DNA from: a virus
IMG/VR virus record: IMGVR_UViG_3300030060_005287
Coordinates: 1 to 41,109 of that record
DNA: 41,109 nt
Strand: one strand, 5' to 3'
Shown: positions 1-41,109 of the stretch, piece by piece
Numbering within the stretch: the stretch's first letter is position 1
Layout: each line of letters begins with the position of its first letter
Made by a program: the position numbers and the translations under genes
The notes under the pieces: model-generated
Databases searched by the model: none
The model's input: the letters and a program-made list of their open reading frames with translations, nothing else
Told to the model about the DNA's origin: nothing

Positions 1-189
1 GCAGACAACGGAATTCAATCTGGAATTCACTATCCAATTCCAATCGAACAAACTAAAATTTATAAAAATCGAGGATGGAAAAATGAATTGACTAGGCTCT
101 TTGCAGAGCAAACCATGAGTCTACCAATGCATCCTTTTATGACGAGAGAAGAAGTAGAAAAAGTAGCAAAAGTTTTGAATGGGGTTTAA
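1..189 (+). CDS. DegT/DnrJ/EryC1/StrS aminotransferase, C-terminal fragment
   Basis: Only the last 62 codons are in the window; the reading frame is open from base 1 and stops at 187-189. The piece contains SGIHYPIPI, typical of the C-terminal domain of PLP-dependent sugar aminotransferases of the DegT/DnrJ/EryC1/StrS family, followed by a short helix with LPMHPFMTREEVEKV, which matches the usual end of these enzymes (LP.HP.M...EVE.V). The family transfers an amino group to a keto-sugar nucleotide. The next gene starts 2 bp after its stop, so it is the first visible member of the sugar operon. The catalytic lysine lies outside the window, so activity cannot be judged. Confidence 0.8.
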   Translation, partial: ADNGIQSGIHYPIPIEQTKIYKNRGWKNELTRLFAEQTMSLPMHPFMTREEVEKVAKVLNGV

Positions 190-191
190 TT

Positions 192-1043
192 ATGAAGTTA
201 GATATCATGACATTTTCTGTAAACGAAAAGGATGAGTACACTCGTTTCTGGGATCCATTATCCGAACATGTAAAGAAGAACTTAAATCTACATCCAGTTC
301 TTTTGTACGTTGGTAAAGATGATATAGAATTTTCTGAAGAATATGGAGATGTTCATAGAATTTACTGTGGGGATGATATCCCAACGTATATTCCTTCTAC
401 ATGGGGTTGGTTTTGGATAGCATCTCAGTATCCAGAAAAAACTTGTATGCAAAGTGGAATAGACATGGTAGTGACAAACAAAGACTATTTTAATGACAAG
501 ATAAAAGATCTAGATGATGATTGCTACGTTGTTTCAAATGCCGACTCATACACCACCCCGAATGATTTTGATTATTGGATGCAGCAGTATAATACGTTTA
601 CTTCATATTATCATATTGCGAAGGGTAAAATATTTAAAGAAGCGTTAGACTTAGAAGATGATTTTGTAGAGGAAGTGAAAAAATTGAATTCATGTGATTA
701 TTCCTCTGTAGGATATTCAGACAATCCTTCTCCCTTTCTACAAGAGACTTGCAGCACTAATGGAGGGAAATGGTGCTTAGATGAAATACACTCGACCGAA
801 CTTTTAAGAAGATACTCGCACAACGGAGGAAAGGTTGTTTCTCATAGTATGTCATCCGCTCATCGTTTCGGTGTACCCGACTATTTAGTAGAATGGTGTA
901 TAAAAAATAATGTGGATTATAATGGACTATCCTCGTTCGCTCAAAGTCTTGCTGGAGCAGATACAACTAGACCTATGGATGATTTTCATCTTACAAAACC
1001 GTACCCATCCAAAGAGTCGATAAGGAAAATGCTAGGACTATGA
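192..1043 (+). CDS. Unknown protein of sugar cluster, possible GT-A-like glycosyltransferase
   Basis: 283 aa, not recognised with certainty. It has no signal peptide or membrane segment. The N-terminal half alternates beta-like stretches (KLDIMTFSV, HPVLLYVGKD) with acidic loops, and the centre has CMQSGIDMVV and CYVVSNADSY, short acidic motifs of the sort that bind metal and nucleotide-sugar in GT-A enzymes. The layout (Trp-rich middle, then an acidic beta-strand, then a C-terminal helix rich in basic residues) resembles the unknown protein at 6279-7061, so the two may share a fold. It overlaps the following HAD phosphatase gene by 4 bp (ATGA), so the two are likely coupled. Role in glycan transfer is inferred from context only. 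Confidence 0.45.
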   Translation: MKLDIMTFSVNEKDEYTRFWDPLSEHVKKNLNLHPVLLYVGKDDIEFSEEYGDVHRIYCGDDIPTYIPSTWGWFWIASQYPEKTCMQSGIDMVVTNKDYFNDKIKDLDDDCYVVSNADSYTTPNDFDYWMQQYNTFTSYYHIAKGKIFKEALDLEDDFVEEVKKLNSCDYSSVGYSDNPSPFLQETCSTNGGKWCLDEIHSTELLRRYSHNGGKVVSHSMSSAHRFGVPDYLVEWCIKNNVDYNGLSSFAQSLAGADTTRPMDDFHLTKPYPSKESIRKMLGL

Positions 1044-1567
1044 TTGAATTAATTATTTTAGATGTAGATGGAGTTATGACTGACGGTAGAAAATACTACG
1101 GTAAAGATGGAACACCATTTGGAAAAACATATTGTGATAAAGATTTCACTGCAATCAAAAGATTTAAAGGCTCCGGTGTTCCCGTCTGTTTTTTGTCTGG
1201 TGACGAAAATATAAACAAAGAAATGGCTAAAAATAGAAAGGTTCCCTTCTATTCTGCAAGAGGAAAAGACAAGGTAAGTTTTATCCCTCAACTGTCCCAA
1301 GACTTTAAAGCAAAACCAGAGAATATGGTTTACGTTGGTGATGATCTTTTTGATCTATCAATTATGAAAGCGGTGGGACATCCTTACTGTCCATCTGATT
1401 CGAGCAGAGAACTAATCACTTATTGCAATTCAAATTTTAATTTTATGAAATCGGTTGGTGGTGATAATGTTGTTGCGGAACTTTTCTATATCCTCTTGGA
1501 TAAGCGTCTTGTCAATGACTGTACGATGCAAGACATAGAAAACTTAGACAAACAAGAGATATTTTAA
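1040..1567 (+). CDS. HAD-family phosphatase, KdsC-like
   Basis: 175 aa, close to the length of KdsC (KDO-8-phosphate phosphatase). HAD motif I is LDVDGVMTDG with nucleophile D8 and acid/base D10; motif II is FLSGDE with S53; motif III lysine is probably K78 in GKDKVSF; motif IV is YVGDDLFDLSIM with D101/D102. The tail GHPYCPSDSS also follows the KdsC pattern (vG...aPaDA). The family removes phosphate from 8- or 9-carbon sugar acids or other sugar phosphates; no KdsA or KdsB homologue is visible here, so the substrate is open. Cytoplasmic. Neighbours are a PfkB kinase and a nucleotidyltransferase-isomerase fusion, which argues for dephosphorylation of a sugar bisphosphate or phosphate in one pathway. 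It ends in a 1-bp overlap (TAATG) with the next gene. Confidence 0.85.
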   Translation: MIELIILDVDGVMTDGRKYYGKDGTPFGKTYCDKDFTAIKRFKGSGVPVCFLSGDENINKEMAKNRKVPFYSARGKDKVSFIPQLSQDFKAKPENMVYVGDDLFDLSIMKAVGHPYCPSDSSRELITYCNSNFNFMKSVGGDNVVAELFYILLDKRLVNDCTMQDIENLDKQEIF

Positions 1568-2262
1568 TGAGACTATCTGTAGTTGGTAAAAAATATTTAG
1601 ATCTTATATTGGAAGTAGATCAGTTTACACATAATGAAACAAACAGAGTTCATAATGTTACGGAAAGATTAGGAGGTCTGTATAATATACTCACTTTAGA
1701 TTTAGGTGATCATAGTTGTATATCCCCAACAATAGAAGGCGTAAAAAGAGCGATTGTTGTTAATGAAAAAAAACCATCTCAAAGATCTTCTTTGACATGG
1801 GATAAAATTAATCTTTACAGTTATGATTTACCAACTGACGGTGACTGGATTCATGTCATGTATATCGACGACGTAGATGATCCCAATAAATTCATGTACT
1901 GCAAATCTCCGTTCAGTATAGATTTTTGCACCGACACGGACAGGACTCGATTTTCTAGTATTATAAACTCAAGTGAACTTGTATTTGACTCTAGAGAGAG
2001 AAAACATTTATATGATAACATAAGCACAAACACTCCACTAGTTTTTCATGATAAATATGGATGTGAGGTTGTTATAGAAAATGAAATTGTATTCAGTTAT
2101 AATAATGAACCAATAGATGTAAATAATATAAATGGAGCAGGAGACATATTCTCGGCATTTTTTATAAAAGAATACACCTTAAGTAATTTTGAAAACGCAT
2201 GTAAAATAGCAACTAAAAAAACCGTGAGTGAATTAGTCAGGAGACAAAATGAAAAAGTATAA
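1567..2262 (+). CDS. PfkB/ribokinase-family sugar kinase, short and divergent
   Basis: 231 aa against roughly 300 for the family. The N-terminus has the glycine pair of the substrate site (RLGGLYN, residues 34-40), and the C-terminal part has the hallmark anion-hole and catalytic-base motif NGAGDIFSAFF (residues 189-199; D193 would be the base). The middle is reduced, with the lid region hard to see, so the substrate cannot be guessed from sequence. PfkB kinases phosphorylate sugars or sugar phosphates using ATP; the kinase half of HldE is a member and works in NDP-heptose synthesis. Located between a HAD phosphatase (1-bp overlap) and a nucleotidyltransferase-isomerase fusion (14-bp overlap), it fits the kinase step of an NDP-sugar route. 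Confidence 0.75.
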   Translation: MRLSVVGKKYLDLILEVDQFTHNETNRVHNVTERLGGLYNILTLDLGDHSCISPTIEGVKRAIVVNEKKPSQRSSLTWDKINLYSYDLPTDGDWIHVMYIDDVDDPNKFMYCKSPFSIDFCTDTDRTRFSSIINSSELVFDSRERKHLYDNISTNTPLVFHDKYGCEVVIENEIVFSYNNEPIDVNNINGAGDIFSAFFIKEYTLSNFENACKIATKKTVSELVRRQNEKV

Positions 2263-3418
2263 CATGCTCATTCCAATCGCCGGAAAGGCACAGAGATTTT
2301 TAGATAAAGGTTATACTATGCCTAAACCTCTGATCATGGCAAAAACAAAACAGATAATTGATTGGGCTTTGGAATCGGTAGACACCACCGATTGTAATTT
2401 GATTTTTGCAGTTAGGCTCGATCATATCCATAACTTTTCCATTGACGACATCCTAAGAAAAAAGTTCGGTGATGATATACAGATAGTCGTGGTAGATCAT
2501 GAAACGGATGGATCTGTTTCAACATGTCTAATCGCTAAAGATAAAATAAATAATGATAAACCACTTATCATCTACACCCCAGATGTATATTTTCAAAATA
2601 CATTTGATCCCGATAGGATACCGAAAGACTCGGATGGATTCATTTTGACTTTCAAGGCAAATAGTCCTGCACACAGTTACGTTGAATTAAATAATCAGGG
2701 GTTAGCGGTGCGGACAGCAGAGAAACAAGTGATAAGTTCCAATGCTGCGGTAGGACTTTACTATTACAAGAGCGGTAGAATGTTTGTTGATTATGCAGAG
2801 GAGATGATACACAACAACGAAAGAACTAAAGATGAGTTTTATATTTGTCCGATGTATAATTATATGATTCGTGATAAAATGTCTGTCCAAATCAAACAGG
2901 TAGAAAAAATGCATGTATTGGGAACTCCACAAGAATTAGAATTTTTTGTTGACAATGTTTGTTATGAGTTCGGAGAGAAACCAATTGCATTATGTGGAGA
3001 TCATTCTGGGTTCAAGACAAAAGAAAAGACAAAGCGTATATTGAATAAACACAAAATACCGTATATTGATTTTGGACCTGCTGTCTCAAAAGACTCTGAT
3101 TATAATGATTTCGTTTCACAGGCAACAAATGCAATACAAAAAAATGTATGCGATTTTGCTATGGGGTTTTGCAGAACAGGACAGGGTGTTAATTTAGCAG
3201 CGAACCATACAAATGGAATCAGAGCGGCATTAATTTTAGATGAATATATGGCAGAGATGTCAAGACGACACAACTGTGCTAACTTTTTTAGTATCCCAGA
3301 AAAATATGTTGATACAGAGATGCTTGAAAAAATTATTACTGAACTTAAAAACAATTCTTTTGATGGCGGACGACATATGACTAGGATGAAAAGAACTATC
3401 TATGGAACCGACACATGA
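2249..3418 (+). CDS. Fusion: sugar nucleotidyltransferase + RpiB/LacAB-type sugar-phosphate isomerase
   Basis: 389 aa with two domains. Residues 1 to about 240 are a Rossmann-like sugar nucleotidyltransferase: IPIAGKAQRF (8-17) is a variant of the G-x-G-x-R nucleotide loop, MPKPLI (24-29) holds the usual lysine, and YTPDVYF carries the metal-site Asp. Residues 245-389 are an RpiB-type isomerase: DHSGF (251-255), DYNDF, a Cys loop FCRTGQGVNLAAN with C308 in the position of the RpiB catalytic Cys, NGIRAAL, and SRRHNCANF. A CGTG-to-CRTG change stands next to the cysteine. SD CAGGAG precedes ATG. Fusing an isomerase and a nucleotidyltransferase puts the first and last steps of an NDP-sugar route in one chain; with the kinase and HAD phosphatase just upstream all four chemistries are present. 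Confidence 0.85.
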   Translation: MKKYNMLIPIAGKAQRFLDKGYTMPKPLIMAKTKQIIDWALESVDTTDCNLIFAVRLDHIHNFSIDDILRKKFGDDIQIVVVDHETDGSVSTCLIAKDKINNDKPLIIYTPDVYFQNTFDPDRIPKDSDGFILTFKANSPAHSYVELNNQGLAVRTAEKQVISSNAAVGLYYYKSGRMFVDYAEEMIHNNERTKDEFYICPMYNYMIRDKMSVQIKQVEKMHVLGTPQELEFFVDNVCYEFGEKPIALCGDHSGFKTKEKTKRILNKHKIPYIDFGPAVSKDSDYNDFVSQATNAIQKNVCDFAMGFCRTGQGVNLAANHTNGIRAALILDEYMAEMSRRHNCANFFSIPEKYVDTEMLEKIITELKNNSFDGGRHMTRMKRTIYGTDT

Positions 3419-3873
3419 ATATAATATCCCATCGAGGAAATTTAAACGGTCCGGATCCACGAAACGAAAATACTATTTCTCAAATCCAAAAGGCAAAAGA
3501 TAACGGATTTGATGTTGAGGTTGACGTATGGTGGTATAAAGAAAATTTTTGGTTAGGACACGACGAACCAGAACAAAAAATATTAAAATCATTTTTAACG
3601 CAAGGAAACCTCTGGGTACACGCTAAAAATTTAGAAGCGGTTAAGGAACTTCAATACGTTGATACGAACTGGTTTTGGCACGAAAATGATAAAGTTACTC
3701 TGACACGGAGAGGAAATATTTGGTGTTTTCCGGGTAATGAGGTGGATGGGGGAATCATGGTAGATAATGGACCTGTGCCATACGGACAAGCAGCGAAAGT
3801 AAAAGTGCAGGGAGTCTGCACTGATTATCCCTTGAGGTGGAAAAATGAAAATAGCAGTATTACTTCCGGGTGA
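3415..3873 (+). CDS. Short GDPD/PI-PLC-like phosphodiesterase domain protein
   Basis: 152 aa. The start IISHRGN with ENT nearby (residues 3-9 and 18-20), then VEVDVWW (34-40) and LGHDEP (47-52), follow the active-site layout of glycerophosphodiester phosphodiesterases: HRG, the acidic pair E-x-D and a second His. The chain is much shorter than typical enzymes (about 240-300 aa) but still ends in VCTDYP, the usual last strand, so it looks like a compact version, not a broken copy. Family members cleave glycerophosphodiesters; in sugar clusters the role may instead be processing or transfer of a phosphodiester-linked decoration. It starts in an ATGA overlap with the previous gene and overlaps the next by 29 bp. 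Confidence 0.65.
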   Translation: MNIISHRGNLNGPDPRNENTISQIQKAKDNGFDVEVDVWWYKENFWLGHDEPEQKILKSFLTQGNLWVHAKNLEAVKELQYVDTNWFWHENDKVTLTRRGNIWCFPGNEVDGGIMVDNGPVPYGQAAKVKVQGVCTDYPLRWKNENSSITSG

Positions 3874-4471
3874 ACTCAGAAATGCGTTGGAAACTTTTCC
3901 TAGTCTTTATGAACACATCATAGAGCCTACGTCCGCCGATATTTACGTCAGTAGTTATCACACAGATAATGAGAATGAGATACTACACGAAATCAAACCA
4001 AAGAAAGTTTTTTTAGAAGACAAAGTGGATCTTGGTTTTGATGAGGAAAAGTATCTAAAAAATCAACCAACAAGATTAACCTATATCAGCAAACCCATGA
4101 ACTGCATGTACATGTGGAGAAAGATAAAACAATGCTTTGATCTTGTGGAAGGCGAATATGATTACATAATCAAAACTCGTCCCGACTGTCACTATACAGA
4201 AAATATTAATATGAATGTCATGATACCCAAAGCGTTTAATATACCATCGGGTGGTGACTATGAGGGTGGATATTTTGACATGTTGTGTGTATCATCACAT
4301 GAAAACATGAAACACTATTGTAGTTTGATTGATCATATACTAGATTATAGAGATGCAGGAATACCCCTACACTCCGAGTGTCTTCTTAAAAAGCATCTAT
4401 ATGATCAGTATATAAATAGAATTGAGTATCCTGTTTTTCTAAGAGGTTCACAGTTTAATGTGAAATGGTGA
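3845..4471 (+). CDS. Unknown protein, glycosyltransferase-like
   Basis: 208 aa, with no exact family assigned. It begins KIAVLLPGELRN, a strand and loop seen in capsule and LPS decoration proteins, and has IIKTRPDCHY near residue 105, where an Arg-Pro-Asp triplet follows a hydrophobic strand as in many marine-phage and bacterial glycosyltransferase-like proteins. No signal peptide or membrane segment. The ATG is preceded by GAGGTGG and overlaps the end of the phosphodiesterase gene by 29 bp, so translation is likely coupled. Its place among transferases supports a role in glycan assembly; the chemistry cannot be stated. Confidence 0.45.
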   Translation: MKIAVLLPGELRNALETFPSLYEHIIEPTSADIYVSSYHTDNENEILHEIKPKKVFLEDKVDLGFDEEKYLKNQPTRLTYISKPMNCMYMWRKIKQCFDLVEGEYDYIIKTRPDCHYTENINMNVMIPKAFNIPSGGDYEGGYFDMLCVSSHENMKHYCSLIDHILDYRDAGIPLHSECLLKKHLYDQYINRIEYPVFLRGSQFNVKW

Positions 4472-4478
4472 TTTTATT

Positions 4479-5318
4479 ATGAGAGTATTATTATTACAAG
4501 ATGGCGGCGAACATGAAAAGAACAAGCACTTAAGAGAGTGTTTGACTTTGCAAAAAGGAATTCGTAATATAGGATCCCACTGTGATGTCTGGGGAAGGAA
4601 TCACCCTCATTGTGATGCTAGTGTTCTCCCTGATTTTGATTCGTATGATCTGGTTGTTGATCTATGGGAAGTCTATCACTCAAGATTGGATCTTAGTGGG
4701 GTAAAGACTAAGAAGTTTTTATGGTCTTGTGATGCACATGTGCAAGGAGAGCAGAGATATATTGACATCATGAATCAAGGTGGTTATGATGCCATTTTAA
4801 CAAACGCAAAGAACATGTTTACTGAAGTACAGTCACATTGGTTTAAGCCTTGGATTGACTTAGACTCGATTAGGAAAAAGGACATCGAAAAAACTTCTCT
4901 CATAGGATTCTGTGGGAACAGAAATCCAGAAAGAAATCATTACATCGATAGACTATCAAATGAGTTCGATATGGTTCAGGATATTTTTGTTATAGGTGAT
5001 GACATGGTAAATGCTATTAATTCATACCACATTCACTTCAATCAAAACTTGGGATACCCTCACGGATTTTCGTATAGAGTTCCAGAGACACTTGCATGTG
5101 GGACTCTCTTATTAACCAATGAGAGTTACATGCACGAATTTCTAGGACTAGAAGATACAAAAAACTGTTTGATTTATAATACATTTGATGATATAATCGA
5201 TAGATTAAAGTGGGTAAAAGAAGGAAACCGGATACAAGAAATTGCAGACGCCGGACACGAACTAAGAAATCAATTCTCATTAGAGAATGCAGCAGAGACA
5301 CTAAGGGGATTACTATGA
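4479..5318 (+). CDS. GT-B-fold glycosyltransferase, CgeB-like group 1
   Basis: 279 aa. The C-terminal half shows the CgeB/Glyco_trans_1_2 pattern: a strand with GFCGNRNPERN, then HFNQNLGYPHGFSYRVPETLACGTLLLTN, where the Arg-x-x-Glu (RVPE) and the Cys-Gly pair correspond to the NDP-sugar binding helix and loop of GT-B enzymes, then a variable NCLIYNTFDDI stretch and a last helix. The N-terminal domain has VVDLWEVYHS and KFLWSCDAHV, typical of the acceptor half. It would act in the cytoplasm, moving a sugar from a nucleotide donor to a glycan or protein acceptor. No strong SD is seen before ATG; its stop overlaps the next start (ATGA at 5315-5318). Confidence 0.7.
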   Translation: MRVLLLQDGGEHEKNKHLRECLTLQKGIRNIGSHCDVWGRNHPHCDASVLPDFDSYDLVVDLWEVYHSRLDLSGVKTKKFLWSCDAHVQGEQRYIDIMNQGGYDAILTNAKNMFTEVQSHWFKPWIDLDSIRKKDIEKTSLIGFCGNRNPERNHYIDRLSNEFDMVQDIFVIGDDMVNAINSYHIHFNQNLGYPHGFSYRVPETLACGTLLLTNESYMHEFLGLEDTKNCLIYNTFDDIIDRLKWVKEGNRIQEIADAGHELRNQFSLENAAETLRGLL

Positions 5319-6277
5319 GTAAAGTTGACGGTAATGAAATTTTTTATGCTAGCCAACCAGAGCAGATAAAAGACATTTTACAAAGAAGACATGCGAACAA
5401 TAATGATTTATTGATTTACCATCATCTTGGGATGGGAGATCACATCGCACTTAGTGGACTGGTGCGAGAGATCATAAAAGACTCCGGTGCAGATAATGTC
5501 TATATCGCCTGTCTCACCCACAACATGGACAATGTTGCTAGACTGTTTATGGATTTAGACAATATTGGTTTAGTTGATGCAGGCAGAGCGTTGGGGGGAC
5601 ATGCAGGTCCCATGATGAACTGGATTAAGAACAACGGTCCTGCTAGAATTATACAGATCGGACACTCGGACTGGGGTAGACTAGAACAAACATGGGAAGG
5701 TTATGTTGACACTAAAGTATATCTGGCTGCTGGGTATGATATTAGATTGCGATGGGATAACTTCAAGTACGAAAGAAATCTAGATGCAGAGGAAGAAGTT
5801 TTCAAGAAACTAAATCCTAATGATGAAGAATATTGTTTTGTTCATGATCCGGGACAGAATCAACATGTTGCAGATGGTAACTGGAGAGGTTCAATCACCG
5901 ACGAGACAGTGAGACATGCATCCACTAGATCTAATCTAAAAATTATTAGAAACGATCCTACTGTTCCTATGCTGGATATGGGACTGTTTCTAGAGAGAGC
6001 ATCTGAACTTCATCTCATGGAAAGTTCAATTCGATGTTTGGTTGAGGGACTCGACACCCTGAACACTCGTCACTTCCATCATAGATATATTCGTGACTCT
6101 TATTGTTTAGATAATGGGACAATGAAGAGTTGGATGGTAATCGAGGAACCGGATCCTAAAAATTTCAAGACTAGTATTTTGAACGGTGCAGCACAGATTG
6201 AATACTTCACGAAGCATGGAGAGTTTTCAACGAACCTCAGAGCAACTGGGTTATATGAAGCGACATGGGTAGGATGA
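5315..6277 (+). CDS. Unknown protein, possible GT9-like (GT-B) glycosyltransferase
   Basis: 320 aa from the ATG at 5315, chosen because AGGGGAT lies just upstream and the ATG overlaps the previous stop; an in-frame upstream extension exists but reads as an Arg/Lys-rich shadow. The N-terminus LLIYHHLGMGDHIALSGL resembles the first strand and Gly loop of ADP-heptose:LPS heptosyltransferase-type (GT9) proteins, which open with a similar G-x-G-D signature. The middle contains EEYCFVHDPGQNQ, comparable to the strand that opens the donor-binding domain. The C-terminal part is not recognisable. Assignment is tentative; the protein could be any GT-B-like sugar enzyme. Confidence 0.5.
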   Translation: MSKVDGNEIFYASQPEQIKDILQRRHANNNDLLIYHHLGMGDHIALSGLVREIIKDSGADNVYIACLTHNMDNVARLFMDLDNIGLVDAGRALGGHAGPMMNWIKNNGPARIIQIGHSDWGRLEQTWEGYVDTKVYLAAGYDIRLRWDNFKYERNLDAEEEVFKKLNPNDEEYCFVHDPGQNQHVADGNWRGSITDETVRHASTRSNLKIIRNDPTVPMLDMGLFLERASELHLMESSIRCLVEGLDTLNTRHFHHRYIRDSYCLDNGTMKSWMVIEEPDPKNFKTSILNGAAQIEYFTKHGEFSTNLRATGLYEATWVG

Positions 6278-6278
6278 A

Positions 6279-7061
6279 ATGAATATAAAATTCCACAGAG
6301 TAATTCTCACTACAGATGAAAATCCAGGCACGCTAGAGGCATGGCCATTCATATCTTCTGCATGGAACACATGGTTTCCTGAAGTTTCTATTGAGTTAGC
6401 ATTTGTAACGGACAAAGACTTTAGTGATCCATATGTGAAACATATGACACAGTTTGGTAATATACATTTATTCAGAAAACCCAAGAAACAAGAAGTACCC
6501 TTACACAAAATAGTAAACGCATGTAAGGTATTACTTCCGTCCATGATAGGTGATGGTAGTATATGTCTGGTTACAACTCTGGATAGTTTTCCATTAAATA
6601 GAGAGTTTTATAAAAATGCAACAGATCCCGTAAAACAAAATAGAGTTCTTATACTAGGAGAAAATGAATTCGTAGTTAATTCTGACTATTTACGAAAGAT
6701 TGTAAATCCAGAAAACAAAACTTCAGGAGAACTTCTTTCTTCTTGGGATAAGTGGTTAGACAATTTTAATTGTCAACAGTTCTTCACTGATCACAGAGAG
6801 CGGGGCGCGAAGATTGATATATCACTAGCAGACAAGGGAAACTTTATTGACATGAGAAAGAGTGGTTCTATCGAGATGTCTAAGTTGTGGACATATCATT
6901 ATGATAAATGTATCATTCCACAAGTACCATTTAGTCAAATACAACCAAACTTAAAACTTCTAATTGATTTTGTTAGTACGAACGAAGTAAAATTTGAAAA
7001 TGTAGACAAGAATCCAAAACCACATTGGGTTGGTGTTAAGGAACCCGCAACTACACAATGA
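6279..7061 (+). CDS. Unknown protein of sugar cluster, possible GT-A-like
   Basis: 260 aa. No family is recognised. Visible features are a first strand FHRVILTTDENP, a Trp-rich helix (SSAWNTWFPE), a beta-strand ELAFVTDKDF, and an acidic motif LVTTLDSFPLN near residue 95 that could be the metal-binding site of a GT-A-type transferase. A related layout is seen in the protein at 192-1043. No signal peptide or membrane segment. GTAGGATGAA before the ATG supplies a weak ribosome site. The gene ends in an ATGA overlap with gmd, so its product is probably made together with the GDP-sugar dehydratase. Confidence 0.4.
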   Translation: MNIKFHRVILTTDENPGTLEAWPFISSAWNTWFPEVSIELAFVTDKDFSDPYVKHMTQFGNIHLFRKPKKQEVPLHKIVNACKVLLPSMIGDGSICLVTTLDSFPLNREFYKNATDPVKQNRVLILGENEFVVNSDYLRKIVNPENKTSGELLSSWDKWLDNFNCQQFFTDHRERGAKIDISLADKGNFIDMRKSGSIEMSKLWTYHYDKCIIPQVPFSQIQPNLKLLIDFVSTNEVKFENVDKNPKPHWVGVKEPATTQ

Positions 7062-8020
7062 AAAAAGTTGCAATCATAACTGGAGTTAATGGACAAGACG
7101 GATCCTATCTGTCTGATTTGTTATTGTCTAAAGGTTATCTGGTATATGGTATTAGTCGTTCGGGTTCATCATACAACCACCATGAAAATTTTAAAGTGAT
7201 TCGAGGGGATATTCGAGACAGCGGGTTGATGTGGAAAATTATTCATGACATTAAACCAGATGAAATCTACAACTTGGCAGCACAAGGTAGTCCTAGTTTA
7301 TCATTTGCTGTTCCAGAAGAAACTGTGAGTGGAATATGCACAGGAACTTTGGGTATACTGGAAGCGATTAAATCGATAGATCCAACTATAAGATTTTATC
7401 AAGCATCCTCCTCCGAAATGTTTGGAAACAATTTAAACATGCCAGATACTGGGTTCACGGAATCCTGTGCATTCTATCCGTCGTCACCATACGCATGTGC
7501 CAAAACATTCGCTCATAATTTGGTTCAAACATACAGAGTGCATCATGGACTTAAAGCGTCCAGTGGAATATTATTTAATCACGAATCACCCAGGCGTCCG
7601 TCTTCCTTTGTTACAAAAAAGATAACGTCTTCAGTTGCAAAAATAAAATTAGGATTACAGGATAAGTTGTACTTGGGTAACATAGAAGCCCAAAGAGACT
7701 GGGGATTTGCTGGTGATTATGTCAATGCTATGTGGTTGATGCTTCAACAAGAAGAACCAGAAGATTATGTTATATGCACAGGGAAAACTGCTTCCGTATT
7801 TAATTTTCTAGAGAGAGTTTTCTTTCATGCAGGGTTAGATGATCCGTATAAATATATTGAAGTCGATACCGCATTGGTTAGAAAGAATGAAAGTAAATGT
7901 GTTCGGGGTAATCCTAAAAAAGCAAATGAAAAACTAGGATGGTTCCCTAAGTATGATGTTGATAAATTGGCTAAGTTAATGTATAATCATGATTACTCAT
8001 TACTGAAAATGGAGGCGTGA
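7058..8020 (+). CDS. gmd: GDP-mannose 4,6-dehydratase
   Basis: 320 aa, somewhat shorter than bacterial Gmd (about 345-375). The NAD(P) loop is TGVNGQDGSYL (residues 8-18), the GMD-specific catalytic stretch is QASSSEMFG (115-123) with E120, the SDR pair is Y145-x3-K149 (YPSSPYACAK), and the GMD signature LFNHESPRR follows. The enzyme converts GDP-D-mannose to GDP-4-keto-6-deoxy-D-mannose, the entry to GDP-L-fucose, GDP-rhamnose, GDP-perosamine and others. The window has an SDR (8376) that could act later, an aminotransferase fragment (1-189) that would fit a perosamine-like amino sugar, and an O-fucosyltransferase-like protein (21223), but no clear GDP-fucose synthase. Deletions compared with the family seem to lie in the C-terminal half. 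Confidence 0.93.
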   Translation: MKKVAIITGVNGQDGSYLSDLLLSKGYLVYGISRSGSSYNHHENFKVIRGDIRDSGLMWKIIHDIKPDEIYNLAAQGSPSLSFAVPEETVSGICTGTLGILEAIKSIDPTIRFYQASSSEMFGNNLNMPDTGFTESCAFYPSSPYACAKTFAHNLVQTYRVHHGLKASSGILFNHESPRRPSSFVTKKITSSVAKIKLGLQDKLYLGNIEAQRDWGFAGDYVNAMWLMLQQEEPEDYVICTGKTASVFNFLERVFFHAGLDDPYKYIEVDTALVRKNESKCVRGNPKKANEKLGWFPKYDVDKLAKLMYNHDYSLLKMEA

Positions 8021-8389
8021 ATGAAAGTTGAAGTATCAGACGGTGACTTGGTTGACAAGTACACTATAGTTAAAATTAAGAGTGAACGAGTTAAGGATGA
8101 AAGTAAGTTAACTAACATCAATAATGAGTTAGTATACCTACAGGAAATCTTAGAAAAGATGAACGTATCAGAACAACTCGTCACTGATCTTTATAATATC
8201 AACTGTATTATCTGGGAGATCGAAGACAAAATCCGAAAGAAAGAAAAGGATCAGGAGTTCGATGAAAGATTTATTCATCTAGCCAGATCGGTTTATATAA
8301 AAAATGATAAGAGAGCAGAGATTAAAAAGAAGATAAATCTAGAGACGAATAGTACTCTGGTTGAGGAGAAAGATTATGTCCAGTACTAG
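8021..8389 (+). CDS. DUF6165-like small protein
   Basis: 122 aa, highly charged and mostly helical. The start MKVEVSDGDLVDKYTIVKIK followed by a helix with SERVKDESKLTNINNE matches, from memory, small proteins of the DUF6165 type (KIEVS.GE.VDKLTIL.IK), which sit beside glycosyltransferases in bacterial and phage sugar clusters and have no known reaction. No catalytic motif, signal peptide or membrane segment is visible. GGAGG lies 6 nt before the ATG. The stop lies 14 bp inside the following SDR gene, so the two are coupled. I assign it no activity. Confidence 0.6.
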   Translation: MKVEVSDGDLVDKYTIVKIKSERVKDESKLTNINNELVYLQEILEKMNVSEQLVTDLYNINCIIWEIEDKIRKKEKDQEFDERFIHLARSVYIKNDKRAEIKKKINLETNSTLVEEKDYVQY

Positions 8390-9284
8390 AGCAATCGTAA
8401 CGGGTGGTGCAGGTTTCATTGGATCAAACATCGTAGATCGTTTGATTGGGATGGGATGGGAAGTCATTGTAATTGACAATGAATCTACAGATGCACATGA
8501 GCAGTTTTATTACAACGACAAGGCTGAATATTGGGACTACGATATATGTGATTATGAAAAAATAGAACCTCTATTCAGAGGGGTTGATTATGTTTTTCAT
8601 CTAGCAGCGGAAGCAAGAATTCAACCAGCAATTGAAAATCCTTTGCTTGCAGTGAAGACAAACTCACTAGGAACTTGCAGTGTTCTTCAAGCAGCAAGAG
8701 TCAATGGTGTGAAAAGAGTTGTATATTCTTCTACCTCTTCTGCCTACGGTTTCAATGATATACCGAGTGTAGAAACTATGAGAAAACAATGTCTCAATCC
8801 ATATTCAGTTTCCAAAACATCAGGCGAAGAACTTTGTGAAATGTATTATAATTTGTTTGGTTTAGAGACTGTCATGTTCAGATACTTTAATGTATATGGA
8901 GAAAGACAACCAACTAGGGGACAGTATGCTCCTGTCATTGGACTATTCCAAAAACAATACGAGGCAGACATACCGATGACAATAGTTGGTGATGGACTAC
9001 AACGAAGAGACTTTACTCATGTATCGGATGTAGTTGATGCTAATCTGAAAGCAGCATTGTCTACTAACGAAAAAGTATTAGGTGAACTGTTTAACATTGG
9101 AACTGGTAAAAACTATAACATACACGAATTGGTAAAGTTGTTTGTTGATGAACCCGTCGAAGGGAAAGACTTTGCTTATATTCCAGAGAGAATAGGGGAA
9201 GTAAGAGAGTCACTTTCCGATTGTAAAAAAGCAAAAGACTTGTTAGAATGGGAACCTGTTATTGATCTTGAAGATTGGATTTGA
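8376..9284 (+). CDS. NAD-dependent nucleotide-sugar epimerase/dehydratase (GalE-like extended SDR)
   Basis: 302 aa. The start ATG at 8376 is preferred over an in-frame TTG at 8361 because GAGGAG stands 8 nt upstream. Rossmann loop TGGAGFIGSN (residues 9-18), NAD-site HLAAEA (75-80), Ser in YSSTSSAYG (117-125), catalytic Y143-x3-K147 (NPYSVSK), and the substrate-binding FRYFNVYGERQ motif are all present, as in UDP-glucose 4-epimerase and UDP-GlcNAc 4-epimerase (WbpP) relatives. It would act on an NDP-sugar; 4-epimerisation or dehydration cannot be told apart here. Followed 2 bp later by the dehydrogenase gene. Confidence 0.88.
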   Translation: MSSTRAIVTGGAGFIGSNIVDRLIGMGWEVIVIDNESTDAHEQFYYNDKAEYWDYDICDYEKIEPLFRGVDYVFHLAAEARIQPAIENPLLAVKTNSLGTCSVLQAARVNGVKRVVYSSTSSAYGFNDIPSVETMRKQCLNPYSVSKTSGEELCEMYYNLFGLETVMFRYFNVYGERQPTRGQYAPVIGLFQKQYEADIPMTIVGDGLQRRDFTHVSDVVDANLKAALSTNEKVLGELFNIGTGKNYNIHELVKLFVDEPVEGKDFAYIPERIGEVRESLSDCKKAKDLLEWEPVIDLEDWI

Positions 9285-9286
9285 AA

Positions 9287-10198
9287 ATGAATAAAAATGG
9301 TATTGGTGTAGTTGGTAATGGTTTTGTTGGTGGTGCTATTGTAAGAGCATTCAATGAAAACTATGAAGTTAAGTTTTATGATAAAGATCCCAACAAGGGA
9401 AGAGATTCGTTCGAAGACACCATCTCGAATAGATTTGTCTTTGTGTGTTTACCAACTCCTATGATAGACGCAGAGGGTGGAAAGTCCAACATGAGTATCA
9501 TCGAGAACTTCTTTCAGGAAGTTGATAAGATTGATCCTCTTGCTAAGAATGATCCAGAGGGAACAATTTATATTATCAAGTCAACTGTTCCCGTTGGAAC
9601 AACTGAGAATCTTTGTAAGAGATATAGAACAACTAGAATCATGCACTCTCCGGAGTTCCTGAGAGCGAAGACTGCTGATATTGATTTCATCACCGCGTCA
9701 AGGCACATCGTCGGAGGATCAGCAGGAGTTCACTGTGATTACGGTCCAGCATCTTTTGTTTATGGAAATGCAGTTGCTGATTTGTACTCAGAAAGATTTC
9801 CCGGAGCAAATATTATAACTATGGATTGCACAGAGTCGGAGACCGTGAAATATGTTTGCAACACTTTCTTTGCGACTAAGATTATGTTCTTTAATGAGAT
9901 TAAACTCTTAGTTGATAAGTTGGGATTGAACTGGGAATCTATTACCGAGGGAGTCATGAGTGATGGACGAATCGGTTTGTCTTTCAATAATGTACCCGGA
10001 CATGATGGTGAGCCTGGATTTGGTGGATACTGTTTTCCTAAAGATATAAACTCTCTCATAAGTGTTATGGAAAATGAAGGAATTGATCCTATGGTTCTCA
10101 AGTCAGTCTGGGAGCAGAACAAAAACATCAGAAAAAAGTGGGACTGGATTGACTCGAAGTCTTCAGTTTTAGAAGAAAGTAAATCACATGATAGTTGA
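9287..10198 (+). CDS. UDP-glucose/GDP-mannose dehydrogenase-family protein, lacking the C-terminal domain
   Basis: 303 aa from ATG 9287 (an upstream in-frame TTG is less likely). NAD loop GVVGNGFVGGA (residues 7-17), VCLPTPM (53-59), KSTVPVGTT (98-106), SPEFLR (121-126) and the catalytic cysteine loop GFGGYCFPKD with C249 are all intact. These enzymes oxidise UDP-glucose, GDP-mannose or related sugars to uronic acids in two NAD steps. The usual proteins have 390-450 residues; this one ends about 50 residues after the catalytic Cys, so the C-terminal NDP-sugar binding domain is missing and no continuation is seen downstream. Either a separate partner supplies it or the reaction is altered. Overlaps the next gene by 11 bp. 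Confidence 0.85.
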   Translation: MNKNGIGVVGNGFVGGAIVRAFNENYEVKFYDKDPNKGRDSFEDTISNRFVFVCLPTPMIDAEGGKSNMSIIENFFQEVDKIDPLAKNDPEGTIYIIKSTVPVGTTENLCKRYRTTRIMHSPEFLRAKTADIDFITASRHIVGGSAGVHCDYGPASFVYGNAVADLYSERFPGANIITMDCTESETVKYVCNTFFATKIMFFNEIKLLVDKLGLNWESITEGVMSDGRIGLSFNNVPGHDGEPGFGGYCFPKDINSLISVMENEGIDPMVLKSVWEQNKNIRKKWDWIDSKSSVLEESKSHDS

Positions 10199-10808
10199 AT
10201 TTACAAAAGAAGGACAGATCAATAGAGGGACTCGAAGAGGAGAAACTCTTATACAACTCCTATCCGATCCCAGCATCAAACGAGTACTGGAGTCCGGAAC
10301 TTTCAACGGACAGGGATCAACCCGTCTTGTCTATGAAGAACTAAAGGACAGAGAGGATGCATATTTTCTTAGCCTAGAAACTGTTGACTGGTTATATGAA
10401 GAGTCGAAAGAACTATACAAGAACGTCCCGTGGATCGACATTCAAAGAAAAACTCTGGTGGGCCCAGAAGATATTCGCTTTGATGATTCACTAAAACAGT
10501 TTCTACAAGCACAAACGGGATGGACAGATGAAGACCTTCTCCGCGAAATTGAAGAGGAAAAGGAAAACGCATCTAATTGTGATAGACTAGATATTTCAAA
10601 GTGTCAATATGATCTTTGTATACTAGACGGTGGAGAATTTTTCGGATGGACAGAGTTTGCGAAGGTAGAAAAGAATACTAGATATGTGTATCTGGATGAT
10701 ATTTTCGTAAACAAAAATCACATTACATACAACTACTGTAAAGAAGAATACGAAGAGATCGTTTCTGGTAGAGAAGGTAATGGATTCGCAATATTTAAAT
10801 TGAGGTGA
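10188..10808 (+). CDS. Probable class I SAM-dependent methyltransferase-like protein
   Basis: 206 aa. The motif VLESGTFNGQGSTR (residues 34-47) fits the SAM-binding strand-loop of class I methyltransferases (E/D-x-G-x-x-x-G), DAYFLSLET resembles the following acidic strand, and YDLCILDGGEFFGW is placed like motif IV, ending with the strand RYVYLDDI. No signal peptide. The family methylates small molecules, sugars or proteins; in this operon O- or N-methylation of a sugar is the natural guess, but a glycan hydroxylase or other SAM-like fold cannot be excluded. It overlaps the dehydrogenase by 11 bp and is followed 3 bp later by the GT2-TPR gene. Confidence 0.55.
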   Translation: MIVEFTKEGQINRGTRRGETLIQLLSDPSIKRVLESGTFNGQGSTRLVYEELKDREDAYFLSLETVDWLYEESKELYKNVPWIDIQRKTLVGPEDIRFDDSLKQFLQAQTGWTDEDLLREIEEEKENASNCDRLDISKCQYDLCILDGGEFFGWTEFAKVEKNTRYVYLDDIFVNKNHITYNYCKEEYEEIVSGREGNGFAIFKLR

Positions 10809-10811
10809 TCA

Positions 10812-12134
10812 GTGAAAGTTAAGAAGATAGATAAACCCGCGTCGGTTACACTTTGCATGATTGTGAAGAACGAATCTCACGTTATCAAAAGATGTTTAGA
10901 GTCCATGCTTCCCTACATCGACAGGTATGATATTACAGATACGGGATCGACAGACGGAACACCGGAAATTATTAAAGAGTTCATGGATGAACATGAAGTT
11001 CCCGGAGAGGTATATCTTTCTGACTGGAAAGGTTTCGGAGACTCTGGTGATAAGATCGGTTCACGAACAGAGTCTTTGAGAAACTGTGATGGTAAAGCAG
11101 ACTATGCTTGGGTTATTGATGCAGATGATATGGTAACTGGAAATTTCAAATATCCACCAGTGATGGATCAAGACTCATACACCCTAAGAATCGGTAGAGG
11201 GGAAGACTTTACATGGTGGAGAAATCAGATATTTAAAACTGGTGTAGGTTGGCATTATGTTGGTGTTCTTCATGAATATGCAAATATACCAAAACCACCA
11301 GAAGAACATAAGATACTAAAAATTCTAGGTGAATATAAAATCGAAGCACGAACAGAAGGTGCGAGAAATGTAGGCATCACTACGGTAGAAAAGTATTCAC
11401 GGGATGCAGAACATCTAGAAGAAGCATTGAAGGATGAACCAGAAAACTCTAGATATCAATTCTATCTAGCACAAAGTTACTTTGATTCTCAGCAATATGA
11501 AAAATCTCTAGATGCATATAAGAAGAGGGCGGAGATGGGTGGATGGCCAGAAGAGGTGTTCTACTCTCTCTATAGAGTCGCAATGATTAAGGCTATATTG
11601 AATAGACCTTGGGAGGAGATTCATCAAGCATTTTTAGATTCATATGAGTCTCGTCCAGACAGAGCAGAACCGTTGTACCAGATTGCACGGTGTCTTCGTC
11701 AGATTCATAACAGACCTAAATTGGCATACATGTATGCAAAGATGGCACTCGACATTCCATACCCACAAGAAGACATTCTTTTCGTTCAGGACGATGTGTA
11801 CAAGTATGGTATCTTAGATGAGATAGGCGCTACTGCTTTCTATGCAGGTAAACCACATTTGGGATATCAGGCTTGTAAGAAACTGGTAGAGGAAAACCTA
11901 ATACCAGATGAACATTTACCAAGAGTATCTGAAAACCTAAAACAATATGAACAGGTTCTTATGCAAATTCACACGCAAGAAGCACAAGCAGAAATGCACA
12001 GAAAAATGGCAGAAGCGGAGTTGAAGAGAAAAGAGAAGGATAGGAAAAGAGAAGAGAAAAAAGAAAAGGCAGCACAACCAAAGAAGAGTACAAAAATATC
12101 TCCCAGAGCAGGTTACAAAAAGAAAAAGACATAA
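10812..12134 (+). CDS. GT2 glycosyltransferase fused to TPR repeats
   Basis: 440 aa with a GTG start preceded by GAGGTGAT. Residues about 9-160 are a GT-A domain: SVTLCMIVKNESHVIKRCL is the classic GT2 opening, TGSTDGT (43-49) follows, WVIDADD gives the metal-binding D-x-D. Next come TPR-like helices (SRYQFYLAQSYFDSQQYEKS and RAEPLYQIARCLRQI), then a C-terminal Lys/Glu/Arg-rich coiled tail. Bacteria and marine T4-like phages use GT2-TPR proteins of this type to modify glycans or glycoproteins; the TPR part usually binds protein, so a protein acceptor (for example a fibre) is plausible. It closes the sugar operon and is followed by fibre genes. Confidence 0.88.
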   Translation: MKVKKIDKPASVTLCMIVKNESHVIKRCLESMLPYIDRYDITDTGSTDGTPEIIKEFMDEHEVPGEVYLSDWKGFGDSGDKIGSRTESLRNCDGKADYAWVIDADDMVTGNFKYPPVMDQDSYTLRIGRGEDFTWWRNQIFKTGVGWHYVGVLHEYANIPKPPEEHKILKILGEYKIEARTEGARNVGITTVEKYSRDAEHLEEALKDEPENSRYQFYLAQSYFDSQQYEKSLDAYKKRAEMGGWPEEVFYSLYRVAMIKAILNRPWEEIHQAFLDSYESRPDRAEPLYQIARCLRQIHNRPKLAYMYAKMALDIPYPQEDILFVQDDVYKYGILDEIGATAFYAGKPHLGYQACKKLVEENLIPDEHLPRVSENLKQYEQVLMQIHTQEAQAEMHRKMAEAELKRKEKDRKREEKKEKAAQPKKSTKISPRAGYKKKKT

Positions 12135-12137
12135 ATA
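12130..12137 (+). promoter_or_regulatory. Late-promoter-like octamer CATAAATA
   Basis: CATAAATA overlaps the stop codon of the GT2 gene and lies 22 nt before the fibre gene at 12160. It differs from the T4 late octamer TATAAATA by one base. The position, at the border between the sugar operon and the structural genes, fits separate late transcription. The match is short and overlaps a stop codon, so the call is tentative. Confidence 0.35.
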
Positions 12138-12159
12138 TACTATAGAATAGGATATAACA

Positions 12160-12573
12160 ATGTCAGCAAAACACGATATTAAAGCAAATCAGGGATCTTC
12201 TCTATACCTCCACTTTCAATACTTGGATGAGGATGGTAATCCCATTGACATTCGTGGATGGTCTGGAGAAATGCAAGTAAGAAGATCCGTTATCGCAGGA
12301 GAAAAACTTCTCCATGTCGCTGGACCTACGGGGATAACCTGCGGAAATACAGGACATACAGGCGCCGGACTGACTGGTGGAATATCTCTTCATAGAAACA
12401 TGGGTAACACCGGAGATCTTACTGGAGGTATTCTTGTTATAGCAGGTGCGACTTCTACTAGTCTTATTCCATCGGGAGTCCATCAGTATGATTTGGAACT
12501 AAGAAACCCGTCTGGTGTTGTTACTAGACTAGTAGAGGGTAGGTTTGATTGTAGTGGAGAGGTGACTAAATGA
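12160..12573 (+). CDS. Virion fibre/baseplate-associated protein, BppU-like N-terminus
   Basis: 137 aa. The opening IKANQGSSLYLHFQYLDEDG followed by NPIDIRGW and MQVRRS matches the beta-sandwich start of baseplate upper proteins and marine T4-like fibre proteins (a Q-G-x-x-hydrophobic strand, D-E-D-G-N-P turn, then a V-R strand). The middle is Gly/Thr-rich with short G-x-T triplets (GPTGITCGNTGHTGAG), and the tail has YDLELRNPSG and RLVEGRF, a matching last hairpin. Likely a structural protein that links a fibre to the baseplate. It overlaps the next small gene by 4 bp (ATGA). The exact role is inferred. Confidence 0.55.
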   Translation: MSAKHDIKANQGSSLYLHFQYLDEDGNPIDIRGWSGEMQVRRSVIAGEKLLHVAGPTGITCGNTGHTGAGLTGGISLHRNMGNTGDLTGGILVIAGATSTSLIPSGVHQYDLELRNPSGVVTRLVEGRFDCSGEVTK

Positions 12574-12698
12574 AACTAAAAGTAACAACGAATGAATTAG
12601 TAAAGAAATCACCCACCAAAAAAAGAGTAATCAATAACCAAAAAGTCGAGTCTGTGCAAATTCAGAAGAAAAAAGTCACTCAAATAGTATTTGTCTGA
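12570..12698 (+). CDS. Small basic protein, 42 aa, unknown
   Basis: 42 codons from the ATG at 12570 (overlapping the previous stop as ATGA) to the TGA at 12696-12698. The product is Lys/Val-rich (about 11 lysines) with an alternating K-V-T pattern, no cysteine, and no membrane segment; it ends QIVFV. The next gene starts 18 nt later. Translational coupling and packing of neighbouring genes are the only support. A peptide linked to fibre assembly is possible, but no function can be named. Confidence 0.45.
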   Translation: MKLKVTTNELVKKSPTKKRVINNQKVESVQIQKKKVTQIVFV

Positions 12699-12716
12699 AT
12701 AACATGGAGATTTGCT

Positions 12717-13739
12717 ATGCGTGGCTTTAATGATTACTTCAATCCAACTAAAAAAGAAGTAGAAAAGGAATTTGACAAACAAGTCATAGTTCCAGAAACT
12801 TCGGTTCAACCAGAAGAACCCGAAAAAGTTATAACTGAAATTACTAATGTTATACAGGGGACTCCGGGAGAGCCTGGTTCAGTAGGTCCCCGTGGTAGAG
12901 ACGGACTTCCCGGACTACGAGGTCCTAAAGGTGAAAGAGGAGAGAAAGGCGAACCCGGAGAACAGGGTGTTAATGGTGAACAGGGGGAGAAGGGGGATCC
13001 CGGAGAACAAGGTGTTCAAGGACTTCCCGGTGAGAATGGTAAAGATGGAATTGATGGGAAGGACGGGAAAGATGGAATTGATGGAACCGATGGAATTAAT
13101 GGTAAAGATGGAATTGATGGTGCAGACGGTAAAGACGGAGTTGATGGCAAGGACGGAAGAGAAGGTAAAGACGGAGTTGATGGAGTCGATGGAAGAGACG
13201 GAGAGCGGGGGGAACAAGGAGTTGCTGGACCTGTGGGTGCAAAGGGTGAGAAGGGCGATAGAGGAGAAAGAGGTATCGATGGTGAAAAGGGAGAAGTCGG
13301 TCCCAAAGGAGATCCCGGTGAGGATGGAAAAGCACCAGTCGTCCGAGCAAAATTCCCTTTAAAATTAGAAGAGAATGGACTGATATCATTCGATCATAAA
13401 TCTTTAGATAAGTTATTGCAAGTGGGTGCTGGAAAACAAGGACCTGATTATGCAGCAGTGAATGATTGGCTAGCAGCGGCTGGTGGTGCTGTGGGTATTC
13501 AGAAAGATAAAGCACAACTTATAAAATCAGTTAATGATATAAACTTCTCGGGACAACAATTTACTGTTCAGAGAAAAGGTAAAAATATAGAACTCTCCAT
13601 AGATAATGTACCAAGAGTGTATGCATCTGAGAACGATCCTACTGGATTAACCGGCGCACAAGTAGGAGATTTTTGGTTTGAAGAAAACTCAGGAAAATTA
13701 TATGTTAGATATGAAGGTGCTTGGGTAGAACCGCAATAA
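12717..13739 (+). CDS. Collagen-like fibre protein
   Basis: 340 aa. Residues 1-47 form a short acidic/basic head with a PEEPEKVITEI helix. Residues 48-206 are 53 unbroken Gly-X-Y triplets, beginning GTPGEPGSVGPRG and passing through a block of G-K-D-G-I-D and G-D-G-V-D repeats with very low proline and then back to G-E-K/G-E-R-type triplets. Residues about 207-340 form a C-terminal non-repetitive domain with NDPTGLTGAQVGDFWFEE and a W-V-E-P-Q end, likely a trimerising or host-binding tip. Collagen-like trimers of this type occur in tail fibres of many phages. Charge pairs E/K and D/K, not hydroxyproline, would hold the triple helix. Located next to a large sugar operon. Confidence 0.88.
   Translation: MRGFNDYFNPTKKEVEKEFDKQVIVPETSVQPEEPEKVITEITNVIQGTPGEPGSVGPRGRDGLPGLRGPKGERGEKGEPGEQGVNGEQGEKGDPGEQGVQGLPGENGKDGIDGKDGKDGIDGTDGINGKDGIDGADGKDGVDGKDGREGKDGVDGVDGRDGERGEQGVAGPVGAKGEKGDRGERGIDGEKGEVGPKGDPGEDGKAPVVRAKFPLKLEENGLISFDHKSLDKLLQVGAGKQGPDYAAVNDWLAAAGGAVGIQKDKAQLIKSVNDINFSGQQFTVQRKGKNIELSIDNVPRVYASENDPTGLTGAQVGDFWFEENSGKLYVRYEGAWVEPQ
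12858..13334 (+). repeat. Gly-X-Y triplet repeat region of the collagen-like gene
   Basis: 477 bp coding for 53 successive G-X-Y triplets with no interruption. The central part is built from 9-bp units of type GG(A/T) AA(A/G) GA(T/C) and GG(A/T) ATT GAT, so the DNA is itself imperfectly repetitive and open to slippage-driven length change. Open frames on the other strand and in other frames here are shadows of this repeat. Confidence 0.9.
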
Positions 13740-13743
13740 ATAG
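13736..13743 (+). promoter_or_regulatory. Late-promoter-like octamer AATAAATA
   Basis: AATAAATA spans the stop codon of the collagen-like gene and ends 17 nt before the next fibre gene; AGAGGA follows as ribosome site. One base from the T4 late octamer. Because TAA-AT is common at stops in AT-rich DNA, chance is possible. Confidence 0.25.
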
Positions 13744-13760
13744 GGTAGAGGAAACAACAA

Positions 13761-15767
13761 ATGTCAAAGATTAATTTTCCAACCGGTCCAAATAATGGAG
13801 ACAAGTTTACCTTCTCTGGTAAGACTTGGAACTTCAACGGTGCAGCATGGGACAAAGTTTCTGCTGATGGTGATGTAGACTCTATTGCAACCGGAACTGG
13901 TGGTTATGTTGCATTCTATACTCCAGAGGGTGTTGCAGGATCTACCATCGGACCTGCTGCCGAGGTTCTGTTTTGGGATGACACAAACAATAGATTGGGT
14001 ATTGGTACTACAGGTCCTTCACAGGCTCTTGAAGTTGTAGGTGGTATCACTGCAAGCGGTCCATCAACTCTAAATGGATTTGGATTTAAAAATTTCGGAG
14101 TATTCGATGCTCCAGCCGGATTTAACCTTAAGTTGGGTACTGATGATATCCATGTTAAATTTCGTAACAGTGGATTTACAATAAACGACACTGGAAGTGA
14201 CATCAGTACAACAGTGCTGGGAAACACTGATGATCGTCTTCTAACTGTTAATGCTAGTACAGACAGAGTTGGTGTCGGTGTTGGAGCCCCACAAGACAAG
14301 TTTCATGTCAATGGTGGTATCACTGCGAGTGGTGGAGTGGTAGCCAGTGGTGCAACATTCAATGGTATTGTAAAAGCAAATCATCTAGTCCTACAAGAAG
14401 ACGGAACAATTTCAGTCCAAGATGACACCGAAGCAATGACGCTCAACTTCGGGGGTGGAGTTTTAGACATTAGTTCCACCGCTGTCGATATCGAGCAGAA
14501 ACTTAGACACAGAGGTGATCCTAATACCTATATCGATTTCACTGTAGACAACATTGAAATGTTTGCTGGGGACAATTCGTTCTTGGATTCCAACGGAACA
14601 AGGACAAATGTAGGGGGTGTCTCATTCGCAAATGGACTGGTTCAAGCACAAGGTATAACAGTTGGTGCGGGTGGGATTACGTTCGCAGATGGAACAACAC
14701 AAACAACTGCTTTCCGTGCAGGACTCAAGTATACCGTGACAGGAACTAGTTTATCCGATATACCACAACCAGGCGGAGTCGTGATGTCTTCAAACATCTC
14801 TGGAACCGCGATTGATATCCTTGGTATAAATGCAGAGGACGCAAATGGAAATAATATTGATTCGGTGCTTGACTTGTATGCCGCTAATGGTGGTTTAATA
14901 CAAATCTTGAAAGAAGATGGTTCTGAGTTAGTTATTGTCGCAACAGAGGCAGATGAACTATCAGAGGCATTAGTATCGTCCGATGGTTCGGGTGGAACTC
15001 GATTGACGGTGACGGAAACAAGTGGTATGGAAGTTGACACCACACCTTCTGTTGGTGATATCGTATATGTTTATGTCATTCCTAACCTAGTCAGTGCAGT
15101 CCAGACAATCGGTGGAGAACAAGGACACATTCAGATAGAAACTGCTTTTGGTTTGTCAATGGCGAACATAGCGAATGTTGGTTATCTGCGAGTGAATCCG
15201 CATCACCACTTCGATTTTCAGGGTGCAGAATTCAGTCAAACTTCTAACTTTGCTGAAGGGGTTACTATTGGGGGTGTCTTAGATGTCGCTTCATCAATTA
15301 GACACATAGGTGATTCAGACACTTTAGTAGGGTTCTCCACCAACAGAATAACTTTACAAGCAGGAGATACAACTTACCAAACCATAGGTTTGAATGACTG
15401 CACAGACTTCAATAGCACTGAGGTTCGTGAACCTAAGTTGAAGGATTACTCCGAGCATGTAAATGCTATAGGAACAGTTACAAGTAATACAGCAGTCAAC
15501 TTTGAGAACGGTAACGTACAAACGGTGACAATTGGTGGAAACTGTGAATTCAGTTTTAGCAATCCCCCAGCATCAGGGCAAGCGGGAACCATGACTCTAA
15601 TCATCACAAACGGAGGCGCACACACAACAACCTTTGCTTCCGCGATTAAATGGCCCGGTGACGTAGCACCAACCCTCACAACATCTGGTGTCGATGTCAT
15701 ATCATTCCTCACCACCGATGGAGGCACTAATATTTACGGATTCGTAGGTGGATTGAACTTCTCATGA
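13761..15767 (+). CDS. Long tail-fibre/structural protein
   Basis: 668 aa. The head INFPTGPNNGDKFTFSGKTW followed by NFNGAAWDKV is the small beta domain that begins many fibre and structural proteins of marine T4-like phages. Internal repeats are visible: NRLGIGTTGPSQALEVVGGI (78-97) against DRVGVGVGAPQDKFHVNGGI (168-187), and KLRHRGDPNTYIDF (247-260) against SIRHIGDSDTLVGF (about 510). The C-terminal domain has FSFSNPPASGQAGTMTLIIT and DVISFLTTDGGTNIYGFVGG, the usual fibre end in these phages. It overlaps the next Gly-rich gene by 4 bp (ATGA). Probably a shaft or distal subunit carrying the adhesin encoded next. Confidence 0.82.
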   Translation: MSKINFPTGPNNGDKFTFSGKTWNFNGAAWDKVSADGDVDSIATGTGGYVAFYTPEGVAGSTIGPAAEVLFWDDTNNRLGIGTTGPSQALEVVGGITASGPSTLNGFGFKNFGVFDAPAGFNLKLGTDDIHVKFRNSGFTINDTGSDISTTVLGNTDDRLLTVNASTDRVGVGVGAPQDKFHVNGGITASGGVVASGATFNGIVKANHLVLQEDGTISVQDDTEAMTLNFGGGVLDISSTAVDIEQKLRHRGDPNTYIDFTVDNIEMFAGDNSFLDSNGTRTNVGGVSFANGLVQAQGITVGAGGITFADGTTQTTAFRAGLKYTVTGTSLSDIPQPGGVVMSSNISGTAIDILGINAEDANGNNIDSVLDLYAANGGLIQILKEDGSELVIVATEADELSEALVSSDGSGGTRLTVTETSGMEVDTTPSVGDIVYVYVIPNLVSAVQTIGGEQGHIQIETAFGLSMANIANVGYLRVNPHHHFDFQGAEFSQTSNFAEGVTIGGVLDVASSIRHIGDSDTLVGFSTNRITLQAGDTTYQTIGLNDCTDFNSTEVREPKLKDYSEHVNAIGTVTSNTAVNFENGNVQTVTIGGNCEFSFSNPPASGQAGTMTLIITNGGAHTTTFASAIKWPGDVAPTLTTSGVDVISFLTTDGGTNIYGFVGGLNFS

Positions 15768-16504
15768 TTGGTGCATCAAAAGCGGCAACTACAAGATCAT
15801 ACCAAGTCCTATCGACCACTAATATTACATCGACAGGAACTCAAAACTATACAGTCCCTGCGGGAGTTGTTTATGCCGAAGTTGAATTATATGGAGCAGG
15901 AGGCGGCGGCGGCCAAGGAGGGAACCTTGCTGGTAAAGGTGGCAGCGGCACCAGTCATCGAGGAGGCGGCGGTGGCCACGGTGGTGCATATGTTAAACAC
16001 CAAATCAGAATTCCAGATTTACGAGAAGGTGATACTATAGTTTTTTCAGTTGGTACTGCCGGTGGTGCGGCCATCAACACATTAAACCGTGGTAGTAATG
16101 GGGGAAACACGCAACTCACCGTGCATAAAAGAGGTGACACCACAATCACCACATTTACTGATATTATTGCGGGCGGAGGTGGTGGTGGTAGAAGTTTTCA
16201 AACTGGCGGTGGAGTTGGATCCGCTGGATCGGCACAAGGTGGAAACTTATTAAATATAGATGGTGAACAGGCCGACGCTCGACTGACTGGAACGGGTGCG
16301 GCAGTGAATGGTACTAATGGTGGGGATGCAGGAGGACCAGACGGAGGAGCAGGCGGCGCTGCTGCTGCCGTTTCGTCAGGAGTCGGAAGTGTAGCACAAG
16401 GAGGTGTTGCTCCCGGAGGCGGAGGCGGAGGTGGTGCTTCGGATGTAGTCGAGAGTGGTGAAAATGGTGCTTCTGGGAAAGTAATTGTAAAAGCATACGG
16501 TTAA
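15764..16504 (+). CDS. Glycine-rich tail-fibre adhesin-like protein
   Basis: 246 aa. After a short N-terminal part ending TVPAGVVYAEVELYGAGGGG, the chain has several polyglycine stretches (GAGGGGGQGG, RGGGGGHGGAY, GGGGGGRSFQ, GGVAPGGGGGGGASD) separated by short variable loops, and ends GASGKVIVKAYG. This pattern recalls the polyglycine sandwich of receptor-recognising fibre tip proteins (gp38 type of T-even phages), where glycine helices pack and variable loops bind the receptor. The gp38 protein of T-even phages also follows a long fibre gene. Thus a host-recognition role is likely, although gp38 homology is not proven. In-frame Gly runs on the DNA (GGCGGCGGC) are slippage-prone. Confidence 0.75.
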   Translation: MIGASKAATTRSYQVLSTTNITSTGTQNYTVPAGVVYAEVELYGAGGGGGQGGNLAGKGGSGTSHRGGGGGHGGAYVKHQIRIPDLREGDTIVFSVGTAGGAAINTLNRGSNGGNTQLTVHKRGDTTITTFTDIIAGGGGGGRSFQTGGGVGSAGSAQGGNLLNIDGEQADARLTGTGAAVNGTNGGDAGGPDGGAGGAAAAVSSGVGSVAQGGVAPGGGGGGGASDVVESGENGASGKVIVKAYG

Positions 16505-16528
16505 ATATTTGTGTCTTGCACTTTATTG

Positions 16529-16537
16529 TGCTATACT
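16529..16537 (+). promoter_or_regulatory. Extended -10 promoter before dUTPase
   Basis: TGCTATACT at 16529-16537 matches the extended -10 pattern TGnTATAAT in all but one base. The best -35 candidate is TTGTGT at 16509-16514 with a 17-nt spacer (three of six matches). It follows the fibre genes and begins the nucleotide-metabolism and replication block, consistent with an early or middle host-type promoter. Start would be near 16544. Confidence 0.5.
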
Positions 16538-16551
16538 AGTAAAAATTGTTA

Positions 16552-16590
16552 GGGGGTTTGAGGGGGTTAGCATAGGGCGCCCCCGCCCCC
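16552..16590 (+). other. GC-rich stem-loop in the dUTPase leader
   Basis: Two G5 runs (16552-16556 and 16562-16566) can pair with C5 runs (16586-16590 and 16580-16584) across a small internal loop, with GGGCGCCC at 16575-16582 as an alternative fold. It is followed by GTCTTTCTT, a poor T tract, so it may be a weak terminator of the fibre operon or a leader structure between the promoter at 16529 and the SD GAGGAG at 16600. Confidence 0.5.
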
Positions 16591-16613
16591 GTCTTTCTTG
16601 AGGAGATAATGAA

Positions 16614-17165
16614 GTGATTGAAATCTATAAACTTGCACCTAACGTAATTCTACCAACATACCAAACCGAACAATCTGCTTGCTTTGATATTCATGCATAT
16701 CTGAGGGGACCTAACTTGACTGAAGATAAGTATCCTATTGCCAGAACCATTAAAATTATAAACTCAGAAAATGAGGTGTTTGAAACTCAGGTTCGATTCA
16801 CATTTGACTCGGACGATTGTAAAGCAGACATTGAAATTCCGCCTCGGGGAAGAGCCTTAATCCCAACTGGTTTCATCATGGAACTAGAGTCAGGATTTTC
16901 TGTTCGCCTACATGCAAGATCTGGACTGGCATTTAAGCATGGAATTTCGCTTGCTAATTCTGAAGGAGTAATCGATTCTGATTATAAGGAAGAGGTATTT
17001 GTTGCACTTATCAATAACTCAGATAAACCATACGTTGTGAAGCATGGTGATAGGATTGCACAAGGCGAACTAGTAGAATGTACAACTTCGGCGATTATCG
17101 TCACCGAAGAAAAACCGGGTAAAGTGACACAAAGGACTGGTGGTTTTGGTAGCACTGGTGTATAA
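16614..17165 (+). CDS. dut: dUTPase (dUTP diphosphatase)
   Basis: 183 aa with a GTG start, picked because GAGGAG stands 8 nt upstream; the ATG at 16609 reads to a stop after two codons. All five trimeric dUTPase motifs are seen: ACFDIHA (residues 22-28), ARSGLAFKHG (101-110), EGVIDSDYKEE (117-127), HGDRIAQGEL (144-153) and RTGGFGSTG (174-182). It hydrolyses dUTP to dUMP and PPi, which keeps uracil out of DNA and supplies the ThyX substrate. An insert of about 35 residues between motifs 1 and 2 (near residues 35-70) makes it longer than the usual 150. Neighbours are an Nmad1-like gene and DNA polymerase. Confidence 0.95.
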   Translation: MIEIYKLAPNVILPTYQTEQSACFDIHAYLRGPNLTEDKYPIARTIKIINSENEVFETQVRFTFDSDDCKADIEIPPRGRALIPTGFIMELESGFSVRLHARSGLAFKHGISLANSEGVIDSDYKEEVFVALINNSDKPYVVKHGDRIAQGELVECTTSAIIVTEEKPGKVTQRTGGFGSTGV

Positions 17166-17185
17166 TAAATCAAAAGGAATATACT

Positions 17186-17503
17186 ATGAATCGTGAAGAA
17201 TTACTACAGCATCATGCATCCCTGTGCGAACAGGCTATCTCTATCATGAAGAAAAAGAATCATGATTACGCAGGTAAAGAGGGAGATCAACCCTTCGCTA
17301 ACTTTGAGAGAACTGAATCAATGGGTGTATGTTCAACGGAACAGGGGTTTCTTGTTCGAGTCGTTGATAAAGTTTCTAGACTTTCTACCTTCTGTTCCGC
17401 AGGTGAGTTGAAGGTAGACAACGAAGGATACGAAGACGCTATTCTTGATATTATTAATTACATGGTTTTGTTTAGTGCATATCTGACGGATAAAAATGAG
17501 TGA
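17186..17503 (+). CDS. Nmad1-like (DUF1599-type) small protein
   Basis: 105 aa. The sequence KKKNHDYAGKEGDQPFANFE and the later YEDAILDIINYMVLFSAYL helix match the DUF1599 / Nucleotide modification associated domain 1 pattern (KNxDY ... W/NF ... D.lvDi.nY..l). The domain is common in phages beside nucleotide enzymes and is related in fold to helical NTP pyrophosphatases; its reaction is not known to me. AGGAATATACT before the ATG. It overlaps the DNA polymerase start by 8 bp, so the two are co-translated. Confidence 0.7.
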   Translation: MNREELLQHHASLCEQAISIMKKKNHDYAGKEGDQPFANFERTESMGVCSTEQGFLVRVVDKVSRLSTFCSAGELKVDNEGYEDAILDIINYMVLFSAYLTDKNE

Positions 17504-19988
17504 CACCTTCTACACCAATGTTTCGATACAGGGTAACAAAATTCTAATGCGTGGACGAGTTGAAGGTGAACCCATTCAACAAAAGATTGATTTCAGTCCA
17601 ACATTGTATTTACCCAGCAACAAACCAACAGAGTATAAAACTCTGGATGGTGAGTATGTCGAATCGATCAAACCGGGCTCTATCAATGACTGTAGAGAAT
17701 TTATTAACAAATACAAGAATGTATCTGGGTTTAGAATTTTTGGTAACACAGACTACATCTATCAATTTATTGGTAAGGTAAGTCCCGGTGAAATCGATTA
17801 TGATTTCTCTAAGATTAAAGTTGCTAACTTTGACATTGAAACAACATGTGAAAATGGGTTCCCTGATATTGATGATCCAGAAGAAAAGATTATTGCTATA
17901 ACTCTGGACGTAAATGGTTGGAAGTATGTTTTTGGTTTGGGTGAATTTGAACTGGAACAAGATAAACTTAGATACTGGACTTTTGACAACGAGGAAGATC
18001 TTCTTCGTTGTTTCTTGGACACATGGGTTCTTGAATCCCCAGATATCATGACAGGATGGAACATTAGATTTTTTGATATTCCATATCTGGTAAATCGAAT
18101 GCGTAGAGTATTAGGAGATAAGGAAACAAAAAGACTATCTCCGTGGAAAATCATAAAGGATAAAACAATCACCAAGATGAACAGAGAACACTCTGTTTAT
18201 GATCTTGTTGGTATCGCAACTCTAGACTACTACGAACTGTACAAGACATTTACTTATGTGAACCAAGAGTCTTATCGTCTGGATCACATCGCCCATGTTG
18301 AACTTGGTGACACAAAACTTTCCTATGACGAATTCGATAATATGGCAGAGTTCTATAAAAAGGATTTTCAGAAGTTCATGGAGTACAATGTCAAGGATGT
18401 CGAACTAGTCCAAAGACTAGAAGACAAACTAAAACTTCTTGAACTTTCGGTAGCACTTGCATACTCCGCTAAAGTAAACTTCATGGATGTTTTCAGTCAG
18501 GTTAGGACTTGGGATTGTATCATCTATCATTACCTAAATGAACATAACATCGTGATTCCACAGAAGAAGACTTCTTCAAAGGACTCTCAGTATGCTGGTG
18601 CTTATGTGAAAGATCCCATTACTGGTATTCATGACTGGATTGTTTCTCTCGACTTGAACAGTCTGTATCCTCACTTGATTATGCAGTACAACATCAGTCC
18701 CGAAACTAAAGTCGATGGGGATAAGGATTATTGTATCACACCAAACTCCATCTTGAAAGGTAAGATCCCCACCGAAACCAAGCACTCCCTCGCTGCAAAT
18801 GGAACTAGATACACTAAAGATCATCAAGGGTTTCTTCCTGCACTAATGGAGAAGATGTACAAAGAACGCAAGATGTACAAGAAGAAAATGATTGAATGTC
18901 AGAAGAGACAGCAAGCAGGTGAGAACTTAGAGAATGAAATCGCTAAGTACAACAACTTCCAGATGGTTCGCAAGATTCAACTGAACTCCGCTTATGGTGC
19001 GATTGGTAATCAATATTTCCGTTACTTCGATGTAGAGATGGCAGAAGCAATCACATTGTCTGGACAGTTAAGTATTCGTTGGATTGCAGATAAGTTAAAT
19101 GAATTCTTGAACAAAACAGTCGGAACAAAGGACTACGATTATGTTGTTGCTTCTGATACAGATAGTGTTTATCTCCGTCTTGGTAAGTTGGTGGATAAAG
19201 TATGCAATGGAAAATCCAAGTCCGAGGTGGTTGGATTTCTGGACAAATCGGTTGAGGAAGTGATACTTCCATTCATTAAAGATAAGTATGATGAACTTGC
19301 TTCTATAATGAATGCATATGATAACAAGATGGTAATGGACAGAGAGTGTATTGCAGATAAAGGAGTGTGGACTGCAAAGAAAAGATACATGATGAATGTT
19401 CATGACTCCGAAGGAGTTAGATACGAAGAGCCTAAGATGAAGATCATGGGTATCGAGACTACGAGGAGTTCGACTCCAAATATTGTTCGTCAAGAACTGA
19501 AGAAGGCTATCAAGTTGGTTCTTACTTCAGACGAAGAAAGCGTTATCAATTTTATTGAACAGTTCAAGGTAAAATTTTATGCATGTCAACCAGAGGAGAT
19601 AGCATTTCCTAGAGGTGTGAACGGACTCGACCGGTACTATGATTCAAATAACATCTATAAAAAGTCAACACCTATTGCAGTGAAGGGTGCGTTGATATAT
19701 AATCACTACCTGACAACGCATTCGCTAGACAAGAAGTATCACATGATAACTGAAGGTGAGAAAATTAAATTTATCTATCTTAAGAAACCAAATCCACTGG
19801 GTGGAGCATACGGAACAGATCACGTTATATCTTTTCCGAATTCTATCCCTAAAGAATTTGGACTGGATGGATACATAGACTATGACAAACAGTTCTCCAC
19901 TAGTTTCCTAGATCCACTCAGAACTATTCTTGACACCGTGGGTTGGAAGCACGAAAAAACAACAACACTTGAGGGATTTTTTGCATGA
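17496..19988 (+). CDS. 43: DNA polymerase, family B, T4 gp43-like
   Basis: 830 aa (T4 gp43 898). 3'-5' exonuclease motifs: VANFDIETT (109-117), NIRFFDIPYLVNRM and YNVKDVELVQ. Polymerase motif A is LDLNSLYPHLIMQYNISPET (near 385-404), motif B is KIQLNSAYGAIGNQYF, motif C is ASDTDSVYL (near 552-560), and AKKRYMM is the KKRY motif. The last residues TLEGFFA look like a sliding-clamp binding tail, equivalent to the T4 C-terminal peptide. It replicates the phage genome with proofreading. The start overlaps the upstream gene by 8 bp; GATAAAAATG shows little SD, so expression probably depends on coupling. The arrangement before uvsX is as in other T4-like marine phages. Confidence 0.97.
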   Translation: MSDTFYTNVSIQGNKILMRGRVEGEPIQQKIDFSPTLYLPSNKPTEYKTLDGEYVESIKPGSINDCREFINKYKNVSGFRIFGNTDYIYQFIGKVSPGEIDYDFSKIKVANFDIETTCENGFPDIDDPEEKIIAITLDVNGWKYVFGLGEFELEQDKLRYWTFDNEEDLLRCFLDTWVLESPDIMTGWNIRFFDIPYLVNRMRRVLGDKETKRLSPWKIIKDKTITKMNREHSVYDLVGIATLDYYELYKTFTYVNQESYRLDHIAHVELGDTKLSYDEFDNMAEFYKKDFQKFMEYNVKDVELVQRLEDKLKLLELSVALAYSAKVNFMDVFSQVRTWDCIIYHYLNEHNIVIPQKKTSSKDSQYAGAYVKDPITGIHDWIVSLDLNSLYPHLIMQYNISPETKVDGDKDYCITPNSILKGKIPTETKHSLAANGTRYTKDHQGFLPALMEKMYKERKMYKKKMIECQKRQQAGENLENEIAKYNNFQMVRKIQLNSAYGAIGNQYFRYFDVEMAEAITLSGQLSIRWIADKLNEFLNKTVGTKDYDYVVASDTDSVYLRLGKLVDKVCNGKSKSEVVGFLDKSVEEVILPFIKDKYDELASIMNAYDNKMVMDRECIADKGVWTAKKRYMMNVHDSEGVRYEEPKMKIMGIETTRSSTPNIVRQELKKAIKLVLTSDEESVINFIEQFKVKFYACQPEEIAFPRGVNGLDRYYDSNNIYKKSTPIAVKGALIYNHYLTTHSLDKKYHMITEGEKIKFIYLKKPNPLGGAYGTDHVISFPNSIPKEFGLDGYIDYDKQFSTSFLDPLRTILDTVGWKHEKTTTLEGFFA

Positions 19989-19998
19989 GGAGTTAGAA

Positions 19999-20208
19999 AT
20001 GAATGAAACGATGAAGTTTGAACTAACACCCGAAAGTTACAATACAATTGTTGATCTATTGCGGGTAGAAAAAGAATGTAAACAGGCTGAACTTAAGAAG
20101 GTTTCTAAAGATAAGAATTGCTCATCGGAAGCATATCAAAGAAAACTAGATTACGTTGAGTCATTGAATATGTGTTTGATTGAGTTGAACAACAAGAATT
20201 GGAGATGA
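19999..20208 (+). CDS. Small helical protein between gene 43 and uvsX, unknown
   Basis: 69 aa. ATG 19999 is chosen because GAGGAG lies 6 nt before it. The product is charged and probably a helical hairpin ([20 protein letters not shown], then [20 protein letters not shown]). No membrane or catalytic motif. Its stop lies 2 nt before the uvsX ATG. Position suggests a replication- or recombination-linked helper, but nothing in the sequence proves it. Confidence 0.6.
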
Positions 20209-20210
20209 AT

Positions 20211-21230
20211 ATGAGTGATTTTTTAAAGACGTTAATTAAAGACTCGGGAAATGAATATGCAGGAATTGCCTCAGACGGGATTGAAGGTTCTGATGTCACA
20301 GGTTTTATTGACACTGGCTCTTATGCTTTCAACGCTCTCCTCTCTGGTTCTTTGTATGGTGGTATACCAAACAATAAAATCATGGCGCTTGCAGGAGAGT
20401 CTGCTACTGGTAAAACTTATTTCGCACTTGGTATGTGTAAGAAATTCTTGGATGACAACCCAGACGGTGTTATCCTATATTTTGATACGGAACAAGCGAT
20501 TACCTCGGACATGATCTCACAGCGAGGAATGGATCCCGCTAGAGTAGCAGTGTTCCCCGTAGCAACTGTTGAATCATTCCGTCACCAAGCAATCAATATC
20601 GTTGACAAGTACATCGAAACAAAGGACAGTAAGCCTGTATTTGTTGTTCTTGATTCTCTTGGGATGCTTTCTACAGAAAAAGAAATGAACGACACCGCAG
20701 AAGGTAAGTCAACCCGTGACATGACACGCGCCCAAGTCATCAAGGCGACATTCCGTGTGCTTACTCTCAAGTTGGGTAAGGCAGGCATTCCGCTCATTAT
20801 GACAAACCATACTTACGATGTTGTCGGTGCATATGTTCCGATGAAGGAGATGGGTGGTGGTTCTGGTTTGAAGTACGCTGCATCTACGATTGTCTATCTT
20901 TCGAAGAAGAAGGACAAGGACGGGACAGATATCATTGGAAATATTATTCGATGTAAGTTGTTCAAGGGAAGGTTCACGAAAGAAAACAAAGAAGTTCAGG
21001 TCCAGTTGAATTATGACTCGGGGCTAAATCCATATTATGGTTTGGTTCCCATTGCAATTAAACACGGAGTCTTCAAGAAGGTGTCTACCCGAATTGAATT
21101 ACCGGATGGTAAAACTGCTTTCGAGAAGTCTATAAACAACGAACCCGAAAAGTATTTCACATCAGAGGTAATGGAAAAACTTGAACTAGCAGTGGCAAAA
21201 GAATTCAAATACGGAAGTGATGATGAGTAA
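20211..21230 (+). CDS. uvsX: UvsX recombinase (RecA family)
   Basis: 339 aa from ATG 20211, for which GGAG at 20201-20204 gives proper spacing; in-frame upstream TTG and ATG codons are too close. Walker A is [12 protein letters not shown] (residues 61-72), Walker B is [12 protein letters not shown] (142-153), with FDTEQAI (91-97) carrying the catalytic Glu and the GAGLKYAA-like stretch [11 protein letters not shown] corresponding to RecA loop L2 and its following strand. It forms filaments on single-stranded DNA and drives strand exchange for recombination-dependent replication. The 8-bp overlap with the next gene ties it to an O-fucosyltransferase-like protein, which is unusual in this module. 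Confidence 0.95.
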
Positions 21231-22335
21231 GAGGTTAATTTGGAAACTTCATACAGGAGGAATGTGTAATCAGTTTATGTCTATGGAAGTTGCAATAGGA
21301 GTTTCCAAGTGGACAAAACGAGATTTATTCATAGTGGATCCTATTAAGGCTATAAATCTAGGATCATACGGTCACTCGTCACCCGACAGTATGACAACTT
21401 TCGATATGTTCGATTATCCCGGAAAGTACAAAGTCCTTGATTCCTTTGATGATGTTAAAGAGATGGAGGGATCCAAGACATATTATTCTCAAGACATCAG
21501 TAATTCGGTTGCTTGTGTTGATAAAAAATATTATCGACACGATCCCGAGTTTCACCCTTCAGGGAAACTCGCATTAAAGTTTCAAGATAATTTTACGGAT
21601 AACATTATAATAAATAGACCTATTGAAAACCGGGATCGACAAATGGACACGGTAACAGATTATCGTAGGTTTTTTTATGGAAAAACTGACAGGTTGTTTA
21701 AGCATATTGAAAAATGTAAAGTTAAATCTCCTTATGTAAAACTCGCTAGAAAGATAGCAGACGATCTGGGAGTGTTCAATGCAGTACATATGAGGTTAGG
21801 TGACTGGACAAACTTCGCCTACAACACCAGAGGGATATATGTTACAGATGAAGATCGAATGCATTGGTTGAATGAAAAAATCAAACAATATAATATAGAT
21901 CAAAACAAAATTGTGTTATGTGTTAATTTGAGACGAGTGGATACACATAAGATTAATCCAATCAGAAAAGAACATCCCAACATTACCATTTTAGAACACT
22001 TCATAACTATGAACTACATTGAAGAATTAAATAAGTTACCAAAGTACAATCCGGTAATTTTAGGACTTCTTTGTAATATAGTTTGCTGGTATGCAGAGGA
22101 TTTCTGGGGGTGTTGTGGAAGCACATATACGAATTTTATTCATAGACATCGAGATGATACACCAAAGTATCATGACGTAGAGTATAATAGATTTGATATA
22201 AATCTATACGATACGACAAACGGATCTTTAGTAGACAGGGGACATGGTAAGTATATCTGGTCCCGGAAAGCAACTGGACATTTACCAACATGGTTTTTTG
22301 AAATGAAGGAGAATACAAATGAAATTTCAATTTAA
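21223..22335 (+). CDS. O-fucosyltransferase-like (POFUT/FUT8/NodZ superfamily) protein
   Basis: 370 aa from ATG 21223 (an in-frame GTG and ATG lie 3-6 nt earlier). The start [18 protein letters not shown] (5-22) resembles the G-G-x-x-N-Q nucleotide-sugar loop; [11 protein letters not shown] (185-195) has the H-x-R motif that binds GDP-fucose in GT23/GT65-type enzymes; [17 protein letters not shown] near 300 corresponds to the third motif (S-T-x-S...R). No signal peptide or membrane span, so it should act in the cytoplasm. The phage encodes Gmd, the first enzyme of GDP-fucose synthesis. It lies between uvsX and the gp41 helicase, away from other sugar genes, and the acceptor is unknown. Confidence 0.65.
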
Positions 22336-22609
22336 CGAAAACGAAACCTATAAGACAAGAGTTCCAATTACAATTACAGAGGACGGAAAATACGAAGGTT
22401 TAAAGTTCGTTTATGGCACTATAAAATTTGTAGAGGTAGGCGATGATGATGAAAACATGGGATTGAATTTTGCTTATGAAATTTTGGAAAATCCCAACAA
22501 TATTGAGGAAGATCAAGAATTAGTTGATACAATGGGAGATATATTGGTTGATGTTTTAGAGTCCGAGATGGGCGAAATCAACGAAGGAAATTTTCTTTCG
22601 GAGGAGTGA
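22319..22609 (+). CDS. Small acidic conserved phage protein before helicase
   Basis: 96 aa, strongly acidic. The beta-rich start [20 protein letters not shown], then YEGLKFVYGTIKF, is the shape of a small conserved protein that, from memory, precedes the gp41 helicase in other marine T4-like phages. No motif suggests an activity. AAGGAG precedes its ATG and it lies 17 bp inside the end of the previous gene, so the unusual fucosyltransferase-like gene has been inserted without breaking coupling. Confidence 0.6.
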   Translation: MKFQFNENETYKTRVPITITEDGKYEGLKFVYGTIKFVEVGDDDENMGLNFAYEILENPNNIEEDQELVDTMGDILVDVLESEMGEINEGNFLSEE

Positions 22610-22612
22610 TTG

Positions 22613-24028
22613 GTGTCTGTAGAGAAAACAATTATTGACAACTTATTTTTGAATGATGAATACTCGCGGAAAGTTGTTCCTTTTTTACAGGAAGAATATT
22701 TCTCTGACAGAGTTGAAAGAAAGATTTTCTGTTTGGTTCGTGACTTCATTATTAAGTACAACAGCCTTCCCACAAAAGAGGCTATACTAATTTCTTTCGA
22801 GAAAGAAAAAAGTATCACCGAGGAGGAGTACAAGCAAGGTTCTGAGTTGATTTCATCTATAGAAAACACGGAACCCAACACAGAGTGGTTACTAGAAGAA
22901 ACGGAAAACTTCTGTAAAGATAAAGCAGTTTATAATGCCATCATGGAATCAATCCATATTATAGATGGTAAGTCAAAGGAAAAAACTGAGAACGCTATTC
23001 CCAACATTCTGTCGGATGCCTTGTCTGTTTCTTTTGATACGCATATCGGACACGATTATCTTGAAGACTCTGACTCTCGATACGACTTCTATCATAAGAT
23101 AGAAAAACGAGTACCATTTGATTTAGAATTTTTCAATACAATCACAGCAGGCGGAACACCCAACAAAACACTGAACATCATCATGGCGGGGACTGGTGTA
23201 GGAAAGTCTTTGTTTATGTGTCACCACGCAGCGAACTGTTTAAGTCAAAACAAAAATGTTCTCTACATCACATGTGAGATGGCGGAGGAGAGGATTGCGG
23301 AAAGAATTGATGCAAATCTTATGGACATTACGCTAGATTCCTTAAAGGATCTACCATATGAGATGTATCAAAAGAAACTTAAGAGTGCAAGTGCAGGGAT
23401 TACTGGTAAACTTATTGTCAAAGAATATCCTACCGCATCCGCACACTCCAATCACTTCAGAATTCTTCTAGATGAACTTTGGTTGAAAAAGCAGTTTAAA
23501 CCTGATATTATTTTTATTGACTATCTAAACATATGTGCGTCATCCAGAATCAAAAGTGGAACCAATGTAAATTCGTATCAGTTTATTAAGTCTATTGCTG
23601 AAGAGTTGCGTGGACTTGCAGTCGAGTATGATGTTCCTATTTTCTCTGCGACACAAGTAAACCGACAGGGATTCAGCAGCACTGACGTTGGACTAGAGGA
23701 TACTTCTGAATCGTTCGGACTTCCGGCTACGGCAGACTTCATGGTTGCGTTGATAAGCACAGAAGATCTGGACGAGAACAACCAGATACTTGTAAAGCAA
23801 CTAAAGAACAGGTATAATGATACAGTAGCGAATCGAAAGTTTCTCTTGGGTATAAACCGTGCGAAGATGAAACTGTATGATGTAAAGGAAGAAGAGCAAA
23901 GCGGACTGTCTCAATCTAATCAAACAGAGGAACAAACTTTGGGGTTTGGTTTCAATGGTAAATCATTCGATGAGAAGTTCAGCAGGAACTCTGCTAAATC
24001 CGAAAACTTCACAGAGTGGAAAGTGTAA
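22613..24028 (+). CDS. 41: Replicative DNA helicase, gp41/DnaB family
   Basis: 471 aa (T4 gp41 475), GTG start at 22613 chosen over the TTG at 22610 because GAGGAG is then 6 nt upstream. An N-terminal helical domain (residues 1-150) is followed by the RecA-like domain: Walker A IMAGTGVGKSLF (about 189-200), H1a ITCEMAEERI with the catalytic Glu, Walker B PDIIFIDYLNI, and FSATQVNRQG (motif H3-H4 with sensor Gln and Arg finger region). The C-terminus is a flexible polar tail. It unwinds DNA 5'-3' ahead of the polymerase and acts with the primase encoded 3 nt downstream. Confidence 0.95.
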   Translation: MSVEKTIIDNLFLNDEYSRKVVPFLQEEYFSDRVERKIFCLVRDFIIKYNSLPTKEAILISFEKEKSITEEEYKQGSELISSIENTEPNTEWLLEETENFCKDKAVYNAIMESIHIIDGKSKEKTENAIPNILSDALSVSFDTHIGHDYLEDSDSRYDFYHKIEKRVPFDLEFFNTITAGGTPNKTLNIIMAGTGVGKSLFMCHHAANCLSQNKNVLYITCEMAEERIAERIDANLMDITLDSLKDLPYEMYQKKLKSASAGITGKLIVKEYPTASAHSNHFRILLDELWLKKQFKPDIIFIDYLNICASSRIKSGTNVNSYQFIKSIAEELRGLAVEYDVPIFSATQVNRQGFSSTDVGLEDTSESFGLPATADFMVALISTEDLDENNQILVKQLKNRYNDTVANRKFLLGINRAKMKLYDVKEEEQSGLSQSNQTEEQTLGFGFNGKSFDEKFSRNSAKSENFTEWKV

Positions 24029-24031
24029 GTC

Positions 24032-25075
24032 GTGCCTATTTTTCTTGATAAAAAATACATAAACACAGTGTCTCCCCAACTGGAAAGATTTACTTGGAAG
24101 AAGGACAATCTAGCAAATTGTCGTTGTCCTATATGTGGAGATTCACAAAAGAACAAGAGCAAGTGTCGTGGATTTTTTTACTTGAAGAAAAACTCCTTCT
24201 TTTACAAATGTCACAATTGTGGATTTGGATCTAACATATATAATTTCTTAAAGGAAGTGTCTCCTTCTCTATGTAAGGAATATTCCGTAGAGCAGTTTAA
24301 AGAAAAGAATGGGAATATAGTAGAGGAGAAGAAAGATTTGTTCAAGTTCAGAGATTCTAAACCGGTCTTTAAGAAGAAAGATAAAGTTCTAGACAAACTA
24401 CAATGTCTTGCGGATTTACCAAAGGATCATCCAGCAGTCCAGTTCGCTGACATGCGACAGATTCCAAGACAACACTTTGGTCTTTTGTATTTCACAGATG
24501 ACTTTGGGAAGTTTGTCCGCAACAGTCTTGATTCAAATGTTTTTATTGGTAGAGAGAATAGAATTGTAATTCCATTCTTTAACAGTCACGGTGATGTTGT
24601 TGCTGCTCAAGGAAGAGCAATCAATTTCAAGGATGAAGAGAATGCGAGACAAACAGCAAAATACATAACAATCAAAGCGGATAAAAGTATTGATAGATTG
24701 TGGTATGGTTTATGGAGAGCGAATCCTAAGAAACGTGTATATGTTGTCGAGGGACCTATCGATTCGTTGTTCCTTCAAAACTCAGTAGCGATGGTGGGAG
24801 CGGGTGCCTTGAAAGAGATTCCTGCTAGATTTGTAAATACAAAGATGACATACATTCTCGACAACGAACCCCGCAACAGACAGATATGTGCTTACAACGA
24901 GAAACTCATAGAGATGGGTAAAGAGGTTTGTATATGGCCTAGAGAAATTGATGAGAAAGATATCAATGACATGGCATATAAATTGTCTACTCGGAAGATT
25001 CAAAAGATAATTGATGAAAATACTTACACTGGGTTGGAAGCAACTCTCAAGTTTAATGAATGGAGAAAGGTGTGA
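24032..25075 (+). CDS. 61: DNA primase, gp61-like, zinc finger and TOPRIM
   Basis: 347 aa (T4 gp61 342). GTG start; spacing 3 nt from the helicase stop. The zinc ribbon is C32-P-I-C35 ... C60-H-N-C63. The TOPRIM domain includes VVEGPIDSLFL (about 236-246) with the conserved Glu, followed by MVGAGALKE and YILDNEPRNR, where the acidic pair lies. It makes short RNA primers for lagging-strand synthesis together with gp41. The 3' end overlaps thyX by 4 bp (GTGA at 25072). Confidence 0.93.
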   Translation: MPIFLDKKYINTVSPQLERFTWKKDNLANCRCPICGDSQKNKSKCRGFFYLKKNSFFYKCHNCGFGSNIYNFLKEVSPSLCKEYSVEQFKEKNGNIVEEKKDLFKFRDSKPVFKKKDKVLDKLQCLADLPKDHPAVQFADMRQIPRQHFGLLYFTDDFGKFVRNSLDSNVFIGRENRIVIPFFNSHGDVVAAQGRAINFKDEENARQTAKYITIKADKSIDRLWYGLWRANPKKRVYVVEGPIDSLFLQNSVAMVGAGALKEIPARFVNTKMTYILDNEPRNRQICAYNEKLIEMGKEVCIWPREIDEKDINDMAYKLSTRKIQKIIDENTYTGLEATLKFNEWRKV

Positions 25076-25764
25076 ACAGAGTTAAAGTTTTAGATAGTGG
25101 ACATGTTGAATATGTCGATCACATGGGTGACGATTTAACTGTTGTAAATTCTGCGAGAGTTTCTTTTTCCAGTCACAAGGAAGAGTTTGGTGATAGAGAT
25201 GAAAAACTTATTAGATATCTAGCCGAACACAACCACTGGACTCCATTCGCACACCCGCAGATCACTCTGCGAATCAAAGCACCTATTTCTATTCGCACAC
25301 AATTCTTCAAGCACAAGCAAGGATTTGTAGAGAACGAAATTAGTAGAAGATATGTAGATAACCCACCAGAGTTTTATCATCCCCGTTGGAGAAACAAACC
25401 ATCGAAGAACGCAAAACAAGGTAGTGATGGTTGGTTGGAATGCAGAGACGGCGGAGGCGAAACATCAGGAGGATTCGCAACACATCCTCTATATGAAGGA
25501 TACAAAAACACTATCCAAAGTGCATTGCGTACATACGAAGATTTAATTGCTGCGAATGTTGCACCGGAACAAGCAAGATTCGTACTCCCACAAGGAATGT
25601 ATACGGAATGGTATTGGACAGGTTCTCTTGCTGCATATGCTAGATTCTATAGTCAAAGAATTGATGAACATGCACAGTGGGAAATACAAGAATATGCTAA
25701 GGGAGTTAGTGATATTATTTCTGAATTGTTCCCGATATCATGGAAATATTTAACAACAAGATAA
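25072..25764 (+). CDS. thyX: FAD-dependent thymidylate synthase ThyX
   Basis: 230 aa from the GTG at 25072 (SD GGAG 6 nt upstream, 4-bp overlap with primase); the ATG at 25060 lacks an SD. NSARVSF (26-32), HWTPFAHPQITL (55-66), RTQFFKHKQGFVENEISRRY (75-94) and the C-terminal RFYSQRIDEHAQWEI carry the ThyX pattern. The usual RHR-X7-S motif appears as KHK-X8-S, with K80, H81, K82 and S91, i.e. both arginines are lysines and one residue is added. It methylates dUMP to dTMP with methylene-THF, FADH2 and NADPH. A Gly-rich insert (near residues 110-140) is not in most family members. Works with dUTPase and the reductase next door. Confidence 0.93.
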   Translation: MNRVKVLDSGHVEYVDHMGDDLTVVNSARVSFSSHKEEFGDRDEKLIRYLAEHNHWTPFAHPQITLRIKAPISIRTQFFKHKQGFVENEISRRYVDNPPEFYHPRWRNKPSKNAKQGSDGWLECRDGGGETSGGFATHPLYEGYKNTIQSALRTYEDLIAANVAPEQARFVLPQGMYTEWYWTGSLAAYARFYSQRIDEHAQWEIQEYAKGVSDIISELFPISWKYLTTR

Positions 25765-25774
25765 ACCAGTTCTG

Positions 25775-25782
25775 TATAAATA
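25775..25782 (+). promoter_or_regulatory. T4-type late octamer TATAAATA before nrdJ
   Basis: An exact TATAAATA lies 34 nt before the nrdJ ATG, in the only gap (52 bp) between thyX and nrdJ. This is the T4 late-promoter octamer, recognised by gp55-type sigma factors. Finding it before a nucleotide-metabolism gene is odd, since such genes are usually early or middle. Confidence 0.5.
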
Positions 25783-25816
25783 AAGAACAAGACTAAACCG
25801 AAATAGGAGTTTCATA

Positions 25817-27784
25817 ATGAGTGAAGAGCGAACTGGTCTACCCAGTCTATATCAAGATTTTATTCATCTTTCAAGATATTCTAGGTGGATGGACGATAAA
25901 GGTAAAAGGGAAACGTGGGAAGAAACTGTAACCCGTTACTTTGATTTTTTCGTAGAACATCTAAGTGAAAACCATAATTATAAAGTATCAAAGAAAGATA
26001 GAGAAGAACTGCAAACAGCAGTTATAAATCTTGAGATTATGCCATCAATGAGAGCATTGATGACTGCGGGTGAGGCGCTAAAGAGGGATAATATTGCAGG
26101 ATATAATTGTTCCTTTGCGAGTGCAGGTAGAGTTCGTTCTTTTGATGAAATTCTTTATACTCTTATGTGTGGAACTGGTGTTGGGTTCAGTGTGGAAAGA
26201 GATTTCTTAGGTAAACTTGCGACGATTGCAGAGGAGTTCGAGGACAGTGATACGACGATTGTTGTCCAAGATAGTAAAATGGGTTGGGCAAAAGCCTACA
26301 GGGAACTTACATCCCTACTTATTGCAGGTCAGTCTCCGAAATGGGACTTATCTAAAATTAGGCCTGCGGGGGCAAGACTTAAAACTTTCGGAGGTCGTGC
26401 TTCTGGACCGGAGCCTTTGGATGATCTGTTTAGGTTCACAGTGGAAACCTATAAGAAGGCTTCTGGTAGAAAACTCAATTCCATTGAATGCCACGATCTC
26501 ATCTGCAAGATTGCAGAAATTGTCGTGGTGGGGGGAGTACGAAGAAGTGCCCTTATTTCCCTCTCGTCGCTCACGGACGAAAGAATGCGAGACGCGAAGA
26601 CGGGACAGTGGTGGATGTCAGATCCACAGAGAGCATTGTCAAACAACTCTGTTGCATACAAAGAAAAACCAGAGGTAGGAACATTTATGGAAGAATGGCT
26701 TTCCCTCTATAAGTCAAAGAGTGGTGAGCGTGGAATCTTCAACAGAGATGCTGCCAAGAATCAGATCCAACGAGCGAACGATTACAGAGAATCTCTCGGT
26801 GAAGATTACAGACAAAGAGAAGTCAATCATGACTTCGGAACAAATCCATGCAGTGAAATTATTCTTAGGGATAGAGAATTTTGTAATCTTACTGAAATTG
26901 TAGTCAGACGAGACGACACGCAAGAAGATCTACAAAGAAAAGTAAGACTAGCAACCATACTTGGAACGTGGCAGTCTACACTTACTAACTTCAAGTATCT
27001 GTCTAGTGAGTGGGCGAAGAACTGTGAGGATGAAAGACTTCTTGGTGTTTCAATGACGGGTATCATGGACAATCCATTAACAAACGGATCCAAGAAGGAT
27101 CTAGAATCTAGGCTGGAGAGTCTTAAGAAGTGTGCGATTGTAGAAAACAAGAAAGAGGCTGACAAGATTGGTATCAACTCTTCGGTATCAATTACATGCG
27201 TAAAACCATCCGGAACCGTGTCTCAACTTGTAGACGCTGCATCAGGGATCCACGCTCGTCACAATGACTATTACATTCGTACAGTTCGTGCAGACAATAA
27301 GGATCCTCTCTGTCAGTTTATGAAAGATGTAGGGTTCCCAAACGAAGCAGATGTAATGAAACCCGAACATGTAACTGTTTTCTCTTTTCCAATGAAGTCA
27401 CCCAAAGGTGCCGTTTGTAGAAAGGATATGACAGCAATTGAGCAGTTGGAATTGTGGTTGGTATATCAAAAGTATTGGTGTGAACATAAGCCATCTATTA
27501 CTATTACCGTAAAGGAAGATGAATGGTTTGAGGTGGGTGCGTGGGTATACTCTAATTTCAATGAAGTTTGTGGTGTATCTTTCCTACCTTTTTCAGATCA
27601 CAGTTACAAGCAAGCACCCTATCAAGATTGCACTGAAAGTGAATACAAGGAGGCTCTCAAGAAGATGCCTAACAACATAAAGTGGACAGATCTAAGCAGT
27701 TATGAAAAGGAAGACAACACTTCCGGAACTCAAACCCTCGCCTGTAGCGGTGGAAGTTGCGAAATTGTAGATCTAACCGGCTGA
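25817..27784 (+). CDS. nrdJ: Class II (B12-dependent) ribonucleotide reductase, monomeric type
   Basis: 655 aa, one chain, no small subunit gene nearby. Thiyl-radical cysteine C345 is in TNPCSEIILR, and the partner C356 in REFCNLTEI lies 11 residues later, as C408 and C419 do in the Lactobacillus enzyme. An N-terminal redox Cys is in AGYNCSF, KPSGTVSQL and GGVRRSALISL are typical of the monomeric class, and the C-terminal tail ACSGGSCEIVDLTG holds the disulphide pair that re-reduces the site. It turns ribonucleotides into deoxyribonucleotides using adenosylcobalamin, without oxygen or iron. AATAGGAG precedes ATG. T4 and the cyanophages I know carry class I NrdAB instead, so this choice says something about the host. 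Confidence 0.95.
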   Translation: MSEERTGLPSLYQDFIHLSRYSRWMDDKGKRETWEETVTRYFDFFVEHLSENHNYKVSKKDREELQTAVINLEIMPSMRALMTAGEALKRDNIAGYNCSFASAGRVRSFDEILYTLMCGTGVGFSVERDFLGKLATIAEEFEDSDTTIVVQDSKMGWAKAYRELTSLLIAGQSPKWDLSKIRPAGARLKTFGGRASGPEPLDDLFRFTVETYKKASGRKLNSIECHDLICKIAEIVVVGGVRRSALISLSSLTDERMRDAKTGQWWMSDPQRALSNNSVAYKEKPEVGTFMEEWLSLYKSKSGERGIFNRDAAKNQIQRANDYRESLGEDYRQREVNHDFGTNPCSEIILRDREFCNLTEIVVRRDDTQEDLQRKVRLATILGTWQSTLTNFKYLSSEWAKNCEDERLLGVSMTGIMDNPLTNGSKKDLESRLESLKKCAIVENKKEADKIGINSSVSITCVKPSGTVSQLVDAASGIHARHNDYYIRTVRADNKDPLCQFMKDVGFPNEADVMKPEHVTVFSFPMKSPKGAVCRKDMTAIEQLELWLVYQKYWCEHKPSITITVKEDEWFEVGAWVYSNFNEVCGVSFLPFSDHSYKQAPYQDCTESEYKEALKKMPNNIKWTDLSSYEKEDNTSGTQTLACSGGSCEIVDLTG

Positions 27785-27815
27785 TAAAAAATCAACAAAA
27801 ATTAAAGTTAATGGG

Positions 27816-27843
27816 TTGATATACCCAAATAGTTCTATATACT
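27816..27843 (+). promoter_or_regulatory. Host-type promoter before the porin operon
   Basis: TTGATA (27816-27821), 16-nt spacer, TATACT (27838-27843): five of six matches to each sigma-70 box. A start would fall at about 27850, just before a terminator-like hairpin at 27865, giving a short leader unless the polymerase reads through into the small gene at 27916 and the porin. Confidence 0.6.
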
Positions 27844-27848
27844 AGAAC
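27832..27848. other. 17-bp inverted repeat on the -10 box (operator-like)
   Basis: GTTCTA-TATAC-TAGAAC: a perfect 6-bp inverted repeat with the -10 hexamer in its centre. Such palindromes often bind dimeric repressors, and its placement over the promoter core suggests control of the porin operon. It could also form a small RNA hairpin if transcribed from upstream. Confidence 0.4.
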
Positions 27849-27864
27849 AATTCAGTTTTCGTAT

Positions 27865-27892
27865 AGGGGGCGGAGTGCCCCCTTAATTTTTT
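27865..27892 (+). terminator. Rho-independent terminator after nrdJ / attenuator of porin operon
   Basis: AGGGGGC (27865-27871), loop GGAGT, GCCCCCT (27877-27883), TAA and six T (27887-27892). A strong, short hairpin that ends nrdJ transcription; because a promoter is placed just before it, it could also attenuate the porin transcript. Confidence 0.85.
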
Positions 27893-27915
27893 CGGTTCAA
27901 CACAAGGAGATAACT

Positions 27916-28125
27916 ATGAGTGGAACCAAAGCAAATTGTAACAAGTCAGAATGTCCTGTTACAGAAACGTGTGAAAAAGATTTTGTTCGTTGTACATTAT
28001 GCAAGTTGGGGGTTACTCGATCTACCCTCATCAGTCTTGCACTAGTACCATTCGCGTGGGATGGTGTTGTTTGGTTTAAAGATGCCATTCAGTGGGCATG
28101 GGATACCGTAAGCGGCCTCGGCTGA
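27916..28125 (+). CDS. Small Cys-rich protein with C-terminal membrane segment, unknown
   Basis: 69 aa with a clear AAGGAG before its ATG. The N-terminal half has five cysteines (C8, C13, C19, C26, C29) that include C-T-L-C, possibly a metal site or disulphides. The second half is hydrophobic with several Trp (STLISLALVPFAWDGVVW), a likely membrane segment, followed by an amphipathic helix. It starts 24 bp after the terminator and ends 22 bp before the porin ATG, so it belongs to the porin operon. Function unknown; it could act on the inner membrane during lysis or porin export. Confidence 0.6.
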   Translation: MSGTKANCNKSECPVTETCEKDFVRCTLCKLGVTRSTLISLALVPFAWDGVVWFKDAIQWAWDTVSGLG

Positions 28126-28147
28126 TCTTATGAAAAGGAGAACTACT

Positions 28148-29239
28148 ATGAATAACACAAAGTCAAAGTGGTTTAAGTACGGTATTCTTGGTATTGTCAG
28201 TCTAGTCTTTGGTGTTGCAGTTGACGCAGCAACCGCAGACGAAAACTGGTCAATCGAAGAGGAACGACGTACACAGACGAAACTTCTTGTAGAAGAGGTT
28301 CTCGCGGATGCAAACACTAGAGTCAGTCTAGGTGCAGCGGATTCACCCGTTACCCTTGACGTTTCTGGTTTTGTACAGACTCGTTTCTCGTATAACAGTG
28401 GTGGTAGTGTAGAGGCAAATCACGGATTTGATGTACCTCGCGCCCGCCTCCAGTTTTCTGGCAGCGTGTATGATTTTGATTACGTTGTTAGTGGACAGTG
28501 GTATGATAACAACGGTGGTGAATTTGATCTCACTGATGCATTCGCATCGACTGATATCGCCGGTGTTAACTTTAAGTTTGGACAGTTTGTAAGTCCATTC
28601 ATGAAGTCTTGGGACGTTTATGCAGCAGATACTCTGACTGCGGATCGATCCCTCGTCACTTATACCTTTGGACAGGGACGCTCGCAGGGTATCCAATTCG
28701 GTAAGGAATTTGGAGATCTCCGTCTAAGAGCCTCTTATAATGATGGATTCAATAGTGCAAACGGAGCCGGTGTACAGAACGGCTATGCTCTCAATGCAAG
28801 AGCGGATTATGATGTTGCAGATTGGATGAGTGTTGGTGGTGCTATTTCATGGAATGATCTAGACACTACTGATTTCTGGACTTATACGGTTGACGCCGGA
28901 TTTGTGTTCGGTGGATTTAATTTCGACGCAGCATATGTCGGAAGAAACAGAGATGCTGGTAATGACTGGGCTACCCAGTTCCAAGCGTCTCTCTTCGTCT
29001 CTGATGAAGTTCAACCATTTGCTCGTTATGAGTATGGTTCTCTTCCCGGTGAGGAAGATTTGAGTCTTGTTACCGCAGGTTTCAACTATTATTTCAACGA
29101 TAATGTTAAGTGGACTACTGACGTAGGCTACTCACTTAACGGTATCGGTGTAGGTTGGGACACTGAAAGCACTGGCTGGAACTCCAGCGTGGATAGTGGT
29201 GAATACCTAGTCCGCACTCAAATTCAAATTCGCTTCTGA
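28148..29239 (+). CDS. Outer-membrane porin, OprO/OprP-like
   Basis: 363 aa from the ATG at 28148 (AAAGGAG 6-9 nt upstream; an in-frame ATG at 28130 lies before the SD). A Sec signal peptide is clear: KSKWFKYG, hydrophobic ILGIVSLVFGVAV, then DAATA before DENW. A charged helix (EEERRTQTKLLVEEVLADAN) precedes VTLDVSGFVQTRFSYNSGG, HGFDVPRARLQFSG and YDFDYVVSGQW, the start of the phosphate-selective porin (OprO/OprP) beta-barrel, and later amphipathic strands alternate as expected. The last residues QIQIRF end in Phe, the BAM recognition signal. It would allow small anions or other solutes through the host outer membrane; specificity for phosphate is not proven. A porin in a phage genome is rare. 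Confidence 0.88.
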   Translation: MNNTKSKWFKYGILGIVSLVFGVAVDAATADENWSIEEERRTQTKLLVEEVLADANTRVSLGAADSPVTLDVSGFVQTRFSYNSGGSVEANHGFDVPRARLQFSGSVYDFDYVVSGQWYDNNGGEFDLTDAFASTDIAGVNFKFGQFVSPFMKSWDVYAADTLTADRSLVTYTFGQGRSQGIQFGKEFGDLRLRASYNDGFNSANGAGVQNGYALNARADYDVADWMSVGGAISWNDLDTTDFWTYTVDAGFVFGGFNFDAAYVGRNRDAGNDWATQFQASLFVSDEVQPFARYEYGSLPGEEDLSLVTAGFNYYFNDNVKWTTDVGYSLNGIGVGWDTESTGWNSSVDSGEYLVRTQIQIRF

Positions 29240-29262
29240 TATAAATCAGATTAGAATTTGAA
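29223..29262 (+). repeat. Long interrupted hairpin over the porin stop codon
   Basis: TTCAAATTC (29223-29231) pairs with GAATTTGAA (29254-29262); inside, TCTGAT (29235-29240) pairs with ATCAGA (29245-29250) around loop ATAA, with GCT/TTA as internal loop. The porin stop (TGA at 29237-29239) is in the inner stem. Together with the terminator 8 nt on, it could protect the transcript 3' end or slow ribosomes at the stop. Confidence 0.65.
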
Positions 29263-29270
29263 ACTAGAGC

Positions 29271-29298
29271 AACCTCCCTTCGGGGAGGTTGTTTTTTT
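29271..29298 (+). terminator. Rho-independent terminator after the porin
   Basis: AACCTCCC (29271-29278), loop TTCG, GGGAGGTT (29283-29290), then G and seven T. A textbook stem with a stable UUCG tetraloop and a T tract, ending the porin transcript. Confidence 0.95.
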
Positions 29299-29323
29299 AT
29301 TAAGGAAAAACAGCCTGTTTTTT

Positions 29324-29331
29324 TATACATA
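29324..29331 (+). promoter_or_regulatory. TATACATA octamer before the lipoprotein protease
   Basis: TATACATA lies 8 nt before the ATG at 29340, preceded by a T-rich stretch. The same octamer stands in front of three - strand genes. Here it is so close to the ATG that the transcript would be nearly leaderless, in keeping with the lack of an SD. Confidence 0.4.
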
Positions 29332-29339
29332 TTACTGAG

Positions 29340-30044
29340 ATGTTACTGAAACGCCTAGTATTAGCGGTAGTTTCGTTATGTTTAAGCGGATGTTCTGTAG
29401 GAACTGTACATCATAATGAATTTGTTGAAACAGTTCCTGCACCACAATACTTCTACACCACCGAAGAATACGATCCATATCCATCAGTCGGATCAATTAT
29501 CACCGAAGAGGGTGATTTGATTGGATCTGGTGTATTGATAGAATCTGATAAATTATTAACCGCAGCACATGTAGTAGAGAGAGATATAATCTATTACTTT
29601 GATATAGGTGATGAACTTATATTAATAGAACGGGTTCTGATCCATAAAAATTATATAAACACAAAGAATGATATCGCAATAGCATTTCTTAGTTGTGACA
29701 GTTCAGTTAAACCAACTACGCTTATCGACTCAGACGATATTTTGAAAAGAAGAATGCCTTTGGTGACTGTGGGATTTAGTAGAGGCTATAAGAAGTATAG
29801 TGATCCTAAAACATTTTCATATTTTGGTAGTCTTGTGGAGGAACCCGGACACATAAAATTTCTACCACTCCGTGCTACCATCTGGTTTGGTGACTCTGGG
29901 GGTGGTGTATTTGCATATCTAGACGGAGAAATAAAACTAGTAGGAATCATGTCATACTTCGCTGTGGACGATGGACTAGTCTGTGAAAATTCTGCTATAA
30001 ATGTAAAATATTATAGGGATTGGATAGATGAAAACTTGGAATAA
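29340..30044 (+). CDS. Lipoprotein trypsin-like (S1) serine protease
   Basis: 234 aa. The N-terminus KRLVLAVVSLCLSGCSVG is a lipoprotein signal peptide with lipobox L-S-G-C18. The catalytic triad of the trypsin fold is complete: H77 in LLTAAHVV, D111 in TKNDIAIAFL and S186 in FGDSGGGVF, with ITEEGDLIGSGVLIES as the opening strands. Residues after S186 (KLVGIMSYF) fit the next strand. The lipid-modified Cys should anchor it in a membrane, probably on the periplasmic side of the outer membrane, since S19 after Cys gives no inner-membrane retention Asp. Proteolysis of host envelope or phage fibre proteins is inferred, target unknown. No SD; a TATACATA octamer stands 8 nt upstream. Confidence 0.85.
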   Translation: MLLKRLVLAVVSLCLSGCSVGTVHHNEFVETVPAPQYFYTTEEYDPYPSVGSIITEEGDLIGSGVLIESDKLLTAAHVVERDIIYYFDIGDELILIERVLIHKNYINTKNDIAIAFLSCDSSVKPTTLIDSDDILKRRMPLVTVGFSRGYKKYSDPKTFSYFGSLVEEPGHIKFLPLRATIWFGDSGGGVFAYLDGEIKLVGIMSYFAVDDGLVCENSAINVKYYRDWIDENLE

Positions 30045-30047
30045 ATA
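30040..30047 (+). promoter_or_regulatory. Late-promoter-like octamer AATAAATA
   Basis: AATAAATA overlaps the stop codon of the protease gene and ends 19 nt before the RuvC-like ATG, which has its own AGAGGAG. One mismatch to the T4 late octamer; chance is possible. Confidence 0.25.
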
Positions 30048-30066
30048 TAGTAGAGGAGAAACTACT

Positions 30067-30630
30067 ATGATAATAGCAGGCATTGATTATTCCATGACAA
30101 GTCCAAGCATATGTGTTTACGCTTCAAAGAAGTCGGAAAGTTTTTCTTTCAGTAAATGTAAGTTATATTTTCTAACTGATACGAAGAAATATAGTGGTAC
30201 GTTTAAGAACGTAGTTGGTAAGAACTTTAACGAATGGAACGAAGACACCGAAAGATTTAAGAGTATATCCGATTGGGCGATTGATGTTCTCAATTATGTC
30301 GAGCAAGTTGGACTAGAAGGATATTCGTATAACTCTACTGGTAAAGTTTTCCATATAGCAGAGAACACAGGTATCCTCAAGTATAAGTTATATGAAGACG
30401 GGACACCATATGAAGTTTATTCTCCGTCTGCAATTAAGAAGTTTGCAACCGGAAAGGGTAACGCAGACAAAGAACTTATGTACAAGTCTTTTGTAGAAGA
30501 TACTAAAGTAGATTTGATGGAACTACTTGATTGTAAACAATCAAAGATAGGAAACCCAGTGAGTGATATTGTGGACTCTTATTATGTGTGCAAGAAACTA
30601 TATTCAGAGTATAGATCTAAATCTTCTTGA
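30067..30630 (+). CDS. RuvC-like Holliday-junction resolvase (RNase H fold)
   Basis: 187 aa from ATG 30067 (AGAGGAG upstream; the in-frame ATG at 30028 lies inside the protease gene). The motif IIAGIDYSMTSPSICVY (2-18) carries D7, the first acid of RuvC/RNase H enzymes; VGLEGYSY (81-88) gives E84; SPSAIKKFATGKGNADKELM (119-138) matches the RuvC helix (P-x-x-V/I-K...TG-x-G-x-A-x-K); and NPVSDIVDSYYV (163-174) gives D167 and D170 as last acids. It would cut branched DNA before packaging, a job done by gp49 in T4. Its 3' end overlaps the convergent lipoprotein gene by 14 bp. Confidence 0.8.
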   Translation: MIIAGIDYSMTSPSICVYASKKSESFSFSKCKLYFLTDTKKYSGTFKNVVGKNFNEWNEDTERFKSISDWAIDVLNYVEQVGLEGYSYNSTGKVFHIAENTGILKYKLYEDGTPYEVYSPSAIKKFATGKGNADKELMYKSFVEDTKVDLMELLDCKQSKIGNPVSDIVDSYYVCKKLYSEYRSKSS

Positions 30631-31498
30631 ATCCATTTTTGATTTTGATATGAGATATTATTTTTTTGGTAAGAGAACTAGTAACCTTACCAGCATATCC
30701 ACCCACACCAAATACTTCTTTTCTCTCTTCGGGTGATAGTCTAATTTTCATCTCTTCGACTAACTGGACTATCTCTTTGATTGCTTCCTTGTCGTTTCTT
30801 CCGTCGATAAGCATCCATCCCACCACACCAAGTGAAGCAACAATACCAACAATCAATACAATGAGTCCAACCGTAGCAATCTCTTCGAGATAGAACTGAG
30901 ACGCTGCTGCAAACCCAACGGTGAGGACACCAATAGCGAGAACAATACCACCCAGTTTTCCACTAACCCAGAACGTGAGAAAAGCACCACCAATGAGCAT
31001 GGCAAATCCTGCTACAAAAAACAAAGTTATAAAACTGTGTAGGTTCTGAAGTGCCTCTTTACGAACTTCTCTATCAGATTCTTCGTAGTCTTGGACTAAA
31101 TCTTCTAAGTCCTTGATTTGTCCAATTGCCGCAGCCACCCTTGAGTTCGCGGATTCTAAATCCTCTAGAGCCTCTTCTATTCTTATTTGTTCTTTCTCCG
31201 CATCGTCCACATGCTCCTTGATCGATTCTGCGTTGTTTTCGATGCTGTCCAGCAAGGGATCGTTTTGATTTGGGGAAAGTGCTATCCCATCTAAAATAGA
31301 GTCTGCTTCCTCGTTGATGCTGTTCAGAGTCCCTGAGATCGCTCCTGAAGCGTCTGTGATCTCTTCTGTCTGCTCTTTCTGTTCTCGTACACTGTCCACT
31401 ACGGTGGATGAGGTGTTCTCTGGGGACGATGTTATGTCTTGAAAACTTTCGCATCCTACCATCGTTAGCAACAATGTGCCTATTATTATCTCTTTCAT
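30617..31498 (-). CDS. Membrane lipoprotein with coiled coil and several transmembrane segments
   Basis: 293 aa from the ATG at 31498 (GGAGG about 9 nt upstream). The start KEIIIGTLLLTMVGCESF is a signal peptide with a lipobox-like M-V-G-C16. Residues about 40-140 are Glu/Gln-rich heptads (EKEQIRIEEALEDLESANSR and following), a probable coiled coil. Three or so hydrophobic segments follow (FITLFFVAGFAMLIGGAFL, GGIVLAIGVLTVGFAAA, TVGLIVLIVGIVASLGVVGW). The tail is soluble and basic. A lipoprotein plus multiple membrane spans is unusual, and the weak lipobox means that the N-terminus might instead be a plain anchor. Spanin-like or superinfection roles are possible; no family recognised. Confidence 0.6.
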   Translation of the reverse strand: MKEIIIGTLLLTMVGCESFQDITSSPENTSSTVVDSVREQKEQTEEITDASGAISGTLNSINEEADSILDGIALSPNQNDPLLDSIENNAESIKEHVDDAEKEQIRIEEALEDLESANSRVAAAIGQIKDLEDLVQDYEESDREVRKEALQNLHSFITLFFVAGFAMLIGGAFLTFWVSGKLGGIVLAIGVLTVGFAAASQFYLEEIATVGLIVLIVGIVASLGVVGWMLIDGRNDKEAIKEIVQLVEEMKIRLSPEERKEVFGVGGYAGKVTSSLTKKIISHIKIKNGFKKI

Positions 31499-31568
31499 CA
31501 GGGGGATCCTCCATTGCAAAGGCAGAACTACTTACTGCCAAGCATAGTAAACTTATAATTTTAATCAT
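31074..31568 (-). CDS. Possible secreted protein whose signal peptide precedes and overlaps the lipoprotein gene
   Basis: Starting at 31568, 3 nt after the upstream stop, an ATG opens a clear Sec signal peptide (IKIISLLCLAVSSSAFA, cleavage after A-F-A) in the otherwise empty 73 bp before the lipoprotein ATG. The frame then runs on for about 140 codons, out of frame with the lipoprotein gene and very Arg-rich, as shadows are. Either only the leader is functional, or there is a true overlapping secreted protein, or a frame change joins it to another frame. SD is weak (TTAGGGG touching the ATG). Confidence 0.3.
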   Translation of the reverse strand: MIKIISLLCLAVSSSAFAMEDPPDERDNNRHIVANDGRMRKFSRHNIVPREHLIHRSGQCTRTERADRRDHRRFRSDLRDSEQHQRGSRLYFRWDSTFPKSKRSLAGQHRKQRRIDQGACGRCGERTNKNRRGSRGFRIRELKGGCGNWTNQGLRRFSPRLRRI

Positions 31569-31571
31569 CCC

Positions 31572-31958
31572 CTAATTCCGTGTTGGTGGTATTAGGTATG
31601 ACATAATACCCGTTGTGCTATCCTTAACAACGACAGGCTTTCCGGGGTTTTTATGAGCGAAGGATCTAATTTCCTGATTTCCCATTTCTTCCATATTCAG
31701 TTTCTTATTCCATCTTTCATACTTCGTTCTACCCCGCATACATTTATTATATTCATCACTAGTCAATTCAAAAACGGGACAACCTGCAAATGTCTCTCGA
31801 ATCTTTTTCTTCTTTCGGGAAGGTATTGCTAGTCGATCTGCCTCTCTACCACCGATTTGTGGTAAACTGTCAGTGGGAACTACATTCTGATGCATACCAG
31901 CAACACCTCCACCACCAGATGTCATCATTTCTTTTAAAAATTGATTTAAATCTTTCAT
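31572..31958 (-). CDS. Conserved phage protein, unknown
   Basis: 128 aa. The N-terminal helix KDLNQFLKEMMTSGGGGVAG resembles the starts of small virion-associated proteins in marine T4-like phages; the second half has CPVFELTSDEYNKCMRGRTK and YERWNKKLNME, then a basic beta end (GKPVVVKDSTTGIMSYLI). No signal or membrane segment, and no catalytic pattern. The start overlaps the previous gene by 4 bp (ATGA). Probably structural, but this rests on context only. Confidence 0.55.
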   Translation of the reverse strand: MKDLNQFLKEMMTSGGGGVAGMHQNVVPTDSLPQIGGREADRLAIPSRKKKKIRETFAGCPVFELTSDEYNKCMRGRTKYERWNKKLNMEEMGNQEIRSFAHKNPGKPVVVKDSTTGIMSYLIPPTRN

Positions 31959-32326
31959 TGGTTTTTCTTTCTTTGTAGAAACTCTTTCAAGGCCTTTTCT
32001 TCCTCTGGACCACCAATTGTGTTGACTCTTGCTCGTAAAGCACTTTCTTCTTCTTTTAGTTCTTTATCTACCATGTTCTGATAGTCGTGTAAATTACCAT
32101 TCGCTAGTGCGTTCAGTTTCCACCTAAATCTATGATCATAATGAGTTTCTTTCTTCAACTCTTCTGTAGCATTTTTAAGAAGAGCCTGTTGTTCCGCTTT
32201 TGTTTTGCTTAATATTGATGGGTTGACTCCCTCTTTGTATGGAACCCTACTACTTTTTGCTATCATCTCTCCGTATGGATTATTAGGATCCCATGTTTTT
32301 TTATTTTTTCCGCAATTGCAACCCAT
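31955..32326 (-). CDS. Small protein with N-terminal C-N-C motif, unknown
   Basis: 123 aa, SD GAGGAG 8 nt before the ATG. Starts GCNCGKNKKTWDPNNPYGEM, with C3 and C5 near the N-terminus, a possible metal site or cleavable tag. The rest is charged and helical (AEQQALLKNATEELKKET, DYQNMVDKELKEEESALR). Conserved small proteins with this start occur in marine T4-like phages as far as I recall. No function assigned. Confidence 0.55.
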   Translation of the reverse strand: MGCNCGKNKKTWDPNNPYGEMIAKSSRVPYKEGVNPSILSKTKAEQQALLKNATEELKKETHYDHRFRWKLNALANGNLHDYQNMVDKELKEEESALRARVNTIGGPEEEKALKEFLQRKKNQ

Positions 32327-32327
32327 A

Positions 32328-32708
32328 TCAGATACTCCTCGTTATGTTTATAATTTTTTGTATCTGTAAGTCACACTGGGTTTCTCTCTGTGCGCCTGGC
32401 CAGTACAAATAGTCTTTTTGTTTATTCTTCTTAAGATTTACTAACAGAGGCATTATTATCTTTTCTATCTCATTCATTTTAGCACTCAGAAGATCATCAT
32501 ACTGTTTCTTTACAGCACCGGCGCCTTCACAAGTTGAGTTCATCTGAAGAATGAGATCTAATTTCTCCTGCATTTCAATAATTTCATCGGGTGTAGTAGC
32601 ATCATCTATTTTAACAAGTGAATTCAGTTCATCTTCATCCGCTGCGGTGAAACCAAAATCAAAGTTATCGTACTCTTCTGGGATTATATTTTCTTTATCA
32701 TCAGACAT
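32328..32708 (-). CDS. Conserved helical phage protein, unknown
   Basis: 126 aa from ATG 32708 (AGAGGAG 7 nt upstream), ignoring an in-frame upstream ATG. An acidic start (DNFDFGFTAADEDELN) is followed by a helical region with STCEGAGAVKKQYDDLLSAK and MPLLVNLKKNKQKDYLYWPG, ending in a helix QIQKIINITRS. The KDYLYWPG stretch and the last helix look like a family repeated across T4-like marine phages; its role is unknown to me. It overlaps the upstream gene by 8 bp. Confidence 0.6.
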   Translation of the reverse strand: MSDDKENIIPEEYDNFDFGFTAADEDELNSLVKIDDATTPDEIIEMQEKLDLILQMNSTCEGAGAVKKQYDDLLSAKMNEIEKIIMPLLVNLKKNKQKDYLYWPGAQRETQCDLQIQKIINITRSI

Positions 32709-33111
32709 TAGTGTTCTCCTCTGACAATAATTCATCTAAGTTTATATTCTGTTCCAAAAGATACTCTTTTATCTCTAAGATTACCGCTTCTCCATCTCCT
32801 CCTATCCTATCCACATCTTCTTTGATTAATAGAAGAGCGGTAGCAAAGGATTGTAGTCTTGCCTTCAAACCACCATCAGGTATTTTATTGGTAATTTTTT
32901 TAAGGTTTATAATAAGTCTGTTAAAAACACTACCTGCTTCTTTTTCTTTCGGGGTAGTGAGTTCGGTTGACTTTTTTAAAAAATTTCCATCCTTGTCTAT
33001 GATACCTAACTTATAGGCAGGCATACTTTTGAATGGAGTTGTGAATGCTTTGATGAATTTGTAAACAGTAAAGGCGTTTACTACTTTTCCTAAATCTGAA
33101 GAAGTACTCAT
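32701..33111 (-). CDS. Conserved phage protein, unknown (YKLGIID family)
   Basis: 136 aa, SD AGGAG 7 nt before the ATG. FKSMPAYKLGIIDKDGNFLK near residue 27 followed by a helix with VFNRLIINLKKITNKIP and SFATALLLIKED matches, from memory, a small protein found in many marine T4-like phages (cyanophages included). No catalytic motif; mostly helical. It overlaps the upstream gene by 4 bp and the downstream gene by 8 bp, so it belongs to a tight five-gene array. Confidence 0.6.
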   Translation of the reverse strand: MSTSSDLGKVVNAFTVYKFIKAFTTPFKSMPAYKLGIIDKDGNFLKKSTELTTPKEKEAGSVFNRLIINLKKITNKIPDGGLKARLQSFATALLLIKEDVDRIGGDGEAVILEIKEYLLEQNINLDELLSEENTNV

Positions 33112-33500
33112 TCTAATTCTCCTAGCATTCCTAGTATTTTGTGATCTATGGGTATCTCTTCTAGATCTACCTCTACTATTTCCTCTGGTAAGTATTGCAG
33201 ATAAACCAAAAATGTTTTTAGGTAACTGTGATATTTTGGTTCTAGTTTGAAAAACAGTATTCGAGAAATGTGATATGCACCAAATGTGTTCTGTAGGATT
33301 ATGATATGATTGAGAAGCAATCTGTATTTGAGAGAACCTTTACTATCATATCTGCCTAATAATCTTTTTATGTATTTAATTCTATTCAAATCTTCATGAA
33401 ACTCATCAATCCCAGTGCATCCGGGATTGTTGTAATGTTTCATCGCGTAGAGGAGAAAGTTATTTTTTGTGAGTTTCTCTTTTTTCATCATTAAATACAT
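33108..33500 (-). CDS. Conserved phage protein, DUF7207-like
   Basis: 130 aa. KLTKNNFLLYAMKHYNNPGC then DLNRIKYIKRLLGRY and LNHIIILQNTFGAYHISRIL are the pattern of a DUF7207-type protein known from T4-like phages (F-L-L-Y-A-M, K-R-L-x-G-R-Y, N-H-x-I-x-L-x-N-x-F-G). A helical protein with no known role. The first ATG of three (33500) is kept because AGGA lies upstream, though spacing is long (10 nt). Confidence 0.65.
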   Translation of the reverse strand: MYLMMKKEKLTKNNFLLYAMKHYNNPGCTGIDEFHEDLNRIKYIKRLLGRYDSKGSLKYRLLLNHIIILQNTFGAYHISRILFFKLEPKYHSYLKTFLVYLQYLPEEIVEVDLEEIPIDHKILGMLGELE

Positions 33501-33512
33501 CAGTTCTTTATC

Positions 33513-34262
33513 CTACTTTTTTCCTCGAAGTCTGATCTTTCCAGCCTTATCTCCGTAGTATTCTTTACTATAATCACCCTGTCCGAGTTTGACGAGAGGA
33601 ACTTCTTTCTTCTTGTCTTCCTTTTTCTTGTCTTCTTCCGACATACCAACTTCTTTCTTTAAAGCATCTCTAACGGATTTAGTTTTTCTTTGCATAGAAG
33701 CGGGTATGGGGGATACTCCGGGACGAGGCGCAATTGATTCGGAGGTATCGCCGGCTTCACCGATGTTTGTTCCGTTCAACTCTTCGTCGTATTCGTGTTC
33801 TGGATCTTCAACACCCTCTGATAAAGGAGCGACCTTAGCGTTGATGTTATAAAGACCGTTTTCAAGATACTCACAGTTTACGTTGAGAGTGAGAGGAGAC
33901 TCTAACCCATCAGTGACTTCAAAACCATTCCGTAGATCGTGGGTAGGACTTGTACCAAAAGTTCCACCATAACGAGTGACAGGAATTCTGAAGTCTTCAC
34001 CAACTGGTAGGTTTTCTTTTCCGGTGAACTGGAAGTCTAAACCAACTTGATTTAACTTCTGACGTAAACCAACGAGAGCAGCCTTCTTATCCTGTACTTC
34101 GGTTTGGAAGTAGTTGTGGATGAAAGAATTTACTCTTCCTAGCATTTCCATATCTTCTACACGATGTGTACCGTGATGACTATGGGCAGATCTCGAATAC
34201 CCACCGGCTGGGGTGTCCTCTGCTTCCATAATGTTTCTTGTTAATTCTCTGAATGATTTCAT
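33513..34262 (-). CDS. Virion-associated protein (MKSFRE-type start), unknown
   Basis: 249 aa, SD GGAG 6 nt before the ATG and a TATACATA octamer 40 nt upstream. The start MKSFRELTRNIMEAEDTPAGG is typical of several structural or head-associated proteins in marine T4-like phages, in which such a leader helix is common. The centre has a beta-rich part (DFRIPVTRYGGTFG, SPLTLNVNCEYLENG), then an acidic stretch and a Lys/Glu-rich tail (DKKKEDKKKEVPL). Likely virion or core-associated; no enzyme motif. First gene of a - strand run to 31572. Confidence 0.55.
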   Translation of the reverse strand: MKSFRELTRNIMEAEDTPAGGYSRSAHSHHGTHRVEDMEMLGRVNSFIHNYFQTEVQDKKAALVGLRQKLNQVGLDFQFTGKENLPVGEDFRIPVTRYGGTFGTSPTHDLRNGFEVTDGLESPLTLNVNCEYLENGLYNINAKVAPLSEGVEDPEHEYDEELNGTNIGEAGDTSESIAPRPGVSPIPASMQRKTKSVRDALKKEVGMSEEDKKKEDKKKEVPLVKLGQGDYSKEYYGDKAGKIRLRGKK

Positions 34263-34301
34263 TTGTTTCTCCAGTCTGTTGAAATACAGTTACCTATGCA
34301 T

Positions 34302-34309
34302 TATGTATA
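34302..34309 (-). promoter_or_regulatory. TATACATA octamer (late-promoter candidate)
   Basis: On the - strand TATACATA ends 40 nt before the ATG at 34262, in the 57-bp gap after the GAF-like gene. The same octamer precedes genes at 36704 and 41030 at 31 and 29 nt. One base (A to C) from the T4 late octamer. Confidence 0.55.
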
Positions 34310-34319
34310 ATAATTGAGC

Positions 34320-34934
34320 CTACTTCTTCGGTAGTCGAGTCAATTCTACCTCTATCAAGTCCCTAGATTTTCTGAGTATATCCGAGGATACTGCCTCGTT
34401 GACATCATCTAGTTTACCTAAACTACACCACTGAAGCATTAGATATCCAGATACGTTATTTTTGTGCTTAAGTGGGAGAGCCATGAAAGCCACTACTTGA
34501 CTGCTCTCCATGTATTTTTTGCAATAACTATCCTCTTTCTGACTAATTATTTCAAGATCACATTTTTCATCCATGATAATATTCATAAGGGGAATGAAGA
34601 GAGATAATTGGAGATTCTGTTTTTTGTCTGCCTCGCCAGAAACAGCCGGATTTAGTGATTCGTGGGTGAGTGATTTCCTTCTCATGGATATACCATCCAT
34701 AAAATACTCACCATTATGAAATTGGACTACTTGAGCCCTTGCACAGTCAGAAGTAATTCTGAGTTCTGTGAGTATTTCATAAATTCTATTATGTGCAGTA
34801 TAGTAATTTGGTTTTTTACTCTTTCGGAACCACCTGAAAAATCCAAGTATTATTCCGCCTAGAATAGCGGCTCCCGCTAATCCAAACTCAAACCAAACCA
34901 TTAACTCTGAATTACTAATCTTTCCATCCAACAT
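34320..34934 (-). CDS. Membrane-anchored GAF-like domain protein
   Basis: 204 aa. A single transmembrane helix (LMVWFEFGLAGAAILGGIIL, residues 11-30) is followed by a basic stop (RWFRKSKK), then a soluble domain. The soluble part RIYEILTELRITSDCARAQV, VQFHNGEYFMDG, VAFMALPLKHKNNVSGYL and MLQW follows the beta-alpha order of GAF sensor domains (helix, strand with ligand residues, loop, final strands). It is oriented with the domain in the cytoplasm if the positive-inside rule holds. Phages seldom carry a membrane-tethered GAF module; a role in sensing or in lysis timing is only a guess. The SD (GGAG) is 11 nt from the ATG. Confidence 0.55.
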   Translation of the reverse strand: MLDGKISNSELMVWFEFGLAGAAILGGIILGFFRWFRKSKKPNYYTAHNRIYEILTELRITSDCARAQVVQFHNGEYFMDGISMRRKSLTHESLNPAVSGEADKKQNLQLSLFIPLMNIIMDEKCDLEIISQKEDSYCKKYMESSQVVAFMALPLKHKNNVSGYLMLQWCSLGKLDDVNEAVSSDILRKSRDLIEVELTRLPKK

Positions 34935-34940
34935 ACAGCA

Positions 34941-36704
34941 TTATTCTCCGGGTGTTCCTTTTTTGTATAAATCGAGGAGGGACTTCTTTCCCCATTCTCT
35001 TTTAGAGGAATCAGTTTCTTGTGGTGTTTTCACTGACTCATTATTACCGATGCCTCTATTTTTCGATTTATCCATTACGGAGATGTTAGACGCAGAATTA
35101 TTTAGGGGATTTCCGTCCTTGTGGTGAAGATCTTTTCCGTCTCCCTTTTTTACCAAACCTTTTCTTTCCGCCACTCTCCTTGCAGCACCTCTCGCAGTTC
35201 TTCTCATGATTTGTTCTTTGCTGCTGTTCCATTTAGCCTGTCGTGCTGCCCTTCTTTCAGGATCTTCACTCTCGGCTTTTATGTTTTTTACAGTTTGTGT
35301 TGTTATACCAGATATCATTACTGGTGTTTCTCCACCACCAACTTTCAATGGAACAACTGGCTCTACTTTAGGTTTAATTTTTTTGAAAGGACGTTGTGAA
35401 ATTGGTAATTGTTCCTTTGGTGTTTCTTCGGAACCATTTACCTTTCTCTCCGCTCGTTTTCTTGCAGCGTCCTTTTGTTTTGGACTCTCTATACCAGTCC
35501 CTTTGGAGAACTCTTTTTGCTTCTCCCTTGTAACCGCATTTTGGTTGATTTTATTGACAGCCTCTGTTGCAAGTCTAGCCTTCATCCTATCTCTCTCCTT
35601 CTGCTTCACCCCAGGCAGAAGTTTCTTTGCTAGTCTCTTTACAACTTTTTTCTTTTTCTTTACCTTTACTTCGATTCTTTCTTTGTCCTTTGGACTGAGA
35701 TCTGCCCAGTTCTTACCTCTAAGAATCTTATTTTTTACTGCAAGGATAGCCGCTCTATTAGCAGCCTTTTTAATATCTGACTTGCCCTTCATTCTCTTAG
35801 ACTTCATCTTGCGTTTTAAGGCTCTTCGTTTAGCAGTTCTTCTTGCCGCTCTACCCATTTTCAGTCTTTGTTGAACGGTTAATTCATTTAGTTCATTTTC
35901 ATCGACATTTTCTAAGCGATCCGTTGCATCTTTTTTAGTATCTTGAACTTTTGCACGGGCTTTCTGTCGAGTGTGTTGAATTTTCATTCTCTCTCGCTCT
36001 CTCCTGTGCTGCTGTAAAAGATTTGATTTCTGCATTTGATGTCTGTCTCTCACATACGATATTTTTCCTTGCTCTTGTAGATCGTACAGAGTTTCTCTAA
36101 ATTCATCAAATTCTTCATATACAAACCAAGACTGATCAACGTGTTCTTTTATACCCATACTTTTCTGCAAAGTTTTAAACATCGTCTCGGATTCTTTTTT
36201 ACTTATATGATTAGGTAGTCCCATCTTGAACGAATTTATATCTCCGTCCTTAGCAGCCTGTCTCATTTTAGAAGCAGACATACCACTGACTCCTTCGGCT
36301 TCAGGATCTCGTTCACCCGCAGACACAACATCGAATTCCTTTATGTCATAGTCTTTACCAGGTCCGACATAGCGAGATATGCTTTTCTTAAATTCTGCAA
36401 CCCTATCGGAACCCACAACCATTATGATTTTTTCGTAACCGGCGTCGGATAATACTTTCATAGCATGAAACGCTGTTTTTACATTAGAGTCAACTACAGC
36501 ATTTTTATCCCGAAGGATTTTTCTCATGTATCTTTCTTTTATCTTTGGAGATAGTGGATTTTTTCTCTTGTCAAAACTAGAACTACCGTATATTTTATAG
36601 TCTGCTCCGTTGGATCTAGCAACAGACTTAACCTTTTCAGCCAGTTTTATGTGACCTACTGTGGGTGGGTTGAATCTCCCAAATGTGAATACAACGGTTT
36701 TCAT
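34941..36704 (-). CDS. Fusion: cytidylyltransferase-like nucleotidyltransferase + basic helical region + HNH motif
   Basis: 587 aa from ATG 36704 (GGAG 9 nt upstream). Residues 1-190 form an NMNAT/cytidylyltransferase-like domain: VVFTFGRFNPPTVGHIKLAE has the T-V-G-H18 form of the HxGH motif, GSSSFDKRKNPLS and VGSDRV follow, and GMSASKMRQAA takes the place of the ISSTxxR motif. Residues about 200-450 are extremely Lys/Arg-rich helices (RLKMGRAARRTAKRRALKRK), a segment that many marine T4-like phages have as a separate protein. Near the end DLHHKDGNPLNNSASNISV (about 525-543) is an HNH-type nuclease motif. The basic part suggests DNA or head-core binding. Function of the combination is unknown. 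Confidence 0.75.
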   Translation of the reverse strand: MKTVVFTFGRFNPPTVGHIKLAEKVKSVARSNGADYKIYGSSSFDKRKNPLSPKIKERYMRKILRDKNAVVDSNVKTAFHAMKVLSDAGYEKIIMVVGSDRVAEFKKSISRYVGPGKDYDIKEFDVVSAGERDPEAEGVSGMSASKMRQAAKDGDINSFKMGLPNHISKKESETMFKTLQKSMGIKEHVDQSWFVYEEFDEFRETLYDLQEQGKISYVRDRHQMQKSNLLQQHRRERERMKIQHTRQKARAKVQDTKKDATDRLENVDENELNELTVQQRLKMGRAARRTAKRRALKRKMKSKRMKGKSDIKKAANRAAILAVKNKILRGKNWADLSPKDKERIEVKVKKKKKVVKRLAKKLLPGVKQKERDRMKARLATEAVNKINQNAVTREKQKEFSKGTGIESPKQKDAARKRAERKVNGSEETPKEQLPISQRPFKKIKPKVEPVVPLKVGGGETPVMISGITTQTVKNIKAESEDPERRAARQAKWNSSKEQIMRRTARGAARRVAERKGLVKKGDGKDLHHKDGNPLNNSASNISVMDKSKNRGIGNNESVKTPQETDSSKREWGKKSLLDLYKKGTPGE

Positions 36705-36735
36705 AAACACAGTCTCCGTGAACTTATAGATATTA

Positions 36736-36743
36736 TATGTATA
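36736..36743 (-). promoter_or_regulatory. TATACATA octamer (late-promoter candidate)
   Basis: TATACATA on the - strand ends 31 nt before the ATG at 36704 and is followed by TAATATC. It lies just beyond a - strand terminator (36742-36777), as expected for the start of a new transcription unit. Confidence 0.55.
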
Positions 36744-36777
36744 AAATAAGGCGAGGGCATCAGTAAATACCCTCGCC
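36742..36777 (-). terminator. Terminator hairpin on the - strand
   Basis: On the - strand GGCGAGGG (36777-36770) pairs with CCCTCGCC (36757-36750) across a 12-nt loop, then TTATTTTA. It would stop - strand transcription coming from 36890 and beyond before the octamer at 36736. Read on the + strand, it could form a 5' hairpin on the small RNA candidate just downstream. Confidence 0.75.
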
Positions 36778-36787
36778 TCAAATTAAG

Positions 36788-36873
36788 TCCCACTGACTCC
36801 AGCAGGTATGTGATTATTCTGATCACCTCCTAACCTCTTGCTATAATCGCTGTGAAGTCAGTGGGATTTTTTT
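36788..36873 (+). ncRNA. Candidate + strand small RNA with anti-Shine-Dalgarno loop
   Basis: TCCCACTGACT (36788-36798) pairs perfectly with AGTCAGTGGGA (36856-36866) and is followed by seven T, a terminator on the + strand, although all adjacent genes are on the - strand. The 57-nt loop holds GATCACCTCCT (36821-36831), identical to the 16S rRNA 3' end that pairs with ribosome sites, plus GTGAT/ATCAC that can form a small inner stem. TATAAAAT at 36740 is a possible -10 box. No tRNA features. A + strand RNA is therefore likely; its action on ribosomes or mRNAs is inference. On the - strand the same bases read as a very strong SD without a usable start codon. Confidence 0.4.
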
Positions 36874-36889
36874 GTTTATGGTTTATTGT

Positions 36890-37006
36890 TCAGTCTTTGT
36901 TCCACGGGAAAAATCCACGAACCCAGTTCCATGCCGGAACACCGACTAATGCACCCGCCGCGAAGACGAGAATGCTCCACCAAATTGTACCTAAAAATGA
37001 ATCCAT
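36890..37006 (-). CDS. Small single-span membrane protein, 38 aa
   Basis: 38 codons from ATG 37006 to TGA 36892-36890, preceded by AGAAGGAG with good spacing. Hydrophobic throughout the first 25 residues (FLGTIWWSILVFAAGALVGV), then AWNWVRGFFPWNKD, a Trp-rich amphipathic end. It fits a phage membrane peptide (holin-like, or a host-membrane modifier) but is too small to assign. Start 12 nt after the stop of the gene at 37019. Confidence 0.65.
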   Translation of the reverse strand: MDSFLGTIWWSILVFAAGALVGVPAWNWVRGFFPWNKD

Positions 37007-37018
37007 GTTTTTCTCCTT

Positions 37019-37354
37019 CTAAGATAGTTTCTTAACCGTAAAACCTTTGTGATGAGGCCTTGAGCCTCTCATGACTGCAAACATAGTGGACTTATTAAGT
37101 TCATTGTCCACACAGTATTTAGAAAAATTCTCTACTAGATCTCTTATACCGTCAGGTCTAATAAAGACATACATTGATTTTGACTTAACTATGGGTTTAT
37201 GCACTTCTCTCCATGTGTAATTTCTACCCTGTTGTACAAATTCTCCACCGTGCATCTCCACAAACTTTTTTCTGTGTCCTGCTGCACGGGAGTCTTCGTT
37301 CATCCAAACCCATGTTCTAGTGTTTCTTCTGTTTACTTGATCTTTACTATACAT
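37019..37354 (-). CDS. NUMOD-like/DNA-binding small protein
   Basis: 111 aa from ATG 37354 (GGAG 8 nt upstream; an upstream GTG is less likely). The C-terminal part FIRPDGIRDLVENFSKYCVD with NKSTMFAVMRGSRPHHKGF resembles the NUMOD/IENR helix-turn-helix repeat of homing endonucleases (a helix, then hydrophobic-x-x-V-x-x-G, then H-K-G-W/F). The N-terminal part (NTRTWVWMNEDSRAAGHRKK) has a basic, aromatic character, but no GIY-YIG or HNH nuclease motif is visible. It may be a nuclease remnant or a stand-alone DNA-binding regulator. Start overlaps the previous gene region by 0 bp, one base apart. Confidence 0.5.
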   Translation of the reverse strand: MYSKDQVNRRNTRTWVWMNEDSRAAGHRKKFVEMHGGEFVQQGRNYTWREVHKPIVKSKSMYVFIRPDGIRDLVENFSKYCVDNELNKSTMFAVMRGSRPHHKGFTVKKLS

Positions 37355-37355
37355 T

Positions 37356-38561
37356 TTAACCACTCCAATTTTTTGCGACCGAGAAGTTAGCCTTACTAAA
37401 CTCTAGTCTGTCCACTAATTTAACTGCACCTTTTTTGTATCTATCGATACCAACAAATCCCTCTGGTTTTGTTGTCTTGAACCCATTTTCGGTTCTTATA
37501 AATGTCCCTATACCCTTTATGTTTTCCATTTTTCGTATAAGGACAGTCTTTGCGGCTTGAACCTTGAAATGAATGGCAAATATTGCATCCAAGTTGGATG
37601 AGATGGCCTTTATATTTGCTAGGTTGTTTTCTTTTTCAGTTTTCTTTTTCTGTTTACCTGCATCAGATTTAAGACCATCAATCGCTTTATCAAATCTGTC
37701 ATTCATGAAAGATATAAAGCCTGAACTTGACAATTTATCACTACCCTGTCGCACCATAGCGTTAGTGTAGATATTCAGTAAGTCTCTTGTGTTTGGTAAC
37801 GCATCAAGAGAGGAGAACGCTTTCTTTGCTTCTCGGAAATTTTTCTCTATGTCAGAGATGAATGCATTCATTCGTGTGGTTTCACCAGAACTCAAAGAGG
37901 CAGTTCCACTGACATCTTTGAAGTCCGCGTTGTCAAACCAAACACTGGTTGTTTTTTTAAGACGGGATACATTTGCTCCAAAGTTTGCTTTCATTGTCTG
38001 GAGAGTTCTGCCAGAATATGTGGTATGAAAAACTATCCCTATCTTGGATCTTTTTATTCTTCTACCCATATCACTATCTACTGGCACAGCGTAGGTAATT
38101 GTATTTGGAGTGAATGTATAACAACTTTCACCATTAACATTTTCTGTTTTTATATCTCCGGGACCGTACATCATGTCTCCCTGAAGAACGCCCCTAATAC
38201 CCAACTTGGATAGGTATCTTAGTGCAACAGATAATTTCTCAGCGAGTCCACCTTTGTGGTTTCTCTTGATATCTGCCTGAGTAAAGTTTACTTTTGGTGT
38301 CTTGTTGAAAACACTTTTTGTTCCAACAAAAAAGTCACCAGTTTCAGGATCGGTTCCACAAAATATTGCAGGAGCGCCGTCCCATTTTACGGTAGCGTTT
38401 ACCTTGGAAGATCCTGAACTGGAGAGCATTTTTGTGAGTTCTTTTAGAAACTCTATTGCAGAGTCTACTTCTTCCACCCCATCAAAGACTAAATCCTCTA
38501 TGTGGGTAAGGTGTAGATTCTTGCTTTCACTCAAGTCGAAATTGGAAAATTGTTTTATCAT
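37356..38561 (-). CDS. Nucleotidyltransferase-superfamily (RNA/DNA ligase-like) protein
   Basis: 401 aa from ATG 38561 (GGGAG just upstream; an ATG at 38576 gives five more residues). ATVKWDGAPAIFCG (56-69) carries K59-W-D-G, the motif I lysine of ATP-dependent ligases and capping enzymes; GVLQGDMMYG (124-133) resembles motif III; PEGFVGI (366-372) fits motif IV (E-G-x-V) and GAVKLVDRLEF with K381 fits motif V. These four motifs in correct order support covalent nucleotidyl transfer, as in RNA ligases, although the long middle (140-360) has no recognised domain. Similar unknown proteins exist in marine T4-like phages. It is set between a PD-(D/E)XK nuclease and a NUMOD-like protein, fitting nucleic-acid repair. 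Confidence 0.65.
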   Translation of the reverse strand: MIKQFSNFDLSESKNLHLTHIEDLVFDGVEEVDSAIEFLKELTKMLSSSGSSKVNATVKWDGAPAIFCGTDPETGDFFVGTKSVFNKTPKVNFTQADIKRNHKGGLAEKLSVALRYLSKLGIRGVLQGDMMYGPGDIKTENVNGESCYTFTPNTITYAVPVDSDMGRRIKRSKIGIVFHTTYSGRTLQTMKANFGANVSRLKKTTSVWFDNADFKDVSGTASLSSGETTRMNAFISDIEKNFREAKKAFSSLDALPNTRDLLNIYTNAMVRQGSDKLSSSGFISFMNDRFDKAIDGLKSDAGKQKKKTEKENNLANIKAISSNLDAIFAIHFKVQAAKTVLIRKMENIKGIGTFIRTENGFKTTKPEGFVGIDRYKKGAVKLVDRLEFSKANFSVAKNWSG

Positions 38562-38572
38562 ATTTCTCCCGT

Positions 38573-38589
38573 CCATACATTATGTATGG
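38573..38589. repeat. 17-bp palindrome at a gene junction
   Basis: CCATACAT-T-ATGTATGG: 8-bp perfect arms with one central base. It covers the stop of the exonuclease gene (38580-38582) and an alternative ATG of the ligase-like gene (38576-38574). It could be an operator or a small RNA hairpin that affects re-initiation between the two genes. Confidence 0.6.
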
Positions 38590-39251
38590 ATTAGAGAACC
38601 GTAAGAATCTATAACTTGCTTCAATCTTGCAACATAAGTGATGGGTTTACCTTCGAAAACCTGACACGCACATGTCTGTTCACAACCAACCAGTATCTTG
38701 AATTTTTCTACTGGTATGTTTGTTTTTTCTTGCCACATGAGTGCGTAGGCGGTTGCTTGGAGATAGTAGTTCTCAATATCCTTTGACTTTTTCTCTCTGG
38801 TGCTTCCCTTGAAGTCTATGATACAAAGAGTTCCTTCATGTTCGGCAACACAGTCAACCCTACCTGCTAGTCCTATTTTGTCGCTCCAAAGAGGAACTTC
38901 AAGAGCATATACGTTGTCGATTTTATCCAACTCAGGCTTTAATTGTAAAAACAATTCCATGATATTCAGTGGAACATAATCTGTATCTGGGTTGAATTCG
39001 TTCAACAGATACTTTTCAATTAAACTGTGGAGTTTGTTTCCCCTCGTCGTAACTCTTTTTGATTCCTCTGGGTTCTTTTTCCGCCATTCTGCAAAGAACT
39101 TACTTTTCTCCCAACCAACAACAGTGGTAACGCTTGGGAGTTTAGAACCACTCGGTGTTTGATAATGGCGTTTTCCGTTCACATTGACTGTGGGGATATT
39201 ATCAAATTCGATACCCTCTAATGTCATGTGTTTAAATCTTTTCATGTCCAT
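38580..39251 (-). CDS. PD-(D/E)XK exonuclease (RecB/MGME1-like)
   Basis: 223 aa from ATG 39251 (GGAG 6 nt upstream); a second in-frame ATG lies at 39245. The nuclease core is clear: E118 in YALEVPLWS, D133 in GLAGRVDCV, D146-F-K148 in LCIIDFKGS, and the helix NYYLQATAYALMW with Q165 and Y169. An N-terminal motif LPSVTTVVG and a helix with RGNKLHSLIEKY are also typical of MGME1/phage exonucleases. It should degrade DNA ends during recombination or host-DNA breakdown. A perfect TTGACA-16-TATAAT pair overlaps the start region, and the gene's end lies in a 17-bp palindrome. Confidence 0.88.
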   Translation of the reverse strand: MDMKRFKHMTLEGIEFDNIPTVNVNGKRHYQTPSGSKLPSVTTVVGWEKSKFFAEWRKKNPEESKRVTTRGNKLHSLIEKYLLNEFNPDTDYVPLNIMELFLQLKPELDKIDNVYALEVPLWSDKIGLAGRVDCVAEHEGTLCIIDFKGSTREKKSKDIENYYLQATAYALMWQEKTNIPVEKFKILVGCEQTCACQVFEGKPITYVARLKQVIDSYGSLIHT

Positions 39252-39279
39252 ATTATACTCCAATTATTAAAAATGTCAA
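39252..39279 (-). promoter_or_regulatory. Consensus sigma-70 promoter at the exonuclease start
   Basis: On the - strand TTGACA (39279-39274), a 16-nt spacer and TATAAT (39257-39252) match the consensus exactly. The -10 box touches the ATG at 39251, so a transcript from here would start near 39245, on the second in-frame ATG, giving a leaderless message. The SD for the first ATG lies inside the spacer. Confidence 0.7.
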
Positions 39280-39327
39280 CTAAACTACATAGTATATAGT
39301 TAACTCAACAGACGGGAGATTACCACC

Positions 39328-40041
39328 ATGGCAGGATCAGGAGCAGAACGACAGGAAACTGGGTTAGTTAATGCTATTAATAGAGCCGTAACCAATAACG
39401 GAGGGAAGGGTATAAAAATCCAAACCCCAGGCGCCTCTTTAACAAACATAATTAGGGCTCAAAAATATGGAGGTAGATCATCTGCCGGAACTGAGCCATA
39501 CACAGATGTAGTTCTTTACTCGCAGGGAGGAAGGAAATGGAACCTCTCTATGAAAGGTGAATCTGCACCCTCACTCGCAGGAGGAGGTCTTGAAGGACTG
39601 GAACTAATTGTTCCCGGTATCGGTGGAAAGTTCTTAAAGGCTGCTTATAGAGCATATATTCGTGCGGGATATAAACGCGGAGACGATTTACCAGACGCAT
39701 ACGCGACAGTGCCTACGAATCTAACGAGTAAAATAGTGGTGGGAACTGCCGCGATGGGTGGACCTATTCACTACATGTATCAAGGTCCGATGGATGTAAC
39801 CTCTAGGTTTAATAAAACTAATGGTATATTAACAGTAAATGGTAAATTAACTTCTTCTGGTGTGTTTGCAAAACAATATAAGTTGATTTTCCGTTTACGA
39901 AGAAGAAGACAAGATAGAAAATTCTTAATCGAAACGGACAAGGGCGGAAAAGACAAACGTGGTTTACCTATGATCACTCAAGGTAGAAGAATTATGATTG
40001 TTGATAGTATGCCAAGTCAAGCGTTCAAAGTTAGAATATAA
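39328..40041 (+). CDS. Putative PD-(D/E)XK-like phage protein, alone on the + strand
   Basis: 237 aa with GGGAG 9 nt before the ATG. An N-terminal helix AERQETGLVNAINRA (E7/E10) is followed by EPYTDVVLYSQGGRKWNLSM and K76 (D60, S74-M-K76), the layout of the restriction-like fold in its D...S-x-K form, and then GESAPSLAGGGLEGLELI. The second half is basic (FRLRRRRQDRKFLI). No signal peptide. It might be a nuclease or a DNA-binding virion protein; I give the nuclease reading as inference. It is the only + strand gene from 30631 to the end of the window. Confidence 0.5.
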   Translation: MAGSGAERQETGLVNAINRAVTNNGGKGIKIQTPGASLTNIIRAQKYGGRSSAGTEPYTDVVLYSQGGRKWNLSMKGESAPSLAGGGLEGLELIVPGIGGKFLKAAYRAYIRAGYKRGDDLPDAYATVPTNLTSKIVVGTAAMGGPIHYMYQGPMDVTSRFNKTNGILTVNGKLTSSGVFAKQYKLIFRLRRRRQDRKFLIETDKGGKDKRGLPMITQGRRIMIVDSMPSQAFKVRI

Positions 40042-40062
40042 AAAAACCCCCTTTCGGGGGTT
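40041..40062 (-). terminator. Terminator for the - strand gene at 40086
   Basis: On the - strand AACCCCC-GAAA-GGGGGTT (40062-40045) is followed by a run of T (40046-40041 and on into TATA). A GNRA loop and T tract make it a good terminator for the gene at 40086. On the + strand the same stem ends the 39328 gene, but with only TTA after it. Confidence 0.85.
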
Positions 40063-40085
40063 ACACGTTGCATAGGGTTAGGATG

Positions 40086-41030
40086 CTATCGAGCAATTCT
40101 GAGTTTACCACCTGACTGCACGCCGTCTTTCTTCTCTGGTTTTCCATACTCAGCAACTTTATCCGCTGCTTTTTGCTTCAACTTTTCTGCTGCCGTTGAG
40201 GCAACGTCTTTAGCAACAGACTTCAATCCAGACTTAATCTTTTCTTTTCTTTCAGGAGTCACTAGTTTACTAGCAGCACTCTTGACTCGGGAAGTAGCAC
40301 CCTTGACAGCATCTCCGACTTTCTTACGGTTTTCTGGTTTCGATAGTTTATGTGCGGCGTATGCAGCACCACCAGCAAGAGCAGCCTTACCGATAGTTCC
40401 CATCAAACCTTCATCAACATCTTCTTTTTCATACTCACGGGCAACCAGTTTCTTGGTTGCCAGATCAACACCCTTACCACGCTTGATCATCTGATCGGCA
40501 TCTTTACCGATGAGTGGACCTTTGACAGACTGGTTTCTTCTTGCGATGTCGTTTCTTTGTGCTTTTGCTCTGTCTTTGTAGTTCATGATAGTAGACTTCT
40601 TAAGTTCATCTACTTGATCATACTCTACGTCTTCACTCTTGGCTTTTCTCCAAGTTCCACCCTTGCTCTTATAGTCCTTTGATGCCCATGCGTTTGCATA
40701 TGCGGATGGATAAACGTCAAACTTTGCCCTTGCGGCTGCTTTGGATGCAGCCCACTTCTTGGGATCGTTTGGGACGTTTTTCTCTTCGAGATCTACGCTC
40801 TCGTCTAGTTCTAAGTTGTCACTCAGATTTTTTTTTTCACTCTCGTTATTAGTAACGCGAGCGATTGAGTCAAAGAGCGATGGTGCTGGCTCTTTGTTTA
40901 GAGCGTTGAATATATCACCTTGAATTTTTTGTTGTTCGAGGTAAGAACTATTTCTGGCTTCTTTGTGTGCTTGGTCGTTGTCCATTTTATTCTGAACCCA
41001 ACCTAGAAACATGTTTTTATCAAATGACAT
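40086..41030 (-). CDS. DUF5872-like virion-associated phage protein
   Basis: 314 aa, SD AAAGGAG before the ATG. Centre: DPKKWAASKAAARAKFDVYP then SAYANAWASKDYKSKGGTWR, the DUF5872-like pattern (K-F-x-V-Y-P-S-A-Y-A-N-A-W-A) seen in phage and giant-virus proteins. An acidic N-terminal part (NLELDESVDLEE) precedes it; after it come a small hydrophobic patch (GTIGKAALAGGAAYAAHKL) and long Lys/Ala-rich helices (AASTAAEKLKQKAADKVAEY). Likely a virion or DNA-associated protein. A TATACATA octamer lies 28 nt upstream, in keeping with late expression. Confidence 0.65.
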   Translation of the reverse strand: MSFDKNMFLGWVQNKMDNDQAHKEARNSSYLEQQKIQGDIFNALNKEPAPSLFDSIARVTNNESEKKNLSDNLELDESVDLEEKNVPNDPKKWAASKAAARAKFDVYPSAYANAWASKDYKSKGGTWRKAKSEDVEYDQVDELKKSTIMNYKDRAKAQRNDIARRNQSVKGPLIGKDADQMIKRGKGVDLATKKLVAREYEKEDVDEGLMGTIGKAALAGGAAYAAHKLSKPENRKKVGDAVKGATSRVKSAASKLVTPERKEKIKSGLKSVAKDVASTAAEKLKQKAADKVAEYGKPEKKDGVQSGGKLRIAR

Positions 41031-41058
41031 CTGTATCTCCTTTAGAGGTTTATCACTA

Positions 41059-41066
41059 TATGTATA
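41059..41066 (-). promoter_or_regulatory. TATACATA octamer (late-promoter candidate)
   Basis: TATACATA on the - strand, followed by TAGTGATAA, ends 28 nt before the ATG at 41030. Together with the sites at 34302 and 36736 it gives three - strand genes with the same octamer at about the same distance. Confidence 0.55.
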
Positions 41067-41109
41067 ATTTACTTGGCGTTTCTTTTCATGAAAGTTAACC
41101 AGTTTGCTA

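Follow-up and report, generated by a model that had tools for sequence, protein, structure and literature searches.

The gene at positions 28148 to 29239 of the window, by which we mean the whole stretch of 41,109 nucleotides analyzed here, almost certainly encodes a phage porin. It lies with a gene for a small protein in a cassette headed by a candidate early promoter and a structured leader, and we tentatively propose that this cassette serves to remodel the outer membrane of the host. The features on which the argument draws are the following.

27816-27843 (+): sigma-70-type promoter, TTGATA-N16-TATACT, 10/12 consensus positions
27865-27893 (+): leader hairpin AGGGGGC-GGAGT-GCCCCCT followed by TTAATTTTTT, terminator- or attenuator-like, between promoter and small ORF
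27916-28125 (+): first cassette gene, small protein of 69 aa with a Cys pair near the N-terminus and one hydrophobic segment, SLALVPFAWDGVVW
28133-28147 (+): Shine-Dalgarno region of the porin, AAAAGGAGAACTACT, from the sequence and comparison with close homologues
28148-29239 (+): outer-membrane porin, 363 aa, from the intact ORF, Pfam, AlphaFold2, alignment and tree
Parts of the porin (residues): signal sequence, about 1-28; periplasmic helix, 34-62; 16-stranded barrel, 68-363; constriction loop L3, 149-177
29271-29299 (+): intrinsic terminator AACCTCCC-TTCG-GGGAGGTT-GTTTTTTT, 3' of the porin, from the sequence
29340-30044 (+): trypsin-like lipoprotein with lipobox LSGC and intact His/Asp/Ser motifs (Pfam Trypsin, 42.5 bits), not necessarily part of the cassette

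Gene and predicted structure of the porin

The reading frame of 363 codons is intact. A longer call starting at 28130 is mechanically possible and was judged unlikely; we prefer the start at 28148 because AAAAGGAGAACTACT directly precedes it, and close homologues start at the equivalent position. The protein matches Pfam Porin_4 (PF13609) with 40.1 bits against a cut-off of 27 and gave no match to Porin_O_P (PF07396), a family that is matched by 5/15 phage homologues and by 17/27 sequences of the wider set. Searches against PHROG gave no match, nor did NCBIfam for the window copy, one homologue matching ExtI weakly.

The AlphaFold2 model, whose pLDDT was 71 with 15 phage sequences as input and 80.6 with 27, contains 16 strands (from residues 68-84 through 353-362), and most blocks of the barrel reach a pLDDT of 85-96. 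A charged helix (residues 34-62) precedes the barrel, and a segment of 29 residues with short helices (149-177) is placed between strands 5 and 6, the position of L3 in general porins. The terminal Phe, F363, is invariant among 27 aligned homologues, and the signal peptide was judged by eye from the sequence. The first-pass annotation had described the signal peptide, the charged helix, the barrel strands and the terminal Phe as intact, and it was right on each of them; as modeled, the protein thus combines the signal sequence, 16 strands, L3 and C-terminal aromatic residue that mark the general porins of Gram-negative bacteria.

The same annotation had assigned the porin to the OprO/OprP type, which the comparison of folds bears out. 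Indeed, OprP (Z 28.0, rmsd 3.1, 294 residues) and OprO (Z 27.6) head the structural ranking of the model by VIA-align, followed by PorB (Z 25), and the porin profile aligns with OprP by hhalign in global mode at 98.7% (E 2.7e-15). Since neither the single protein nor the profile retrieved a porin from the PDB by sequence, the kinship with OprP is argued from the fold and from this direct profile alignment. Based on the model, we suggest that the gene encodes a functional 16-stranded barrel of the broad Porin_O_P/OprP fold, which would presumably assemble as a trimer.

A locus of T4-like phages and its origin

The source record is a viral contig of 41 kb, in which the porin is surrounded by genes for UvsX, a DnaB-like helicase, primase, ThyX, a B12-dependent ribonucleotide reductase (NrdJ), a T4-type DNA polymerase and a RuvC-like resolvase. 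Two other viral contigs have the same gene order, with porins 95% and 85% identical to that of the window, and 17 further contigs carry relatives at 50-63% identity. The first alignment scan, made with near-identical sequences, had only found the same two contigs again, and it was a planctomycete-like probe that then opened the family; a scan with an alignment of phage sequences alone gave 35 porin loci. All 15 viral records searched hold the porin, as a single copy in 14 and as two neighboring pieces in the remaining one (G013), where the gene at C1:2754-3822 is in two reading frames, reflecting a frameshift or a sequencing error. One of the carriers is G003, a nearly complete T4-like genome of 157 kb whose ends are nearly identical (about 161 bases repeated with few mismatches). 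This genome contains the T4-type major head protein, portal, large terminase and sheath, so that the T4-like complement comprises UvsX, the DnaB-like helicase and the T4-type polymerase in the window and the structural genes in G003. By UvsX, the nearest named phages are Pelagibacter phage HTVC008M and Methylophilales phage Melnitz. The claim that few phages carry a complete porin needs some qualification: 50,697 annotated phages gave no match to this porin by tblastn, nor did plasmids, but dozens of uncultivated viral contigs carry relatives, and BFVD lists phage porins unrelated to that of the window.

Several other regions of the window deserve mention in their own right. A run of about 14 genes at 192-12134, many of them glycan- or sugar-nucleotide-like (GDP-mannose dehydratase, NTP transferase with sugar isomerase, epimerase, glycosyltransferase-like), is possibly a surface- or tail-glycan island of the phage, and genes with collagen-like GXY stretches at 12717-16504 probably encode tail-fibre proteins. 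A fucosyltransferase-like gene (21217-22335) within the replication module is replaced or strongly diverged in a related contig (L002, 34%). Two ribonucleotide reductases of about 28% identity share one place in related phages (25817-27784 in the window; L007, L008 and L011). On the minus strand, the product of the gene at 30617-31519 has a lipoprotein signal that leads into a coiled coil and several hydrophobic stretches, an unusual architecture that is perhaps related to lysis.

The order NrdJ, small ORF, porin, (trypsin-like lipoprotein), RuvC is conserved in independent viral contigs, and the trypsin-like lipoprotein is conserved nearby in many relatives. Because the same locus recurs in independent contigs and the porin is present in 15 viral records, we exclude host contamination and an assembly chimera, against which the first-pass annotation had cautioned. 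That the porin is a decoy or passenger, either a host gene (moron) captured recently and bringing little benefit or host sequence that entered the contig by binning or misassembly, is barely credible. The local GC content (0.455) is slightly above that of the window (0.39), as such a reading would have it, yet far under that of the bacterial relatives checked (0.56-0.68), and the locus is repeated in independent assemblies. Furthermore, the phage porins form a clade of their own on a long stem, and the dN/dS values, 0.08-0.12 when the window and its two close relatives are compared and 0.16-0.31 within a second group, are far below 1 and show purifying selection on the gene.

The small ORF and the porin appear to travel as a pair between phages, independently of the helicase, because their distances between phages agree (r 0.88) while helicase identities diverge. 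Porins of L015 and L017 are 86% identical and their helicases only 65%; conversely, L011 and L013 have helicases that are 95% identical and porins that are 67% identical. A natural empty site is found in L110 (14482-19754), where NrdJ, the trypsin-like gene and RuvC follow one another without small ORF and porin; the whole record of 44.5 kb contains no porin match. The helicase tree, in which the deep branches are unresolved, would fit either a single gain or several losses of the cassette.

The first-pass annotation had looked to phylogeny for the donor. The scan of bacterial genomes yielded 15 porin relatives, all from Planctomycetota and mostly from Phycisphaerales, with a query that included the planctomycete-like probe, which biases the sample towards this phylum, and with patterns that also permitted phage residues. 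The nearest cellular sequences found (Planctomycetota, Phycisphaerales) are 27-36% identical over the porin. Matches to the porin family occur in 124 of 392 Planctomycetota genomes, at 2-11 in each of eight genomes. A tree of 41 sequences groups the 14 phage porins in a single clade (support 100/100) on a stem of 0.71 changes per column. As the simplest reading of these sequences, the porin was most likely acquired once, long ago, from a Planctomycetota-type host. The present host is probably also a member of the Planctomycetota, as judged solely from the kinship of the porin and with a probe partly biased towards the phylum. A spacer-style DNA search of 400 genomes from one Planctomycetota order gave short, probably low-complexity matches and an unrelated phage contig in a MAG, and a literature search on phage-encoded porins and planctomycete phages returned, under the terms used, nothing relevant and no isolated Planctomycetota phage.

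Predicted pore, small partner and probable expression of the cassette

In OprP, phosphate is bound by D94, Y62, S124, S125, K121, K126, R34 and R133, complemented by an arginine ladder (PMC5877670). Only one of these eight residues, R133 (R167 in the window porin), is kept in the hhalign alignment; Y62, K121, S124, S125, K126 and R34 are not conserved, D94 falls outside the alignment, and the loop region that bears the ladder in OprP is deleted. Apart from R133, the site residues and ladder of an OprP-type phosphate-selective channel were thus not found in the window porin, and the mature protein is strongly acidic (21 K+R versus 47 D+E). Taken together, the lost site, the deleted ladder region and the acidic charge make specific phosphate uptake unlikely, which weakens the suggestion of the first-pass annotation that the porin raises the uptake of phosphate or another anion; the porin may still take up solutes in general. 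Apart from L3, there are seven external loops, whose summed length is 60-64 residues in 14 phage porins versus 76-160 in 12 bacterial relatives, two ranges that do not overlap, while L3 measures 29 residues in all of them, its sequence being only partially conserved. Because the outer loops of the phage porins are trimmed to short turns and the constriction loop is kept, we think that the protein would act as a general pore; the short loops could also reflect mere economy of the phage genome.

A broader version of the uptake proposal holds that the porin raises the permeability of the outer membrane to phosphate, other anions or general solutes and so supplies the making of phage DNA where nutrients in the ocean are scarce. 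In its favor, OprP and OprO rank first by structure, the length of the pore loop is kept, the genome also encodes NrdJ and ThyX for nucleotide synthesis, and the early-type promoter described below is consistent with it. We nevertheless consider this function somewhat doubtful, given the near-complete loss of the phosphate site and ladder and the excess of acidic residues, and given that the eight Planctomycetota genomes mentioned above already have several family matches each.

By itself, the promoter of the window is weak evidence, since a score of 10/12 is reached by chance in about 5% of 300-base stretches (for stretches drawn at random from these loci, the score of the best site has a median of 8.7 and a 95th percentile of 10.0), and our argument is therefore based on the series of 33 homologous cassettes, in which the promoter scores 11-12/12 in 27, 10/12 in five and 9/12 in one. 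The T4-type late motif TATAAATA was found in none of these 33 cassettes; in G003, it lies just 5' of several structural genes, such as the portal gene, its total count not being above chance. From these sequences we infer that the cassette would be transcribed early by the host RNA polymerase. Downstream of the promoter, the leader hairpin (27865-27883) with a U-rich run on its 3' side resembles a terminator and may be an attenuator or a 5' stabilizer. Homologous leaders have hairpins with the same GGAG loop, and in relatives the leader RNA upstream of the cassette comprises three covarying hairpins, the first with the GGAG loop (L009:2838-2957, L015:7290-7403, L229:5860-5994 and others); among ten relatives, both sides changed in 6 of 15 predicted pairs. 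An Rfam search of the window gave no match. Similar GC-rich leader hairpins with U runs were seen in L007, L008 and L195.

The first-pass annotation had overlooked the small ORF, which is presumably transcribed together with the porin, as well as the promoter, leader and terminator, the spread of the porin over several phages and its probable origin in Planctomycetota. In nearly all related phages, the small ORF and the porin are immediate neighbors. The product of the small ORF has relatives of 57-69 aa, mostly with two cysteines on the N-terminal side and a hydrophobic segment, an alignment of 13 sequences contains 20 invariant positions, and PHROG, Pfam and NCBIfam gave no match. Among 77 loci with the small ORF, the porin is found within the stretch covered around the small ORF in 44, a protein of 256 aa in 18, both in none and neither in 15. 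The 256-aa protein (L197:6182-6949, L248:1934-2701 and L237:1699-2469, for example) occupies the place of the porin beside the small ORF; it has a signal sequence and a C-terminal Phe, matches no Pfam family and is only weakly similar to the porin profile (hhalign 84%); we regard it as a putative barrel. In phages of another type (L245 and L256, around 5400-6200), the small ORF adjoins genes for a coiled-coil/TM protein and a lipoprotein, both of them lysis-like. The small protein may have a different role, because no barrel is found within 6 kb at 15 loci, some of them beside lysis-like genes.

Such neighbors raise the question of lysis, in which the small protein would be holin-like or an accessory factor and the outer membrane would be weakened with the help of the porin or barrel, and the trypsin-like lipoprotein and the coiled-coil/TM lipoprotein near the window cassette could be read in the same way. 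We consider this improbable, since the promoter is of an early type without the late motif, an intact porin architecture under purifying selection is unlikely to be a lysin, and a terminator separates the window cassette from the next gene.

Our working hypothesis, which we hold tentatively and favor over uptake and lysis, is that the cassette brings about an early remodeling of the outer membrane by a loop-poor replacement porin, through receptor evasion or superinfection exclusion. After DNA entry, the host RNA polymerase would transcribe the cassette from the sigma-70-type promoter, and the porin would be exported, assembled as a trimer by BAM and inserted into the host outer membrane. There it would remodel or replace the host porin population with permeability retained, the loss of exposed loops removing receptors used by rival phages, and the small protein might assist at the envelope. 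With so little of its surface exposed, such a pore would suit a replacement porin that is of no use to other phages as a receptor; receptor replacement, the other function offered by the first-pass annotation, is plausible and slightly favored by the trimmed outer loops and the early-type promoter. The wider proposal, rather unlikely as it stands, is that a small membrane peptide and interchangeable barrels (the loop-poor porin or the 256-aa barrel-like protein) constitute a dedicated outer-membrane remodeling system, expressed early via a structured leader and exchanged as a unit among T4-like phages.

Comparison with known systems

What is known of phages controlling the outer membrane of their hosts comes mainly from temperate phages of enterobacteria. 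The Lc porin of the lambdoid phage PA-2 and the NmpC porin of a defective E. coli prophage are phage-borne porins that change the porin set of the host and can exclude phages using the replaced receptor. Lc and NmpC come from such temperate phages and are of the OmpC/OmpF type, whereas the carrier described here is T4-like, gives no sign of lysogeny and has its porin gene paired with that of a small protein in one cassette. Superinfection-exclusion proteins such as T5 Llp are early phage proteins that block receptors in the host outer membrane; those of the Llp type are small receptor-binding lipoproteins, whereas the window protein is predicted to be a pore. If our reading is true, the porin, its small partner and the early-type promoter, kept by many marine T4-like phages, would allow superinfection exclusion and changes of permeability driven by viruses to be tested in the open ocean, with Planctomycetota as the probable host phylum. 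The phage porin could also provide a natural loop-trimmed scaffold and mark the host of viral contigs that are uncultivated.

OprP and OprO of Pseudomonas aeruginosa (PDB 2o4v, the chain identical to the OprP sequence used here, and 4rjw; PF07396) share with the window porin the 16-stranded barrel and the folded-in L3; the window porin differs in lacking the ladder loop and all of the phosphate site except R133, in its strongly acidic charge and in its own Pfam match, to PF13609 only. The multicopy porins of Planctomycetota (Phycisphaerales) have in common with the phage porins the N-terminal VLADADxR, the L3 of 29 residues and the C-terminal Phe, but they are larger (396-513 aa), their external loops and turn T4 both being longer, and the phage porins form a separate clade. 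The phage porins in BFVD (Siphoviridae sp. ctBLh2 'Phosphate-selective porin O and P' and uncultured Caudovirales 'OmpC') are also predicted to have porin folds, but the two best matches are 11-13% identical to the window porin, with no detectable sequence kinship and no known cassette. As the BFVD entries and PA-2 Lc illustrate, phage-borne porins as such are already known; new, as far as we searched, are the phage-specific clade, its probable origin in Planctomycetota, the small partner, the two exchangeable barrels and the early-type promoter with its structured leader.

Follow-up and report, generated by a model that had tools for sequence, protein, structure and literature searches.

A predicted lipid-anchored S1 protease with a T4-type late promoter motif in uncultured T4-like phages

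The protease locus and its relatives

The window analyzed here, a stretch of 41,109 nucleotides from IMG/VR virus record IMGVR_UViG_3300030060_005287, carries on its plus strand an open reading frame (29340..30044) for a product of 234 amino acids that begins MLLKRLVLAVVSLCLSGC and that sequence, Pfam profiles, a family alignment, and a structural model assign to the S1 (chymotrypsin-fold) serine proteases as a putative lipoprotein. Upstream on the same strand lies a porin gene (28148..29239; PF13609, 40.1 bits versus 27), whose frame opens at 28130 and whose start we set at 28148 because the frame begins there in L001, the one relative (86% identical) that an IMG/VR scan with the window protease as a single sequence returned. 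A 69-amino-acid open reading frame (27916..28125, plus strand) is kept upstream of the porin in related loci, where the two co-occur, and its small product contains Cys. The gap between porin and protease holds an intrinsic-terminator-like site with a 13-pair stem and a T tail (29266..29295, plus strand). Downstream of the protease, again on the plus strand, follows a gene for a RuvC-like Holliday junction resolvase (30067..30630; phrog_159, 2.1e-30), with its likely start at 30067 in a frame that opens at 30028.

A family search of the scanned window proteins recognized no lysis gene adjoining the protease, and inspection by eye yielded one spanin-like candidate. This 293-amino-acid protein (30617-31498, minus strand) has a lipobox-like MVGC16, a charged stretch resembling a coiled coil, and three C-terminal hydrophobic segments, an arrangement somewhat like that of a unimolecular spanin, and its relatives lie beside RuvC in many loci. 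Farther along the minus strand (34941-36710), a 589-amino-acid open reading frame combines a cytidylyltransferase-like N terminus with an HNH-endonuclease-like C terminus.

Profile matches in the window include a DNA polymerase (phrog_262), UvsX, a DnaB-like helicase, a primase, a ribonucleotide reductase, and a thymidylate synthase. The ribonucleotide reductase is nearest to adenosylcobalamin-dependent enzymes, and the DNA polymerase is nearest to those of cyanomyoviruses (52 to 54% among the matches listed). Relatives of the protease are present in six contigs of 118 to 157 kb, all six of which hold a Gp23 capsid gene and a gp55-like late sigma factor. Gp23 was found in none of three shorter records searched, the 41-kb window among them, and the window is probably part of a larger genome. 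The recurrence of the protease in T4-like contigs marks it as a phage gene and rules out host contamination, a possibility that the first-pass annotation had raised.

Used as an IMG/VR query, the RuvC-like gene returned 387 relatives, of which 80 loci were retained, and in many of these a divergent protease lies directly upstream of RuvC. From 46 protease sequences, 30 representatives were picked by leaving out incomplete ones and merging those more than 92% identical; the other 29 rows of the resulting alignment are 34 to 86% identical to the window protease. A profile built from this alignment found 282 protease relatives in IMG/VR (80 loci retained), so the initial impression that such an enzyme is very unusual in a phage does not hold. 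Among GenBank phages, no match was found with the window protease (E <= 0.1), with L053 or L027 (E <= 0.01), or with L075 (E <= 10), while L058 and L027 at E <= 10 gave weak matches only, of which proteases of Innesvirus (E of 0.3 and 3) are the sole plausible ones. By these sequence comparisons, the protease has no close relative in any named phage, and the Innesvirus proteases of Rhizobium phages are distant relatives.

Bacterial genome contigs contain at least 19 loci matching the protease, and among those listed only L165 is close (35%), with the other 18 at 26 to 30%. L165 lies on a 14.5-kb contig of a metagenome-assembled genome titled Gammaproteobacteria, and a neighboring open reading frame weakly matches a tail PHROG (5e-4). 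This may be a viral contig; Gp23 was not found in the genome of L165, in a search that was silent in controls too. The open-license literature searched yielded no description of this lipoprotein protease family, and a trypsin-like serine protease is mentioned in a cluster of alphaproteobacterial phages in one paper (PMC10783043). The S1 protease class itself is known, and the lipoprotein branch appears to be new.

The gene neighborhoods were counted over distinct loci with enough sequence, which are related sequences and not independent events. A RuvC-like gene lies less than 1.5 kb downstream of the protease in 43 of 56 protease-query loci, and upstream of the protease there is a porin in 15 of 27 and a nucleotide reductase in 20 of 27. 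Among RuvC-query loci with enough upstream sequence, the protease precedes RuvC in 34 of 51 and is absent from 17. In L008, whose RuvC is 88% identical to that of the window, porin and RuvC are present with no protease between them, so the protease is either dispensable there or has been gained or lost, and together with the 17 RuvC loci this indicates that not all of these phages require it. With a porin in only 15 of 27 loci, the association of porin and protease is not general. The first-pass annotation had suspected a functional tie between the two, which is not supported: a strong terminator-like site separates the genes, the protease has a late-promoter motif of its own, 12 of 27 loci have no porin, and L008 has a porin without a protease.

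The porin had no tblastn match in 50,697 GenBank phage records and is present in many IMG/VR loci of the same phage group. Its matches in bacteria were weak (4 of 385 genomes of one class and 2 of 369 of another, with a best identity of 33%), and the order of the best-matching genome comprised three genomes, one of them with a match. The RuvC gene matched 509 GenBank phage records; in four of these (Pelagibacter phage Mosig, pf16, DLP6, and PhiW-14), no trypsin-like protease is annotated beside RuvC, and pf16 has an "ATP-dependent protease" annotated two genes upstream of it.

Catalytic domain and membrane anchor

The window protease scores well above the Pfam thresholds for Trypsin (PF00089, 42.5 bits against a gathering score of 20.6) and Trypsin_2 (PF13365, 35.1 bits against a cut-off of 27.6), and both profiles are matched by all 30 family members at E <= 0.01. 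An AlphaFold2 model with the 30-sequence family alignment as input (pLDDT 87.1, pTM 0.80) predicts a double beta-barrel, and the structures closest to this model in VIA-align are chymotrypsin-type S1A enzymes (delta-chymotrypsin 1dlk_B, Z 26.7 over 192 residues, 1.9 A). By its predicted fold and its triad, the protease is a member of the S1 family. A Foldseek comparison with viral structures returned numerous S1-like proteins, chiefly from eukaryotic viruses (11 to 22% identity among the matches listed), which reflect the shared fold only.

The catalytic residues His77 (29568..29570), Asp111 (29670..29672), and Ser186 within GDSGG (29895..29897), all on the plus strand, are unchanged in 30 of 30 aligned members, and Cys18 is kept in 28 of 30. 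In the larger set, a loose motif test found the order of triad and GDSG in 77 of 81 members. The lipobox LSGC18, the triad, and GDSGG all stand in the translation at the positions that the first reading of the sequence had given. Comparison of the window with the 86% identical L001 gave a dN/dS of 0.081 for the catalytic domain, indicating purifying selection, and of 1.4, from few sites, for residues 1 to 34. Together, the conservation of triad and Cys18 and the purifying selection on the catalytic domain argue that the protease features are not due to chance.

The specificity of the enzyme probably departs from that of trypsin. The equivalent of S1 pocket position 189, assigned by counting back from the catalytic Ser without structural superposition, is T180 in the window protease, the sixth residue before Ser186. 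Across 81 members this residue is S (40), T (21), H (13), N (4), or P (3) and never Asp, which makes cleavage after Arg or Lys, as by trypsin, unlikely. The original label "trypsin-like" is thus right as to fold and probably wrong as to specificity.

At its N terminus, the window protease has a basic n-region, a hydrophobic h-region, and the lipobox L15-S16-G17-C18 (29382..29393, plus strand), with Ser, not Asp, as the +2 residue. Under a relaxed pattern that allows ATG, GTG, or TTG starts, 76 of the 81 distinct complete members have a lipobox; a stricter pattern with ATG starts only finds one in 71 of 83. Of the five members without one, four (L046, L060, L061, and L066) carry a hydrophobic segment at the N terminus but no Cys, and in the fifth (L082) the N terminus is missing from the frame read. 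Since a hydrophobic segment replaces the lipobox in those four, tethering itself appears to be selected, although their transmembrane-like anchor would mean an inner-membrane location for them. Throughout the family, the +2 residue is K, Q, T, I, V, L, S, R, or A and never Asp; in E. coli, a non-Asp +2 residue is compatible with sorting to the outer membrane. Model confidence is low at residues 18 to 33, as would be expected of a linker behind a lipid anchor. The proposal that a phage encodes a membrane-anchored S1 protease is thus supported at the sequence level by lipobox, triad, and recurrence in T4-like contigs.

Late promoter motif and predicted leader

A T4-type late promoter motif, TATACATA (29324..29331, plus strand), stands 16 nt before the ATG of the protease. 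In T4, the late promoter is TATAAATA at -13 to -6, and CTAAATA serves in Aeh1 (PMC1524935), while cyanophage S-PM2 uses NATAAATA as its late promoter consensus (PMC2984593). For 57 of 81 members, the 40 nt immediately preceding the protease start contain the strict motif [TC]ATA[AC]ATA, compared with an average of 1.27 and at most 5 across 200 shuffles and with 0.7 in random 40-mers of the same loci, and the motif precedes 68 of 746 other open reading frames of at least 120 amino acids. Several of the remaining protease upstream regions hold the near variants CATATATA or CTAAATA, and a late motif lies no more than 120 nt before Gp23 in four of the six large contigs. A sigma-70 promoter scan found 5 sites, against 8.5 in shuffles. 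With the NATAAATA-type motif in 57 of 81 members and a gp55-like factor in the six large relatives, the protease is apparently a T4-type late gene.

Applied to the window motif, the T4 spacing (PMC1524935) places the predicted transcript start at about 29337, with a leader of about 3 nt. A broader motif is present before 59 of 75 proteases with a lipobox-anchored start, in 50 of these 59 at 13 to 17 nt from the ATG, a distance at which T4 spacing predicts leaders of 0 to 4 nt, and only 12 of the 75 have a Shine-Dalgarno-like word. For other open reading frames with the motif within 70 nt (n = 114), the commonest distances are 25 to 34 nt (49 cases), and 88 have a Shine-Dalgarno-like word. The protease mRNA should, on these sequence features, be almost leaderless, unlike those of most late-motif genes of the same loci.

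Two further observations concern these promoters. The word CC[AG][CT]TT occurs no more than 25 nt ahead of the late motif in 28 of 62 distinct promoters of the protease versus 4 of 272 other sites, and it is absent upstream of the late motif of the window protease. Before RuvC there is also a late-promoter-like motif, AATAAATA (30040..30047, plus strand; compare the NATAAATA consensus in PMC2984593), which overlaps the protease stop codon; in L008, which is without the protease, ATAAATA is found at the same place.

Possible roles and comparison with known systems

We suggest tentatively that the family represents a late membrane-tethered protease of uncultured T4-like phages whose likeliest purpose is virion release or receptor destruction, a reading that we rank first and consider plausible but somewhat short of probable. 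The signal peptide would carry the protease across the inner membrane, the lipobox Cys would be lipidated, and a short flexible linker (about residues 19 to 34) would hold the catalytic domain in the envelope, probably on the outer membrane. A protease that is exported, tethered, and expressed late can be expected to work on the host envelope in the assembly and lysis stages, and cleavage of host outer-membrane or periplasmic proteins while virions assemble might make the envelope give way, stop receptors on dying cells and debris from trapping progeny, or both. Support comes from the unchanged triad, the predicted S1 fold, the lipobox, and the late motif; on the other side stand close relatives without the gene, the transmembrane-like anchor of four members, and the result of the family search, which recognized no lysis gene beside the protease among the window proteins scanned. 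A bolder proposition, which we regard as rather improbable, is that the enzyme is a dedicated proteolytic release factor, lipid tethered, late, and made from a leaderless mRNA, that cuts outer-membrane attachments or eliminates receptors at lysis, a role so far attributed to spanins and receptor-masking proteins, and that it is standard in a large uncultured T4-like lineage.

Second in our ranking, and in our judgment unlikely, is superinfection exclusion, in which the tethered protease would cleave the receptor of the infected cell and block adsorption or injection by later phages, as a catalytic counterpart of T5 Llp and phi80 Cor. The lipobox and the non-Asp +2 residue are consistent with this, and phage lipoproteins that target receptors in the outer membrane are a known class: Llp engages its receptor on the periplasmic face, a mode of action also supposed for Cor proteins (PMC9586334), with receptor inactivation by Cor also listed in PMC11436027. 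However, the promoter motif of the protease is late, whereas Llp is "expressed early during infection," in the title of a work cited in PMC9586334, and the main text of one exclusion review contains neither "protease" nor "lipoprotein," so that no precedent for proteolytic exclusion was found there. A late enzyme would arrive past the best time for exclusion but soon enough to keep progeny from being trapped or to weaken the outer membrane, and release or receptor destruction thus fits the late motif better than exclusion does.

Still more doubtful is a part in envelope quality control or stress, with DegP- or DegS-like removal of misfolded outer-membrane proteins or tuning of the host stress response while the phage porin is synthesized. 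The degP_htrA_DO profile is matched by 18 of 30 members and MarP by 14 of 30 (E <= 0.01), and a porin gene adjoins the protease in the window. The window protease itself matches neither profile, its 234 residues are matched in Pfam by essentially only S1 profiles with no PDZ domain among them, its GDSGG and best structural matches point to chymotrypsin-type S1A enzymes, and the porin is upstream in only the 15 of 27 loci mentioned above.

A virion or prohead protease, packaged or maturing structural proteins, would share its late promoter motif with structural genes but is very improbable given the export signal, the lipobox in 76 of 81 members, and the separate prohead core protease that T4-like phages already have (annotated in Pelagibacter phage Mosig). 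We give hardly any credence to processing of the neighboring porin, as the first-pass annotation had proposed: the genes adjoin in the window and L001, and an upstream porin frame is seen in 29 of 84 distinct protease loci, within the available sequence, but a terminator-like site separates the two, many loci have a protease and no porin, and L006/L008 (one contig), L011, and L022 have, within the available sequence, a porin without a protease. Equally remote is a defense or counter-defense effector, for although the PADLOC models LmuA (2.6e-13) and RT-Protease_XI match the protease domain, only positions 16 to 198 of the 425 in LmuA are covered, short of a full-length Lamassu LmuA, and the signal peptide would take the protease out of the cytoplasm.

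The presence of the protease in hundreds of uncultured relatives suggests a standard, undescribed route by which these phages alter or breach the surface of the host. The protease offers a handle on how uncultured T4-like phages treat the host envelope late in infection. Enzymes of its class are readily assayed, and S186A offers a simple way to inactivate this one; because the family is conserved and has many members, results would apply to hundreds of phages.

Among known systems, the Innesvirus protease of the Rhizobium phages P10VF, RL38J1, and AF3 is likewise S1-type, about 230 amino acids long, and equipped with an N-terminal hydrophobic segment, and its gene lies near capsid genes in a large phage genome, as in the present family. 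The PHROG model that fits it, phrog_9683, matches 29 of 30 family members; the window protease scores 34.6 bits (2.6e-8) on this model against 254 bits for the Innesvirus protein, which suggests a distant branch, and the identity between the Innesvirus protease and L058 is 29.5% over part of L058, at an E of 0.3 that is below tblastn significance. The Innesvirus protease differs in having GMSGG in place of GDSGG, no lipobox in the sequence read, an ordinary Shine-Dalgarno word, no late motif directly upstream, and a gene that is not beside RuvC. With the chymotrypsin/trypsin S1A enzymes (delta-chymotrypsin 1dlk, Z 26.7), the phage protease has in common the predicted fold, the H-D-S triad, and GDSGG, but it is only about 21% identical to delta-chymotrypsin, appears to be lipid anchored, and has no Asp at the 189 position. 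HtrA, DegP, and MarP resemble it in their envelope location and in weak profile matches of some family members, but the phage protease is without a PDZ domain and has GDSGG, where the HtrA motif is GNSGG. Spanins are lysis-stage phage envelope proteins, some of them lipoproteins; the phage protease, in contrast, has a protease domain and no second hydrophobic segment. T5 Llp and Cor are also phage lipoproteins that act at the host outer membrane (PMC9586334), but these are small binding proteins that have no catalytic domain, and Llp is early, whereas the phage enzyme is a catalytic-domain protein with a late motif. Should the phage enzyme indeed serve release or the destruction of receptors, it would be the proteolytic equivalent of spanins or of the receptor-destroying enzymes known from viruses.
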